This document shows, in pieces, positions 1-64,000 of a stretch of DNA of 64,000 bases. A program made the translations under genes and the position numbers. This DNA is from Chitinolyticbacter meiyuanensis (GTDB lineage Bacteria; Pseudomonadota; Gammaproteobacteria; Burkholderiales; Chitinibacteraceae). Under the pieces are notes generated by a model. It saw nothing but the letters and a program-made list of their open reading frames with translations. It was not told where the DNA came from and searched no databases. How positions within the stretch are numbered: the stretch's first letter is position 1; every line of letters starts with the position of its first letter. The stretch is taken from assembly GCF_008033135.1 (NCBI RefSeq), contig NZ_CP041335.1:3725925-3789924 (forward strand), read 5' to 3'.

Positions 1-1
1 C

Positions 2-181
2 CGGCACGGTTTCTCCGAAGCCAGTTACTATCTCTGGCGCAGCAAGTTCGGCTGCATGAGCGTCTCCGACGCCAAGCGGCTCAAGGAACTCGAGGCCGAG
101 AATGCTCGGCTCAAGCGCATGCTGGCCAATTCGATGCTCGAAAACGAGGTCATCAAGGAAGCACTGCAAAAAAAGTGGTGA
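2..181 (+). CDS. IS3-family transposase OrfA, C-terminal part
   Basis: Open from the window edge, encoding about 59 residues. They contain the end of a helix-turn-helix region (aromatic YYLWRSKFG) and a leucine-zipper-like stretch ([15 protein letters not shown]), typical of OrfA, which binds the IS ends and dimerises. The frame ends inside an A7G run (168-175) that fits an A-AAA-AAG slippery heptamer; a -1 shift there enters OrfB to give the OrfAB transposase. Start codon and N-terminus are outside the window. Confidence 0.8.
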
Positions 182-1026
182 CCGCACCAACGCGACGCGA
201 GCTGGTGCGGTTCCTCGCCGGACGGGGTCTGAGTGAGCGCTGGGCGTTGCGCATCGCCCGAATGAGTCCGAGCGCCTTGCGCTACCGGCCCAAGCCGGAT
301 CGGAACGGCATGTTACGGCAGCGGATCGTCGAACTGGCGCAGCGCCATCGTCGCTACGGTGCAGGGATGATCTATCTGAAGCTGCGCCAGAGCGGCTGGG
401 CAGTGAACCACAAGCGGGTAGAACGGCTATATGCACTGGCCGGGCTGCAAGTGCGGCGACGCAAGCGCAAGAAGGTGCCGCCATCGGAGCGGCAGCCGCT
501 GATCCGGCCGCAGGTCGCCAATGCGGTCTGGTCGATGGACTTCGTGTTTGATCGCACGGCCGAAGGACGAGTGATCAAATGCCTGACCGTTGTCGACGAT
601 GCCACGCATGAAGCCATTGCGGTGATCCCGGAGCGAGCCATCAGTGGCGAAATTCTGACGCGGCAACTGGATCGATTAGCGGTCTCACGCGGCTTGCCGC
701 AGGTGATTCGCACTGACAACGGCAAGGAGTTCTGCGGTCGAGCGATGCTGCACTGGGCGTACCGGCGCGGCATCACGCTGCGGCAGATTGAACCGGGCAA
801 ACCGAACCAGAACGCTTACATCGAATCATTCAATGGCCGGCTGCGGGACGAATGTCTGAACGAGCACTGGTTCACCAGCTTGGCGCATGCGCGGGTGGTG
901 ATCGAAGCCTGGCGACGGGAATACAACGAGGAGCGGCCGAAGAAGGCGTTGGGCGGGCTGACGCCATCGGCCTATGCCCGGCAGCTAGCGAGGAAGAAAC
1001 CGGTAATATCGGGGGCCGGACTCTAA
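175..1026 (+). CDS. IS3-family transposase OrfB (DDE integrase core)
   Basis: Encodes a 283-residue product with the rve/DDE catalytic core: first Asp in WSMDFVFD, second Asp in RTDNGKEF, Glu in [16 protein letters not shown]. An N-terminal HTH_21-like region ([23 protein letters not shown]) is present. It overlaps OrfA by seven bases in the -1 frame and is probably made as an OrfAB fusion by frameshifting at the A7G run, so the GTG at 175 is only a formal start. The frame is intact, so the element may still be active if its left end is complete. Confidence 0.9.
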
Positions 1027-1060
1027 AGCGAAATGCTATTCATGAGGGGGTGACGTCGCA

Positions 1061-1569
1061 CCTGCTACGCGATCGCGTTGATTGCCGACTACTTGGCCAA
1101 TGACGCTTGGCCGGAGGATGGCAAGCCAATCAGCGATGAGCTATTCGCCGAAGTGGTGCTTACCCGCTCGCCTGAGAAAGAGATGCAGCCCGGACCCGGC
1201 GGGCTGCCTATCCTGGTTGATCGGCCTGGCCCGACTATCGAAGAGCGACGTGCCAGCGCAATGCTGCTGCTTCCCGCTTGGGAGGCGTCGGAGCGCGCCG
1301 CGGGAATCGACCATGCCGGCCGGCGCTGGCTCACAACGCCAGAAGCGCTGCAGGACATTCGCGATTCCCTTTTGGCTGCCTTGGTGCCGGGCAACCAATG
1401 GATCGACGCTAACCGCAATGCGGTGCCCATGGATCTTCCCGGGCTGCAGGCGCTCTGGCAGGCCTGCGTCTCGCGCGGGGCGTTGATCTATCAGCGCCGG
1501 CTGCAGATGGAGGCAGACATCGCCGCCATGACTGCCGAAGCAATGCAGGCTTTTGTACCTGGCTGGTGA
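1061..1569 (+). pseudogene. Phage tail accessory protein (DUF4376-like), 5' end lost to IS insertion
   Basis: Reading is open from the IS boundary, with a formal TTG start at 1078, and gives about 165 residues. The C-terminal two thirds (AGIDHAGRRWLTTPEALQDI, then GNQWIDANRNAVPMD and a helical end) has the layout of the DUF4376 domain found in tail-fibre-assembly-type phage proteins: a short strand pair, a W...D...VPM motif and a terminal helix. No credible ribosome site precedes 1078, so the N-terminus was probably displaced when the upstream IS inserted. A good terminator follows at once. The family assignment is from pattern memory. Confidence 0.55.
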
Positions 1570-1587
1570 TTATGTTATGCAATATGG

Positions 1588-1614
1588 CCCCGCTTCGGCG
1601 GGGATATTTTTATT
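1588..1614 (+). terminator. Rho-independent terminator after tail gene
   Basis: A six-base-pair GC stem (CCCCGC / GCGGGG) with a TTCG tetraloop is followed by ATATTTTTATT. It ends plus-strand transcription of the truncated tail gene; the opposite strand lacks a U-tract. Confidence 0.8.
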
Positions 1615-1651
1615 GTATGTATGCGTCCAGCGTTTTGCTTTGTTTACATCT

Positions 1652-2995
1652 TTACTTTTTGTGCACGCCACTAAAGGCAAAGCCTACCTTTAGGCTGCCT
1701 TTTGATTCATTATCCAAATCGGCTCTCATACCTTCATGAACATTGCCGCCCTTCGTATGTTCTGCAAACACAACCTTGTATGACATATTTCCGAGATTTG
1801 TTACGCTTTTGAAAGATCCCTTCACGCTTGGTGTTGTTGAATATCCTGCCGTTGGGGAGCGGAGCATTTTGAGGGTGTCTTTCACCTGCGTTTGTGCATC
1901 CGTCGTCAAACCGCCGGATTTAAACTCCAACATCGTTCGCTTAATTTCTCCATTTTCCTTTCTTACCAACTTGAGCATGTCAGGCTTTCGCCCCTTGGTC
2001 TTGTTTGCATAATCACCGAGCCCGACTTGCGGATAATATGCTCGACTCTTTTTTTGCTCCTGCGTCATTTTCGAATATTTTTTATAGTAGGAATAATACT
2101 GTCTTGCTTCATTTTTCCATCCTTTTTGTAGCGAGGAGTCATGTGCATCCCTATCGAAATTCGCTTTCGCTTCTTTCATTGCACTGAGCAATCGCTGTTG
2201 GTTGGCATCATGCCCTGTCTGTGCACTTCGCTTCTCAATTTTTTCCCAAATTCCTTCCGCCTTCGGTAGCGTTCGCAAGCGTTTTTCAGCGGTTTGAGCG
2301 GACGAGTCTACTGGCTGTGCAATGCTAGCGAAGCTCGTACTGGCTTGATTGGGAGTGGGAATGCTTGACCAGTTTGTATTGGGCTTTTGTCCCGTGGTTT
2401 TTTTAGCAGTGTCGATTACCGGAAAATGATATGGCGAACTCGAAGAAGTGGGCTGTTGAAACGAAGAATTAGATGAGCTTGGCTTCGGCATGCCAAGTCC
2501 GCCCCCAAGACCCGTCGAAGTAGATATAGGGTCAGATTGGATTTGGAGTGGTTGAAAAGTCGGCCGAACAATTTTGCTCGTGCTCTTAGGCGCATAGCTC
2601 GGAAAGGCATTCTTTGAAGAGCTATTCCCTTGTCCACTTGGCTTAGGCTGATATTGGCCACTCGTACTGGAACTTGCAATCGACTTAGGAGCTTTGAACG
2701 GTGGGAGATTTAACGGGCCGCTGCTTGATGTAGCACTGGAAACAAATGTTAACGGAGCGTATCCCTTCTTTAGGGTCTGCTTCGCTTGCCTTCTTGGCTT
2801 AGGCGTTGTTCCTTGCGAATTCCCCGACATGATGAGGCGGTCACGGAATGACCCACTTAGCACTCGATCCTGATCAGGATGCGTATTCCGGCCTGGGGAT
2901 GATTGCTCGGCAGGCTTCGTCACTTTATACGAGGAACTATCGGCAAAACTACGTTTTCGCTTTGCTTGCTGTTCACGATTTCCCCCATCATTCAT
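1652..2995 (-). CDS. Prophage accessory protein: Ser/Pro-rich N-terminus with PD-(D/E)xK nuclease signature
   Basis: Encodes 447 residues when started at the ATG whose AAGGAGA lies five bases upstream; an ATG six bases earlier would overlap that ribosome site. Residues 1-240 are low-complexity (Ser, Thr, Pro, Gln) with a basic start. From about 245 the protein is charged and helical. Residues 337-370 contain KPD(339), then LE(357)FK(359)SGG and Gln368/Gln370, the D...ExK...Q pattern of PD-(D/E)xK nucleases. No signal peptide or membrane segment is seen. The gene is AT-rich, oriented against its neighbours and flanked by terminators, as expected of a phage moron. A toxin, effector or exclusion role is inference; I recognise no named family. 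Confidence 0.6.
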   Translation of the reverse strand: MNDGGNREQQAKRKRSFADSSSYKVTKPAEQSSPGRNTHPDQDRVLSGSFRDRLIMSGNSQGTTPKPRRQAKQTLKKGYAPLTFVSSATSSSGPLNLPPFKAPKSIASSSTSGQYQPKPSGQGNSSSKNAFPSYAPKSTSKIVRPTFQPLQIQSDPISTSTGLGGGLGMPKPSSSNSSFQQPTSSSSPYHFPVIDTAKKTTGQKPNTNWSSIPTPNQASTSFASIAQPVDSSAQTAEKRLRTLPKAEGIWEKIEKRSAQTGHDANQQRLLSAMKEAKANFDRDAHDSSLQKGWKNEARQYYSYYKKYSKMTQEQKKSRAYYPQVGLGDYANKTKGRKPDMLKLVRKENGEIKRTMLEFKSGGLTTDAQTQVKDTLKMLRSPTAGYSTTPSVKGSFKSVTNLGNMSYKVVFAEHTKGGNVHEGMRADLDNESKGSLKVGFAFSGVHKK

Positions 2996-3090
2996 GACCA
3001 TCTCCTTGACGTTGATTAAAGGAACTTAGCCCAAAGCGTAAAAAAAGCAATCTGCATGTTTTCTGACTCAAATCACTGAATTCAACCTTT

Positions 3091-3110
3091 GCCCGCATTG
3101 CGGGCTTTTT
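3091..3110 (+). terminator. Rho-independent terminator upstream of lysis genes
   Basis: Stem GCCCGC / GCGGGC with an ATT loop and a T5 run. It reads plus-strand although no plus-strand gene lies just upstream, which suggests that the minus-strand accessory gene was inserted between an older phage gene and its terminator. Confidence 0.7.
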
Positions 3111-3125
3111 CTTTTGGAGCGTACC

Positions 3126-3512
3126 GTGCCCGCCCCTACTGAAATGCCAACGAAGCATTCGACGCCATATCCCACCTGGGAGCAATTCCAGCAGATGGAA
3201 AAGCGCCAAGACGCCTTGGAAAAGCGTCAGGACACCACCGACCGCCGCCTGGATTCTGGTGCGGGCGAGTTCGCGGAAATCAAGAAAGCGCAGGACACAC
3301 TGCGTCAACAACAGGCCGCCCACGGCCAGACCGTTGCCGAGGTCCGGGAAATCCTGGCCGAGCTGCGCGAGCTGGTGGAGAGCTTCGGCAACCTGAAAGG
3401 CACCATCCGCGTGATGCGTATAGCCGGCGACGTGATTCGCTGGGGCTGCACGCTCGGCGCTGCTGCGTTGGGCTTGTGGGTCGCCTTCCGCAGCCTTGGG
3501 GGTGGCCTGTGA
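3126..3512 (+). CDS. Phage lysis-module membrane protein, holin candidate
   Basis: Starts at GTG 3126, with GGAG six bases upstream; an in-frame TTG at 3114 has no ribosome site. The 128 residues comprise a helical coiled-coil-like part (KRQDALEKRQDTTDRRLD, then DTLRQQQAAHGQ) and one C-terminal hydrophobic helix (GCTLGAAALGLWVAF) ending in a short Gly-rich tail. Its place directly before an endolysin, with a GTGA stop/start overlap, suggests a holin or XhlA-like partner, but no named family is recognised. Confidence 0.6.
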   Translation: MPAPTEMPTKHSTPYPTWEQFQQMEKRQDALEKRQDTTDRRLDSGAGEFAEIKKAQDTLRQQQAAHGQTVAEVREILAELRELVESFGNLKGTIRVMRIAGDVIRWGCTLGAAALGLWVAFRSLGGGL

Positions 3513-4159
3513 TCGCTCGATCGTGGTGGGGTATTTTGCAGCGCGGTCAGGTGCGGATCAGTGCGGCCGTTGCTACCGTAGCCAGTGCGGCCTTTGCAGC
3601 GGCAGTGCTGAATTTGGCCGCACCGACAGTGAAGCTGTGGGAAGGCGAGCACAAAGACAAGGCGACCGGCGAGCACGTCGCCTATCTGGATATCGCCGGC
3701 ATTCCGACAGCGTGCTACGGCCAGACCGGTAAACACATCCGCGCTGGCCAGCGATACACCGATCAGCAATGCAACGAGATGCTGGCGCGCGAATTGCGCG
3801 CCAAGTGGGACGAAGTGTCGCTTTGCCTGCGCCAGCCTCCTGGCTATCTGCCGCAGCATGGCGCTGCCTTCCTGATCCGCGCCTACAACATCGGCAGCCA
3901 AGCCGAATGCGCCTCGGCGGCCACGCGCTATGCGCAACGGGGCGACTGGCGCAATGCCTGCCGGGCGTTGCAGACGAACGACTACGGTCGGCCGGCCTGG
4001 AGCTTCATCAAGACCGGCAAGCGCCTGTCCGACGGCAGCCCCGAACTGCGCTATGTGCAAGGCCTGGCCAACCGGCGCGCCGACGAGCGCCGCATCTGCG
4101 AAGGCCGGTTGACCGATGCCGAGCGCCGCACCTTGGTAAGGCTGGGGGTGTCGCTATGA
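3509..4159 (+). CDS. Phage endolysin, GH24 lysozyme with signal-anchor N-terminus
   Basis: A murein muramidase of the phage T4/P21 type. The GTG at 3509 overlaps the previous stop and is preceded by a G-rich ribosome site, giving 216 residues. A hydrophobic Ala-rich segment at 15-40 has no obvious cleavage site, as in SAR endolysins that reach the membrane through Sec and are released on depolarisation. Catalytic-triad candidates are Glu45 (LWEGEH), Asp61 (AYLDIAG) and Thr67 (IPTACYGQT). The Glu-Asp spacing is longer than the usual eight because of a KDKATGEH insertion. It overlaps the next gene by ATGA. Confidence 0.88.
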   Translation: MIARSWWGILQRGQVRISAAVATVASAAFAAAVLNLAAPTVKLWEGEHKDKATGEHVAYLDIAGIPTACYGQTGKHIRAGQRYTDQQCNEMLARELRAKWDEVSLCLRQPPGYLPQHGAAFLIRAYNIGSQAECASAATRYAQRGDWRNACRALQTNDYGRPAWSFIKTGKRLSDGSPELRYVQGLANRRADERRICEGRLTDAERRTLVRLGVSL

Positions 4160-4746
4160 GCCGCCTGCAAATCATCCTGGGGGCCGTTGGTGCGGCCGTG
4201 ATCCTGTCCCTGGCGGGCTGGGTCGGCTACCTGCTCGGCGCCGACGACACCCCGGTACCCGAAAACACGGCGCCGGCCGCCAGGCAGGTGCAGCGCGACG
4301 GCAGCATGGTCGCCGAGCGTTCGCCCGATCCCTCGCCATCCCCGCCGCCTCATGTGCTGCCCCGCGGCAGCCAAGAAGAGCGCCGGGTGTCCGTCACCGT
4401 CAGGCCAACCAAACAGCCGGCACCGACCGTGGCACCGGACGGCAGCGTGCGCTGCGAGTGCCCGCCCGTCACGGTTGATCTGAGCCTGGTGCAAGTGGAT
4501 GGCGGCCGCCGGGTGGTCGCCAGTAGCCCAGATGGCCAAGTGATCAGCGCGCTCGACGTGCCGATCGATCCGGCGCCATTGCCGCCGCCTGAGCGGGCTT
4601 GGGCGGTCGGGGTTAGCTACAGCACCGCGCAACGCTGGGGCGTGTGGGCTGAGCGGGATATGAGCCGGGTCCGGGTCGGGCTCGATCTGGAGCAAGGCGG
4701 CGGCGGCGACGTGGTCGCGCGTGCCCGGCTCGGCTGGAAATTCTAG
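4156..4746 (+). CDS. Anchored proline-rich phage protein in the spanin position
   Basis: Encodes 196 residues; the ATG overlaps the endolysin stop. One N-terminal membrane helix (IILGAVGAAVILSLAGWVGYLL) is followed by a Pro/Ser-rich stretch (SPDPSPSPPPHV), a CECPP motif, and a beta-rich C-terminus that ends in aromatic WKF after alternating hydrophobic strands. Position and topology suit an inner-membrane spanin or a lysis accessory protein, but there is no long periplasmic coiled coil as in Rz and I see no embedded Rz1. Function unassigned. Confidence 0.7.
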   Translation: MSRLQIILGAVGAAVILSLAGWVGYLLGADDTPVPENTAPAARQVQRDGSMVAERSPDPSPSPPPHVLPRGSQEERRVSVTVRPTKQPAPTVAPDGSVRCECPPVTVDLSLVQVDGGRRVVASSPDGQVISALDVPIDPAPLPPPERAWAVGVSYSTAQRWGVWAERDMSRVRVGLDLEQGGGGDVVARARLGWKF

Positions 4747-4755
4747 GGGGCACAA

Positions 4756-5088
4756 ATGCAAGACATGAACATCGTTTGGGACAGCTTGGTCCCTGGCCGG
4801 TCGCCGTACTTCGTGCCCCGTGTGGGCTGGCGCAACGGCATCACCGAGCTGCAGTTGACCGTTACCGGCGACGGGGCGGTGAGCGTGACACTCAACTTTT
4901 ACGGCAGCAATGACGGCATCGGCCTGGTGCCGCTCGGCACCCTGGCCGTATCCGGCACAGCGACGCCAGCGGTGCCGCTGACTGCGTCGGACTCCATCAC
5001 GCGGCCGTATCGGTTGTTGCTGGCTGAATTGGTCAACCCGGTAACGGGTGCGCCTACCCGCATCCTGCTCACGCAATCGGGGGTGTGA
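4756..5088 (+). CDS. Small phage structural protein, unknown
   Basis: Encodes 110 residues with an AGGGGG ribosome site seven bases before the ATG. The sequence is beta-rich with alternating hydrophobics (ITELQLTVTGDGAVSVTLNFYG) and no signal or membrane segment. It sits between the lysis module and the SGNH tail gene and ends in GTGTGA immediately before the next ATG. It may be a virion decoration or tail-tip protein; no family is recognised. Confidence 0.65.
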   Translation: MQDMNIVWDSLVPGRSPYFVPRVGWRNGITELQLTVTGDGAVSVTLNFYGSNDGIGLVPLGTLAVSGTATPAVPLTASDSITRPYRLLLAELVNPVTGAPTRILLTQSGV

Positions 5089-6172
5089 TATGCCGCTTTT
5101 AGCAACTGCAAAAAGAGGCCGCACGCCTTTTCCCGCCGGCCGAATCCCGCGCGTGGCCCTCTTTGGCGATTCGTTCGTCGCACTCTTTCACTGGTTGACC
5201 GGCGGCCATACCAAGACCATGGATCAAGCCATTTTTGGCTGGATGCTGGCATTGATCGGCTACCACCGCTTTCAACTCACGGTCTTTGCGGGTGTTGGTG
5301 GCAATACTGGGCCCATGATGCTGGACCGGTTCTGGCGTGACGTTGGTTCGAAAGCCGATCAATTCGACATCCTGCTTGGTGGGCAGAGCTGCGCGAATGA
5401 CTTCTTCGGCTTTGACTTGAGCGTCGATACGTCCTACGCCGCTTCGCAGACCATGATCGATGTGCTGTGCAACCAGCTCGGCAAGCGGGTGGCGTTTCTG
5501 ACCTCGGCGCCCCAGGCCGCCGCACGCAGCAACTACACGCAGGCCCGACAGGACCGTGGCCCCGCCTATGATCGACGCCTGCAGTCGCTGCAGGCGGTAA
5601 CGGACAACTTGGTCCTGCTGCCGACGCGTCGATCGTTGGTGAACTTGAGTGACACCGCCATCGGCGCGCCGCGCGCGGGCCAACATGACGGGCACCGATG
5701 GCATCCACGTCATCGGTCCAGGAGGCTACGACTTCGGCAAGGCCGCAGCGCCGGTCATTCAAGACTGGTTCCCGAAGATCGTCCGTAGTTTTAGTCCTCG
5801 CGAGGGCGTTGGCGACGGCTACAGCGGCAACCTGCTGCCTGTTGGCATGTCGGTGTTCGCTGGTGTGCCGGTGGCTGTCAGCGGCGGCGGTACCGGGGTT
5901 AGCGGCGTGGTTCCGCCTGGCTACGCCCTGGCCCGCGTCGGTAACCCCGCCACGCCGCTTGCTACGTGTGTGGGGTCTATGGTCCCCGACCCTGACGGCG
6001 ACTGGTTTCAGATGGAAATCAACTGGGGGGGCGCATCGGCGCTTGAACAGTTCCAGTTTGGCGTTGCGTCTGGGTCCAGCTTTCACGGGCAGGTTGCCGC
6101 TGGTGATGTGGTCTGACCTTCCCCCACCCAGCTATACCAAGAATTAGTTAGCATGACGGCCAAGGAGCCCGC

Positions 6173-6436
6173 ATGCGCAAGTCCCGTTTTACCGATGAAC
6201 AGATCATCGCCATCCTCAAAGAGGCCGAAGCAGGTCTGCCAGCTGTCGAGCTGTGCCGCAAACACGGCATCTCGGATGCCACTTTCTACAAGTGGCGCGC
6301 CAAATTCGGCGGCATGGACGTCCCCGAAGCACGGCTCCTCAAACAACTTGAAGACGAGAACAATCGCCTCAAGCGGCTGGTCGCTGACCAAGCCCTCGAC
6401 ATCCAGATGCTCAAGGAAGTGCTGGCAAAAAACTGA
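6173..6436 (+). CDS. IS3-family transposase OrfA
   Basis: Encodes 87 residues beginning MRKSRFTDEQIIAILKEAEAG, a typical HTH_8/IS911-like N-terminus, followed by the recognition-helix region CRKHGISDATFYKWRAKFGG and a leucine-zipper-like end (LLKQLEDENNRLKRLVADQ). It ends at A6C (6427-6433), which forms the classic -1 slippery heptamer A-AAA-AAC. Shifting there fuses it to OrfB in one product. Confidence 0.93.
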   Translation: MRKSRFTDEQIIAILKEAEAGLPAVELCRKHGISDATFYKWRAKFGGMDVPEARLLKQLEDENNRLKRLVADQALDIQMLKEVLAKN

Positions 6437-6471
6437 GCCGGCCCGCTCAACGCCGTACTGTTGCACGCCAG

Positions 6472-7278
6472 TTGATGCTGGCGCACGGCATCTCGGAACG
6501 GCGGGCCTGTGCATTGGTCCAGATCGCGCGCAATACCCTGCGCCATCAGCCACCGCCTGACCCCAATGCGGTATTGCGGCAACGCCTGCGTGAGCTGGCT
6601 GCACAACGGCGGCGCTTTGGTGCGCCGCGGCTGCATGTGCTGCTACAGCGGGAAGGCTGGCGTATCAACCACAAGCGGGTGGAGCGGCTTTACCGTGAAG
6701 AAGGCTTGTCGTTGCGTTTACGTCATCGCAAGAAACGCCCCAGTCACTTGCGCGTGGTGTTGCCGCTGGCAGCCGGACCTGATCAGCGCTGGGCGATGGA
6801 TTTTGTGGCAGACAGTTTATGGAATGGCCGACGTATTCGCCTGCTGGCGATCATCGACACCTGGCATCGTGAGGCCGTCTGGATCGAAGTGGATCACTCA
6901 CTCTCTGGTGTCAGAGTGGCACGGGTACTGGAGCAACTGCGCCTGGGTGGCCGCTTGCCCGCGCTGATTCAGGTCGACAATGGTCCGGAGTTCACCAGTC
7001 GGGCACTGGATGAATGGGCGCATCGCCATGGGGTGAAGCTGCAATTCATCCGGCTCGGCAAACCGGTGGAGAACGCCTTCATCGAGAGCTTCAATGGCCG
7101 ACTAAGGGAGGAGTGCCTGAACCAGTTGGTGTTTCACAACCTGGCCCAAGCCCGAACCATGATCGAATCTTGGCGACAGGACTACAATCATGTCCGGCCG
7201 CATAGTGCCCTGCAGTACCAGACCCCGATGCAGTATTGGGAAACCCATCAACCCCAACATGAGCAAATCGCTAACTAA
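6472..7278 (+). CDS. IS3-family transposase OrfB
   Basis: Encodes 268 residues from the formal TTG, with an ATG one codon later. The in-frame sequence extends back to the slippery site, so the working protein is OrfAB. DDE core: Asp in RWAMDFVADS, Asp in VDNGPEFTS, Glu in [14 protein letters not shown]. It shares its general plan with the transposase at the left window edge but differs clearly in sequence, so they are two different elements of the same subgroup. Confidence 0.93.
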   Translation: MMLAHGISERRACALVQIARNTLRHQPPPDPNAVLRQRLRELAAQRRRFGAPRLHVLLQREGWRINHKRVERLYREEGLSLRLRHRKKRPSHLRVVLPLAAGPDQRWAMDFVADSLWNGRRIRLLAIIDTWHREAVWIEVDHSLSGVRVARVLEQLRLGGRLPALIQVDNGPEFTSRALDEWAHRHGVKLQFIRLGKPVENAFIESFNGRLREECLNQLVFHNLAQARTMIESWRQDYNHVRPHSALQYQTPMQYWETHQPQHEQIAN

Positions 7279-7792
7279 TTAGTGGTTCACTCCGTGGGGG
7301 AAGGTCAGGTCGACTTCACCGCCGAGTACCGAATTATCAATGCGGGCGGTGGGCGCGTTCAGCGGTTCATCCACCGCATGCTGCACCAGAACAATGGTGC
7401 GGTGTGGGCTACCGGTACCAACTACGCCGCCGGCCAGCTGGTGCGCGGTGGCTCGCAGGACAACACGGTCTATCGCGCCGTCAACGGGGGTGTCAGCGGC
7501 GCCACCAAGCCCATGCACGCCAGTGGCCAAGCCAGCGATGGCACGGTGACTTGGGAGTACGTCAGCGCGCGGTTGTTGCTGATGGACTGGAATTCGCCCG
7601 GCGCCAACGACGCAGACTACGGCTTCGGCGCCGCGGCGGTTTCGATTACGCCGGGAACGATCCCGCAAGCGATGCCTTGGGCGCCAGGCCTATCGCAATC
7701 GCTGTTTAGCGTCGGCGGCCTCGGTACCGGCACCACCATTCTGCAGACCCGGCTTCCGCGGCCTCGCAAACAGCTTTAACCAGGAGACAAGC

Positions 7793-7987
7793 ATGCGTAT
7801 TGAGATCGAAGAGCACGGCGAGCGCTTCGCGTTTGAAGTTGTGGCCAATCCTGGCCACGAGCAGCAGCTTGCCGACGATCCGCCGCAGGATCGGGCGTCC
7901 ATCGACGCTGGCGAGGTCTATGGCTGGTGGGAAGTTACTCGCGGCCAGGCGCCAACTGGCAAGGCTGAATACGAACCGCAGGGTTGA
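7793..7987 (+). CDS. Small acidic phage protein, unknown
   Basis: Encodes 64 residues with a good AGGAGA ribosome site seven bases before the ATG. The product is acidic and likely a single small beta-alpha domain (MRIEIEEHGERFAFEVVANP, then GEVYGWWEVTRG). It follows the tail SGNH gene by 13 bases and is probably co-transcribed with it. No family is recognised. Confidence 0.6.
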   Translation: MRIEIEEHGERFAFEVVANPGHEQQLADDPPQDRASIDAGEVYGWWEVTRGQAPTGKAEYEPQG

Positions 7988-7995
7988 AATGCAAA

Positions 7996-8016
7996 AGGGC
8001 CGGTTGCCCGGCCCTT
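7996..8016. terminator. Bidirectional terminator between converging phage genes
   Basis: Stem AGGGCCGG / CCGGCCCT flanks a short loop. The minus strand ends in TTTT and the plus strand in a weaker C/T-rich run. It separates the small acidic gene from the minus-strand basic gene. Confidence 0.6.
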
Positions 8017-8024
8017 CCTCACTT

Positions 8025-8261
8025 TTACTCGCGCTTTCGCGGCGTCGGCTTGCGCGGCGCATCTTTGCGCTTCGACTTGCCATTGTTGCGATCACCCTTC
8101 ATCGGGCGGTCCTTCTCTGGCGTTGCCGGTTTTGCCTTCGTGCCCTCGCGGATCACAATGCGAAACGGGCGGCCGTTGGCCCGATAAATGCGTTTGCCGT
8201 TCACGGTAATGAACTGGCGGTAGATGACTGTTGCGCCATCTGGGACAGCAGAGTTGGCCAT
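8025..8261 (-). CDS. Small basic prophage protein, unknown
   Basis: Encodes 78 residues. A beta-rich start (DGATVIYRQFITVNGKRIYR) is followed by a strongly basic, disordered tail (KDRPMKGDRNNGKSKRKDAP). The start has GAAAG-type purines upstream. Its orientation opposes the tail genes, as with accessory prophage genes. The basic tail suggests nucleic-acid binding, which is inference only. Confidence 0.5.
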   Translation of the reverse strand: MANSAVPDGATVIYRQFITVNGKRIYRANGRPFRIVIREGTKAKPATPEKDRPMKGDRNNGKSKRKDAPRKPTPRKRE

Positions 8262-8349
8262 GATGGCTTTCTCCAGTGGTTGCCCCGGGCTGGCCTGCTA
8301 ACTTCCTGCACCGCTTTTACAGATCATTAAGACACGATCTAGCCGTGTA

Positions 8350-8507
8350 GTAACTCTGGAGTTATAGTGGTGCTGTTGACGGTCCCGTCATCAAGCCGGT
8401 CGAGGAAGCCCAGTAAAATCCTCGTCCGCACTAACAATCAAGGTTGCAGCCTTGATCGTTAGGTAGCAGTCGCAATGGTCAGTTCTTCGGAACTGGCCAT
8501 TGTTTTT
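8350..8507 (+). ncRNA. Candidate structured small RNA with intrinsic terminator
   Basis: Consecutive hairpins: a near-palindrome TAACTC-TG-GAGTTA (8351-8364) overlapping a TATAGT -10-like box (8363-8368); GACGG-TC-CCGTC (about 8377-8388); GAGGA...TCCTC (8402-8423); CTAACAATCAAGG / CCTTGATCGTTAG (8431-8462); and CAATGGTCAGTTC / GAACTGGCCATTG (8473-8502) followed by T6. The last is a strong terminator. Transcription would start near 8375 and give an RNA of about 130 nt. No long reading frame fits. No matching -35 box is obvious, so promoter strength is uncertain. Confidence 0.45.
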
Positions 8508-8617
8508 TGTGAGCTATTTACAGCTCAGAAATATTTATTGAATTTAAAGATCGTTGAGGCGTGGAGCCGGTTTGCTGGGAGGTTTGTGAACACAACATAT
8601 AGTGTGTTTTCTCTCCG

Positions 8618-8794
8618 ATGCACACGACTGTATCCAAAGCGTTGGACGTTTTCAACAGCGAAGTTGCAAAACTTACTAGGGCGCAGTACGAGGTAATAGC
8701 GTGCCTATTATTCGGTAATCGAAATATCAGTCTTGGTAATCATGAAATCGCTGAATTCCATGCATTTCGAGTGATTTGGCGTTATCTAGGGTGA
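8618..8794 (+). CDS. Possible 58-residue phage regulator
   Basis: A short frame in AT-richer DNA, from ATG 8618 to TGA 8792-8794. It reads MHTTVSKALDVFNSEV..., then LTRAQYEVIACLLFGN and ISLGNHEIAEFHAFRV, predicted as three or four helices. A TATAGT -10-like box (8598-8603) lies inside an AACACA...TGTGTT inverted repeat 10-29 bases upstream of the ATG, which would make the message nearly leaderless. No Shine-Dalgarno is present. The evidence is thin; function unknown. Confidence 0.3.
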   Translation: MHTTVSKALDVFNSEVAKLTRAQYEVIACLLFGNRNISLGNHEIAEFHAFRVIWRYLG

Positions 8795-9123
8795 AGAGCA
8801 CTAGTTGACACTACCGTTTATCGGGTCGCAACGCCCCCGCACGCGCCTGGCTAGATGGCGATGCACTCCGGGCGGGCGAGCACATGCGCCTTGAGCCCCA
8901 TGGCCAAGCCATCCGCGCAGAGCTGATCGAGATCGAACACGGTAGGGTGACGCACAGTTTCCGCATGGGCACGGGGCTCGCTATGGGCTGCTTGATGATG
9001 CGTTGCCTAAGCGAAGTGACCTACCTGGTGCTGTACCAGCGGGAGGGGCTATGGGTGCCGCGGGAGGTAGACCAAAAGCCTACGAACGGTCTGGGTCGCT
9101 ACACGAGGGTGAAGCGCCAGTAA
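8795..9123 (+). pseudogene. Phage gene remnant, unknown
   Basis: An open frame from just after a stop at 8808 to 9123, with the first ATG at 8884 (79 residues from there). Codons upstream of that ATG also read as protein-like sequence (ARAWLDGDALRAGEH), suggesting a gene that lost its start. The product (ELIEIEHGRVTHSFRMG, then EVTYLVLYQREGLWVP) resembles no family I know. No ribosome site is seen. It is the last coding-like sequence before the tRNA. Confidence 0.3.
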
Positions 9124-9160
9124 CTCGGAAGCGAGCTCCCACCATCTGCGTCGGCGAAAA

Positions 9161-9186
9161 AAAACGCAGACCGAAGTCTGCGTTTT
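9161..9186. terminator. Bidirectional terminator at prophage edge
   Basis: Stem AAAACGCAGAC / GTCTGCGTTTT with a CGAA loop, flanked by A-rich and T-rich tracts on both sides. It can end transcription leaving the prophage rightwards or from the tRNA leftwards. Confidence 0.85.
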
Positions 9187-9247
9187 TTCTTCACTACGCC
9201 AATTTTACGCCAGATACCGATTAAGTCATTGATATCTAACGGTGTCT

Positions 9248-9323
9248 TGGTGCCGGCGGCAGGAATCGAACTCGCGACCCCCTGATTACAAGTCAGGTGC
9301 TCTACCAACTGAGCTACACCGGC
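9248..9323 (-). tRNA. tRNA-Thr (anticodon UGU)
   Basis: A 76-nt cloverleaf on the minus strand. The acceptor stem GCCGGUG pairs with CGCCGGC with one G-U, the discriminator is A and CCA is encoded. The D-arm AGCUCAGUUGGUAGAGCA, the anticodon arm CCUGA-CUUGUAA-UCAGG and the T-loop GUUCGAUUC are all regular. It decodes ACA. The prophage lies against its 3' end, the usual side for tRNA-targeted integration, so attR may overlap the tRNA 3' half. No second att copy is in view. Confidence 0.97.
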
Positions 9324-9378
9324 GAAGCGCCGCATTCTACGTCAGCGCCGCGCGGCAGACAACCGCCATCGGCATGGC

Positions 9379-9690
9379 TCACGCAGCAATCAGGCGGATG
9401 GCCAGCGCCTTGCCTTCGGCCTTGATCGCGGAAAGGCGATCGATGTTCGGATGCTTGCCGGGATGGGTGAGCGCGTCGGCAGTGTGCTCGCGGTACAGCA
9501 CCAAGCCGCGATCAGCCGCAATAGCGTCGATGGCACCGAATTCCTGGAACAGCGCATGGTAGAGCCTCAGGCTGCCGGCTTGGCCGGGTTTGTTCTCGAT
9601 ACGGGCCACGATGGTGTCGCCATCCAGCAGCTCGAGCGCGGCAAGGTGATCGACGGTGGGCAGGGTGGCCAGGGTTTCGGCAAAGTTCAT
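9379..9690 (-). CDS. DUF2322-like protein
   Basis: Encodes 103 residues from the ATG at 9690 (MNFAETLATLPTVDHLAALELLDG); an ATG four codons earlier is also possible. The compact soluble protein contains conserved-looking segments KPGQAGSLRLYHAL, GLVLYREHTADA and HPGKHPNIDRL, which I associate with the DUF2322 family of beta- and gammaproteobacteria. Function is unknown. It lies between the tRNA and the EF-hand gene, which diverges from it. Confidence 0.65.
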   Translation of the reverse strand: MNFAETLATLPTVDHLAALELLDGDTIVARIENKPGQAGSLRLYHALFQEFGAIDAIAADRGLVLYREHTADALTHPGKHPNIDRLSAIKAEGKALAIRLIAA

Positions 9691-9790
9691 CGCTGTTCTC
9701 ATGACGGTGTGCAATTCGGTGTCAACCCGCGTGCCTGGCAAGGCGTTGATGACCTGCCCGGGCAATACCGATCACTCAATGGAGAAACCG

Positions 9791-10303
9791 ATGAAACGCT
9801 GGACGATCACCCTGCTGGCAGCGAGCTGCGCTGTGGGCGCAGTCTGGGCGGCCGATGGTAGCTGGAAGCAGCCGTTGCCGAAAGAGATGAACCGCGCCGA
9901 TTTCGTGCGCCATGCCGAGGAGCGCTTCGCCGCGCTCGATGCTGACAAGAACGGCATCGTCACCGAAGCCGAGCGTAAGAGCGCCTGGGAAACCAAGCGC
10001 ACCGCGCATCAGCCGCTGCCGGACCAGACCGAGGCGCAGTACCTCGATGCCGCCAAGACACGCTTCCAAAAGCTGGATGCCGACAAGAACGGCGTACTGA
10101 CCGGCGCAGAGCGCCACGCCGGCCGCCCGGCACATCATGGCCGGCACGTCGGCTTCAAGGGGCAATGGCCGCAAGGTGACGTCAACCGCGCCGATTTCGT
10201 CCGTCAGGCCGAAGCGCGCTTCGATGCACTCGATGCCGACCACAACGGCGTGGTGACTGCCGAGGAATTCAAGGCGGCACGCAAGGCCAAGCCGGCTGGC
10301 TAA
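9791..10303 (+). CDS. Secreted EF-hand calcium-binding protein
   Basis: Encodes 170 residues from ATG 9791, preceded by GGAGA. The signal peptide is 1-20 (cleavage after AVWA). Three EF-hand loops are visible: 50-61 (DADKNGIVTEAE), 96-107 (DADKNGVLTGAE) and 148-159 (DADHNGVVTAEE), each with Asp at positions 1 and 3, Asn at 5, Gly at 6 and Glu at 12. The first and third hands share the flanking text NRADFVR, so they are duplicates. Likely a periplasmic calcium-binding or calcium-sensing protein; the partner is unknown. It converges on the HD-GYP gene with the two stop codons overlapping. Confidence 0.85.
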   Translation: MKRWTITLLAASCAVGAVWAADGSWKQPLPKEMNRADFVRHAEERFAALDADKNGIVTEAERKSAWETKRTAHQPLPDQTEAQYLDAAKTRFQKLDADKNGVLTGAERHAGRPAHHGRHVGFKGQWPQGDVNRADFVRQAEARFDALDADHNGVVTAEEFKAARKAKPAG

Positions 10304-11337
10304 CCCCGAGCAGACGAGCCGCCGAGCTGCGCGCCGACGGCTTCGTCCTGCCATACCTCGGTCAAGCGGAAGAACTGCGCCACCTTGTAGGCGTCAAGCA
10401 CGCCGGTGACCGTGTGTTCCTCGGCGCGGGTGTCGCGCTCGTGGCGGCGATTGAGGATGCGCCCCTGGGCATCGAACAAGGTCATTACCAGCGGGGCACT
10501 TTCCAGCTGACCCGGCCGCTTCACCACGCCGATTTCCCCGTTGAGCAACTGCACCACCGAGCCGGGCGGATAGATGCCCAGCGTCTGGGTGAGCAGGCGC
10601 CCCAGCTTGCTGTCGATATCGCCCGAGAGCGTCTGCTGCAGGGCGATGTCGGGCCGTTGTGCGTTCCGCCAGGCGCTCTGCGTCAGCAGTGCGCAGTAGC
10701 GGTCAGCAAGGCCGATCAGCCGCGCCTCGAATCGGATGGCGGTACCGGACAGCTTGTTGGGGTAGCCGCTGCCGTCGGGTGCCTCGTGGTGCTGCAGCAC
10801 GCAATCGAGCCATAGCGCATCGGCGACACCAAGCATGCGCAGCATGTCGCGACCGCGTTGCGGATGCAGCTGGATCTCCTGGCGCTGCTCCGGGGTCGGT
10901 GGGGTATCCTGCGCCGCCAGCCTGTCCTGCAGCGTGAGCATGCCCAGGTTCATCGTCAGCGCAGCCGCCACCACGGAGCGCCGGTCGGTGGACGAATAGC
11001 CCAGCCGTCGTAGCGCCAATTCGACCACCACGGCCACATCGGCGGCATGGCGCACGCCGTAGGGCTCTTCCTGGCTGAGCAGGATCATGGCAATCGCCAG
11101 ATCCGGATGGCGATCACACGCGGCCTGGATGGCCTCGACCACCTGGCCGATGCGAGCGACGAAGCCCAGCGTGCTGGCCGATTCATCGAGCGCCGCCACC
11201 AATGCAGCCGCCAGCGCGGTGCGCGATTGGCGCACCAGGCGGCCTGCAGTCAACTGCGCCGGTTCGGCGAGATTCTCGATCGGGCTGGCATCCATCGGGT
11301 GGAACTTGGCTGGCGTGGAGATGACGCCGTTATGCAC
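10300..11337 (-). CDS. Degenerate HD-GYP domain protein
   Basis: Encodes 345 residues from a GTG; an ATG at 11295 is an alternative start. The HD-GYP family hydrolyses cyclic-di-GMP. Conserved parts here are LHPQRGRDML, LQHHEAPDGSGYPNKLSG (including the GYP motif) and ARLIGLADRYCALL. The defining HD pair is gone: where HDIGK is expected the protein reads MNLGM, and the upstream histidine region reads RHAADVA. Metal binding is therefore probably impaired, and a sensory or c-di-GMP-binding role is more likely than catalysis. A CCAGATG/CATCTGG palindrome overlaps the GTG start. Confidence 0.75.
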   Translation of the reverse strand: MHNGVISTPAKFHPMDASPIENLAEPAQLTAGRLVRQSRTALAAALVAALDESASTLGFVARIGQVVEAIQAACDRHPDLAIAMILLSQEEPYGVRHAADVAVVVELALRRLGYSSTDRRSVVAAALTMNLGMLTLQDRLAAQDTPPTPEQRQEIQLHPQRGRDMLRMLGVADALWLDCVLQHHEAPDGSGYPNKLSGTAIRFEARLIGLADRYCALLTQSAWRNAQRPDIALQQTLSGDIDSKLGRLLTQTLGIYPPGSVVQLLNGEIGVVKRPGQLESAPLVMTLFDAQGRILNRRHERDTRAEEHTVTGVLDAYKVAQFFRLTEVWQDEAVGAQLGGSSARG

Positions 11338-11354
11338 CAGATGTCAGCATCTGG
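11337..11354. promoter_or_regulatory. Inverted repeat at the HD-GYP gene start
   Basis: Perfect 7-bp arms CCAGATG and CATCTGG around TCAG. It overlaps the GTG start, which makes it either an operator (favouring the downstream ATG at 11295 as the real start) or an RNA hairpin hiding the start. The binding factor is unknown. Confidence 0.35.
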
Positions 11355-11389
11355 TCAATTGCGGCGAACCCGTCGGTTGAACTGCCGAC

Positions 11390-11584
11390 TCAGTCGGCTT
11401 CGTCGATCCAGGTCATCTGGATTGCTTCGAGGATCTTCTCGCCACAGTGCTTGGGATCGTCGTCAAAACCGGGCAAGGCCATGACCCAGTTGCGCAGGTC
11501 GACGAAATTGACCTTGAGCGGGTCGATGTCCGGATGGGTGTCGGCGAGTGCAATCGCGATCTCGCGGCTGTCGGTCCACTTCAT
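11390..11584 (-). CDS. iscX: Fe-S cluster assembly protein IscX
   Basis: Encodes 64 residues, the usual IscX length, with hallmark text MKWTDSREIAIALADTHPDIDP, NFVDLRNWVMALPGF and CGEKILEAIQMTWIDE. IscX is a small acidic winged-helix-like adaptor that binds IscS and is thought to tune iron delivery or regulate sulfur transfer. It is the last gene of the isc operon, three bases after ybaK, with a GGAG-type ribosome site. Confidence 0.93.
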   Translation of the reverse strand: MKWTDSREIAIALADTHPDIDPLKVNFVDLRNWVMALPGFDDDPKHCGEKILEAIQMTWIDEAD

Positions 11585-11587
11585 GGT

Positions 11588-12058
11588 TTACTCCTTGACG
11601 CTGGCGACACGGCCAGCAGTCAAAGCGACGAGTTGCTGGGGCTGGATGCGGAACACGCTGTGCGGCGTGCCAGCAGCAGCCCACACTTCGGTGTGCTGCA
11701 GCAGGTCTTCGTCGATCAGCGTGATCGGGGGCTCGGCATGCGCCAGCGGCGCCACGCCACCAATGACAAAACCGGTACGGCTGCGGACGAACTCGGCATC
11801 GGCACGGCCGACCTTCTCGCCCAGCAACAGCGCCACACTCTTCTCGCACACGCGATTGGCGCCGCTTGTCACCACCAGCACATGGCGCTCACTCTGCTTG
11901 GCCTTGAGGATCACCGATTTAGCGATCTGCGCCACCGTGCAGCCGATGGCGTCGGCTGCCTCCTGCGAGGTGCGGGTCGACTCGGCGAAGCTGCGGATCT
12001 CCGCGAAGACGCCAGCCGCCGCCAGCGCAGCAGTCACGCGGACCTGGCTCTCGCTCAT
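11588..12058 (-). CDS. YbaK/EbsC-family aminoacyl-tRNA deacylase
   Basis: Encodes 156 residues spanning one YbaK/ProRS-type editing domain: the helix-strand start ESTRTSQEAADAIGC, the VAQIAKSVILKAK strand with the conserved Lys47, and the GFVIGGVAPLAH loop. Members deacylate mischarged tRNAs such as Cys-tRNA(Pro). It lies between fdx and iscX and is transcribed with the isc genes. A link between cysteine mischarging and cysteine desulfurase activity would be sensible but is inference. Confidence 0.88.
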   Translation of the reverse strand: MSESQVRVTAALAAAGVFAEIRSFAESTRTSQEAADAIGCTVAQIAKSVILKAKQSERHVLVVTSGANRVCEKSVALLLGEKVGRADAEFVRSRTGFVIGGVAPLAHAEPPITLIDEDLLQHTEVWAAAGTPHSVFRIQPQQLVALTAGRVASVKE

Positions 12059-12396
12059 CTAGTGATGCTCGCGGGCGTGGTTGATCGTGTATTTGGGCAG
12101 CTCGACGGTAAGGTCGGTTTCCGCCACCACGGCCTGGCACGACAGCCGCGACACCGAGGTCAGGCCCCAGGCCTTGTCGAGCAGGTCTTCCTCGGTCTCC
12201 TCGGCCTCGTTCAGGCTGGAGAAACCCTCGCGCACGATGACGTGGCAAGTGGTGCAGGCACAGGATTTCTCGCAGGCATGCTCGATCTCGATGTCGTGTT
12301 CGAGCAGCGCATCGCAGATGGTGGTACCCGGCTCCACATCCAGTACCGCGCCCTCGGGGCACAGGTCGGCATGGGGCAGGACGATGATCTGGGTCA

Positions 12397-12397
<1 letters not shown>
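12059..12397 (-). CDS. fdx: ISC-type [2Fe-2S] ferredoxin
   Basis: Encodes 112 residues. Cluster ligands by position match the ISC ferredoxin: Cys42, Cys48, Cys51 (ACEKSCACTTC) and Cys87 (SRLSCQA). It supplies electrons for Fe-S cluster assembly on IscU. The ATG overlaps the hscA stop by one base, showing translational coupling. The C-terminal His-rich end (HAREHH) is an unremarkable extension. Confidence 0.96.
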
Positions 12398-14250
<1,853 letters not shown>

Positions 14251-14291
14251 GGAGTTCGGGATCGGGCTTGTGCCCGGATTTCAGCTAGGGA

Positions 14292-14825
14292 TCAAAACAG
14301 CGCGGCTTCGATGGCATCGCCGACTTCGGCGTCGAGCTTTTCCATGAAGCGCAGCTTGCGCACCGCCACTGCGGCCGCGTCGTTGTCACCGCGATCGAGC
14401 AGACCACCAAGCTCAGCTTCCAGCGCTGCCGTTTCGCCGCGCAGCTCGGCACCGAGCCGTTCCAGCGCCTCGACGTTCTGGCTGGCCTTGGCCTCGGCGA
14501 TGGCCTCGCGCCATTCCATCTGGCTCATCAGGAAATCCATCGGCATCGCCGTGTTGGTTTCTTCCTGGGTGTCGACACCGACGAGCTGCAGCAGGTAGCG
14601 CGCCCGGGCCAGCGGCGACTTCAGCGTCTGGTAGGCCTCGTTGATGCGCGTGGCGATCTGCAGCGCAAGCCGCTTTTCGGCGTCAGATGCGCTGGCGTAG
14701 CGGTCGGGATGGTATTGCGCCTGCAGCTCACGGTAGCGCGCGTCGAGCGCGGCGCGGTCGATGGCGAACAGCTCGGGCTGGGCGAACAGATCGAAGTGGG
14801 AGCGGGAGAAGTCGAAGCGCATCAT
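14292..14825 (-). CDS. hscB: Co-chaperone HscB
   Basis: Encodes 177 residues from the paired ATGs at 14825/14822; a GTG at 14846 overlapping the iscA stop would add seven residues. N-terminal J domain with HPD (YHPDRYASAS) and the typical FDLFAQPELFAIDRAALDARY start. A C-terminal three-helix bundle (MSQMEWREAIAEA onward) binds IscU. It recruits IscU to HscA and stimulates its ATPase. Confidence 0.95.
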   Translation of the reverse strand: MMRFDFSRSHFDLFAQPELFAIDRAALDARYRELQAQYHPDRYASASDAEKRLALQIATRINEAYQTLKSPLARARYLLQLVGVDTQEETNTAMPMDFLMSQMEWREAIAEAKASQNVEALERLGAELRGETAALEAELGGLLDRGDNDAAAVAVRKLRFMEKLDAEVGDAIEAALF

Positions 14826-14842
14826 GGGTCGCGGCGACTGCG

Positions 14843-15166
14843 TCACACGCCGAAGCTCTCACCACAACCGCATTCATTCTTGACGTTGGGGTTGTTGAAC
14901 CTGAATCCTTCGTTCAACCCTTCCTTGGCGTAGTCGAGCTCGGTGCCATCGATATAGGGCAGGCTCTTGGCATCGGTGAAGATCTTGACGCCATGGCTTT
15001 CGAATACGACGTCGCCATCGCCTTCCTGGTCGACGAATTCCAGCTTGTACGCCATGCCCGAGCAGCCCGAGGTCTTCACCCCGAGCCGCACGCCCAGGCC
15101 CTTGCCACGCCGGGCCAGGAAGCCGGCCACGTGGTTGGCGGCGCGTTCGCTCAAAGTCAATGCCAT
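14843..15166 (-). CDS. iscA: Iron-sulfur assembly protein IscA
   Basis: Encodes 107 residues from the ATG with AAGGAGC upstream. The three cluster/iron ligands Cys35, Cys99 and Cys101 (SGCSG and ECGCGESF) are intact, with the HesB/IscA pattern [19 protein letters not shown]. It acts as an A-type carrier or scaffold passing clusters to apo-proteins. It lies 50 bases after iscU. Confidence 0.97.
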
Positions 15167-15216
15167 GAAGTTGCTCCTTGCGGCGGCGGCAGGCTGTACC
15201 TGCCGACCGGCTGGTG

Positions 15217-15597
15217 TTAGTCGTGCTTCTTCTTGTAGTCCGCCACGGCGGCCTTGATCGCGTCTTCGGCGAGGATCGAGCAGTGGATCTTCACCGGCGG
15301 CAGCGCCAACTCTTCGGCAATCTGGGTGTTCTTGATTGCCAGTGCTTCGTCCAGCGTCTTGCCCTTCACCCACTCGGTGATCAGCGACGACGAGGCGATG
15401 GCTGAACCACAGCCGTAGGTCTTGAACTTGGCGTCTTCGATCACGCCACCGGCGCCGACCTTGATCTGCAGTTTCATCACGTCGCCACAGGCCGGTGCAC
15501 CGACCATGCCGGTGCCGACGCTGTCGTCGCCCTTCTCGAACGAGCCGACGTTACGGGGATGCTCGTAATGGTCGAGAACCTTTTCGCTGTATGCCAT
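15217..15597 (-). CDS. iscU: Fe-S scaffold protein IscU
   Basis: Encodes 126 residues from [18 protein letters not shown], with GGAGGT upstream. Scaffold ligands Cys37, Asp39, Cys63, His105 and Cys106 are all present, as is the HscA-binding LPPVK motif at 99-103. The cluster is built here from IscS sulfur before transfer. Confidence 0.98.
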
Positions 15598-15659
15598 TTG
15601 CTGTACCTCCGATTCCTTGCGGGACACCCCGCGGTCTATCCTGCCTGTGCGCGGTGCGC

Positions 15660-16868
15660 TTAGTGGGCGGCCCACTCGATGGTGCTGAGATCGATGCCGT
15701 CCTTGTACATTTCCCACAGCGGCGACAATTCGCGCAGCTTGCCGATCTTGTCGTGGATCAGCTTGATGGTGAAATCGATGTCCTCGACCGTGGTGAAGCG
15801 GCCGATGGTGAAGCGGATGGAGCTGTGCGCCAGTTCATCGCTGCGGCCCAGCGCACGCAGCACATAGGAAGGTTCCAGCGAGGCGGAAGTACAGGCCGAG
15901 CCGCTCGACACCGCCAGTTCCTTCAGCGCCATGATCAGGCTTTCACCCTCGACGAAGTTGAAACTCACATTGAGGTTGTGCGGCACGCGGCGATCCATGT
16001 CGCCGTTCAGGTGGACTTCCTCGATATCGCTGATACCGGCCCACAGGCGATCGCGCAGCATGCGGATGCGCTCAAGCTCTGTGCCCATTTCCTCGCGGGC
16101 GATCTTGTAAGCCGTTCCCATGCCGACGATCTGGTGGGTGGCCAGCGTGCCCGAGCGGAAACCGCGCTCGTGGCCGCCGCCGTGCATCTGTGCCTCCAGC
16201 CGCACCCGCGGCTTGCGGCGGATGTACAGCGCACCGATGCCCTTGGGGCCGTAGGTCTTGTGCGCCGACAGGCTCAACAGGTCGACCTTCAGCGCGGCAA
16301 GATCGATTGCCACCTTGCCGGTGGCTTGGGCGGCATCGACGTGGAAGATGATGCCCTTCTCGCGGCACAGCTCGCCGATGGCCGGGATGTCCTGAATCAC
16401 GCCGATCTCGTTGTTCACGAACATCACCGAGACCACGATGGTATCCGGGCGGATGGCGGCCTTCAGGTCGTCGAGGCTGATCAGGCCGTTGTCCTGCACG
16501 CCAAGGTAGGTGACCTCGAAACCTTCGCGTTCCAACTCACGCGTGGTATCGAGCACGGCCTTGTGCTCGGTCTTCACGGTGATGACGTGCTTGCCCTTGT
16601 CCTTGTAGAAATGGGCTGCGCCCTTCAAGGCCAGGTTGTTCGATTCAGTGGCGCCCGAGGTCCAGACGATCTCCTTCGGGTCGCAGTTCAGCAACTTGGC
16701 CACTTCCTCGCGCGCCTCCTCGACAGCGCCCTCCGCCTCCCAGCCGTAGGCGTGCGAGCGACTGGCCGGATTGCCGAAGTGCTCGGTCAGCCAGGGGATC
16801 ATCGCCTGCGCCACGCGCGGGTCGACCGGGGTGGTCGCGGAATAGTCGAGGTAGATCGGGGTATTCAT
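15660..16868 (-). CDS. iscS: Cysteine desulfurase IscS
   Basis: Encodes 402 residues. A PLP enzyme converting cysteine to alanine and an enzyme-bound persulfide. PLP-binding Lys204 is in [10 protein letters not shown] and the catalytic persulfide Cys326 in [17 protein letters not shown], which has the long flexible loop of group I desulfurases. The C-terminal end ([18 protein letters not shown]) is the IscU-docking tail. It lies 24 bases after iscR. Confidence 0.98.
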
Positions 16869-16892
16869 TTCAGCTCCAGGTGTGGCGGCCGG

Positions 16893-17375
16893 TCAAAGCG
16901 AGGGGGCCGCGCCCGTCAATTCCTTGTGGCGTTGATCGATCAGCACGCATTCGGTCTTGCGGCGCTGTTTTTCGTGCTGCTCGTCGATCAACTGCGCCAG
17001 CGTGATGCCGGACAGGTAGTCGTAAATGGTGCGATTGAGGCTGGCCCACAGGTCGTGCGTCATGCAGCGCTTGTCGTCCAGACAGTTTTCCTTGCCGCCG
17101 CACTGTGTGGCATCGAGCGGCTCGTCCACCGCACAGATGATGGCCGCCACGGTGATCTCCGCCGCTGGCCGCGCCAGACAGTAGCCGCCGCCTGGGCCGC
17201 GCACGCTGTCCACCAGCTCGCGTCGACGCAGCTTGCCGAACAGCTGCTCCAGGTAGGACAGCGAGATGTGCTGGCGCTCGCTGATGCCGGCCAGCGTGAC
17301 GGGACCACCTGCCTGGCGCAGCGCAAGATCCAGCATCGCAGTAACGGCAAAACGACCTTTGGTGGTCAGGCGCAT
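16893..17375 (-). CDS. iscR: Rrf2-family Fe-S regulator IscR
   Basis: Encodes 160 residues from [20 protein letters not shown]; an upstream in-frame start lacks family support. A winged helix-turn-helix is followed by [2Fe-2S] ligands Cys92, Cys98 and Cys104 plus His107 ([20 protein letters not shown]). Holo-IscR represses its own operon when clusters are plentiful. A matching type-1-like site lies directly upstream. Confidence 0.97.
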
Positions 17376-17416
17376 CGCGGTTCGGGCTCTCTCGGTTCGG
17401 TGTTCAGTTCGGGCGA

Positions 17417-17450
17417 ATGGTAGCAATAACCCACTGTTTTAGTCAACTAA
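17417..17450 (-). promoter_or_regulatory. iscR promoter with IscR type-1-like site
   Basis: On the minus strand TTGACT (17441-17446) and TACCAT (17417-17422) are spaced by 18 bases. The stretch TTAGTTGACTAAAACAGTGG follows the type-1 IscR pattern (TTGACT...A-rich...AGT) and covers the -35 region, as in E. coli. The 5' UTR is about 35 nt. The -35 side is shared with the terminator of cysE. Confidence 0.7.
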
Positions 17451-17479
17451 AAACCCGACTCGTTCAGTCGGGTTTTTAG
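17447..17479 (-). terminator. Terminator after cysE
   Basis: A 14-bp perfect stem (CTAAAAACCCGACT / AGTCGGGTTTTTAG) with a five-base loop and a T-run on the minus strand. It insulates iscR from cysE and abuts the iscR -35 box. Confidence 0.88.
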
Positions 17480-17492
17480 TGCCGAACCGGCT

Positions 17493-18248
17493 TCAATCGA
17501 CAATCTTGTTCAGGTAGCCCGGATCGAAGCGATCACCTGCCGCGCGTTCCTCGGCGCAGTCGACGCCCAGCTGCTCCAGCTTCTTCAGGATGGCCTCGAC
17601 CTTCTGGTCGGTGATCACGGTATGGTCGAGCAGGCCGTGGATGGCCTTCACCACCGGATCGTTCATGTCGCTGGAGATGCCATAAGCGGAGAAGCCCAGT
17701 TGCTCGGCCTTCTCCTCGCGCTCGCGATCACGCTTGTCGACCTGGCGAGCCAGGTTGGCCACCATCACCGCGCCGGCCGGCACATCCTTGATCACCACCG
17801 CGTTCGGGCCGATCTTGGCGCCCTCGCCGATCTCGATCGGGCCGATCACCTTGGCACCAGCGCCGACGACCACGCCCTGACCCAGTGTCGGGTGACGCTT
17901 GCCCGGCTTGCTGGCAAGGCCCAGGCCACCAAGCGTGACACCCTGATACAACGTGCAATCGTCGCCAATCACCGTGTGCTCGCCAATCACCGTGCCCATG
18001 CCATGGTCGATGAACACGCGGCGGCCGATGGTGGCCCCTGGATGGACCTCGATGCCGGTGAGGAAGCGGCCAACGTGCGACACCAGCCGCGCCAGCCACT
18101 TGCAGTCACGCGTCCACAAGCCGTGCGCCACGATGTGCAGCGTCAGCGCATGGAACCCCGGGTAACAGGTGACCACTTCCCACACGGTACGGGCGGCGGG
18201 ATCGCGGTCGAAGACCACGCGCAGGTTTTCACGCAGGCGGTCGAGCAT
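17493..18248 (-). CDS. cysE: Serine O-acetyltransferase
   Basis: Encodes 251 residues. It acetylates serine with acetyl-CoA as the committed step of cysteine synthesis. The left-handed beta-helix hexapeptide repeats are clear from about 60 to 180 ([48 protein letters not shown]). The N-terminal helical domain is short, as in the epsilon-type enzymes. Its location upstream of isc couples cysteine supply to the desulfurase. Confidence 0.93.
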
Positions 18249-18319
18249 GGGGGCACTCGGGGTGGCGGGGAAAGTCGAGTATTTTACTCAAGTTTCGCCC
18301 GGCGTGTAAGCGTCTGAGC

Positions 18320-19948
18320 TCAGGCCGTCAGCGCTCCGATGTAGCCGCCCCACGGCTGTAATTGCAGCATGCCCGCCGTCACCGCCGCGCCGGTGAGGCC
18401 ATGGCCATCGAGGGCGCGCACCTCGCGCCAGGCCTTGGGAAGTTTCAGCGTCTGCGCAGTGCCACTGAGATTGAACGCCAGCAGCAGTTGATCCCTGCCC
18501 TTGCCGCGAGTGAACAGCAGGATCGGCTCCGGCGCCTTGAGGAAATCGATCGCCCCTTCGATCAGCTGGGGATGGCGGCGGCGCCAGGCGAGGAAGCGCC
18601 GGGTGAAGTTCAGCACGGAGGCCCGTGGCTTGTCCTGAGTATCGACCGCCAGCGCCAGATGCTCCGGTGGCACCGGCAGCCAGGGCGCGCCGGTGGTGAA
18701 GCCCCCGGCCGCTGCGGTCTGCTGCCAGGGCATCGGGGTGCGGCAGCCGTCGCGCCCCTTGAAATCGGGCCAGAACGCCTTGCCGTACGGGTCCTGCAGC
18801 AATTCATAAGGAATATCCGCCTCCGGCAGGCCGAGCTCGTCCCCTTGATACAGGCAGGCCGAACCGCGCAGCGTGGTGACCAGCACCTGCATCAGCTTGG
18901 CGAATTGCGCGCCGCCGGTGCCCTTGCCCCAGCGACTGGCCACGCGTGCCACGTCGTGATTGCCGATGGACCAGCAGGCCCAGCCGGGTACGTCATGCCG
19001 CGCCAGCGCGGCGTCCATCTCCTCGACCTGGCGTCGGATATGCGCGGCGGAGAACTCCTCGGTCAGCAGGTTGAAGCTGTAGGCCTGGTGCAGCATATCG
19101 CCATCGCTGGTGTATTCGGCCATGCGCGTCAGCGAATCATCGTCGCCCACCTCGCCGACACTGGCCGCGCCATAGCGGTCGAGCAGCTTGCGCAGCTTCT
19201 TCAGGAACTTGAGGTTCTCCGGGCGCGACTTGTCGTAGCGATGGCGCTGCATGCCGTAGGGATTGACCGCGCTGACCGTGGTGGTGTCCGCATGCAGCGC
19301 GGGTTTGTTGTCGCGTAGCTTGCGATCGTGGAAGTGGTAGTTGCAGGCATCGAAACGGAAACCGTCAACGCCGCGCTTGAGCCAGAATTCGACGCTGGCG
19401 AGGATGGCGCGCTGTACTTCGGGGTGGTGGTAGTTGAGGTCGGGCTGGCTGGTGAGGAAGTTGTGCAGGTAGTACTGGCGCCGCCGGCTGTCCCACTGCC
19501 AGGCGCTGCCGCCGAACACCGACAGCCAGTTGTTCGGCGGCGTGCCATCCGGTCGCGCCTCGGCCCAGACGTACCAGTCCGCCATGGGATTGTCGCGGCT
19601 GGCACGCGATTCGACGAACCAGGGATGGCTGTCGGCGGTGTGCGACAGCACTTGATCGATGATGATGCGCAGGCCGCGCGCATGGGCGGCATTGAGCAGT
19701 ACATCGAAATCGGCCAGCGTGCCGAACAGCGGATCGACGTCGCAATAATCCTCGACGTCGTAGCCGAAATCCTTCATCGGCGATTTGAAGAATGGCGAAA
19801 TCCACAGCGCGTCGACATTGAGTGATGCCAGGTAATCCAACCGCGTCAGGATACCGGGCAGATCACCGACGCCGTCCCCATTGGCATCCATGAAACTGCG
19901 CGGATAGATCTGGTAGATCACCGCGCCACGCCACCACGCTTTCGCCAT
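18320..19948 (-). CDS. GH13 alpha-glucosidase (oligosaccharide hydrolase)
   Basis: Encodes 542 residues from the ATG preceded by GGAGGAG; the longer frame has no ribosome site. GH13 (beta/alpha)8 signatures: nucleophile Asp200 ([13 protein letters not shown]), acid/base Glu266 (VGEVGDD) and transition-state Asp332 (GNHDVARV). The QPDLN motif at 168-172 fits alpha-glucosidases of the maltase/oligo-1,6-glucosidase group. No signal peptide is seen, so it acts on imported or internal malto-oligosaccharides. It is divergent from glgB across 169 bases and probably processes debranching products of GlgX. Confidence 0.9.
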
Positions 19949-19971
19949 CTTCTCCTCCGGATTACGGAAGC

Positions 19972-19992
19972 AACACGTCAGCGTGACGTGTT
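19972..19992. promoter_or_regulatory. Perfect palindrome in the glgB/alpha-glucosidase divergent region
   Basis: Nine-bp perfect arms AACACGTCA and TGACGTGTT around GCG. It lies 24 bases before the glucosidase ATG and 126 bases before glgB. Size and symmetry suit a LacI-family or similar dimer operator controlling both directions; the factor is not encoded nearby. Confidence 0.5.
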
Positions 19993-20117
19993 TGCTCCGA
20001 AAGAAGTTTCTTATGCACAATGTGGCAGCAATGCTGCCATGCAGCAACCGTGCTGACGCAGGGCCGTCTATAAATCCAACACAAGGCAGCGCGACTGCCG
20101 TAGCTCCAGGTTATCCG

Positions 20118-22304
20118 ATGTCCAGCACCCTGCCCCAAGCCACCGTCGACGCCCTGTTCCGCGCCGACCACACCGACCCTTACGCCATCCTTGGCCTGCA
20201 CGACCACGACGGGCGCCAGATCGTGCGTACGCTGCAGCCGGGCGCACAGCATGTCGCCGTGATCGACGCGGCAAGCGACAAGCGCATCGTCGATCTGGTT
20301 CGCCACGATGAGCGCGGTTATTTCGAAGGCATCATCCCGCGCCGCAAGCATCGCTTCGCCTACCGGCTCGCCATCACCTGGGGCGCAGAGGAAGTGGAGC
20401 ACGAGGACCCCTACCGCTTCCCGCCAGCCTTGGGCGAACAGGATCTGTGGCTGCTGTCCGAGGGCACGCATCTGCGCCCTTATGAGCGACTGGGTGCGCA
20501 CTGGCGCGAGCTCGAAGGCATCGGTGGCGTGGCCTTTGCCGTGTGGGCGCCAAACGCCCGTCGCGTCTCGCTGGTCGGCGACTTCAACCAGTGGGACGGC
20601 CGCCGCCACGTGATGCGACTGCATCGCTCCTGCGGTGTGTGGGAAATCTTCGTCCCCAACCAGCCACCTGGGCTGAACTACAAGTTCGAGATCGCCGATC
20701 GCCATGGCGCGATCTACCAGAAGGCCGACCCCTACGCCTTCGCCGGCGAGCTGCGCCCCGGCACTGCATCGAAGATTGCCGGCCTGCCCGACTGGATCGC
20801 GCCGTCAGATAGCCGCCGCCGTGCCAATGCATTCAATGCGCCGGTCTCGATCTACGAAGTGCACCTCGGCTCCTGGCGCCGCGTGCCGGAGGACGGCAAC
20901 CGCTGGCTCAGCTATCGCGAGCTCGCCGACACCCTGGTGCCCTACGCCGCCGACCTCGGTTTTACCCACCTCGAACTCCTGCCGATTAGCGAGCATCCGT
21001 TTGATGGTTCCTGGGGCTACCAGCCACTGGGACTCTATGCACCGACCAGCCGCTTCGGCTCGCCGGCCGATTTCCGCTACTTCATCGAGAAGGCGCACGA
21101 GGCAGGGCTCGGCGTGCTGCTCGACTGGGTACCTGGCCATTTTCCGTCCGACCCGTTTGGCCTCGCCTACTTCGACGGCAGCCACCTCTACGAGCACGCC
21201 GACCCGCGCGAGGGCTACCACCAGGACTGGAACACGCTGATCTACAACTTCGGCCGCAACGAAGTGCGCAACTTCCTGATCGGCAACGCGCTGTACTGGA
21301 TCGAGCGCTTCGGCATCGATGGCCTGCGCGTCGACGCCGTGGCCTCCATGCTCTACCGCGACTACAGCCGCAAGGAGGGCGAGTGGGTTCCCAATGAGCA
21401 TGGCGGGCGCGAGAACCTGGAAGCGATCGCCTTCCTGCGTCGCGCCAACCAGGTGATCGGCGTCGAGCGTGGCGAAGCGATCACGCTGGCCGAAGAATCG
21501 ACCGCCTTCCCCGGCGTGAGCCGCCCGCCCGAGATGGGTGGCCTCGGCTTTCACTACAAGTGGAACATGGGCTGGATGCACGACACGCTGGGCTATATGC
21601 AGAAAGACCCGGTGCATCGGCGCTACCACCACAACCAGATGACCTTCGGCATGGCCTATGCCTACAGCGAGAACTTCGTGCTGCCGCTGTCGCACGACGA
21701 AGTGGTACACGGCAAGGGCTCCCTGCTGTCGCGCATGCCCGGCGACACCTGGCAGCAGTTTGCCAACCTGCGTGCCTACTACGGCTTCATGTGGGCGCAC
21801 CCGGGGAAGAAGCTGTTGTTCATGGGCGGCGAATTCGCCCAGGGCCGCGAATGGGACCACGATGCCAGCCTGGACTGGCACTTGCTCGATCCGGCCGTGG
21901 GCGGGCCGTGGCACAGCGGTGTGCAGGCACTGGTGCGCGACCTGAACCGCAACTACAAGACCGAGCATGCGCTGCATGCACAGGACTTCGACCCGGCCGG
22001 CTTCCAGTGGCTGGCGGTGGACGATCACGAGCACTCGGTATTCGCCTTCCTGCGCCGCGCGCCGGACAGCGAAGCGGTCATCGTGGTCAGCAACTTCACA
22101 CCGGTACCGCGCACCGGCTATCGCTTGGGCGTGCCCGAGCCCGGCCGCTACGTCGAGCTGGTCAACACCGACTCGACCTTTTACGGCGGCAGCAACACCG
22201 GCAACGTGGCCTGCGACAGCGAACCGGTACCGGCCCAGGGCCAGCCACATTCCATTGTGGTGACGGTGCCGCCGCTCGCCACCGTCTACCTGCGGCGCGG
22301 CTGA
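20118..22304 (+). CDS. glgB: 1,4-alpha-glucan branching enzyme
   Basis: Encodes 728 residues from the ATG of [26 protein letters not shown], the usual GlgB start; a longer in-frame extension is not conserved. N-terminal CBM48 regions precede the GH13 barrel. Nucleophile Asp406 ([15 protein letters not shown]), acid/base Glu459 ([10 protein letters not shown]) and the [11 protein letters not shown] motif match the family. It creates alpha-1,6 branches in glycogen. First gene of the glg operon. Confidence 0.97.
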
Positions 22305-22314
22305 GGACGCCGCG

Positions 22315-26021
<3,707 letters not shown>

Positions 26022-26112
26022 ACCACGGGCTCCTGCCCGAGGGGCAGGCCCGACTACGGACCGGCGGCGACAGCACCGCCGGCCGCTTCGACGAGGGAGC
26101 TAGGAGAGGAAC

Positions 26113-27387
26113 ATGGAAACCCAACTGATCGACAAGGCCACGCTGGCGCGCCAACTGCCCAACAAGGCGGTGGCGCTGGTGCTGGCCGGTGGGCGCGGTT
26201 CGCGGCTGAAGGCATTGACCGACCACAGGGCCAAGCCGGCCGTGTACTTCGGCGGCAAGTTCCGCATCATCGATTTCGCACTGTCCAATTGCCTGAACTC
26301 GGGCATCCGCCGCATCGGCGTGGTCACACAGTACAAGTCGCACTCGCTATTGCGCCACCTGCAGCGCGGCTGGGCCTTCCTGCGTTCCGACATGAACGAG
26401 TTCGTCGACCTGCTGCCTGCGCAGCAGCGCGTGGACGAGGAACACTGGTACCGCGGCACCGCCGACGCCGTGTACCAGAACATGGATATCATCCGCAGCT
26501 ACCGCCCCGAGTACGTGGTGATCCTGGCCGGGGACCACATCTACAAGATGGATTACGCCCGGATGCTGGTCGATCACGTGCTGCAGCAGGCCAACTGCAC
26601 CGTGGCCTGCATCGAAGTACCGGTCGAGGAAGCCACCGCCTTCGGCGTGATGGCCGTGGACGAAACCCGCAAGATCACCGCCTTCGTCGAAAAGCCGGCC
26701 AACCCGCCCGCCATGCCGGGCAAGCCCGATACCGCGCTCGCGTCAATGGGCGTCTACGTGTTCAACGCCGAGTACCTGTATCGGTTGCTCGACGAGGATC
26801 TGGCCGATCCGGAATCCGATCACGATTTCGGCAAGAACATCATCCCCAAGGCCGTGACCGAAGGCAGCGCGCTGGCGCACCCGTTCTCGCTGTCGTGCGT
26901 GAAGAGCGATGTGGACGGCAAGGAATACTGGCGCGACGTCGGCACCGTCGATGCCTATTGGGCCGCCAACCTCGACCTCGCCTCGGTTACGCCGGAGCTC
27001 GATGTCTACGATGAGACCTGGCCGATCCGCACCTACCAGGAACAACTGCCGCCGGCCAAGTTCGTGCAGGATCACAATGGCAGCCACGGCATGACGCTGA
27101 ACTCGCTGGTGTCCGGCGGCAGCATTGTCTCCGGCTCGCTCGTCATCAATTCGGTACTGTTCTCGCGTGTGCGCGTGCACTCGTTCTGCACCATCGATTC
27201 CTCGGTGATCCTGCCCGAGGTGACGGTGGGCCGGAATTGCCGGCTACGCCGCTGCGTGATCGACCGCGGCTGCCAGTTGCCCGACGGCACCGTGATCGGC
27301 GAGAACGCCGAGGAAGACAAGCGCCGTTTCCACCGCTCCGACAACGGCGTGGTGCTGGTCACCAAGGACATGCTGGCCAAGCTGTGA
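26113..27387 (+). CDS. glgC: Glucose-1-phosphate adenylyltransferase
   Basis: Encodes 424 residues, with GGAGAGGA before the ATG. Nucleotidyltransferase signature [25 protein letters not shown]-glucose pyrophosphorylase motif [23 protein letters not shown] and [15 protein letters not shown]-terminal left-handed beta-helix domain carries allosteric contacts. It makes ADP-glucose, the first committed step of glycogen synthesis. Confidence 0.97.
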
Positions 27388-27399
27388 ACGCCCGTGGTC

Positions 27400-27434
27400 G
27401 GTGGAGCTCCTGACTTGCAATCAGGTGCTCCACC
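27400..27434. other. tRNA anticodon-arm-like hairpin between glgC and glgA
   Basis: Arms GGTGGAGC and GCTCCACC (8 bp), a T/T mismatch, then CCTGA / TCAGG (5 bp) close a seven-base loop CTTGCAA. The inner arm and loop match the tRNA-Thr anticodon arm at 9248-9323 except for one loop base. The following GGATCGAATTC resembles a T-loop. It lacks acceptor and D-arm structure, so it is not a tRNA gene. It is in the leader of glgA and has no U-tract, so a processing or attenuation role is possible. Confidence 0.6.
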
Positions 27435-27464
27435 GCCAGGATCGAATTCAAGGAATACACACGG

Positions 27465-28952
27465 ATGTCGCGAAAGCCCGCCAAGATTGACGCCCCTACC
27501 GCCAGCGAGCCCCCTGCCATGCGCGTATTGCACGTCTGCTCCGAGCTGTTTCCCCTCCTCAAGACTGGCGGCCTCGCCGACGTCACCGGGGCGCTACCGC
27601 CCAAGCTGATCGAGCTGGGGATCGATGTGCGCGTGCTGGTGCCGGGCTTTCCCGCGATCAAGGCGGGGCTCGCCGAGGAAGGCGACGTGACCCACCTTGA
27701 TACGCCGTTCGGCCCGGTGCGGCTGTGGTTTGGCCGGCTGGGTGCAGTCGGCATCTACGTGATCGACGCGCCGGAGCTGTATGACCGGCCCGGCAATCCC
27801 TACGAGGACGCGGCCAAGCAACCCTATGGCGACAATCATCGCCGCTTCGCGTTGCTCGCCTGGGTCGCCGCCGAACTCGCCAGCGGACTCGATGGCTTCT
27901 GGCAACCCGAGGTGGTGCACGGCCACGACTGGCATGCCGGGTTGACCCCAGCCTATATCGCCGCGCGTGGCCATCCGGCCAAGACGGTGTTCACCGTGCA
28001 CAACCTCGCCTACCAAGGCATCTTCGGGCCGCGCGAGTTCGCCGAGCTCGCTCTGCCCGGCCACTTCTTCGACGTGAACGGCATCGAATTCAACGGCGAT
28101 GTGTCGTTCATGAAGGCCGGCCTGTTCTACGCCGACCACGTGACGACGGTGTCGCCCACCTATGCCCGCGAGATCACCACGCCGGAGCAGGGTTGCGGCC
28201 TGCAGGGCCTGCTGCAAAGCCGCGGTGCCAGCCTGACGGGTATCCTCAACGGCGTGGATGAAGCGGTGTGGGATCCGGCGCACGACGCGCTGATCGCCAC
28301 CGCCTTCACCGCCGAGAAACCCACCGGCAAGGCCAAATGCAAGGCCGCGCTGCAGGCAGACATGGGCCTCACCGTCACCGACGAGGTACCGCTGTTCGCC
28401 GTAGTCAGCCGGCTCACCGAGCAGAAAGGCCTGCACCTGGTGCTGCAGGTCCTGCCGCAGATCGCGGCGGCCGGTGGCCAGTTCGTGCTGCTGGGCAGCG
28501 GCGACCCTGGGCTGGAAGCAGCCTTCCGTACCGCTGCCGAACTGCATCCGGGCCAGGTCGCCATCCATATCGGCTACGACGAGGCGCATTCGCACCGGGT
28601 GATGGCGGGTGCCGACGTGGTGCTGGTGCCCAGCCGTTTCGAGCCCTGCGGCCTCACCCAGCTCTATGGCCTGAAATACGGTGCGCTGCCACTGGTGCGC
28701 CGCGTCGGTGGCCTTGCCGACACCGTCATCGACTGCGCGCTGGAGAACCTTGCGGACGAAAGCGCCACCGGCTTCGTGTTCCAGGATTTCACCGTGGCCG
28801 GCATCGCCGCCGCCACGCGCCGCGCCTTCGCGTTATGGGCGCGCAGCAAGGAATGGAAAGCAGTGCGTCGCCAGGCCATGCGCCGTGACTTCGGCTGGCA
28901 GGCCTCGGCCGCCGCCTATATCGATCTGTATCGCCATCTGCTCGGACGTTGA
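27465..28952 (+). CDS. glgA: Glycogen synthase (ADP-glucose dependent)
   Basis: Encodes 495 residues from ATG 27465, with AAGGA about ten bases upstream. The family's usual start ([12 protein letters not shown]) is 18 codons further in but has no ribosome site. GT5 features: the ADP-glucose site [14 protein letters not shown], and the C-terminal [19 protein letters not shown] loop. It elongates glycogen by alpha-1,4 linkages. The preceding tRNA-like hairpin separates it from glgC. Confidence 0.96.
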
Positions 28953-28987
28953 GTCCGACTCGCCATCCAAGACATGCGGAGAGAACC

Positions 28988-31438
<2,451 letters not shown>

Positions 31439-31571
31439 AACCCGGCCCGGACCACAGAAACATTTGCGCAAATTGATTTGCGTGTTAGCCTGATCGGGCG
31501 CAAGTGCCGGAACCCCAAGGACCGGTCTTGGAGCAACCCCTGTTTGACGCGGCCCCTGGCCGCGTTTTTTC
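31439..31571 (+). ncRNA. Possible 3' UTR small RNA after glgP, with terminator
   Basis: After glgP come an AT-rich patch (31460-31486), a CCAAG/CTTGG hairpin (31514-31530) and a strong terminator: CGCGGCC / GGCCGCG at 31548-31564 with a CCT loop and T6. At a minimum this is the operon terminator. The AT-rich patch with TTGCGC and TAGCCT could be a promoter for an RNA of about 80 nt, but the boxes are weak. Confidence 0.4.
31548..31570 (+). terminator. Terminator of the glg operon
   Basis: Seven-bp GC stem, CCT loop and six Ts. It lies 110 bases after glgP and about 90 bases before the MarR gene, which has its own TACAAT -10-like box at 31632-31637. Confidence 0.85.
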
Positions 31572-31661
31572 TTGGGCTGCCCGGCAGGCGGCATGGCGCA
31601 GCCGGGCCTCGTCTTTGCCGGCGGCTGGCCCTACAATCGTCGCTTGCTCCCAGGTTCCGTC

Positions 31662-32165
31662 ATGCCCACCGCCACTCCTGAAACGGCGCTCGCCGTGCTG
31701 CAGCAATTCCGCCTCGTCGTTTCGGCCATGCAGGGTCAATACCAGCGCATGCACCGGCAGACCGGGCTCTCCGGCGCGCAGCTGTGGTTCCTGCAGGAGA
31801 TCGCCAGTGAGCCAGGGCTGACGCTGGGCCAAGTGGCGCAGCGGCTGGCCATCCACCAGTCCACCGCCAGCAACCAGCTGGAAAAGCTGGTACGGCGCGG
31901 CCTGGTGCTGCGCAACAAGCAGGCAGTGGATCGCCGCGTCACCCGCCTGCAGCTGACCGAGGCCGGGCACGCAGCGCTAGCCGCCAGCAGCGGACCGGCA
32001 CGCGGCTTGCTGCAACAGACACTGCTCACCATGCCCGAGCCTGAACTGCAGATGCTGCATGCCGCGCTTTCCGCGCTCGGCCAGCGGCTCGGCCCCTGGC
32101 TTTCCGAACACGATGCCCACACCCCCCTGGCCACCCTGTTGGGTCAGCCCGGCCAAGACGAGTGA
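31662..32165 (+). CDS. MarR-family transcriptional regulator
   Basis: Encodes 167 residues from ATG 31662. A winged helix-turn-helix is evident at about 45-105: [49 protein letters not shown], then the wing [14 protein letters not shown]. Long dimerisation helices lie at both ends. The ligand and targets are unknown; it precedes uvrB by seven bases and may be co-transcribed. Confidence 0.88.
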
Positions 32166-32172
32166 GACCGCC

Positions 32173-34191
32173 ATGTACGTCGAATTCCCCAACTCCCCGT
32201 ACAAGCTGTTCCAGCCTTTTCCGCCGGCGGGCGATCAGCCCACCGCCATCGGCCAGCTGGTCGAAGGGCTGGAGGACGGCCTGAAGTACCAGACGTTGCT
32301 GGGCGTGACCGGCTCGGGCAAGACCTACACCATGGCCAACGTGATCGCCCGCACCGGGCGCCCGGCCATCGTGATGGCGCCGAACAAGACGCTGGCCGCA
32401 CAGCTCTATGCCGAGTTCCGTGAGTTCTTCCCCGAGAACGCGGTCGAGTACTTCGTCAGCTACTACGACTACTACCAGCCCGAAGCCTACGTTCCCAGTC
32501 GCGACCTGTTCATCGAGAAGGATTCGTCGATCAACGAGCACATCGAGCAGATGCGGCTCTCCGCCACCAAGGCGATGCTGGAGCGGCCGGACTGCATCAT
32601 CGTCGCCACGGTGAGCGCGATCTACGGTATCGGCGATCCTTCCGACTACCACCAGATGATCCTGCACCTGAAGGAAGGCGAGAAACATCCACAGCGCGAC
32701 ATCATCAAGCGACTTTCGGCGATGCAGTACGACCGCAACGAGATGGACTTCGGCCGTGGCACCTTCCGTGTGCGTGGCGACGTGATCGACGTGTTCCCGG
32801 CAGAAAACGCCGAGCTGGCGCTGCGCATCGACCTGTTCGACGACGAGGTGGAAAAGCTCAGCCTGTTCGATCCGCTTACCGGCCACGTGAAGAGCCGGGT
32901 CGGCCGCTACACCGTGTTCCCGTCCAGCCACTACGTGACGCCGCGCGATACCGTGCTGCGCGCTGTGGACAAGATCAAGGACGAGCTGCGTACCCGGCTG
33001 GAGTTCTTTCACAAGGATCAGAAGCTGGTCGAAGCGCAACGGCTGGAACAGCGCACCCGGTTCGATTTGGAAATGCTCAATGAAATGGGCTTTTGCAAGG
33101 GCATCGAGAACTACTCGCGGCATTTCTCCGGCAAGGCGCCGGGCGAAGCCCCGCCGACGCTGATCGACTACCTGCCGGCCAATTCGCTGATGTTCCTCGA
33201 CGAAAGCCACGTGATGATCGGCCAGATCGGCGCCATGTACAAAGGCGACCGCGCGCGCAAGGAGAACCTCGTCGACTACGGCTTCCGCCTGCCCTCGGCA
33301 CTCGACAACCGCCCGCTGCGCTTCGAGGAATTCGAGCGGATGATGCCGCAAACGGTGTTCGTCTCGGCTACACCAGCCGCTTACGAGGAACAGCACCAGG
33401 GCCAGGTGGTCGAGCAGGTGGTGCGCCCCACCGGCCTGGTCGACCCGGTGGTTGAAGTACGGCCGGTCGGAACGCAGGTCGACGATGTGCTCTCGGAGAT
33501 CAACAAGCGCGTCGCCGTGGGCGAGCGCGTGCTGATCACCACGCTCACCAAGCGCATGTCCGAGCAACTGACCGAGTATCTGGCCGAGCATGGCGTGAAG
33601 GTGCGCTACCTGCACTCGGACATCGAAACGGTCGAGCGCGTCGAGATCATCCGCGACCTGCGCCTCGGCGTGTTCGACGTGCTGATCGGCATCAACCTGC
33701 TGCGTGAGGGCCTCGACATCCCCGAGGTCTCACTGGTGGCCATCCTTGATGCCGACAAGGAAGGCTTTTTGCGCAGCGAGCGCAGCCTGATCCAGACCAT
33801 CGGCCGCGCCGCACGTAACCTCAACGGCACCGCCATTCTCTATGCCGACACCGTCACCGATTCGATGAAGCGCGCCATCGGCGAAACCGAGCGCCGCCGC
33901 GCCAAGCAGATGGCGTTCAATACCGAACACGGTATTTCGCCCAAGAGCGTTACCAAGCGCATCAAGGACATCATCGACGGCGTCTACAACGAGGAGGACG
34001 CCGCCGCGGCGCGACTGGAGGCCAAGCGGCTGCGCATGGTCGACGAGCTGGACGAGAAACAACTGGCCAAGGAGCTCAAGCGCATCGAGAAGGACATGCT
34101 GGAAGCCGCCAAGAACCTGGAATTCGAGAAGGCCGCCAAGCTGCGCGACGAACTCAAGCAGTTGCGCGAGCGGGTGTTCGGCGCCGAATAG
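32173..34191 (+). CDS. uvrB: UvrABC excinuclease subunit B
   Basis: Encodes 672 residues. The start [23 protein letters not shown] matches the family N-terminus. Walker A TGSGKT with Lys50, the DNA-gripping beta-hairpin [16 protein letters not shown] box, helicase motifs ([23 protein letters not shown]) and the C-terminal UVR/coiled-coil motif [18 protein letters not shown] are all present. Damage verification in nucleotide excision repair. Confidence 0.98.
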
Positions 34192-34211
34192 CCGCTACGT
34201 GCGTTACTGGT

Positions 34212-34241
34212 GAGCAGGGCGGCCACCAGGCCGCCCTGCTC
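34212..34241. terminator. Long hairpin between converging uvrB and lipoprotein genes
   Basis: A perfect 12-bp stem (GAGCAGGGCGGC / GCCGCCCTGCTC) with a six-base loop, midway between the two stops. Neither side has a U-tract, so termination efficiency is uncertain; an RNA-stabilising role is possible. Confidence 0.5.
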
Positions 34242-34254
34242 CATGACGGCGACG

Positions 34255-35745
34255 TCAGTTGTAATACGCCGAGGTCGGCCCCGCCCACAGGCTCGGCACA
34301 TCCTTGGCCTTGGTTCCCGGCACCAGGTTGGCCTGATACATGCGGAACTCGCCATTGGCGGTACCCGCGGTGGGGAATAGCAGCTGCTGCGAGTAATCCA
34401 GCTTCATCAGCTCGACACTACCACTCGATTGCACCGTGTAGCTCTGCCCAGCCGCCACCGTCACCGGTGCCGCCAGCGTGCATTTGCGCAGACCGTAGCC
34501 CAGGCTTGGCGTGCAGCTCGATTGCGCGCCAGTGCTGATATTGCGCAGCGTCAGCGCCCCCACATTGCTGCCCGAAGCGGTAAAGCCGCCTACTTCGGTA
34601 AAGGTGCGCGCATAGCGGGTATTGGCATAGGTCACGGTGCAGCCGACGCAATCGGCGCTGTAGGCGTAATACGGCTGGCCGCCGAGCCGGGTGCCATTGC
34701 TCAAGCGGAAGCCATATTGCGGCAGCCGCGTGGCCGGATGCGCCAGATCCCGGTCGTTCATGTAGGAGCGATACTGGCCGTTCTCCGACCCATACTTCCA
34801 GCTGTTACCGTTGTCGGAGGACCACGCCACGTGCTCGCGCGGATCGAGCGACATCAGCGCGCCCTGCGCATTCGGGTTCAGTTCGTTGCGGGCGTGTGGC
34901 CCCGCCAGGGTGGTGTCGGCCAGTGGCATGTTGAACGAGAAGAAGTTGCCAGCCGGATCGGCGTGCGCATTGCTGATCACCACGCCGTACATGGTGCCGC
35001 CCTGCAGCGTGGCCGGCGTGTTCACCCAGGCCAGCACCGGGGTCGAGCCGTCGAGCTCGGCCTTGGCCTCGTTATGGCGGGTGCAGGCATTGACGGTTTC
35101 GGTGGCGATCACCGCGCCCGGCAAGCCGGTGGCCGGATTGATCTGCACCAAGTTGGCCCGCAGCAGACCACCATCCCCCTTGCCGTAGCCCGCGACATTG
35201 GGCTCGTCGCAGCTGGCGCCACGCAGCTTGAAGCCAAAGTAGAACCGATCGATAGTGATGGTGCCCGTCGGCACGAAGCGCAACAGCGTGCGGTAGCTGG
35301 CCGCCTTCAGCGGCGAGTCGTTCACGTTCTCGATGCCGATGGGCAGGGCCGCCGCCCGCCCACCGGCAGCCGGTACCGGCGTCGGGGTGGCCACCGGTGT
35401 GGGCCGGGGCGTGGGGGTTGGGGCCGGTGTGGGCGTTGGCGAACTGCCACCGCACACCGCACCGATGATCCAGGGCTGACCACTGCCTGCGGCACCGCTG
35501 TTGCTCGTCGGGTTCTGGCCCTGTGTCCAGTAGGCCGCCGTGTAATTGCGCCCCGCCTGACTCGCCACGGAACCGCCCCAATACACGGTGCCACTGTGCC
35601 ATGCCGGCTGGCATGCCACTGCTGCGGCCGCCAAGTTGGGCGCTGCAGAGGGCATGGCCACATCGGCCTCGTCCCCGCCGCCACATGCACTCAACATCGC
35701 TGTGGCTATACCGGCCACGCAGCCACTTTTGCTCCACTGCTTCAT
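34255..35745 (-). CDS. Chitin-binding-module lipoprotein
   Basis: Encodes 496 residues from the ATG with GGAGAAGG upstream. Lipobox LSAC with Cys21, so it is a lipoprotein. Residues 46-98 form a CBM5/12-like module (WHSGTVYWGGSVASQAGRNY, then YWTQGQNPTSNSG and GQPW). A Pro-Thr linker (102-126) joins a roughly 360-residue beta-rich domain I cannot assign, with two Cys pairs (CVGC and a later pair). Probably a surface or periplasmic protein that docks to chitin. A GAAAGCGCTTTC palindrome lies 39 bases upstream. Confidence 0.78.
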   Translation of the reverse strand: MKQWSKSGCVAGIATAMLSACGGGDEADVAMPSAAPNLAAAAVACQPAWHSGTVYWGGSVASQAGRNYTAAYWTQGQNPTSNSGAAGSGQPWIIGAVCGGSSPTPTPAPTPTPRPTPVATPTPVPAAGGRAAALPIGIENVNDSPLKAASYRTLLRFVPTGTITIDRFYFGFKLRGASCDEPNVAGYGKGDGGLLRANLVQINPATGLPGAVIATETVNACTRHNEAKAELDGSTPVLAWVNTPATLQGGTMYGVVISNAHADPAGNFFSFNMPLADTTLAGPHARNELNPNAQGALMSLDPREHVAWSSDNGNSWKYGSENGQYRSYMNDRDLAHPATRLPQYGFRLSNGTRLGGQPYYAYSADCVGCTVTYANTRYARTFTEVGGFTASGSNVGALTLRNISTGAQSSCTPSLGYGLRKCTLAAPVTVAAGQSYTVQSSGSVELMKLDYSQQLLFPTAGTANGEFRMYQANLVPGTKAKDVPSLWAGPTSAYYN

Positions 35746-35783
35746 GTTGCCTTCTCCATCTTTTCGAATATGCGCCAGCAAAA

Positions 35784-35795
35784 GAAAGCGCTTTC
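35784..35795. promoter_or_regulatory. LacI/CcpA-type operator-like palindrome
   Basis: A perfect 12-bp palindrome GAAAGCGCTTTC with central CG, resembling operators of LacI-family sugar regulators. It sits 39-50 bases before the lipoprotein start, in the promoter region. No LacI gene is in the window. Confidence 0.45.
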
Positions 35796-35885
35796 ATATT
35801 GAAGTGTGCCATGACGAAGGCATCGAAAATATCCGATGCCCGATTAGCGGCAATCAAATAAGCGTGAAAGGAAAACGGGTGGGAC

Positions 35886-35910
35886 GTCGGCAGGAAATCT
35901 TCCTGCCGAC
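35886..35910. terminator. Stem-loop after the PepSY operon
   Basis: A perfect 11-bp stem GTCGGCAGGAA / TTCCTGCCGAC with an ATC loop. It lies 60 bases beyond the small membrane protein gene on the minus strand. It has no strong U-tract and may act as a 3'-end stabiliser or weak terminator. Confidence 0.5.
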
Positions 35911-35972
35911 CGAGAAGAGACAAACGAGGTGCAGACCGGCCTCCGGCATCAAGCTGCCAGCCGGGGCGGGTT

Positions 35973-36176
35973 CTAGCGCGATGACTTGGGGCCCGGGCGG
36001 CACCAGCCGAACCAGATGCCAACCACCACGGGAAGCGCGAGGCAAATTCCGGCGGCCACATCGCCAGCACCACCATCGCTGAACAGGCCGGCCACGAGGC
36101 CGACGCTGGTCAGCACGCCGAGGATCATGGGCCAGCCCCAGATGGCAAGGCCGGTGCGATTCGTCGTTTTCTTCAT
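35973..36176 (-). CDS. Small two-helix membrane protein in siderophore-uptake operon
   Basis: Encodes 67 residues from the ATG overlapping the upstream stop (ATGA). Two hydrophobic helices (LAIWGWPMILGVLTSVGLVAG and AAGICLALPVVVGIWFG) are separated by a short DGGAGD loop. Similar small proteins accompany PepSY proteins and TonB receptors, but no named family is certain. Translational coupling argues that it works with the PepSY protein. Confidence 0.65.
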   Translation of the reverse strand: MKKTTNRTGLAIWGWPMILGVLTSVGLVAGLFSDGGAGDVAAGICLALPVVVGIWFGWCRPGPKSSR

Positions 36177-37312
36177 GCTGCCACTTCCATTTTCATGCCC
36201 TGCTTCTTCGGCTCGGTGGCACGCCCTTTGCGCAGCCAAAGATAGAGGCCACTACCCAGCACGATGATGGAGGCGATATCCAGCAATGCCCACAGTATCT
36301 TCATCGGCATGCCGGCGTAGTCGCCGAAATGCAGCGGCTGCGACACCAGCAACGCCGTCAGATACCACGGCAGGCGTGGCGATGCGGTCACCTCGGCGGT
36401 GCGCGCATCCACCAGCACCGGCTGCAGCAAGCGCGAGGTGAGCGGCTCGTCGCCACGCAGGAAGAATGTGGTGTGATGCGGGCTGGAGAACGCCGTGCCC
36501 GGGAACGCAACAAACGACAGTTGTGTGCCCGGTTCCGTCTTCAACGCCACATCCAGCGAGCGTTGCACCGAGGCGCGCTCGGCCACGGGCACCGTCGCCC
36601 GCCCCTGATAAGGCGCCAGCAGCACGCTGAGCTTGTCGTACTGCCAGTACTTGATCAGCAGATCGGCCCAGGTATTGATCATGCCGGTGCCGCCGACCAC
36701 GAACAGCCAGACCAGCGTGACGGCGCCGAGCAGGTTGTGCAGGTCCAGCCATTTCACGCGCGGGCGGCGATCGCGGCGCACTGCGCCGAAATCGAGCTTG
36801 CGCATGAAGGGCGCATATAGCACCGTGCCGCTGACGATGGCCACCAGCAGCAGCAGGCCCATCAGCCCGAGGAAGAGCTTGCCAGGCAGGCCGGCAAACA
36901 GATCCACGTGCAGCTTGAACATCACCCACATGAAGCCTTCGTCGAAGCGCGGCTGCGCCAGGACCGCGCCGGTGCGCGCATCGACCGCCACCGAGCGGAA
37001 ATCGTCGGTGGGGGCCGGCGTGGGCGTCATGGTGACGAACCACAGATCCTGGCTGTCCTCAGGCTGGGAGACGAACTGCACCACCCGGTCCGGATGCTGG
37101 GCACGGGCAATGTCCAGCACACGATCCAGACTGATGCGCGGCGTACCTGCCGGCATCCGCGGCGCTTCCACCTCGGTACCGAGCAGATGCCCGATCTCGT
37201 GGTGGAAAATCAGGGGCAGCCCCGTGATACAAAGCAGCAGCATGAATACGGTACAAACGAGGCTGCTCCACTTGTGTACCCAGGACCACGTCCTGATCGT
37301 CTTGTTTTGCAT
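36173..37312 (-). CDS. PepSY-associated membrane protein (siderophore utilisation)
   Basis: Encodes 379 residues. An N-terminal helix after KTIRTWSWVHKWSSLVCTVFM is followed by a periplasmic PepSY-like region, HVDLFAGLPGKLFLGLMGLLLLVAIVSG, VKWLDLHNLLGAVTLVWLFVVG and a final helix (LLDIASIIVLGSGLYLWL). His residues near helix ends (HKW, HHEIGH, LHVD, LHNLLG) suit haem-linked ferric-siderophore reductases of the FoxB/PiuB type. It lies six bases after the TonB receptor. Confidence 0.85.
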   Translation of the reverse strand: MQNKTIRTWSWVHKWSSLVCTVFMLLLCITGLPLIFHHEIGHLLGTEVEAPRMPAGTPRISLDRVLDIARAQHPDRVVQFVSQPEDSQDLWFVTMTPTPAPTDDFRSVAVDARTGAVLAQPRFDEGFMWVMFKLHVDLFAGLPGKLFLGLMGLLLLVAIVSGTVLYAPFMRKLDFGAVRRDRRPRVKWLDLHNLLGAVTLVWLFVVGGTGMINTWADLLIKYWQYDKLSVLLAPYQGRATVPVAERASVQRSLDVALKTEPGTQLSFVAFPGTAFSSPHHTTFFLRGDEPLTSRLLQPVLVDARTAEVTASPRLPWYLTALLVSQPLHFGDYAGMPMKILWALLDIASIIVLGSGLYLWLRKGRATEPKKQGMKMEVAA

Positions 37313-37318
37313 AGCCGA

Positions 37319-39514
37319 TTAGAACTTGTAGTTGGCGCTCAGGCTGACGCTGCGCGGCGCGCCGTACGTGATCTGGCTATACGCGTCGAACATGCCGTAG
37401 TAGGTCTCGTCGAACACGTTGTTGATGTTGAGCTGGGCCGATAGCTGACGGGTGATGTCGTAACGCGCCATCAGGTTGACCAGCGCGTAGTCGTCCTGCT
37501 CGATCCGTTCGGTCACGCCCAGCGGGTTGGTGGCATTGGTGTAGGTCTTGCCTTGCCAGTTCACGCCACCGCCCACGGTCAATGCATTGCCCAGTACCGG
37601 CAGACGATAGCTGGTAAACAGGCGCAGCAGCTTGCGCGGATAGATGGTGTTGATGTCCTCGCCGTTGGCATCGGTCAGCTTGAACTGCGAATAGCCAGCG
37701 CTGACGTTCCAATCCTTGAGCACCTCGCCGGACACTTCGAACTCGAAGCCCTTGCTGGTGGCACCCGACGATGCACGGTAGGCGGTTTCCGGCGGCACCG
37801 TGCCTGGGATGATCTGGCCGGTGCTCTGGCCCAGGTTGTCCTGCTTGATGCGGAACACCGCGAGCGATGCATTGAGGCGGCCTTCGAAGAAGGAACTCTT
37901 CACGCCGGCTTCCGTGGCATTGCCCTCGACCGGATCGAGGTAATTACCGTTGATGTCGCGCAGTTGCTGCGGCAGGAAGATGTTGGTGTAGCTGGCGTAG
38001 ACCGAATAGTTCTGGTTCAGGTCATAGGTGATGCCAGCGTACGGCGTGAGCTCGTGATCGAACTCCATGCTGTACGGATTGGTGAACGCATCGTCGCCCG
38101 ATTGCTTGTAGTTGGTCACACGCAGGCCCAGCAGCACCTTGAGCGGGTCGGCCAGATTCAGTTGCATCGCACCGTACAGCGCATCCTGGCGGATTTCCTT
38201 GTCGCCGTAGTAGGCGAGCGGACTCCACGATGGCTCGGGGAACGAACCATCCCAGTTGTTGAAGTCAGGCGCCGTACCCGCGCTGAAGCCCGGCGTGCCG
38301 GCACGGCTCTGGGCGTCGAACTGCTGGCGCGAGCTCACGTAGCCGACGGCCAGTTCGTGCTTGCGGCCAAACAGTTGCAGCGGGCCATTGGCCTGCACCC
38401 CAAAATCATCCTGCTTGGTGCGGGTGTTGTAGGAGCCGGGGAAAGTGGACATGCCAAGGCCGGTGTTGCGATCCGGCGCCCCGGATAGATAAAGCAGATA
38501 GGAATCGGCCTCGCGATCGCCGTGGCTGTAGGTCGCCTTGATGGTCCACTCATTGGCAAAGCGGTGCTCAAGTGCGGCATAAGCGTTTTGGTACACCGAA
38601 TTCCAGCGCACCCAGTCGGCCGAAGTGGACTTGGACCGATCCCAATCCGTACGGCCACCATCGGCGTAGAACACCGGCAGGCCGCCCCACATGGAGCCGC
38701 TTGGGTCGTTTTCCTGGCGGCTGTAGCCGGCAGTCAGCAGGGTATTGTCGGTCAGGTCGACCTCCACCGTGGCAAACAACGTGCTGGTTTCTTCCTCGCG
38801 CAGATCGAGGTAGCTGTCGCTGCGCTTGTATTCACCGACCACGCGACCACGCACGGTCTTGGCTTCGTTCAGCGGCGTGGCCACGTCGACGGTACCGCGT
38901 AGCTTGTTCCAGCTGCCGAATTCCAGCGCAGCGCTGCCGGTCAGCTCCTTGGCGGTGGCACGCTTGCGCACCAGGTTCACGGCAGCCGAGGGCTCGCCAG
39001 CACCCGCAGTCAAGCCAGTGGCGCCACGCACCACTTCCACCCGGTCGTAGATCGCGAGGCTGCTCAGGATTTCGCCGGAGCTCCACGGCTGATCCCAGGT
39101 GGTCGGCACGCCGTCGATCATCAGCGAGTTGATATCGAAGCCGCGCGCGGTGAACTGGCCGCGATCGGTTTCGTACTGGTTCACCGACACGCCGGTCACA
39201 TTGTTCAGCGCATCGGTGATGGTTTGCAGGTTCTGGTCTTCGATGCGCTGGCTGGTCACCACCGACACCGATTGCGGCGTTTCGCGCAGCGACAGGCTGA
39301 GCGGCGTCGAGGTCTTGACCTTGCCCGTGGTGTACGACTGCGTACCTTCGGTGCTTTCACCCAGCCCTTCACTGCCCGCGGTGACGGTGACGGTCGGCAG
39401 CACGACCTCTTTTTCCGGCTCTGCCGCCTGCGAGAAGGCCGGCAAGGCCAACCCGATCATCAGCGTGAGGGTTTTGATCTGGAATCGATTATGTGTCGAG
39501 GTTTTGAGCGGCAT
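37319..39514 (-). CDS. TonB-dependent siderophore receptor
   Basis: Encodes 731 residues from the ATG of MPLKTSTHNRFQIKTLTLMIG; a GTG 15 codons upstream is less likely. A signal peptide ends near FSQA. TonB box-like VVLPTVTVTA, plug domain (TPQSVSVVTSQRIEDQNLQT, IDGVPTTWDQPW, VEVVRGATGLTAGAGEPSAAVNLVRK) and a 22-strand barrel ending in LSANYKF with terminal aromatic Phe. It matches the FhuA/FpvA-type siderophore subfamily. Expected to be iron-repressed through the upstream Fur-like box. Confidence 0.94.
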   Translation of the reverse strand: MPLKTSTHNRFQIKTLTLMIGLALPAFSQAAEPEKEVVLPTVTVTAGSEGLGESTEGTQSYTTGKVKTSTPLSLSLRETPQSVSVVTSQRIEDQNLQTITDALNNVTGVSVNQYETDRGQFTARGFDINSLMIDGVPTTWDQPWSSGEILSSLAIYDRVEVVRGATGLTAGAGEPSAAVNLVRKRATAKELTGSAALEFGSWNKLRGTVDVATPLNEAKTVRGRVVGEYKRSDSYLDLREEETSTLFATVEVDLTDNTLLTAGYSRQENDPSGSMWGGLPVFYADGGRTDWDRSKSTSADWVRWNSVYQNAYAALEHRFANEWTIKATYSHGDREADSYLLYLSGAPDRNTGLGMSTFPGSYNTRTKQDDFGVQANGPLQLFGRKHELAVGYVSSRQQFDAQSRAGTPGFSAGTAPDFNNWDGSFPEPSWSPLAYYGDKEIRQDALYGAMQLNLADPLKVLLGLRVTNYKQSGDDAFTNPYSMEFDHELTPYAGITYDLNQNYSVYASYTNIFLPQQLRDINGNYLDPVEGNATEAGVKSSFFEGRLNASLAVFRIKQDNLGQSTGQIIPGTVPPETAYRASSGATSKGFEFEVSGEVLKDWNVSAGYSQFKLTDANGEDINTIYPRKLLRLFTSYRLPVLGNALTVGGGVNWQGKTYTNATNPLGVTERIEQDDYALVNLMARYDITRQLSAQLNINNVFDETYYGMFDAYSQITYGAPRSVSLSANYKF

Positions 39515-39889
39515 GGGCGAAGTGCACTTCTTGAAGAGTGAGTCGATCGGGTGAGGCACGCTCCCTGAAACGTGCCCTTATACGATAATGATAACATATC
39601 TCATTTGCAGTTAAAGAATTTTGCTTACAACATTTCGATTCGTTGATTGATGTCAAATCGCGTCAATTTCGCGCATATTGCAGACAAATCAGCCTGTAAA
39701 TCCCTCGAAAACGGTTTGGCGAAAATACGAAAACCAGGAAAGCACTGAATCAGAAACGGCAAAGTAAGCTTTATTTGCCTGCCCTGCCCTGTGCCCTCCA
39801 GCCATCGCCGACCGATGCCCTCATCCTCCACGCATGCCTTCGGCATGATGAGCACGCGCAATATGCGCGATAGAAGGATGGAGACAACA
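39515..39889. other. Divergent intergenic region, AT-rich, carrying the Fur box
   Basis: A stretch of 375 bases separates the receptor from the esterase gene. It holds the Fur-like site (39584-39602), a GGCACG/CGTGCC hairpin in the receptor leader (39555-39576), an AT-rich core (39600-39780) and two small stems just before the esterase (ATGCC/GGCAT near 39834 and CGCGCA/TGCGCG near 39855). No credible reading frame. Confidence 0.6.
39584..39602. promoter_or_regulatory. Fur box-like site
   Basis: GATAATGATAACATATCTC agrees with the GATAATGATAATCATTATC consensus at 14 of 19 positions, with the first eleven perfect. It is placed 70-88 bases upstream of the receptor ATG, where Fe-Fur would block transcription in iron-replete cells. 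Confidence 0.75.
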
Positions 39890-41080
39890 ATGAAAGCAAC
39901 AACAGCAATCGCATTGGCACTGGCCAGCAGCGCGGCTTTTGCGGCACCGGCATGGCAGGCCGGACAGGTCTACCAGGCGGGAGATCCCGTCACCGTGGCC
40001 GGCATCGACTACCGCGCGCAGTGGTGGACGCAAGGCCAGGCCCCGCAGACCCATAGCGGCCCGATTGGTGGCGGCCAGCCCTGGCTGGTGCTGGACCCAA
40101 ACCAGCCGCCGCTGGCCTGCGGCGATGTCTGGCGCAACGAGACCGCCTACGCCGGGCGCGCCGTGGCGAGCCGCCTGGGCCGCAACTACCTTGCCAACTG
40201 GTGGACACGCGGCAACGATCCGCAAGCGGCGGGCAGCCGCGAGGTGTGGCGTGATCTGGGGCCCTGCAACTATGTGCAGCAATACACGTTCACGCTGAAC
40301 GCGCCGCAGGTGCCGGTGCTGCAGTTCGACAATGCCACGCTCGGCAATGATTACGCGATCGAGGTGATCCTGCCCGCTGGTTTCCAGCCGGGAACAAGCT
40401 ACCCCGTGCTGTACGTGCTCGACTGGTTCGCCCTGCGGGATGCCTTCCTGATGCAATACCAGCCGCTGCAGGAAGCCGGACAGCTGCAATCATTCATCGT
40501 CGTGGGCGTTGGCTGCGCGCAGGATGAATTCAGCTGCTGGGCGCGGCGCGGGCGTGACTTCACGCCGACGTACACGGCCAGCGAAGACGGCTACTTCCGC
40601 ACCGACTTCGGGCTGCAGGGTGCGCCGGAGGTCCAGATCACCGGCCGTGCGCCGCAGTTCCTCTCCTTCCTCAAGCAGCAGCTGATGCCGCGCATTGAAA
40701 CGCGCTACCTCACCGATCCGGCCAAGCGCGGCATCCATGGCACATCGTTCAGCGCGCTGTTCGGCAGCTATGCACTGGTACATGACACTCCCACCTTCAG
40801 TCGCTACCTGCTGAACAGCCCGTCGCTGTGGTACGACGAGCACAAGATCGTCACAGAGGCCCAGCTCAGCACGACGGGCCAGTACGCCAAGGTCCAGCGC
40901 GTATTCGTCAGCGTGGGCAGCGAGGAGCCATCGGACTTCCGCCAGGATGCCGACACCTTTGCCGCGCTGTTGCGCAGCAAGCAGGTCGCCGTCGGCGAAG
41001 CCACGCTGGCCGGCGAAACGCATGAATCGGCACCGCTAGCGGCCACCGCCGCCGGCCTGCTCGACAGCTACGCGCGCTGA
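39890..41080 (+). CDS. Secreted esterase with two CBM5/12-like chitin-binding modules
   Basis: Encodes 396 residues from ATG 39890, with GGAG upstream. Signal peptide 1-19. Two CBM5/12-like modules occupy about 20-67 (WQAGQVYQAGDPV, AQWWTQGQAPQ) and 76-126 (CGDVWRNETAYAGR, ANWWTRGNDPQ). A putative-esterase (EsterD/IroE/Fes-like) alpha/beta-hydrolase follows, with nucleophile Ser286 in GTSFSALFG and a candidate catalytic His in ETHESAP. The substrate could be a chitin-linked ester, or a siderophore ester given the divergent receptor. The fusion is unusual. Confidence 0.82.
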   Translation: MKATTAIALALASSAAFAAPAWQAGQVYQAGDPVTVAGIDYRAQWWTQGQAPQTHSGPIGGGQPWLVLDPNQPPLACGDVWRNETAYAGRAVASRLGRNYLANWWTRGNDPQAAGSREVWRDLGPCNYVQQYTFTLNAPQVPVLQFDNATLGNDYAIEVILPAGFQPGTSYPVLYVLDWFALRDAFLMQYQPLQEAGQLQSFIVVGVGCAQDEFSCWARRGRDFTPTYTASEDGYFRTDFGLQGAPEVQITGRAPQFLSFLKQQLMPRIETRYLTDPAKRGIHGTSFSALFGSYALVHDTPTFSRYLLNSPSLWYDEHKIVTEAQLSTTGQYAKVQRVFVSVGSEEPSDFRQDADTFAALLRSKQVAVGEATLAGETHESAPLAATAAGLLDSYAR

Positions 41081-41221
41081 TGGCGCTCGGGGCAGGCCGG
41101 CTGTCTGCCCTACCGTCCATCCCATGGCATCGGCCGGCCATTCGGCTGGCTGACGCCATGCTGGCGATATCGCTGTCTATGCTGGCTGGCACCCGCCCCT
41201 CCCCCAATTCAAGGAGCTGCA

Positions 41222-41701
41222 ATGAAGACCGATCCCGCGCAACAACACCGCTGGCTGCAAAAGCTGCTCGGTGAATGGACCTACGTTTCCGAAGCCGACA
41301 TGGGCCCCGACCAGCCGCCGTACAAGGGCGAAGGCAGCGAGTCGGTGCGCGGACTCGGCGAGTTATGGGTGTTGCTCGAAGGCGAAGGCAAGATGCCGGA
41401 TGGCACGCCGGGCACCATGCTGATGACGCTGGGCTACAACCCGGAGACCAACCGCTTCGTCGGCAGTTGGGTCGGCTCGATGATGACGCACCTGTGGGTC
41501 TACGACGGTGAGCTCAACGACGCCGGCACCGTGCTGACGCTGTCCGCCACCGGCCCTGATTTCGAGCACCCTGGCCAAACCCGGCACTACCACGACGTGA
41601 TCGAGCTCCTCAGCGACAGCGAGCGGCTGCTCTATTCCGAGATCGAAAACCCGGACGGCAGCTGGACGCGCTTCATGGAGTCGCGCTACACCCGGCGCTG
41701 A
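41222..41701 (+). CDS. DUF1579-family protein
   Basis: Encodes 159 residues with AAGGAGC six bases before the ATG. A cytosolic beta-barrel-like protein: LLGEWTYVSEADMGP, GLGELWVLLEGEGKMPDGTPGTMLMTLGYNPETNRFVGSWVGSMM and LYSEIENPDGSWTRFMESRYTR are typical of DUF1579 (lipocalin-like; function unknown). It stands alone between the esterase and the mocR gene. Confidence 0.85.
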   Translation: MKTDPAQQHRWLQKLLGEWTYVSEADMGPDQPPYKGEGSESVRGLGELWVLLEGEGKMPDGTPGTMLMTLGYNPETNRFVGSWVGSMMTHLWVYDGELNDAGTVLTLSATGPDFEHPGQTRHYHDVIELLSDSERLLYSEIENPDGSWTRFMESRYTRR

Positions 41702-41727
41702 TCACCGCAGGCCCGGCCACGCTGCGC

Positions 41728-43035
41728 CTAGTAGATGGCGTGTGTTGCCGGGCGTAACGCTGCGGCGATGTCCGCTGCCAGCCAATCAACCTCCTCGCCC
41801 TCGACCGTCCCGCTGCAGATACGCACCGCCGGCGCGCTCAACAGGCGGAACGGCTTGCCCGCCTGGATCGCCCAGCCGCGCGAGGCCAGCACCTGCACCA
41901 CGGCCGTTTCATTGTGGACTGGCAACCACAGATGCAGGCCCTCGCCGCCACCGGCCAACGCGACGCCCTGCCCCATCAGCGCCTGCCGCAAGGCCTCGCG
42001 CCGCGCCTGGTACCGCTGCCCCACCCGGGTGATGGCGCCTTCATCCAGCATCTGCTGCCACGCCAGCGCCACGATACGCTGCAGCACCGTGCTGACCCAG
42101 CGGGGGCCCAGCGCATGTCGGCGCTGCATCGCCCGCAACACCGGGCCATTGCCGGCGGCAAACGCCACGCGCAGGTCCGGCCCGAGGAACTTGCTGACCG
42201 AGTGCACGTAGATCCATTCGCTGCTGAATGCGGCAAGCGGCGGCGGCGGCTCCGCACTGAGCGGCCCCCAGTGATCGTCGATCACCAAAAGACAATCCGC
42301 CGCCCGCGCCAGTGCAAACTGCCACGCCTGCCAGCGCTCGCGCGTAATGCCCACCCCGGTGGGATTCTGCGCCCGCGCAGTCAGCACCACTGCGGCAGCC
42401 TGTTGCAACTCGTCCTGCGATGGCGGCACCACCCCCGCCGAATCCAGCCGCAACGGCACCGGCTTGAGGCGCAGATTGGCCAGCAAGGCCAGCAACGGAG
42501 GCCAACACGGATCCTCGACCAGCACCGCCGAGCCGGGCCGGCAGCGCTGCATCAGCGCGCGCTCCACGGCATCGAGCACGCCGGAGAACAGTACGATCTC
42601 GCCATCCGCACCGGCAGGCCGGAACAGTTGCTCTGCCGCCAGCGCCAGCAAGGGCGCATGGTCACTGCGCGCGTCGTAACCGGAGATATGCGGGCGCTCG
42701 GCAAACCATTCGGGCAACAACCGCGGCAGCAATGCTTCGTCGACGTTGCCCGAGGCCAGGTCGCGCAAGCCGGCCGCCAGCGTGGACTGGGCGGCAAACG
42801 CATCGGCGACATCGGCCACCCGCGTGCCGCGGCGCCCATCCGTCTGCACCGTGCCGGCGTCGCGCAGCAGTTTGTACGCCGCCGCCACCGTGTTCGGATT
42901 GACACCAAGCTGCCCAGCCAGCGCGCGCAACGCCGGCAATTGCTGGCCCGGCCGCCATTGGCCGAAACGGATCAGGCGCTCGATCGACGCCGCGATCTCC
43001 ATCGCAGTGCCGCCCTCAACCTCGTATGTACTCAT
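41728..43035 (-). CDS. MocR-type regulator (GntR HTH fused to aminotransferase fold)
   Basis: Encodes 435 residues from MSTYEVEGGTAMEIAASIERL. The N-terminal GntR winged helix (RPGQQLPALRALAGQLGVNPNTVAAAYKLLRDAG, about 30-70) is joined to a fold-type I aminotransferase domain with the PLP Lys in VHSVSKFLGPDLR. MocR proteins sense PLP or amino compounds. Its divergence from yggS and pdxY makes control of vitamin B6 metabolism (PdxR-like) the natural proposal, though that is inferred from context. Confidence 0.88.
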   Translation of the reverse strand: MSTYEVEGGTAMEIAASIERLIRFGQWRPGQQLPALRALAGQLGVNPNTVAAAYKLLRDAGTVQTDGRRGTRVADVADAFAAQSTLAAGLRDLASGNVDEALLPRLLPEWFAERPHISGYDARSDHAPLLALAAEQLFRPAGADGEIVLFSGVLDAVERALMQRCRPGSAVLVEDPCWPPLLALLANLRLKPVPLRLDSAGVVPPSQDELQQAAAVVLTARAQNPTGVGITRERWQAWQFALARAADCLLVIDDHWGPLSAEPPPPLAAFSSEWIYVHSVSKFLGPDLRVAFAAGNGPVLRAMQRRHALGPRWVSTVLQRIVALAWQQMLDEGAITRVGQRYQARREALRQALMGQGVALAGGGEGLHLWLPVHNETAVVQVLASRGWAIQAGKPFRLLSAPAVRICSGTVEGEEVDWLAADIAAALRPATHAIY

Positions 43036-43152
43036 GCAAAAACCATTTCGTGGCAAACAGGATGCCCCTGGCAACGAATCCGCTCCACTGCCAGGGGCTG
43101 CCAGTATCGCCGAGTCGCGGGTGGCGCGCATCCCGCAGCACATCGTCGCCGC

Positions 43153-43214
43153 TTGACGCAATGACGTTGCGATTGTTTAATGAACCAATACATACATATT
43201 TTTGTATTAGTTCA
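43153..43214 (+). promoter_or_regulatory. yggS promoter with overlapping inverted repeat
   Basis: TTGACG (43153-43158), 17 bases, TTTAAT (43176-43181): a strong sigma-70 promoter. The inverted repeat TGAACCAATACA (43181-43192) and TGTATTAGTTCA (43203-43214) has 11 of 12 matching positions with a 10-base spacer and covers the start site. It is the likely binding site of the divergent MocR protein. The message has a short leader without Shine-Dalgarno. Confidence 0.65.
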
Positions 43215-43216
43215 AA

Positions 43217-44011
43217 ATGAAAGATACCTCACCCAACCCGGGCCCAAACTATTCCCAGGCGCAGACACCGGCAGCGCTGCTGGCCAACTTCGCAGCCGTA
43301 CAAGCGCGCATCGACGCGGCCTGTGCCCGGGTGGGGCGCGATCCGGCCGAGGTGCAGTTGCTGCCCGTTTCCAAGACGATCGATCACGAACGGCTGCGCT
43401 GGGCATACGCCGCCGGTTGTCGCTGCCTGGGCGAGAACAAGGCCCAGGAACTCGCGGCCAAGCAGCAGCGACTGACCGAGCTGGCGGATCTGCGCTGGAT
43501 CGCGATCGGTCACCTGCAAACCAACAAGGCCAAGCTGGTGGCCCAACACGCCAGTGCCTTTCATGCACTCGATAGCCTGCGGCTGGCCGAGGTGCTGCAA
43601 CAACGCCTGGCCATGCTGGATCGCCAGCTCGATGTGCTGGTGCAGGTGAACACCTCGGGCGAGCCCAGCAAATACGGCCTCGCCCCAGACCAGCTGGCGG
43701 ATTTTCTCGCGACGCTACCGCGTTTCGATCGGCTACGGGTGGGCGGCTTGATGACGCTGGCCGTGCAGTCGCCAAACCCGCAGCAGGTCCGTGGCTGCTT
43801 TTCGCTGCTGCGCCAATTGCGCGCCACGCTGCGGCCACACCAGCCCGCCACGATCCGGCTCGATACGCTGTCGATGGGCATGTCCGGCGATTTCGAGCTG
43901 GCCATTGAGGAGGGCGCCACCCAGGTTCGCGTCGGCCAGGCGCTGTTCGGCGCCCGTGCCCTGCCACACCAGCATTACTGGCCGGATCAGCCGGCCCCCC
44001 ATTCCAACTGA
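43217..44011 (+). CDS. YggS-family PLP homeostasis protein
   Basis: Encodes 264 residues. A single-domain alanine-racemase-like barrel with the PLP Lys in LLPVSKTID and conserved CLGENKAQEL, LRWIAIGHLQTNKAK, QVNTSGEPSKYGL, GLMTLA and LSMGMSGDFELAIEEGATQVRVGQALFG. YggS/PLPBP proteins bind PLP and balance B6 vitamers rather than catalyse. A Pro/Gln-rich N-terminal extension of about 18 residues precedes the core. First gene of the likely operon. Confidence 0.92.
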   Translation: MKDTSPNPGPNYSQAQTPAALLANFAAVQARIDAACARVGRDPAEVQLLPVSKTIDHERLRWAYAAGCRCLGENKAQELAAKQQRLTELADLRWIAIGHLQTNKAKLVAQHASAFHALDSLRLAEVLQQRLAMLDRQLDVLVQVNTSGEPSKYGLAPDQLADFLATLPRFDRLRVGGLMTLAVQSPNPQQVRGCFSLLRQLRATLRPHQPATIRLDTLSMGMSGDFELAIEEGATQVRVGQALFGARALPHQHYWPDQPAPHSN

Positions 44012-44025
44012 CCCGGTCCATCGCC

Positions 44026-44742
44026 ATGAAAACACTGCTCGCCCTGCGCCACCTCCACTTCGAAGATCTCGGCACGCTGGAAGCCGTGTTCAGCCAGCGC
44101 GGCTACCGCATCGACTATGTGGATACCCCCATCGCGGCATTGGGCGCCGTCGACGTCAATGCTGCAGACCTGCTGGTAGTGCTGGGCGGGCCGATTGGCG
44201 CCTACGACGATGCACCCTACCCCTTCCTGCTAGAGGAGCTCGCACTGATCCAGCAACGGCTCGCCAGTGGCCTTCCGCTGCTGGGCATTTGCTTGGGGGC
44301 GCAACTGATCGCCCGGGTACTGGGCGCCCGCGTACAGCCCATGGGCGTGAAGGAGATCGGCTACGCGCCGCTGACGCTGAGTACCGACGGCCTGCAATCG
44401 CCGCTGGCAGCGCTCGCCGGGCAGCCGGTATTGCACTGGCATGGCGACCAGTTCGACATCCCGCCCGGTGCCCAGCACCTGGCCGGCACTGCGATCTGCC
44501 CGAACCAGGCCTACGCCCATGGCACCAATGTGCTGGGCCTGCAATTTCACCTGGAACCCGATCCGGCGCGGATCGAACGATGGCTGGTCGGCCACGCCGG
44601 CGAACTGGCCGAGGCGACGATCGACCCACGCCAACTCAGGGCGGCTGCGGCAACACATGGCCCGGCCCTCGCGGCTGCAGCGGCGCAAACCATAAACAGC
44701 TGGCTGGATCAGTTGGTGGCCCCGCAAGGAGCAAGACCATGA
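44026..44742 (+). CDS. Class I glutamine amidotransferase-like protein
   Basis: Encodes 238 residues. GATase1 triad: nucleophile Cys in GICLGAQLIARVLGA, His and Glu in LGLQFHLEPDP. This is the stand-alone GMP-synthase-like amidotransferase type. The substrate is unknown. It lies 14 bases after yggS and overlaps pdxY by ATGA, so it is tied to the B6 operon. Confidence 0.85.
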   Translation: MKTLLALRHLHFEDLGTLEAVFSQRGYRIDYVDTPIAALGAVDVNAADLLVVLGGPIGAYDDAPYPFLLEELALIQQRLASGLPLLGICLGAQLIARVLGARVQPMGVKEIGYAPLTLSTDGLQSPLAALAGQPVLHWHGDQFDIPPGAQHLAGTAICPNQAYAHGTNVLGLQFHLEPDPARIERWLVGHAGELAEATIDPRQLRAAAATHGPALAAAAAQTINSWLDQLVAPQGARP

Positions 44743-45581
44743 TGCCGGCCGATACCACGCCGGGCCCCTTGCCGATCGACGTGATCTCCATCCAGTCGCA
44801 AGTCGTGTATGGCAGCGTGGGCAACAGCATTGCCGTGCCGGCGCTGCAACAGCTGGGCTTGCGGGTTGCCGCCGTACCCACGGTGCTGCTCAGCAACACG
44901 CCGCATTATCCGACGCTGGCCGGCGGCGCCGTGCCGCTGCCATGGTTCGAGGGTTATCTCGCCGAGCTGGAAACACGTGACGTGCTGCGCCATGCCCGCG
45001 CGATCCAGATCGGCTACCTCGGCAATGCCGAGCAGGCAGCAGTGCTGGCGCAATGGCTGCGTCACGTTCGCGAACGCTGGCCCGCCATCCGCATCCATCT
45101 CGATCCGGTGCTCGGTGACAGCCATTGCGGGCTCTACGTGGCACCGGCACTGGTGCCGGCCTACCGCACTCAACTCTTGCCACTGGCCGACGGGCTGACC
45201 CCGAACGGCTTCGAACTCGGCGCACTGACCGGTTGCCAGCCCGATCGGCTCGATGACGTGATCGCCGCCGCCCAAACACTGCTGCCGCGTGCACGGGGCT
45301 GGATCGTCGTCACCTCGGCGTTGCCACCCGAACTGGAGCCCGAGCAGGTGACGATGGCCGTGGTGCAAGGCGATCAGGTAGAACGGATCCGGCAGCCCCG
45401 GCTGCCAGTCGCCTTCTCCGGCACCGGCGACCTGTTCGCCGCCACGCTGACCGGCTTGTTGCTGGCCGACGTTCCACTGGCGGAGGCAGTACGCCAGGCC
45501 GGCGCACATGTGGCGGCGGTATTGGCGCACAGCCACGCCGGCGGCTGGAATGAACTCGATCTGCTTCCCGCAAGGCGCTGA
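44739..45581 (+). CDS. pdxY: Pyridoxal kinase PdxY-like
   Basis: Encodes 280 residues; the ATG overlaps the preceding stop. PfkB/ribokinase-fold features of the PdxK/PdxY type: VISIQSQVVYGSVGNSIAVP, TVLLSNTPHYP, LDPVLGDSHCGLYV, LTPNGFELGALTGC and the anion hole/catalytic region FSGTGDLFAATLTG with the catalytic Asp. It phosphorylates pyridoxal to PLP, the ligand of YggS and presumably of the MocR regulator. Confidence 0.92.
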   Translation: MMPADTTPGPLPIDVISIQSQVVYGSVGNSIAVPALQQLGLRVAAVPTVLLSNTPHYPTLAGGAVPLPWFEGYLAELETRDVLRHARAIQIGYLGNAEQAAVLAQWLRHVRERWPAIRIHLDPVLGDSHCGLYVAPALVPAYRTQLLPLADGLTPNGFELGALTGCQPDRLDDVIAAAQTLLPRARGWIVVTSALPPELEPEQVTMAVVQGDQVERIRQPRLPVAFSGTGDLFAATLTGLLLADVPLAEAVRQAGAHVAAVLAHSHAGGWNELDLLPARR

Positions 45582-45583
45582 CC

Positions 45584-45823
45584 ATGGACAAGTACCGGCT
45601 CGTGATCTGGCAACACGAGGCGTTGCTGGGCTTTTTCGAAACCGAGGCGCGCGATGCCCAAGCTGCAGTGGATGCCCTCACCCGGCAGCTCCCCGCTACC
45701 GCTGGATTTCAGTGCCAGCTTCAAGTGGCCAGTGGCGAGCGCCGTATCCTGGAAAGCGGGCCGGATGGCCTGCGCCTGCTCGGCATCACCACGGAATTCC
45801 AACCCGTCCCGCAACCTGCCTGA
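45584..45823 (+). CDS. Small conserved-looking protein in B6 operon, unknown
   Basis: Encodes 79 residues and begins two bases after pdxY. Predicted beta-alpha-beta ferredoxin-like arrangement (KYRLVIWQHEALLGFFETEA, DAQAAVDALTRQ, GFQCQLQVASGERRILESG, GLRLLGITTEF). No motif points to a function. Tight spacing implies co-translation. Confidence 0.65.
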   Translation: MDKYRLVIWQHEALLGFFETEARDAQAAVDALTRQLPATAGFQCQLQVASGERRILESGPDGLRLLGITTEFQPVPQPA

Positions 45824-45835
45824 CCGGAGTGCTTG

Positions 45836-47107
45836 ATGTCGACCACCAGCCCGTACCTGATGCCTTCCTATGCCCGCCAACCGGTGGCGTTCACCCGTGG
45901 CGCCGGTGCATGGCTCTGGGACGAGCAAGGCCGGGCCTACCTCGACGCCATTGCCGGCGTTGCCGTCACCAATCTGGGCCACGCCCATCCCGAAATCAGC
46001 CGGGTGATCACCGAGCAAGCCGGGCTACTGCTACACACCTCCAACCAGTTCGGCATTCCGTGGCAAGCCCGCCTTGGTGAACAACTGTGTGCGCTCGCCG
46101 GGATGGAGCGTGCCTTCTTCTGCAACTCGGGGGCCGAAGCGAACGAAACCGCGCTCAAACTCGCCCGCCTGCATGGACAGCGGCGCGGCATTGCCCAGCC
46201 ACACGTGGTGGTGATGGACAACGCCTTCCACGGCCGCACACTCGCCACGCTGGCGGCAAGCGGCAACCCGGCCATCCAGCAGGGCTACGCGCCGCTGCTG
46301 CCGGGCTTCATCCGCGTGCCGTTCAACGATGAAGCAGCACTGACCAACCTGGAGTCGAACCCCGAGATCGCCGCCGTGCTGATCGAACCAGTACAAGGTG
46401 AAGCCGGCGTCCATATCGCCAGCCCGGCCTACTTGCAGCAGTTGCGCCAGCTGTGCAACCAGCACGGTTGGTTGCTGATGCTGGACGAAATCCAGACCGG
46501 CCTCGGCCGCACCGGCCGCTGGTTCGGCCACCAGCACGCGGGAATCACGCCGGATGTCATCACCGTGGCCAAGGCGCTCGGCAACGGTCTGCCGATCGGC
46601 GCCTGCCTGGCGCGCGGTCCTGCAGCGACCCTGTTCACGCCGGGCAGCCACGGCTCGACCTTCGGTGGCAATCCGCTGGTCTGCCGCGTCGGCAGCCGGG
46701 TGCTCGAACTGCTGGCAGAGGAAGCCCCGCCCGAGCGGGCCGCCGCACAAGGTCAGCACCTGCTCTCGCGCCTGCGTACTGGGCTCGCACACTGCAATTC
46801 AGTCCGCGATATCCGTGGACTAGGCCTGATGATCGGCATCGAATTGAACGCGCCATGCAAACCGCTGGCCACGCAGGCGCTGCATGACGAAGCGCTCATC
46901 ATCAACGTGACCCGGGAGCAGACCATCCGCCTGCTGCCCGCGCTGATCTGTTCGGATGCGGAACTCGACGAGATGGCGGACAGGTTGATACGGGCGGTGA
47001 AGCACTACGAATCCCGTGCCACCGCCGGCGACGACAAGGCGAAAGATCATGCGTTGCTCTGCAACGCTTTCACCCAAAGCCAGCAAAACAACAGCCACCT
47101 TGCATGA
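45836..47107 (+). CDS. argD: Class III aminotransferase, acetylornithine aminotransferase-like
   Basis: Encodes 423 residues from the ATG with CCGGAG upstream. Fold-type I, class III signature: YLDAIAGVAVTNLGHAHPEI, FFCNSGAEANETALKLAR, NAFHGRT, LIEPVQGEAGV, LMLDEIQTGLGRTGRWFG and the PLP Lys in VAKALGNGLPIGA. It matches ArgD (acetylornithine/succinyldiaminopimelate aminotransferase). The C-terminal 30 residues are an extra polar tail. It ends the PLP-related cluster. Confidence 0.88.
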   Translation: MSTTSPYLMPSYARQPVAFTRGAGAWLWDEQGRAYLDAIAGVAVTNLGHAHPEISRVITEQAGLLLHTSNQFGIPWQARLGEQLCALAGMERAFFCNSGAEANETALKLARLHGQRRGIAQPHVVVMDNAFHGRTLATLAASGNPAIQQGYAPLLPGFIRVPFNDEAALTNLESNPEIAAVLIEPVQGEAGVHIASPAYLQQLRQLCNQHGWLLMLDEIQTGLGRTGRWFGHQHAGITPDVITVAKALGNGLPIGACLARGPAATLFTPGSHGSTFGGNPLVCRVGSRVLELLAEEAPPERAAAQGQHLLSRLRTGLAHCNSVRDIRGLGLMIGIELNAPCKPLATQALHDEALIINVTREQTIRLLPALICSDAELDEMADRLIRAVKHYESRATAGDDKAKDHALLCNAFTQSQQNNSHLA

Positions 47108-47248
47108 TATTTGCAATGCAACGTCGGCGCAGACTAGTATCGACGCGGTTTTCAGCCTGGCTTTCCGCCCACGTCGGCCTACAATCGCCCACAGCAGACA
47201 GCCCTTCCTTCGACCGCCCTCGCCCGCCTGATGGTGCTTTAGCTACGC

Positions 47249-48487
47249 ATGGACTCCCTGTTTCGCCAAGAGGCAATGAATGCCCAGCAGGAAAGCCAGT
47301 ACGGCGGTGTCGTGCTCTTGCAGCCGTTGTCGTTCTCGCTGGTGGCCATCGCGGCCGTGGTTATCGTGCTGGCCGCGTTTGCCCTCTTGGTGTTCGGCCA
47401 GTACACGCAGAAGGTCGCGGCGCAGGGCAGCCTACAACCGGTCGGCGGCATCACGCGGCTGGCCAGCGATCGCCAGGCCATCGTCACTCGGATGCAGGTG
47501 AAGGAAGGCGACCGGGTCAAGGCGGGGCAGACCTTGTTCACGCTGTCGACGGAAAAGGAAAGCACCGACGGCACGCGGGTGCATGCCTCGATCAACGCCG
47601 CCTACGATAGCCAGATCAAGAGCCTGGATGCCGAACTCGCAGCGCAACGCCGGTTGATCGACGATGAAACGCGATCGAGCCAGGAGCGGCTGGCGCAGCT
47701 GAAGCTGGCGCAGCGCGATCTGGAGAGCGAGATCAAGACCCAGCACGAGAAGATCGACATCGTCTCTGCCGTGGTCGCCAAATACCAGGAGCTGGAAAAG
47801 ACGCAGTTCGTCTCCGCACTGGCAGTGCGCCAGCAGGAAGCCCTGCTGCTCGACCAGCGTGCCCGCCTATCCGAGCTCAACCGCAACCAGCGGCAGATGC
47901 AGATGGAGGTCCAGCAACTGGAATCCACGCTGGCACAGTTGCCGACCAAGCTGCGCACCACCGAGCAGCCGCTGCGTCGCGAGATCGAGACCTACCGCAC
48001 CTCGCTGCTGCGCAACGACACTGAGCGTGAACAGCAGATCGTGGCAACGGTGGACGGCACCGTCTCCGCAGTGTTGCGCCAGCCCGGGCAGAACGTGACA
48101 GCCGGCCAGACCGTGCTGACGCTGGTGCCGGCCGATGCGCCATTGCAGGCGGAATTGCTGGTACCCAGCGACGGCATCGGATTCGTGCGGCCCGGCAACA
48201 AGGTGGTGCTGCACTACGATGCCTATCCCTACCAGAGCTACGGCCTGCAACACGGCCGCGTACTCTCGGTGTCGCGCAACACGTTGCGGCCGGATGAGCT
48301 GCAGACCGACAGCAAGAGTTCGGTCTACCGGGTGCAGGTGGCGCTGGACCAGCAATGGGTCGATGCCTATGGCAAGCGCCTCACCTTCAATGCCGGCGAA
48401 ACACTGCAGGCCAAGATCCTGGTGCGGACCAAGACCGTGCGTGAATGGCTGCTCGACCCGATCTACGCGATGCGCGGAAAACTGTGA
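47249..48487 (+). CDS. Membrane fusion protein of bacteriocin exporter (HlyD/CvaA/MchE type)
   Basis: Encodes 412 residues, the usual length for microcin MFPs. One N-terminal membrane helix (LVAIAAVVIVLAAFALLVFG), a lipoyl-like half (RMQVKEGDRVKAGQTLFTL), a long coiled coil (about 110-245), a second lipoyl half (VDGTVSAVLRQPGQNVTAGQTVLTLVP) and a beta-barrel. It links the inner-membrane ABC exporter to an outer-membrane channel such as TolC, which is not encoded here. A TACAAT -10-like box lies at 47180-47185. Its stop is two bases before the exporter ATG. Confidence 0.93.
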   Translation: MDSLFRQEAMNAQQESQYGGVVLLQPLSFSLVAIAAVVIVLAAFALLVFGQYTQKVAAQGSLQPVGGITRLASDRQAIVTRMQVKEGDRVKAGQTLFTLSTEKESTDGTRVHASINAAYDSQIKSLDAELAAQRRLIDDETRSSQERLAQLKLAQRDLESEIKTQHEKIDIVSAVVAKYQELEKTQFVSALAVRQQEALLLDQRARLSELNRNQRQMQMEVQQLESTLAQLPTKLRTTEQPLRREIETYRTSLLRNDTEREQQIVATVDGTVSAVLRQPGQNVTAGQTVLTLVPADAPLQAELLVPSDGIGFVRPGNKVVLHYDAYPYQSYGLQHGRVLSVSRNTLRPDELQTDSKSSVYRVQVALDQQWVDAYGKRLTFNAGETLQAKILVRTKTVREWLLDPIYAMRGKL

Positions 48488-48489
48488 CC

Positions 48490-50646
48490 ATGGATGTACG
48501 TAGCCTCACCGACCGCATCGCCTTCCGCAGCGGCGCACGCCTGCCGATGATCTACCAGACCGAGGCCTCCGAATGCGGCCTCGCCTGCCTTGCCATGGTG
48601 GCCAACTACTACGGCCACGATTTCGATCTGTCGTCGTTGCGCCGCGAACTGGGCACCTCGCTCTCCGGCATCACGCTGGGGCATATGGTCGACCAGGCCA
48701 ACCAGCTCGGGCTCACCAGCCGGCCGCTGCGGCTGGAGCTGGACGAACTCGATCAACTGCAACTGCCCGCAGTGCTGCACTGGAACTTCAGCCACTTCGT
48801 GGTGTTGAAGCGCGTGAGCAAGAAAGGCCTCGTCATCCACGATCCGGCCATCGGCATCCGCACCGTGACCCGCAGCGAAGCGGATACCGCGTTCACCGGC
48901 ATCGCACTGGAGCTGATGCCCGGTGCCGACTTCGAGCCGCGCGAGGCCAAGCAACGCATCAGCCTGCGCAAGCTGATCGGCACCGTGCACGGGCTCAAGC
49001 GCACCATCGTCAAGCTCTTGACGCTGGCCTTCGCACTGGAAGTGCTCAGCCTCGCCCTGCCCTTTCTCACGCAGTGGATCATCGATGGCGTGCTGTCCAC
49101 CGGCGATTTGTCGCTGCTGACGCTGATCGGCATCGGCGGCATTGCCATCATCGCGCTGCAGCAATTGCTCAGTCTGGCCCGGGCCTGGTTTCTCATCTAC
49201 ATCAAGACCACCGTCAACCTGCAGTGGGTATCCAATGTGTTCACGCACATGGTGCGGCTGCCGGTCGAGTACTTCGAGCGCCGCCACTTGGGCGACATCG
49301 TTTCCCGCTTCGGCGCCATCCACCAGATTCAGGAAACGCTGAGCAGCAGCTTCATCGTCACCGTGCTCGATGGCGTGATGTCGTTCGCGCTGCTGGCCAT
49401 GATGCTGCTCTACAGCCCCTTGCTGACCGCGCTGACCGTGGGGCTGGTGCTGGTCTACACGGTGCTGCGGCTGCTGTGGTATCGCCCGCTGCGCGAAGCC
49501 AGCGAAAAGATGGTGGTGAGCGCTGCCAAGCAGGACAGCCACTTTCTGGAAACGGTACGTGGCGTACGCTCGATCAAGCTGTTCACCCGCGAGAACGAAC
49601 GCCGGGCCAACTGGCTCAATCTCTCGGTCGAGCAGATCAACTCCCTCGTTCATGTCAGCAAGCTCAACCTCGCCTTCGAGGCCATCAACGGCAGCCTGAA
49701 CGGCCTGCACATGATCGCCATCCTGTGGGTCGGTGCCAGTCTGGCGCTGGATGGATACCTTTCCGCCGGCATGCTGGTCGCCTATGTCGCCTACAGCAAC
49801 CAGTTCAGCGCGCACATCACCAGCCTTGTCAACAAGATGATCGAACTGAAGATGCTGGGCCTGCAGTGCGAGCGGCTGTCCGACATCGTGCTGACCGAAC
49901 GCGAGGACATCGGCAACCCGGCCGATATCGATCTGGAACGGGTCAGCGCCGACATCGAGCTCGTCGATGTGAGCTATCGCTACGCCAGCACCGAGCGCGA
50001 CATCCTGCAGCATTGCAGCCTGAAGCTGCGCGCCGGCGAATCGGTGGCGCTGACGGGGCCTTCCGGTTGTGGCAAGACCACGCTGCTGAAACTGGTGCTG
50101 GGCATCCTGCAGCCGCGCGAAGGCGAGATTCGCGTTGGCGGCACTCCCATCCACACGCTGGGCCTGACCAACCTGCGCAAGCTCGTCGCCACCGTGATGC
50201 AGGACGACCAGCTGTTCTCCGGCTCCATCGCCGAGAACATCGCCTTCTTCAGCAAGCAGGTCGACTGGGACTGGATCCACGAGTGCGCCCGCCGCGCCGG
50301 CATCCACGACCAGATCCTGCAGATGCCGATGGGCTACTACACGCTGGTCGGCGACATGGGCACCACGCTGTCGGGCGGGCAGAAGCAGCGCATCCTGCTG
50401 GCGCGCGCGCTCTACAAGAAGCCGCGCATCATCCTGCTGGACGAGGCTACCAGCCATCTCGACACCGAGAGCGAATACGTGGTCAATCAGGCCATTCGCG
50501 AGCTCAACATCACACGGCTCATCATCGCCCACCGCCCGGAAACCATCCGCATGGCCGAGCGGGTGGTCGAAATGCGCGAGGGGCGCATCGTTGCGCCCAC
50601 CGAGCCCTCCCAGACCGCCGCAGCGGAAGAAGCGGTGACCGGCTGA
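48490..50646 (+). CDS. Peptidase-containing ABC exporter (C39, MchF/CvaB type)
   Basis: Encodes 718 residues. N-terminal C39 peptidase: Gln23, catalytic Cys29 (QTEASECGLACLAMVANYYG), His102 (NFSHFVVL) and Asp118 (IHDPAIG), all intact. A membrane domain with about six helices (160-450) is followed by a nucleotide-binding domain with Walker A GPSGCGKTT near 520, LSGGQKQR near 627 and LLDEATSHLD. It cleaves double-glycine leaders and exports the core peptide. The substrate is most likely the precursor at 54571-54762. Confidence 0.95.
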   Translation: MDVRSLTDRIAFRSGARLPMIYQTEASECGLACLAMVANYYGHDFDLSSLRRELGTSLSGITLGHMVDQANQLGLTSRPLRLELDELDQLQLPAVLHWNFSHFVVLKRVSKKGLVIHDPAIGIRTVTRSEADTAFTGIALELMPGADFEPREAKQRISLRKLIGTVHGLKRTIVKLLTLAFALEVLSLALPFLTQWIIDGVLSTGDLSLLTLIGIGGIAIIALQQLLSLARAWFLIYIKTTVNLQWVSNVFTHMVRLPVEYFERRHLGDIVSRFGAIHQIQETLSSSFIVTVLDGVMSFALLAMMLLYSPLLTALTVGLVLVYTVLRLLWYRPLREASEKMVVSAAKQDSHFLETVRGVRSIKLFTRENERRANWLNLSVEQINSLVHVSKLNLAFEAINGSLNGLHMIAILWVGASLALDGYLSAGMLVAYVAYSNQFSAHITSLVNKMIELKMLGLQCERLSDIVLTEREDIGNPADIDLERVSADIELVDVSYRYASTERDILQHCSLKLRAGESVALTGPSGCGKTTLLKLVLGILQPREGEIRVGGTPIHTLGLTNLRKLVATVMQDDQLFSGSIAENIAFFSKQVDWDWIHECARRAGIHDQILQMPMGYYTLVGDMGTTLSGGQKQRILLARALYKKPRIILLDEATSHLDTESEYVVNQAIRELNITRLIIAHRPETIRMAERVVEMREGRIVAPTEPSQTAAAEEAVTG

Positions 50647-50685
50647 TCACGGCCCGCGATCGGGCCCGCTCCGCGCCGCGGCGCC

Positions 50686-51966
50686 TCACTCCGAGCGCAA
50701 GCGTACCGGTTCGATCTCGTCGAGGAAGAACACGCCGTCGACCCTCGGCGCATCGCCAGCGGCACGGCCCAGCATGTCTTCGCCGTAGGCACGATCATCG
50801 GCATAGTTGGCGGCGCGGATCGACAAGCGATTGCGCAGTTTCTCGTCGGCGCCGGGCTCACGCGCGATATTGCGCAAATCGAAGAAGCCGGCACGCGGGC
50901 CATGGGCGTGCCATACCGCCTCCCAGCTTCGCGTTGGTGGCGTGTGCAGCGGATAGGCCTGCCGGCTGTCGTAGTTCAGTGCCGCGCCGCCGTGCCCGGT
51001 CACCCAGGCGATGTAGACATCGTCGCCGTAGACCTGCTTGAGCAGGTCGCCCATGCTGTACTGGCGCATCGGCACGCAGCGCATGCTGTGCGCCCAGATC
51101 ACGATGCGGCGACCAGGGTAGGCATGCTCGGCCAGCCAGAGCAGGTTCTCGGCCATTTGCCCATCCCGGCTGCACTGGCCCACCAGCTCCTGCTGGGCAG
51201 TGCGCAGGCTGCGCAGTTGCTGCAGCCAGAAACCATCCTGCAGGGTGGCGCCGGCCTCCAACGAGAGCCGCGCCAGCAGCTCGGCGTAGATCGCCTCGAA
51301 CGCCGACAGTGCCGGTTGCAACGCCGCATCGAGCGGCTGCATCCGGATTGTGGCATCGGCCACGTGGAGGAAATCCGGCCAAGCTGCATGCGCCAGCAGC
51401 TCCGGCCAGCCGCGTTCCGCCAGGTAGGCCGCCAGCTCGGACAGCAGTGTGTCCTTGGCATGGCACCCCGCTTGCGGTACGTCGAAGGCGCCCAGTGCCA
51501 GAGGCCGTTCGGTATCGCGCGTGGCATCCACGTAGTCGAACAAGGCCTGGGTCTGCTCCGCCTGCGCGTAGATGTAGAACAACGCGCCGTCTACAGCCTG
51601 GGCCGCCGGCTCGCCCGCGGCGATGCACTGGCCAACCTTGCTGCCGTCGTACATGCCACTGCCCATCAGCAGCACATCGAAGCCATGCTCGCGATGCAGG
51701 TAGCGCACGAGGCGGCTCTTGAGCGCATAGGCATTGCCTTCGCCATGTGTCTGCGAGCCCAGCATCACGATGCGGGCATCGCCGACCGAGCGGCCGAATG
51801 CGGCCAGATCAGCGTCATCGGCTTGCATGTCCGTGCCGTGCAGTGCCGTCATCCTCGCTTGCAGCCATGGGCCGAATCCGGCGAGATCGAAATCGTCGCC
51901 GGCCTGCGCGATCTCGGGCAGCGCGGTTGGCAACGGCGGAGTCAATGTGGGGGCAAGCTGCGACAT
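50686..51966 (-). CDS. Erythromycin-esterase-like protein in microcin-like cluster
   Basis: Encodes 426 residues from MSQLAPTLTPPLPTALPEI. Ere-family layout is visible: VGDARIVMLGSQTHGEGNAYALKSRLVRYLHREHGF (His74), RRIVIWAHSMRC and VYIAWVTGHGG. In macrolide esterases the first motif carries Glu (GExTHG); here it is Ser (GSQTHG), and the Glu expected in the following FALE-type strand is Gly (LLMGSG). The chemistry is therefore probably different. Being third in the precursor-modifier operon, a role in peptide modification or self-protection is inferred. Confidence 0.75.
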   Translation of the reverse strand: MSQLAPTLTPPLPTALPEIAQAGDDFDLAGFGPWLQARMTALHGTDMQADDADLAAFGRSVGDARIVMLGSQTHGEGNAYALKSRLVRYLHREHGFDVLLMGSGMYDGSKVGQCIAAGEPAAQAVDGALFYIYAQAEQTQALFDYVDATRDTERPLALGAFDVPQAGCHAKDTLLSELAAYLAERGWPELLAHAAWPDFLHVADATIRMQPLDAALQPALSAFEAIYAELLARLSLEAGATLQDGFWLQQLRSLRTAQQELVGQCSRDGQMAENLLWLAEHAYPGRRIVIWAHSMRCVPMRQYSMGDLLKQVYGDDVYIAWVTGHGGAALNYDSRQAYPLHTPPTRSWEAVWHAHGPRAGFFDLRNIAREPGADEKLRNRLSIRAANYADDRAYGEDMLGRAAGDAPRVDGVFFLDEIEPVRLRSE

Positions 51967-52003
51967 GGTGCGTTCTCGGGCAGTGGTAAGCGCAAACGAA
52001 TAA

Positions 52004-53980
52004 TCAGAGTTCAAGCGCAAAGGACGGCTGCGGCAGGCTGTCGTCGCCGGTATCGAGCTGGACCGCCACGACGCTGGCCGGATGGTGCGCCAATGGCAGC
52101 CACAGGCGGATCGCCTGGCCGGTGGTCGACGGCAGGGCCTCGGCATGCACGCCGACACCATCCAGCCGACAATCCGCCGCTGCGAGCCGGCTACCCGGCG
52201 CTGCGTCATGGACATCGACAAAGCAGCGCTCGGCACGGGCATCGTAGCCGCGCAGCACGGTGATGCGGCCGCCTGCCCATTGCCAATAGGCCACGATGGC
52301 ACGCTCCAGATGCTCGGCGAAGAACCGACGCCCCTGCGACAGCAAGGCATCGACGTGCTCGCGCAGCATGGCCACGCCAGCAGGGCCGGCCTGGCGCGCG
52401 GCGCGTAGGGCCTCTTCCGATTGCTTCATCATCCGATCCCGGAACAGCACGGTCGGCGCCTTGTTGCGCAAGTCCGCGTTGAGCGCCACCAGCCGGCGGA
52501 ATCGGTCGGGAGCCAAGCCGAGCGTGCCGGCCACCAGCGTGGCCAGATGCCGGTATTCGAGATAGACCCGCTTGAAGCGTTGCCGCAGCTGCGCATCGGG
52601 CAGCACCGACGCCATCTCTTCCCATTCATCATTCGCCGCCAGGCGCAGTACCGCGGGCAGATCGCAATCGCCCATCCGCTCCGGCACCGTATGCAGCGGC
52701 TGCCGCTTCATCGCGCCGGCGCGGGCGAGCTCGTATGCCACCTGGGCCAGGTGGTAAGTCGGCTCGAAATCCTGGATCGCTTCGATCACCGGCAGTGGAA
52801 AACCAGCCATGTGCAGCATGTATTTCTGCATATAGCCATCGAACTGCTCGGTGAAGGGCTGCTGCAAGCGGCCCTCGTCCACCTCCAGAATCCAGCCGGT
52901 GCTGCCCGCCACATACTTGCGGCCGTGGAACAGCATGCCATTCAACACATGCTGGTATTGCCAGTGGTCTTCCCAGAACGAAGGCAGACCACGGGCCACC
53001 AGGTAATTGCCGTAGCCGGAGAACGCGGTCATGGTGCCGAAATCAATATACTTGCCGGTGATCTCGATATTCGAGCTGGTGATGGCGCCATGCACCAGCC
53101 GGCGCGCCCGGGCTGCCGCATGCTGCCTGGCGTAGCGATGCGCCAACCGGGTCAGTACCGGCACCAGGCTCGCCTGGGTCAACGGGCCTTCCTCTCCGCC
53201 GGGCACGGCCAAATGGAGGCGCTCGTAAGCGCCGCGGACGCGTTCGACATCGTGCGGTAGCTCGAGACCATCCTGCGGCTTGTAGAACGGCACCCGCTCG
53301 TAATGGGCGGGGCGCAGATTCGGTTCGCGCACGATGATCGCCCCTTCCGGCGCGTCGCCGCTTTGGTTGCCGACGAGCCCGAAGTCGTACTTGGTCGACT
53401 TGCCGGTGGCAATGACCGCCAGGATGCGGACCCCGCCCAGTGGTAGTTCGGCGTGGGTGATCTCGCCCCAGATGGCTTCGCGTATCCCTTCCTCGACCGA
53501 TGCACCACCGTGGGTGTGCCACTCGTCGCCATGCTTGGCAGCCAGCGGATTACGGCCGATGCCCTTGAGCTGGAAGTAGCCATTCAACCCGCAACGCACG
53601 CCGCCGCCATTGGCGCAGATGCGCCCATTGGTGCCATAGCGCTCGCCGACGAATTCGCGCTCCTCGTCGAGGAAATCCTCCGGCGCATCCATGCTGGAAG
53701 GCACCATGAAGCCGAAAGCATCCAGCAACTGCCGGTGCAGCTCGGCTTCGCTGCGTGGTGCGTCGATGCTCAGGTCGTGGATCAAGGCATGGTTGACCCA
53801 CACCACGCGCGGCTTCGCCAGACGACGCGCCTTGAACCGCACGAATGCGGCAGTGGGCAGTTCCCGGTCGTAATAGATCGTGTTGTCCGCAGACACCACG
53901 TCATAAGTCTTGATTTGAGGGGCAATCGGCATGGTGGAGGCACCCTGATAGAGGACGGAAGCTGGCGTGGTGGCGTTCAT
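52004..53980 (-). CDS. SelO/YdiU-like pseudokinase-fold protein, putative RiPP modifier
   Basis: Encodes 658 residues, ATG with GAGG upstream, two bases after the acyltransferase stop. Segments align with SelO protein adenylyltransferase: GYFQLKGIGRNP (Lys139 matching the LKGAG nucleotide-binding Lys), SVEEGIREAIWGEITHAELPLGGVR, GAIIVREPNL, LVHGAITSSN and KYIDFG (DFG Asp313). The SelO TDN motif reads SSN (302-304), so activity may differ. A 300-residue C-terminal extension is unassigned. Its partnership with an HlyC-like protein parallels MchC/MchD and MceJ/MceI of microcins; this is inference. Confidence 0.7.
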   Translation of the reverse strand: MNATTPASVLYQGASTMPIAPQIKTYDVVSADNTIYYDRELPTAAFVRFKARRLAKPRVVWVNHALIHDLSIDAPRSEAELHRQLLDAFGFMVPSSMDAPEDFLDEEREFVGERYGTNGRICANGGGVRCGLNGYFQLKGIGRNPLAAKHGDEWHTHGGASVEEGIREAIWGEITHAELPLGGVRILAVIATGKSTKYDFGLVGNQSGDAPEGAIIVREPNLRPAHYERVPFYKPQDGLELPHDVERVRGAYERLHLAVPGGEEGPLTQASLVPVLTRLAHRYARQHAAARARRLVHGAITSSNIEITGKYIDFGTMTAFSGYGNYLVARGLPSFWEDHWQYQHVLNGMLFHGRKYVAGSTGWILEVDEGRLQQPFTEQFDGYMQKYMLHMAGFPLPVIEAIQDFEPTYHLAQVAYELARAGAMKRQPLHTVPERMGDCDLPAVLRLAANDEWEEMASVLPDAQLRQRFKRVYLEYRHLATLVAGTLGLAPDRFRRLVALNADLRNKAPTVLFRDRMMKQSEEALRAARQAGPAGVAMLREHVDALLSQGRRFFAEHLERAIVAYWQWAGGRITVLRGYDARAERCFVDVHDAAPGSRLAAADCRLDGVGVHAEALPSTTGQAIRLWLPLAHHPASVVAVQLDTGDDSLPQPSFALEL

Positions 53981-53981
53981 G

Positions 53982-54431
53982 TCATGCCTCGCTACGGCGC
54001 CGACTACGCACCACTTTGCTCACTTGGCCTTCTGCCGTGTAGCGTATCCAGTTGATGCCTTCAGCTTGGGGCAGGCGCTGCCGCAGCTCGCGCCGGATGC
54101 GATGCATCTGCCCATCGAGCACCACGCAATCGAGCACCCAGGCAGTGCGGCTCTCGTTCCATTCCATCTCGTGTAGCCAGTGCTTGTTGTGCACGGCAAG
54201 CCGCTGCTCGACATCCGGCGCCAGCCAGGCCCAGATCACGTAGGCGCAGGGCCAGCCCCCTGGGCCGATGAAGACTTCGCACTGCTCGTGGTGCAGTGCG
54301 ACGTCGAGAAATTCGGGAATCGCGTCCACCAGGGGGCGCGCTACGGCGCCGGCGCGGGTACGCAGAAAAGTGACATACCCCAGCGTCTGGCAGAAACGCG
54401 TTGCGTAATCGTTCAGTTTGGAATCGTCCAT
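53982..54431 (-). CDS. HlyC-like acyltransferase homologue (MchD/MceI-like)
   Basis: Encodes 149 residues. It aligns along most of its length with RTX-toxin lysine acyltransferases: AIPEFLDVALHHEQCEVFIG, GWPCAYVIWAWLAPDVEQRL, WNESRTAWVLDCVVLDG with the catalytic-position Asp101, and RRELRQRLPQAEGINWIRY. The N-terminal catalytic His of HlyC (SPLHRNW) has no counterpart; the region reads TRAGAVARPL. MceI and MchD of siderophore microcins are known members that attach a glycosylated siderophore. It lies between the precursor and the SelO-like gene. Confidence 0.75.
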   Translation of the reverse strand: MDDSKLNDYATRFCQTLGYVTFLRTRAGAVARPLVDAIPEFLDVALHHEQCEVFIGPGGWPCAYVIWAWLAPDVEQRLAVHNKHWLHEMEWNESRTAWVLDCVVLDGQMHRIRRELRQRLPQAEGINWIRYTAEGQVSKVVRSRRRSEA

Positions 54432-54570
54432 GCGGCGCTACACCTGAACCGGATCAGCCGGTATTGAAACGACAAGGCCGGCAGCCACGAGGGCCACCGG
54501 CACAGGTATCCTCACAAGCCCCCACGGCAAACGCCGGATCGGGGCAACGTGGGATCAGACGCTTACGAGC
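54432..54570 (-). other. Precursor-acyltransferase spacer with attenuator-like hairpins
   Basis: A stretch of 139 bases after the precursor stop. On the minus strand it contains GCCGGTGGCC...GGCTGCCGGC stem-forming sequence followed by CTTGTCGTTT. This could be a partial terminator setting a high precursor-to-enzyme ratio, as is common in peptide clusters. No immunity-like reading frame is seen. Confidence 0.4.
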
Positions 54571-54762
54571 TTAGCGCTCGTAGTACCACGGCGGCTCGCT
54601 GCCCGGAGGCCACGGATAAGTCGGCGTCGGAGTAGGCGTCGGGGTCGGTGTAGGCGTCGGGGTAGGCGTCGGCGCGCCCGGATAGCCCGGGTATTCGCCG
54701 TACGGCGGCTCGTAGCCAGCACCAGCAACCTGGTTCAGCTCATTGAATTGCAACAAACGCAT
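54571..54762 (-). CDS. Microcin-like precursor peptide with double-glycine (GA) leader
   Basis: Encodes 63 residues; AAGGAAGG seven bases before the ATG is a strong ribosome site. Residues 1-15 (MRLLQFNELNQVAGA) match the double-glycine leader rule: Leu at -12, Glu -8, Leu -7, Val -4, Gly -2, Ala -1, as in microcin E492 and H47 leaders. The predicted core (16-63) begins GYEPPYGEYPGYPG, continues with nine Pro-Thr repeats (31-48) and ends YPWPPGSEPPWYYER. It is unusually rich in Tyr, Pro and Trp, with no Cys and one Ser. Upstream in-frame codons are not needed. Confidence 0.82.
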   Translation of the reverse strand: MRLLQFNELNQVAGAGYEPPYGEYPGYPGAPTPTPTPTPTPTPTPTPTYPWPPGSEPPWYYER

Positions 54763-55272
54763 GGGACTTCCTTCCTTGTATGTAGTTAAGGTTGGACAAC
54801 GCCTGCCAAGCTTCTCAACAGCCAAAGCAAAAACAGGCGTCAGCATCCTCACCCACCTACGTCAAAAATGACAACGATAAACTGCATGATGGCGCTGTCA
54901 AATTACGTCAACAACTAGGAACAATCTGACCTAGCCCGAGCATTTTTCCGTGCATTTTCAAGCACAAATCCTTGAGTCGAATTGGCTTTCCTGGCCCCAA
55001 CACCCTGTCAGCCGAGCAGTATTTACAGGCCAGGATATGTTGCTGAAAAGAAACACGGGCAAGCACGCCGCAACACTTGCCTGCCTAGCCTTGCCGCTCA
55101 TCGCCAGATTTCAGCCACGCCCACTGGTGCAAAAGCGATGCGACCAACGCTGCCGCATTGACGACGGCAGCGGCCATTGGTTAGGCTGCACATCCTCTCT
55201 GATGCTGCTGCAGATGAAGGCGCTCCTCCCGCCAAGTCGGGAGGCCACTCCGCGTCCATCGGAACAGCAGCA
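54763..55272. other. Divergent regulatory region between precursor and rtcB
   Basis: 510 bases. On the precursor side: a leader hairpin with arms 54799-54805 and 54834-54840 (ACGCCTG/CAGGCGT), a TTGACA...TATCGT promoter-like pair on the minus strand (about 54868-54905), two copies of TACGTCAA (54858-54865 and 54904-54911), and a CTAGG-N10-CCTAG inverted repeat (54915-54934). The rtcB side (54935-55272) shows no clear box. A short frame (from 55037) overlaps rtcB and is not supported. Confidence 0.5.
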
Positions 55273-56667
55273 ATGTCGCACCTCCCCCGTTTGCAAAAAG
55301 CCCTGAAAAAACAGGGCATCGCCGTCTCGTATCAGGACGGCATCTATCAACTGCGTAACCCACATGCCGAAGTCACGGTGCTGCTGCCCGCAAGCCTGCC
55401 GCTCGAGGAAAAGGCCGTCAGGCAGTTGCTCGAGTTCGCCGCGGTCAGGGTGCCGGGGCATGAAGGCCACGTCTGCAAAGCCTGCGCCACGCCGGATTTC
55501 CATCCTGGCAGCATCGCCCCGGTAGGCAGCATCGTCGCCACCTCGCCGGACATGGTCATTCCCGCCGCCATCGGCACCGACATCAACTGCGCGGTACGGC
55601 TGGTCCGCACCGGCCTCACCCTCGCCCAGCTCGAATCACGCAAGGCGGGTGTGACACGCAGGCTGACTCGGGCGCTGCTGGAAGACGGCCGCAACATCCC
55701 GGTGAAATCCGCAGCGTTCGCGGCCCTGTTCGACGTCGGCCCGCACGCCTGGATCGACCTGCTGCATCGGGATGGACTATGGGCAGAGGCCGACAAGGAT
55801 CGCCTGCTGGCCGAGACCGCCCAGGCCATCGGCCTCGCCGCATTCGGCGGCCATTCGCGCTACGCGCCCGAAGCCTTGGTTGGCCACCGCGAAGTGATTC
55901 GCGATCCCGGCCTCGGCACCGTGGGCGCGGGCAATCATTTCGTCGAACTGCAGGTGGTGGAGGCTGTACTGGATCGCCATGCCGGCTATCAAGCGGGCCT
56001 GGCAGCAGGCGAAGTGGTGGTGATGATCCACAGCGGCTCGCGCGATGTGGGGTTTTATGTTGGCCAGCGCTGGATGGACAAGGCCCGGGCGGCCTGGCCT
56101 GCCGGGATCAAACACCCCGAGTCCGGCCTCTACGGCCTCGTCGGTGAACTCGCTGGCGAATACCTCGACGCCATGGGTGTCGCGGCGCGCTATGCCTGGG
56201 CCAACCGCGTCGTACTCGCCGAAATGGTTCGGTCCTGCCTGCGCGAGGAATTCCAGGAGGATCGATCCGCGCTGGTGGTCGATGTGCCGCACAACGTGGT
56301 GCTGCGCGAGGGCGGGCTCAACGTGCACCGCAAGGGCGCAACGCCCGCACACCATGGCGAACTCGCATTGATTCCCGGTTCGATGGGCGACTACTCCTAT
56401 GTGGTCAGTGGGCTGGGCAACACCGAGTGGCTGTCCTCCTGCTCGCACGGCGCTGGCCGGGCCATCCGCCGGCAGGCACTGCGTGCGACCCGGCAAGGGC
56501 TGGGCCATGAATTGCCGTGGCATTGCGTCACACTGCGGGAGGAGCGGCGCGTCGAGGAGGCGCCGGTGGCCTACAAGCGCATCGGCCCGGTGATCGAGGC
56601 GCAGGAAGAAGCCGGGTTGATCACGCCAGTAGCACGTTTGAAGCCCTGGATGACCTTCAAGGCTTGA
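55273..56667 (+). CDS. RtcB-family RNA ligase, divergent type
   Basis: Encodes 464 residues from MSHLPRLQKALKKQG. It joins RNA 2',3'-cyclic phosphate or 3'-phosphate ends to 5'-OH ends using GTP and Mn2+. Motifs: GTDINCAVRL (Asp103, Cys106, where classic RtcB has DIGCGM), GAGNHF, HSGSRDVG, VPHNVV, HRKGATPA, PGSMGDYSYVV and the guanylylated His392 in SCSHGAGR. The changed first motif resembles secondary RtcB paralogues. No archease or PrfH gene is adjacent. It stands alone. Confidence 0.88.
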   Translation: MSHLPRLQKALKKQGIAVSYQDGIYQLRNPHAEVTVLLPASLPLEEKAVRQLLEFAAVRVPGHEGHVCKACATPDFHPGSIAPVGSIVATSPDMVIPAAIGTDINCAVRLVRTGLTLAQLESRKAGVTRRLTRALLEDGRNIPVKSAAFAALFDVGPHAWIDLLHRDGLWAEADKDRLLAETAQAIGLAAFGGHSRYAPEALVGHREVIRDPGLGTVGAGNHFVELQVVEAVLDRHAGYQAGLAAGEVVVMIHSGSRDVGFYVGQRWMDKARAAWPAGIKHPESGLYGLVGELAGEYLDAMGVAARYAWANRVVLAEMVRSCLREEFQEDRSALVVDVPHNVVLREGGLNVHRKGATPAHHGELALIPGSMGDYSYVVSGLGNTEWLSSCSHGAGRAIRRQALRATRQGLGHELPWHCVTLREERRVEEAPVAYKRIGPVIEAQEEAGLITPVARLKPWMTFKA

Positions 56668-56738
56668 GCCCGGCACCACGGTGGCGATGATTTGAGTTTG
56701 CCGTTGGAGGCGCAGCCGTGCTCACACCACCAATAAAA

Positions 56739-56763
56739 AAGCGAAGCCTGGGGGGCTTCGCTT
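56739..56763. terminator. Bidirectional terminator between rtcB and ssb
   Basis: Stem AAGCGAAGCC / GGCTTCGCTT around a G-rich loop. The minus strand continues as TTTTTT for ssb and the plus strand as GTTTT for rtcB. Confidence 0.85.
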
Positions 56764-56789
56764 GTTTTGCCGGCCTGACAGCGGACCGC

Positions 56790-57290
56790 TCAGAACGGGA
56801 TATCGTCCTCGAAATCGTCGAAGTTCTTCGGCGCGGCCGGACGAGGCGCCGGCGCGGCTTGCGGGCGGGCCGCCGGAGCCGGCGCGGGGCTGCTGTATTC
56901 CTGGTTGAAGTCGTCGCCGCCGCCGTAGCCACCGCCCTGCTGGCCACCACCGCCGCCACGACCGGACAGCATCTGCATCTGGTCAGCGACGATCTCGGTG
57001 GTGTAGCGGTCAGCGCCGGTCTGCTTGTCCTGCCACTTGCGGGTCTGGATACGGCCCTCGATATACACCGAGCTGCCCTTCTTCAGGTACTCACCGGCGA
57101 TCTCGGCCAGGCGGTTGTACATGACGATGTTGTGCCACTCGGTCTTTTCCTGCTGCTGGCCCTGCTTGTCCTTGAAGCGCTCGGTGGTGGCGATGCTGAA
57201 GTTGCATACGGCACCGCCCGAGGGCAGGAAGCGGGTTTCCGGGTCGCGCCCGAGGTTGCCGATCAGCAGCACCTTGTTCAAAGAAGCCAT
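56790..57290 (-). CDS. ssb: Single-stranded DNA-binding protein
   Basis: Encodes 166 residues from [21 protein letters not shown]. An N-terminal OB-fold (to about 110) is followed by a Gly-rich then Ala/Pro-rich linker and the acidic interaction tip DDFEDDIPF. It coats single-stranded DNA and recruits repair and replication proteins. The ATG shares one base with the stop of the upstream MFS gene. Confidence 0.98.
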
Positions 57291-58669
57291 CAGTGGGTCT
57301 CCGCAATCAGTTGTTGCGCGGCGGCTTCGTCCCAACCGGATTGCAGGACCTTGAGCAACGCCACGCGTTCGTCTATCAGTACGACGGCTTCTTTCACGCC
57401 GTCAATCTGCCCGAGTTTAGCAGACAGCACCCCCGGCTCGCCGGCCCAGTGTTCACCAATCGGAAACATCTGCGTGCGCACCGGCAGCGGCGGCTGCATG
57501 CCCAGCGACACCACCAGCCAGATCGCCATCAACCCGGCACACAGCAGGAACACCGGGGTGGCGCCGGCATGCTGGTACAGCCAGCCCGCCATGGCGGAGC
57601 CGGCGAACATGCTGGCCGATTGGCAGGTGTTGTACACCCCCATGGCGGTGCCGCGCGCAGCGACCGGCGCGATCTTGCTGATCAGGCTGGGCTGGGTGGC
57701 CTCGAGGATGTTGAAGGCGACGAAATAGAGCGCCAGCCAGCCAACGATGGCCGAGAGGCTGGGCAACCACAGCGCCATGCCGAGCTGGGCCACGCACATC
57801 AGCGCAATCGCCAGCACGAACACCTGCTTGAGCTTGTGCCGCTTTTCGCCAATGATCACCGCCGGCACCATCAGCACGAAGCCGACCAGCACCACCGGCA
57901 GATAGATCCACCAGTGGCGCGACAGCACCACGCCGCCGATTTGCGTCAACAGCAGCGGCATCACGGTGAACATCGCCATCTGCGCCGCATGCAGCGCAAA
58001 TACGCCGTAGTTGAGTCGCAGCAGCTGCGGGTGGCGCAGCACCTGCGGCAGCCGGCCGGTATCGGCCTCGGCATCCGAATGATGACGCGACAGCGCCGGG
58101 GTGGGGATCACCCGCCACACGCCGATGATGGCGGCAACCGCCAGCACAGCCGTCAGCGCGAAGATGCCGGGCAAGCCGATCCATTCGGCGAGCGTGGGCG
58201 CCGCAACCAGCGAGACGGCGAAGGTAGTGGCGATGCTGCCGCCGATCATCGCCATCGCCTTGGTACGGTGCTCCTCGCGGGTCAGGTCCGCCAGCAGAGC
58301 GGTGATGGCCGCCGAGATCGCGCCGGCACCCTGCACCGCGCGGCCGACGATCATCCACACGATATGATCGGCCACCGCGCAGATGATGCTGCCAAGCGCA
58401 AACAACGCCAGGCCGATGTAGATCACCTTCTTGCGCCCGACCTTGTCGCTCCACATGCCCAACGGCAGTTGCAGCAGCGCCTGGGTCAGACCGTAGGCGC
58501 CGAATGCCAATCCGACCAGTACATGGCTCTCGCCGCCGGGCAGATGGCCGGCATACACGGCGAACACCGGCAGGATCAGGAACATGCCGAGCATGCGCAA
58601 CGCGTAAAGACCGGCAAGGCCGGTGGCGGCGCGCAGCTCGACCGCGCTCAGGCGGGGCGTGGCAGACAT
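57290..58669 (-). CDS. MFS transporter, YajR-like with C-terminal domain
   Basis: Encodes 459 residues. Twelve membrane helices with the MFS motif [15 protein letters not shown] between helices 2 and 3 and [23 protein letters not shown] in helix 4. The last 60 residues ([33 protein letters not shown]) are a soluble ferredoxin-like extension as in E. coli YajR. Likely a drug/proton antiporter of unknown substrate. It overlaps ssb by one base, an arrangement seen in several betaproteobacteria. Confidence 0.88.
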
Positions 58670-58875
58670 GGGAAGGCGTATCTAAACAGCGAAAGCGCGA
58701 TGTTACCGCAGCGCGCCGACCCACGCTCGCGCGATCCGGCGCGCAACCGGGCAAGCCGGGCCTGCAATAGAGCGGAACGGACGATGCGCCAGCCCCGACG
58801 AGTCCGGTATATTCAGGGGTTTGTTTTCCACCGCGCCGGCCCCATTTAGGGCCTATTGAGACGCCCCAGGCCGCC

Positions 58876-61722
<2,847 letters not shown>

Positions 61723-61749
61723 TCCGTCAACCAGATTTACCATGAGACG

Positions 61750-61776
61750 AAGGCCGCTATCACAGCGGCCTTTTTC
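61750..61776 (+). terminator. uvrA terminator
   Basis: Stem AAGGCCGCT / AGCGGCCTT with an ATCAC loop, followed by TTTCTT. It is 28 bases after the uvrA stop. Confidence 0.88.
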
Positions 61777-62036
61777 TTACTAATTTTTTGATCAAACTTA
61801 CTTTAAAAATCAAGAGTTCAGCAAATAACTGACAAGCACGTGGATCAAGGAATTTGCCATTTCCCCAGTAAATACAAGCATCTTCCTTCAATCATCAATT
61901 TAGAATTTGCTAATTAATCTTACTCTAATTGAAAAGAAAAACCTTTCAATCCGCTGGCGGCCTTGCTATTCTCCCCCGCGGAGGATGAGCACCACGACGC
62001 GCGCACGACGAGCCGGGTGCAGACAAAAACGCCATC
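61777..62036. other. AT-rich intergenic region
   Basis: About 260 bases of markedly lower GC than the surroundings, without a supported reading frame. A TATTCT box near 61966 may be the promoter of the following secreted protein. Nothing else is identified. Confidence 0.4.
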
Positions 62037-62435
62037 ATGACTTTGCTTCGATTGTTTGCCGCAGGGATCTTCCTGTTGATCACCCTGGCCTGGGCGGCCA
62101 TGCCAAACGGCCCACAGGAACGCGCGCACGGCGCCTACCAACTGGTGGACCGCCTTGAGCAGCAGCTGGACAACGTGGTTGCCGCCAAGGATGGCGATCA
62201 TTTCCTGCAGGAAACCTGGCTGCCGGCACAGCAATCGATCGAGCGCGAGCTGCAAGCCAGCAACCCCGCCGCCCCGCTCGCCTACCCCGGTTGCTACGGC
62301 GCACTCGTCGCCTTCCAGCACTACGCCGATGATCGTTTCAGCAACACGCTGCGCGACATCACTGCCCAGCCCAGCAGCCGTCAGGCCTATCTGCGGGCCA
62401 AGCAGGATTGCAAACGGGAAATCACCCGGGCCTGA
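62037..62435 (+). CDS. Secreted small protein, unknown
   Basis: Encodes 132 residues. Signal peptide 1-21 (LLRLFAAGIFLLITLAWAAMP). The mature part is helical and polar (GAYQLVDRLEQQLDNVVAAKDG, QAYLRAKQDCKREITRA) with two Cys that could form a disulfide (PGCYG and QDCKRE). No domain is recognised. It stands alone between uvrA and nth. Confidence 0.65.
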   Translation: MTLLRLFAAGIFLLITLAWAAMPNGPQERAHGAYQLVDRLEQQLDNVVAAKDGDHFLQETWLPAQQSIERELQASNPAAPLAYPGCYGALVAFQHYADDRFSNTLRDITAQPSSRQAYLRAKQDCKREITRA

Positions 62436-62563
62436 GTGGCTGATTCAGTCCGGCCGTTACCCATCGCACTACCAATCGGCCCGCGGCGCCCTGCTTGGGC
62501 AGGCGCCGATCCGACCGGCCAATCCACCGTAGCACCGTCCCTTCCCCGACTCGGGCTCCGAAC

Positions 62564-63214
62564 TCATCGCCCCTTGGGCGGCGTGAGTTCCTTCTGCTTG
62601 TAATCACACACATCGTTCACCACGCAGCGCCAGCATTCCGGCCGTCGTGCCTTGCACACGTAGCGGCCATGCAGGATCAGCCAGTGATGCGCATTGAGCC
62701 GGAATTCCGGCGGGGTAACCTTGAGCAGCTTCTGCTCGACCGCGTTCACGTCCTTGCCGGGCGCAAGGCCGGTGCGGTTGCCAACGCGGAAGATGTGGGT
62801 ATCCACCGCGATGGTCGGCTCACCGAAGGCGGTGTTGAGGATCACGTTGGCCGTCTTGCGCCCCACGCCGGGCAGCGCTTCCAGCGATTCACGATCGCGT
62901 GGCACCTCGCCGCCATGCTGTTCAAGCAGGATGCGGCAAGTCTGCAGCAGGTGCTTGGCCTTGCTGCGATAAAGACCAATGGTAGCGATATAGGACTCCA
63001 GCCCCTCCTGTCCCAGTGCCAGGATGGCAGCGGGTGTATTGGCCACCGGATACAGCCGGCGCGTCGCCTTGTTCACCCCAACGTCAGTGGCCTGCGCCGA
63101 CAGCAGTACGGCGGTCAGCAGCTCGAACGGCGTCGTGTACTCCAGTTCGGTGGTCGGGTTGGGGTCGAGCTCGGCAAGGCGCTGGTAGAAGGTGTAGCGG
63201 GTGGCTTTGTTCAT
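62564..63214 (-). CDS. nth: Endonuclease III
   Basis: Encodes 216 residues. Helix-hairpin-helix LPGVGRKTANVILN with catalytic Lys120, catalytic Asp138 (AVDTHIFRVGNR), and the [4Fe-4S] Cys187-x6-Cys194-x2-Cys197-x5-Cys203. A DNA glycosylase/AP lyase for oxidised pyrimidines. The start overlaps the rnfE stop by ATGA, the common rnf-nth linkage. Confidence 0.98.
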   Translation of the reverse strand: MNKATRYTFYQRLAELDPNPTTELEYTTPFELLTAVLLSAQATDVGVNKATRRLYPVANTPAAILALGQEGLESYIATIGLYRSKAKHLLQTCRILLEQHGGEVPRDRESLEALPGVGRKTANVILNTAFGEPTIAVDTHIFRVGNRTGLAPGKDVNAVEQKLLKVTPPEFRLNAHHWLILHGRYVCKARRPECWRCVVNDVCDYKQKELTPPKGR

Positions 63215-63903
63215 GCCTCACCGGATTGCAGGACGATGGAAGGAGTCGCTGCGCGACGTGCAGTGCGACGATCGAGCAGGTTCTTGCCGGCAATCAGCAG
63301 CGCCAGCCCGAGAAAGGCACCGGGTGGCAGGCTGGCCAGCAGGAACTGATAGCCGGATTCGGCGGGGATCAGGTGCAGCGTCCAGGTTTTGGCCACCGGG
63401 CCGAACACCAGATCGAGGCCGGACAACAACGTGCCATGTGCCACGAGCTCCCGCAGCGCACCGAGCACCGCCAGCACACCGGTCAGCCCCAGGCCCATGG
63501 TGAAGCCATCCCAGCCAGAGGCCAGTACCGGCTGGCGCGACGCAAAGGCTTCTGCGCGCGCCAGCACGATGCAGTTGGTGGTGATCAGCGGGATGAAGAT
63601 GCCGAGCACCAGGTAGAGGCCGTGGGCATAGGCATTGAACAGCAGGTCAACCACGGTGACGAGGCTGGCGATGATCAGCATGAAGATCGGCGTGCGCAGC
63701 GTGTTGGGGACAAGATCGCGCACCGCCGCCACCGCCATGCCGGACAAGGCCATCACGCCGCTGGTGGCCAGCCCCAGTGAGACCGCGTTGACCACGCTGC
63801 TGGAGATCACCAGCACCGGGCACAACCCCAACAGCTGCACCAGCCCCGCGTTCTGCCGCCACAGCGCGTTGTCCGCAATCGCCTGCGCCTCGCTCCGGTT
63901 CAT
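63211..63903 (-). CDS. rsxE: Electron transport complex subunit RnfE/RsxE
   Basis: Encodes 230 residues from MNRSEAQAIADNALWRQNAGLVQLLGLCPVL. Six membrane helices; the family motif PLITTNCIVLARAEAFA is present. It is part of the Rnf/Rsx ion-motive NADH:ferredoxin complex, which in proteobacteria also resets SoxR. It overlaps rnfG by ATGA. Confidence 0.95.
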   Translation of the reverse strand: MNRSEAQAIADNALWRQNAGLVQLLGLCPVLVISSSVVNAVSLGLATSGVMALSGMAVAAVRDLVPNTLRTPIFMLIIASLVTVVDLLFNAYAHGLYLVLGIFIPLITTNCIVLARAEAFASRQPVLASGWDGFTMGLGLTGVLAVLGALRELVAHGTLLSGLDLVFGPVAKTWTLHLIPAESGYQFLLASLPPGAFLGLALLIAGKNLLDRRTARRAATPSIVLQSGEA

Positions 63904-64000
63904 CCCTGCTCCTTGCCAAACAACCAAGCGTGATGGGCCTCGACCGCCTGCAAGGCCCGCTTCACCGCCTTGACCACCGCCCGCGGCGTCACCGTGGCAC
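63900..64000 (-). CDS. rsxG: Electron transport complex subunit RnfG/RsxG, C-terminal end
   Basis: Only the last 32 codons are inside the window, reading ATVTPRAVVKAVKRALQAVE then AHHAWLFGKEQG. The ATVTPRAVV motif includes the flavinylation-type threonine region typical of RnfG C-termini (S(T)GATVTS/P). The N-terminus lies beyond the right edge. Confidence 0.85.
   Translation of the reverse strand, partial: ATVTPRAVVKAVKRALQAVEAHHAWLFGKEQG

What the first reader, a model, noticed from the sequence alone, without database searches (positions are those of the whole stretch)
27388..27464. tRNA anticodon-arm mimic between glgC and glgA
The inner stem and loop CCTGA-CTTGCAA-TCAGG match a real tRNA anticodon arm (one base from the tRNA-Thr in this window) and are extended by an 8-bp stem, followed by GGATCGAATTC reminiscent of a T-loop. 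It could be bound by a tRNA-modifying enzyme or synthetase, be processed by RNase, or be a remnant of a tRNA gene captured in the operon. Being in the leader of glgA, it could tune glycogen synthase.
Basis: seen in the sequence. Interest (0 to 1): 0.6.

Follow-up and report, generated by a model that had tools for sequence, protein, structure and literature searches.

The report
tRNA-Thr-like hairpin between glgC and glgA
A strong hairpin between two glycogen-making genes copies part of a threonine tRNA; it is probably a species-specific piece of tRNA-derived DNA acting as an ordinary RNA hairpin, not a conserved tRNA mimic that controls glycogen synthesis.

Summary
The 77-bp glgC-glgA spacer carries a 14-bp hairpin (27399-27435) whose inner arm differs by one base from the tRNA-Thr(UGU) anticodon arm. 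The likeness is wider than reported: 28 of 34 bases, D-loop to variable loop, more than random sequence or random hairpins gave. The T-loop likeness is not significant. The regulatory reading fails: the only congener held has an unrelated hairpin there, the other family spacers lack the arm, and the loop (UGC) has lost a bacterial threonine identity base, U36. The remnant idea gains support. In 43 family genomes, exact matches to the D-stem/anticodon-arm pattern other than the tRNA-Thr sequence number three, at unrelated places in three genera (here; 181 bp upstream of tRNA-Thr in G006; after a phosphoesterase gene in G029). All three are completed to a palindrome, and none was found in 386 genomes of the order outside the family. 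Best reading: lineage-specific palindromes derived from tRNA-Thr, perhaps by fold-back template switching; here it sits as a generic intercistronic mRNA hairpin. Chance, and a recombinase site, remain possible.

The parts
26113..27387 (+). glgC (ADP-glucose pyrophosphorylase), 424 aa, stop TGA at 27385
   Evidence: ORF; Pfam NTP_transferase; 96% identical in the congener G001
27399..27407 (+). 5' arm of the outer stem (CGGTGGAGC); GGTGGAGC corresponds to tRNA-Thr D-loop/D-stem GGTAGAGC
27408..27408 (+). unpaired T (tRNA position 26), opposite T27426
27409..27425 (+). inner stem-loop CCTGA-CTTGCAA-TCAGG, one base from the tRNA-Thr(UGU) anticodon arm; pseudo-anticodon UGC
27427..27435 (+). 3' arm of the outer stem (GCTCCACCG), complementary to the D-arm-like 5' arm; the tRNA has GGTC at GCTC
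27439..27449 (+).
27450..27455 (+). probable glgA Shine-Dalgarno AAGGAA, outside the hairpin
   Evidence: sequence; fold
27465..28952 (+). glgA (glycogen synthase), 495 aa
   Evidence: ORF; Pfam Glyco_transf_5
9248..9323 (-). intact tRNA-Thr(UGU), the likely sequence source, 18 kb away on the other strand

Best explanation
The element is a species-specific palindrome whose 5' half and loop derive from the D-arm/anticodon arm of the tRNA-Thr(UGU) gene, and whose 3' outer arm is the reverse complement of that 5' half. The likeliest origin is a small copying event, such as replication template switching or fold-back synthesis, which makes hairpins in one step. Two further palindromes of the same kind exist in the family. 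In the glgC-glgA mRNA it most likely works as an ordinary, sequence-independent intercistronic hairpin: it could protect the 3' end of a glgC fragment from exonucleases and slightly uncouple glgA. It is not a conserved tRNA mimic. Shown: the hairpin, its tRNA-Thr likeness, two sister palindromes, non-conservation at this site, hairpins of other sequence at the same place in near relatives. Inferred: the copying mechanism, the mRNA role.
For: 28/34 identity to tRNA-Thr, above 10 Mb of random sequence and 20,000 random hairpins at +1/-1. Among 257 distinct hairpins (overlapping registers counted) in 1.57 Mb of held DNA, scores were at most 15 except this element (22) and G006 (29). In 43 family genomes the 22-nt pattern GAGCNCCTGACTTGNNATCAGG gives, besides the tRNA-Thr sequence, three exact matches, and all three carry the palindromic completion NGCTC. 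The same stem with any loop (0 mismatches) occurs only in those three, each with a tRNA-Thr-like loop. G006: likeness continues beyond the palindrome on the 3' side (P 0.003 whole flank, 0.037 beyond NGCTC), 5' side P 0.019; G029: 5' side P 0.003. Hairpins of unrelated sequence follow the glgC stop in the congener G001 and in G003, G013, G015, G024, G004. Template switching is described as a maker of RNA hairpins (PMC8794818, abstract).
Against: With +1/-2 scoring the likeness is reached 5 times in 10 Mb and by 2 of 20,000 random hairpins. The finding was picked from a whole window. For this copy no tRNA likeness extends beyond the hairpin (left P 0.15, right P 0.40). Position 26/44 is mismatched (T/T), which a simple fold-back copy would not leave without a later change. 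G029's copy lies about 1 Mb from its tRNA-Thr. No closely related strain with an empty site is at hand; the congener's spacer cannot be aligned. Hairpins after glgC are not general: by a strict rule (>=7 contiguous pairs) 4 of 30 spacers against 0.8 expected, this one failing the rule because of its mismatch. No expression data.
Confidence: 0.5

Rival explanations
1. Chance: an ordinary intercistronic hairpin whose arm happens to resemble the tRNA-Thr anticodon arm, noticed because a reader scanned the whole window.
For: At +1/-2 scoring such likeness is not rare genome-wide (5 in 10 Mb). Single copy in the genome. Near relatives have hairpins of unrelated sequence in the same spot. No tRNA likeness outside the hairpin here.
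Against: 0 of 20,000 random hairpins and 0 of 10 Mb reach the +1/-1 score. Two more palindromes of the same sequence in two other genera, where my rough estimate of chance is well under one; the reversed control pattern gave 0 in 43 genomes.
Confidence: 0.27
2. The palindromes are core sites of a tyrosine recombinase that targets tRNA-Thr: the 7-nt anticodon loop is the overlap and the stems are the two arm sites; the intergenic copies are left-over or secondary attachment sites.
For: Symmetric arms around a 7-bp centre derived from an anticodon arm, and the G006 copy sits 181 bp from tRNA-Thr in the same orientation. The sites lie where spacers or flanks differ from congeners. Anticodon-loop integration of tRNA-targeting integrases is recalled knowledge, seen only in a search listing.
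Against: No integrase in 8 flanking proteins of the two sister sites tested against Pfam. No copy in viral contigs or, for the whole spacer, in phage or plasmid records. The 7-nt centres differ (CTTGCAA, CTTGTAA, CTTGTTA), which a recombinase overlap should not.
Confidence: 0.13
3. RNA-level tRNA mimic: the mRNA arm is bound by threonyl-tRNA synthetase or a tRNA-modifying enzyme and tunes glgA, as the E. coli thrS operator does for ThrRS.
For: Inner stem-loop nearly that of tRNA-Thr; the thrS operator is a known precedent (PMC9976931, passages).
Against: Loop UGC instead of UGU loses U36. Not conserved in 29 of 29 other family glgC-glgA spacers. Loop positions 36-37 vary among the three copies. 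The glgA Shine-Dalgarno is outside the hairpin. No link of glgA to threonine supply known to me.
Confidence: 0.05

Closest known systems
E. coli thrS operator (ThrRS-binding tRNA-Thr anticodon-arm mimic)
   Same: mRNA stem-loop resembling the tRNA-Thr anticodon arm
   Different: thrS lies in the leader of its own synthetase gene and its binding follows Thr anticodon identity; here the loop is UGC, the gene is glgA, and the site is not conserved
Intercistronic mRNA hairpins that stabilise or shape operon transcripts (recalled; listings)
   Same: strong hairpin just after a stop codon, sequence free to change between relatives
   Different: the sequence here comes from, or resembles, a tRNA gene; no transcript data
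Template-switch (quasipalindrome) mutations that create hairpins (PMC8794818, abstract)
   Same: stems with one arm a reverse-complement copy of the other
   Different: here the seed seems to be a displaced tRNA-Thr segment; the event itself was not observed
tRNA-gene attachment sites of tyrosine integrases
   Same: anticodon arm as inverted repeat around 7 bp
   Different: no integrase found at the two sister sites, centres not identical, no downstream tRNA half at this site

Membership tests
tRNA gene (RF00005) | cloverleaf with acceptor, D, anticodon and T arms | tested here: not met
   ARAGORN and Rfam call only the true tRNA-Thr in the window; no tRNA at the element in L225/L247; T-arm likeness P 0.61 local, 1.0 anchored
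Intrinsic terminator | GC-rich stem followed by a T run | tested here: not met
   not listed among terminator-like sites in 26000-29000; followed by CCAGGATCG
Intercistronic mRNA hairpin | stable stem-loop in the spacer of co-directional adjacent genes | tested here: met
   z -4.5 to -5.9; glgC-glgA adjacent and co-directional in 30 of 30 family loci read
Intercistronic mRNA hairpin | co-transcription and measurable effect on transcript ends or decay | not testable with these tools
   no RNA data held
thrS-operator-like synthetase mimic | Thr identity bases G35 and U36 in the loop | tested here: not met
   loop is CUUGCAA: U34 G35 C36 (determinants from PMC9976931 passages)
thrS-operator-like synthetase mimic | conservation of the mimic at the locus in relatives | tested here: not met
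   absent in 29 of 29 other family spacers; no copy at up to 3 mismatches at glgC-glgA among 43 genomes other than this one
Dispersed bacterial repeat (REP-like) | many copies per genome | tested here: not met
   one copy in the genome; one copy each in G006 and G029
Tyrosine-recombinase attachment site on tRNA-Thr | overlap identical to the tRNA anticodon loop | tested here: not met
   CTTGCAA against CTTGTAA
Tyrosine-recombinase attachment site on tRNA-Thr | integrase gene nearby | tested here: inconclusive
   none among 8 flanking proteins at the two sister sites; the 64-kb window was not scanned gene by gene

The most novel reading that the evidence does not exclude
In Chitinibacteraceae a specific process, fold-back copying or a recombinase, repeatedly turns the tRNA-Thr anticodon arm into free-standing intergenic palindromes, and some of these, as between glgC and glgA, are then used as mRNA hairpins: a route by which tRNA genes seed new RNA structures elsewhere in a genome.
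Probability: 0.25. Interest if true: 0.6.

Novelty: new variant of a known kind. Interest (0 to 1): 0.33.

Why it matters
If the three palindromes are real products of tRNA-Thr, they are small test cases for how new RNA hairpins arise: tRNA genes, already near-palindromic, could seed stem-loops in other transcripts. If not, the case shows that a near-exact anticodon arm in an operon can be a lineage-specific hairpin without a tRNA-like role. Either way it argues against reading regulation into such likeness without conservation.

Tried and rejected
T-loop remnant: rejected for this copy. Terminator: rejected, no T run. glgA promoter in the spacer: no sigma-70-like site in 26000-29000. Mobile repeat in this genome: rejected. 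Viral copies: none with a tRNA-like loop; two viral contigs carry the stem with another loop, and the same stretch is in both on opposite strands, so this is one unrelated site. A recalled link between this palindrome and frequent spurious 'PDCKSG' peptides was dropped as untested. One search read the minus-strand loci in the wrong orientation, so its spacers for those loci are wrong; one search replaces it. The genome contigs pattern demanded the loop CTTGCAA and so could not have seen the UGU-type copies; the second and last scan of that collection went to GlgC relatives. The covariance model was built from the three copies, so their scores above 50 bits are by construction; what it adds is that no fourth copy lies between them and tRNA-Thr (39.3 bits). 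Apart from 33.5-34.8-bit matches in genus g9 (probably its tRNA-Thr, unchecked) and this element's other strand at 32.5, the rest listed is at 25.5 bits or less; some of these are known tRNAs and most were not checked one by one. That list was cut. The list was also cut at its end; by its counts only the G021 match is missing, which one search shows as tRNA-Thr-type. One search also listed one palindrome with one mismatch and an unlike loop in G001 (GAGCCCCTGCTGCGCCATCAGGCGCTC), not followed up.

Full report
What is there. The spacer between glgC (26113-27387) and glgA (27465-28952) is 77 bp. It holds a hairpin with a 9-bp outer stem (27399-27407 with 27427-27435), a T/T mismatch, a 5-bp inner stem and a 7-nt loop CTTGCAA. 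The fold is far more stable than shuffles. It is not followed by a T run and is not scored as a terminator. Neither ARAGORN nor Rfam sees a tRNA there.

How tRNA-like it is. Against the 44 distinct sequences among the genome's 57 tRNA matches, the best likeness is to tRNA-Thr(UGU): 28 of 34 bases without gaps, from the D-loop to the variable loop. At +1/-1 scoring the score of 22 was not reached in 10 Mb of first-order Markov sequence (highest 21) or by any of 20,000 random hairpins of the same geometry (highest 21). At +1/-2 the score of 17 was reached five times in 10 Mb and by two of 20,000 hairpins. So the likeness is unusual for one spacer, but alone it does not exclude chance after a whole-window search. 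The supposed T-loop downstream is not above chance.

Relatives at the same place. GlgC was found in 58 of 61 genomes searched (weak matches included). Full-length GlgC occurs in 34 of the 37 family genomes in that search (own genome included), and loci were returned for 30, this one included. In all 30, glgA follows in the same direction (two spacers, G006 and G009, hold an extra ORF). None of the other 29 has the tRNA-like arm. The only congener held (G001, GlgC 96% identical) has a different hairpin there, GGGCCGCCG with CGGCGGCCC. Compact hairpins of unrelated sequence also follow glgC in G003, G013, G015, G024 and G004. By a strict rule of at least 7 contiguous pairs, 4 of 30 spacers have one against 0.8 expected by shuffling. 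A hairpin here recurs among the nearest genera; its sequence does not.

The unexpected part. A family-wide search (43 genomes) with the palindrome at up to 3 mismatches found, besides tRNA-Thr-type sequences and the window element, two more palindromes: GAGCCCCTGACTTGTAATCAGGGGCTC in G006, 181 bp upstream of tRNA-Thr in the same orientation, and GAGCCCCTGACTTGTTATCAGGTGCTC in G029, directly after the stop codon of a phosphoesterase gene. The reversed control pattern gave 0. Two unbiased follow-ups agree. The stem with any loop occurs without mismatch only at these three places, each with a tRNA-Thr-like loop. The 22-nt D-stem/anticodon-arm pattern without the palindrome requirement has, besides the tRNA-Thr sequence, only these three exact matches, all completed to a palindrome. 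ARAGORN confirmed tRNA-Thr at 18 of 18 tRNA-type loci given and in L002, L230, L231 and L232; the remaining tRNA-type rows were not checked individually. At two mismatches one search also lists AAGCGCCTGACTTGCCATAAGG in G016 and G064 and GAGCAACTGACTTGTAATCAGT in genus g9 (probably its tRNA-Thr); these were not examined. A covariance model found no fourth copy. In 399 genomes sampled from the order, only G000 and G006 matched the exact pattern; 386 of these lie outside the family and none matched. Orthologous phosphoesterase loci of the three congeners of G029 lack the element, and so do the upstream regions of tRNA-Thr in the two congeners of G006.

What it means. In G006 the tRNA likeness runs beyond the palindrome (3' side P 0.003, 5' side P 0.019), as a decayed tandem copy of the tRNA would. 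G029 shows extra likeness on the 5' side only (P 0.003). The window copy shows it on neither side (left P 0.15, right P 0.40). The tRNA-Thr arm is itself one base short of this palindrome (GGTC in place of GCTC). A copy of the arm completed by fold-back or template-switch synthesis would give what is seen, and template switching is described as a maker of RNA hairpins (PMC8794818, abstract and opening text). The 26/44 mismatch in two copies does not fit a simple fold-back unless a later change occurred. tRNA-Thr lies 18 kb from this element and 181 bp from the G006 copy, but about 1 Mb from the G029 copy, so closeness is suggestive only; the 18-kb linkage of tRNA-Thr and glg is also seen in G001, G003, G013 and G022.

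Function. A synthetase mimic is unlikely: the loop has C36 where bacterial Thr identity lists U36 (PMC9976931, passages), the loops of the three copies differ at positions 36-37, and the site is not conserved. The Shine-Dalgarno AAGGAA of glgA is outside the hairpin in the predicted fold, so direct blocking of glgA translation is not suggested. The most likely role is that of a generic intercistronic hairpin. This is inference; no RNA data were available.

Literature. Searches for glgC-glgA spacer hairpins (3 listed, none on this by title), tRNA-derived palindromes (none; 2, not on this by title), ThrRS mimics, integrase sites in anticodon loops, quasipalindromes, intercistronic stem-loops and Chitinibacteraceae glycogen (1, unrelated by title) listed nothing that describes this element by title or abstract start. 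Only the held open library was searched.

Noticed in passing
L003:1478-1560 and L004:1500-1563 (G000:C1:3279448 and 3331704): The 3' part of a tRNA-Ser(CGA) is duplicated 52 kb from the intact gene, as the two ends of an integrated genomic island would be.
   Followed up: no
L223:1385-1420 (G003): The likely terminator of tRNA-Thr in G003 has arms (ATCAGGGGGTCA) that repeat the tRNA's own anticodon 3' arm and variable loop; the other family loci read use other terminator sequences.
   Followed up: partly
L231:3050-3083 (G006:C2:73549): Palindromic, decayed-looking tRNA-Thr copy 181 bp upstream of the intact tRNA-Thr.
   Followed up: yes
L229:3490-3524 (G029:C1:776991-777023): tRNA-Thr-arm palindrome directly after a 752-aa phosphoesterase gene; the gene's C-terminus and downstream neighbours differ from three congeners.
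   Followed up: partly
L012, L023: In G006 and G009 an extra ORF lies between glgC and glgA.
   Followed up: no
L034 spacer after glgC (G025): A long imperfect inverted repeat (CCACGGAGGGCACAGAG...) fills the glgC-glgA spacer of one relative.
   Followed up: no

Follow-up and report, generated by a model that had tools for sequence, protein, structure and literature searches.

The closest described systems to the locus reported here are the class IIb microcins, in which a SelO-fold protein (MchC/MceJ) and an HlyC-fold protein (MchD/MceI) attach glucosylated enterobactin to the microcin in its C-terminal region (PMC3281104, PMC7472721); the precise function of MceI/MceJ is called unknown in a review (PMC7472721). 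One criterion of the class is a leader within the first 15 residues, ending in GG or GA (PMC11634061). The nearest published non-enterobacterial case is a bacteriocin cluster with mceI/mceJ homologues in Aliivibrio wodanis (PMC4462113). In that cluster, a GG-leader peptide, a peptidase-containing ABC exporter (PCAT), HlyD, and the MceI/MceJ homologues occur together outside Enterobacterales, as in the cluster described here, which differs from it in that A. wodanis has a CAAX-protease gene as candidate immunity gene and an erythromycin-esterase-like (Ere) protein is not mentioned in the passage on that cluster (PMC4462113). A full-text literature search, with most subscription journals outside its coverage, returned no prior description of HlyC/SelO RiPPs or of Ere in such clusters.

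Here, we describe a cluster of this kind in a 64,000-nucleotide stretch of the genome of Chitinolyticbacter meiyuanensis, hereafter the window. In common with microcins E492, H47, and M, it has a 15-aa leader of the G-A/G-G type, fewer than two Cys, an HlyC plus SelO pair, and HlyD with a C39 PCAT. The leader MRLLQFNELNQVAGA ends in GA, the core contains 0 Cys, and the HlyC and SelO family members, corresponding to the MceI/MceJ (MchD/MchC) pair, are adjacent. The Ser-rich C-terminus ending in Ser is lacking, with one Ser in the 48-residue core, as is an enterobactin-type siderophore pathway in the complete genome of the producer (G000). Unlike the class IIb microcin clusters, that of the window has no IroB-like glycosyltransferase and no Fes/IroD-like gene, and it has an extra Ere-like protein and a SelO protein on a separate branch. 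Strict class IIb membership was thus rejected, the Ser tail and the catecholate pathway having been tested and found absent. In its working the system is like the class IIb microcins, and by the published criteria, for want of a Ser-ended tail, it lies outside the class.

The precursor gene occupies 54571-54762 of the minus strand, with its start ATG at 54762, its stop ending at 54571, and a good ribosome-binding site (AAGGAAGG). Its 63-aa product is composed of the 15-residue leader MRLLQFNELNQVAGA (54718-54762, minus strand), homologous to cluster leaders in four other genomes of the family, and a 48-aa core with a (PT)9 spacer. Written in full, the leader is followed by the core GYEPPYGEYPGYPGAPTPTPTPTPTPTPTPTPTYPWPPGSEPPWYYER, that is, GYEPPYGEYPGYPGA(PT)9YPWPPGSEPPWYYER, the C-terminal end being PPWYYER. 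The core contains 0 Cys, 0 Lys, 1 Ser, 7 Tyr, 2 Trp, 18 Pro, and 9 Thr, and the PT repeat (54619-54672, minus strand) consists of exactly nine Pro-Thr units. An earlier sequence-only reading of this DNA, which gave no strand, had named Leu-12, Glu-8, Leu-7, Val-4, Gly-2, and Ala-1 as leader positions and had counted 48 core residues with no Cys, one Ser, and nine PT units; each of these was verified. The same reading had excluded lanthionines and disulfides, and with 0 Cys in the core a lanthipeptide or disulfide bacteriocin was likewise rejected here. Upstream of the precursor, a sigma-70-like promoter, TTGACA-16-TATCGT (54874-54901, minus strand), was found as a consensus match only. A terminator-like hairpin, possibly a partial terminator and again a consensus match only, lies between the precursor and the hlyC-like gene (54477-54501, minus strand); two such hairpins were found against 1.2 expected in shuffles, and matches of this sort are no rarer in shuffled sequence. 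A hairpin between precursor and enzyme genes can favour expression of the precursor over the enzymes.

The open reading frame is short and of low complexity, and it could in principle be a chance frame within a repetitive stretch. A leader position profile, derived from ten leaders found elsewhere than in the genome of the window, gave the precursor start 30.7 bits, the top score of the 4627 possible starts that the window contains; the second-best start reached 16.2 bits, and the maximum over ten shuffled windows was 15.1. A degenerate DNA leader pattern had 8 matches in 43 whole genomes of the family, compared with 0 for the reversed-pattern control. These matches comprise four of the five tandem precursors of Andreprevotia lacus and one each in Andreprevotia sp., Jeongeupia, Iodobacter, and the window, and all 8 lie in SelO/HlyC clusters. 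Differences among the nine PT units number 0, 0, and 8 by codon position, all at the third (chance about 1.5e-4), which indicates that the repeat is kept at the protein level. The leader score, the third-position-only variation, and the genome-wide co-occurrence with the cluster effectively refute a chance frame, the probability of which we put close to nil. Strong support for the GA-leader precursor claimed in the sequence-only reading comes from other genera, in which conserved leaders occur together with a C39-peptidase exporter and the SelO/HlyC pair. As judged from these sequence features, the minus-strand frame at 54571-54762 is almost certainly a real precursor, and at this level its leader, its gene cluster, and its three-part core, with an aromatic N-block, a low-complexity spacer, and an aromatic C-block, are plain.

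Downstream on the precursor strand, the HlyC-fold gene, the SelO-like gene, and the erythromycin-esterase-like gene follow in this order, and the HlyD and C39 exporter genes are convergent with them. The HlyD-family membrane-fusion protein is encoded at 47249-48487 on the plus strand and the C39 PCAT, in which the Cys/His/Asp motifs are present, at 48445-50646 on the same strand; the PCAT and Ere genes are convergent and 39 nt apart. The GA leader, the nearby C39-peptidase PCAT, and HlyD are the marks of a C39-PCAT double-glycine peptide. No PADLOC match for anti-phage defence was obtained for the HlyC-, SelO-, and Ere-like enzymes, and a defence reading was rejected on this ground. With regard to plasmid or phage spread, only three Salmonella plasmids, carrying distant HlyC homologues, and no phage were found. 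In an empty-site comparison, the flanking RtcB and aminotransferase, used as queries against the same-genus genome G016, gave nothing at the strict E-values chosen.

The HlyC-fold acyltransferase of MceI/MchD type (149 aa; 53982-54431, minus strand) matches PF02794 with an E-value of 3.4e-13. Its model, made from 28 sequences (pLDDT 87), matches ApxC (4WHN) with an E-value of 1.9e-6 and a TM score of 0.73, and its profile also matches 4WHN. The SelO-like gene starts 1 nt after the hlyC-like gene and encodes a SelO-fold enzyme of MchC/MceJ type of up to 658 aa (52004-53980, minus strand), the true start of which may be internal. The model of this protein, made from 29 sequences (pLDDT 83), matches SelO/YdiU with a best Foldseek E-value of 7e-12 (about 1e-11). 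Single-sequence PDB searches with the two proteins gave nothing, whereas the profiles and models did match. The window protein has the fold and the ATP/metal residues of a SelO adenylyltransferase and, in common with SelO/YdiU enzymes, the ATP-pocket Asn/Asp motifs, with Asn286 and Asp295 invariant in the family (alignment A3); its identity to those enzymes is only about 15%. With the RTX toxin-activating acyltransferases (HlyC/ApxC, PF02794), the HlyC-like protein has the fold, the family, and a conserved Asp in common. It differs from them in that the ApxC-type catalytic His column is not conserved, a family-specific His48 being kept along with Asp101, and in that the window's substrate peptide has no Lys. 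On these two grounds, lysine acylation of the RTX type was rejected. Activation and transfer of the peptide C-terminus fits better than acyl-ACP-dependent lysine acylation, because of the SelO ATP-pocket residues, the His48/Asp101 pair without the ApxC-type His, and a core devoid of Lys.

Proteins are acylated by enzymes of the HlyC family, and Ser, Thr, and Tyr are AMPylated by SelO proper. These known activities, together with a core that offers 7 Tyr, 9 Thr, and no Lys and with the occurrence of small clusters lacking a payload-making gene, allow for a decoration of side chains, in which the HlyC-fold protein acylates or the SelO-fold protein AMPylates the Tyr/Thr hydroxyls of the core and the C-terminus is left free, much like the decorated ends imagined in the sequence-only reading. 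We consider this rather unlikely, since the known MceIJ/MchCD pair works at the C-terminal region, the ApxC-type catalytic His is not conserved, and few Tyr are common to the sister cores.

The third enzyme, a PF05139 erythromycin-esterase-like protein by Pfam (426 aa from its MSQLAP start; 50686-51966, minus strand), shares its family and two His motifs with the erythromycin esterases EreA/B and the Bacillus structures 2RAD and 3B55. In the Ere-like proteins of the window, Andreprevotia and Jeongeupia (G004, G036), and Iodobacter, the two His motifs are kept and two canonical Glu positions are changed; the Glu and His residues that we take to be catalytic are those of the EreB work. As the two active-site Glu positions are changed, a role as a simple macrolide esterase is unlikely. 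The window-type protein also differs from the known esterases in being a cluster partner of SelO/HlyC or fused to them. The clusters of the window, Andreprevotia sp., Jeongeupia, and Iodobacter each include a PF05139 protein; the gene adjoins the SelO/HlyC pair in the window and in loci L019 and L020, and in L021 it is part of the cluster that holds the pair. In Albitalea terrae (L022), a single 1098-aa protein encoded at 2229-5525 on the plus strand is assigned by Pfam a SelO (84-271), an HlyC (542-664), and an Ere (762-1083) domain. That the three are naturally fused is good evidence of SelO, HlyC, and Ere acting together. The A. terrae locus also has a second SelO-HlyC pair at 9.9-12.2 kb.

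An unmodified secreted peptide, whether adhesive, signalling, or spacer-like, beside enzymes that serve another substrate, has in its favour that PT-rich linkers are ordinary in the secreted proteins of this organism. The sequence-only reading had pointed out a PT linker in the lipoprotein at 34255, and this linker was confirmed (SSPTPTPAPTPTPRPTPVATPTPVPAAGG). An immunity scan for a ribosome-binding site with a hydrophobic segment gave no ORF between 45.5 and 56.7 kb, which is odd for a bacteriocin and would suit an unmodified peptide; the same scan gave one in the class IIb-like control L046 and none in the control L060, so that some immunity ORFs escape it. We nevertheless hold an unmodified peptide to be very unlikely, given that the leader is found only together with SelO/HlyC enzymes, that the precursor gene heads the hlyC-selO-ere strand, and that the fusion shows the enzymes to act together. 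As a side observation, the lipoprotein-like ORF (about 34255-36060, minus strand) has a carbohydrate-binding-like module on one side of its PT-rich linker and a C-terminal domain on the other.

A scan of the genomes of about 85,000 species with the SelO-like family yielded 29 loci. HlyC adjoins SelO in nearly all of them, HlyD and PCAT are present in most, and most have at least one small ORF with a GG/GA leader. The gene order is precursor-HlyD-PCAT-SelO-HlyC-Ere in Andreprevotia sp. and Jeongeupia, and five precursors-HlyD-PCAT-SelO-HlyC-TolC-like in A. lacus. The SelO protein of the window groups with those of A. lacus, Andreprevotia sp., and Jeongeupia (tree support 99/96). The class IIb-like controls, Pantoea L046 and Salmonella plasmid L060, have the same SelO/HlyC enzyme families as the window, and their SelO proteins form a separate long branch with full support. 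Their precursors are Ser-ended (...SSSGS, ...NSGS, ...SNGS), and an EryCIII-type or annotated glycosyltransferase is present in their clusters. GT2 glycosyltransferases were found by Pfam in the Photobacterium and Iodobacter clusters, a similar ORF was read by eye in Enterovibrio, and the Iodobacter cluster also has radical-SAM and methyltransferase genes. These cluster glycosyltransferases suggest that the partners elsewhere in the family are sugar-bearing.

The sequence-only reading had proposed comparing homologous cores for a variable PT-repeat number between conserved aromatic ends, and this comparison was carried out on the sister pair G004/G036. The two have the same N-terminal core block, ATEVRLSFEGPGTDLTIP, and the same C-terminal block, EVKYSWEA, and substitutions and an indel make the intervening Gly/Ser/Thr-rich spacer different in both sequence and length. 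This supports conserved ends and a variable spacer, but among the genomes searched no homologue had PT repeats in its core. The window peptide follows the same block-spacer-block plan but with (PT)9 as its spacer. The suggested stiff rod therefore holds only in part: a low-complexity spacer is retained in the relatives, where it is Gly/Ser/Thr-rich, and a rigid Pro rod is not conserved. What the relatives share is the spacer, not its rigidity. In A. lacus, the five tandem precursor genes (L016, part of the L018 DNA; 2751-4517, plus strand) have near-identical leaders and related cores, the C-ends of which have a Trp in common and terminate in Ala (GWQGA, DWIGA, NWQAA). In SelO/HlyC clusters of Photobacterium and Enterovibrio with GT2 glycosyltransferase-like genes (L032, L040, L031), the precursors end in EEGRY, EEGRYR, EEGYYR, and GEYRR, reminiscent of WYYER in the window.

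The reading that we favour, and to which we give about an even chance, is that of a class II microcin-like peptide, the C-terminus of which is conjugated by the SelO/HlyC/Ere module to a non-catecholate partner, followed by cleavage and export; leader, core, and cluster are read from the DNA itself, and the chemistry and payload are presumed. A microcin-like conjugation is favoured because leader and SelO/HlyC cluster co-occur exactly (8/8 in 43 genomes, 0 controls). In this scheme, the leader would recruit the precursor peptide, the SelO-fold protein (MchC/MceJ type) would spend ATP to activate the peptide C-terminus, and the HlyC-fold protein (MceI/MchD type) would transfer the activated C-terminus to a hydroxyl of a small partner. 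In the class IIb microcins, the C-terminal carboxyl is esterified with a hydroxyl of the sugar. The Ere-fold protein might, as a guess, handle or edit the ester bond, and the PCAT would cut after Gly-Ala and secrete the conjugate, which would probably act on competing bacteria. The MceIJ chemistry is carried over to the window by analogy with distant homologues, the class IIb-like pair lying on a separate branch.

As to the partner, the best scores in the complete genome G000 were 193.7 bits for DHB-AMP ligase (cut-off 723.55) and 192.4 for isochorismate synthase (cut-off 224.75), neither of which passes, and both enzymes are over the cut-off in the same-genus genome G016 and in the cluster-bearing genomes G003, G004, and G036. 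A self-made enterobactin-type catecholate is accordingly improbable, and the attached partner in the window's genome is probably something else. The missing Ser tail had been taken in the sequence-only reading to exclude a siderophore; this was too strong, as the known pair modifies the peptide C-terminus, and the better argument is genomic, namely no catecholate pathway over cut-off and no cluster glycosyltransferase. The genome does contain, at C1:15-55 kb (L057-L059), a PKS-NRPS locus with condensation domains by Pfam and with cyclic-peptide-exporter-, FhuF-, PvdQ-, TauD-like, and TonB-receptor ORFs, read by eye from ORF starts, which is likely an acylated peptide siderophore locus. The siderophore-microcin mechanism could then operate with the organism's own non-catecholate acylated peptide siderophore in place of glucosylated enterobactin. 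The conjugating pair, which is the same as in class IIb microcins, the PKS-NRPS locus with its TonB-receptor, TauD-, PvdQ-, and FhuF-like ORFs, and a TonB receptor and a PepSY protein encoded 8-11 kb away are in keeping with such a payload. It is an unlikely one in our estimate, as no cluster gene ties the peptide to a siderophore, the C-terminal sequence is unlike class IIb, and the same-leader clusters of Andreprevotia and Jeongeupia have no annotated siderophore gene, although the DHB pathway is present elsewhere in those genomes.

Returning to the preferred C-terminal conjugation, this clade keeps the pair, the leader, and the exporter without the Ser tail, and in the window's genome without a catecholate pathway, which suggests a more general peptide-conjugating module. 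We propose tentatively, and with somewhat less than even confidence, a ribosomal peptide conjugate in which a three-enzyme SelO-HlyC-Ere module, akin to the siderophore-microcin system but now outside it, furnishes peptides that contain a spacer with a non-siderophore (or non-catecholate) group at their C-terminus. The compact clusters and the SelO-HlyC-Ere fusion offer a setting for elucidating the reaction and for seeking new tagged peptides outside Enterobacterales.

Several further observations were made along the way. At 36173-41080 of the window, a TonB-dependent receptor, a PepSY membrane protein, and a CBM5/12-esterase lie side by side in an iron-uptake-like arrangement. The Salmonella plasmid pSA20021456.1 (L060) has class IIb-like precursors ending in Gly-Ser at 2875-3147 and 5413-5670, both on the minus strand, and its SelO-like gene is annotated as 'hypothetical' and its HlyC-like gene as 'lysine acyltransferase'. 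The Vibrio relatives found here differ from the window in their leaders and in their Gly-rich cores: in L023-L029, L034, and L045 (Vibrio, Photobacterium), Gly-rich precursors with the leader MYNLSVDEISMVDGG or similar lie beside SelO/HlyC, HlyD, and PCAT.
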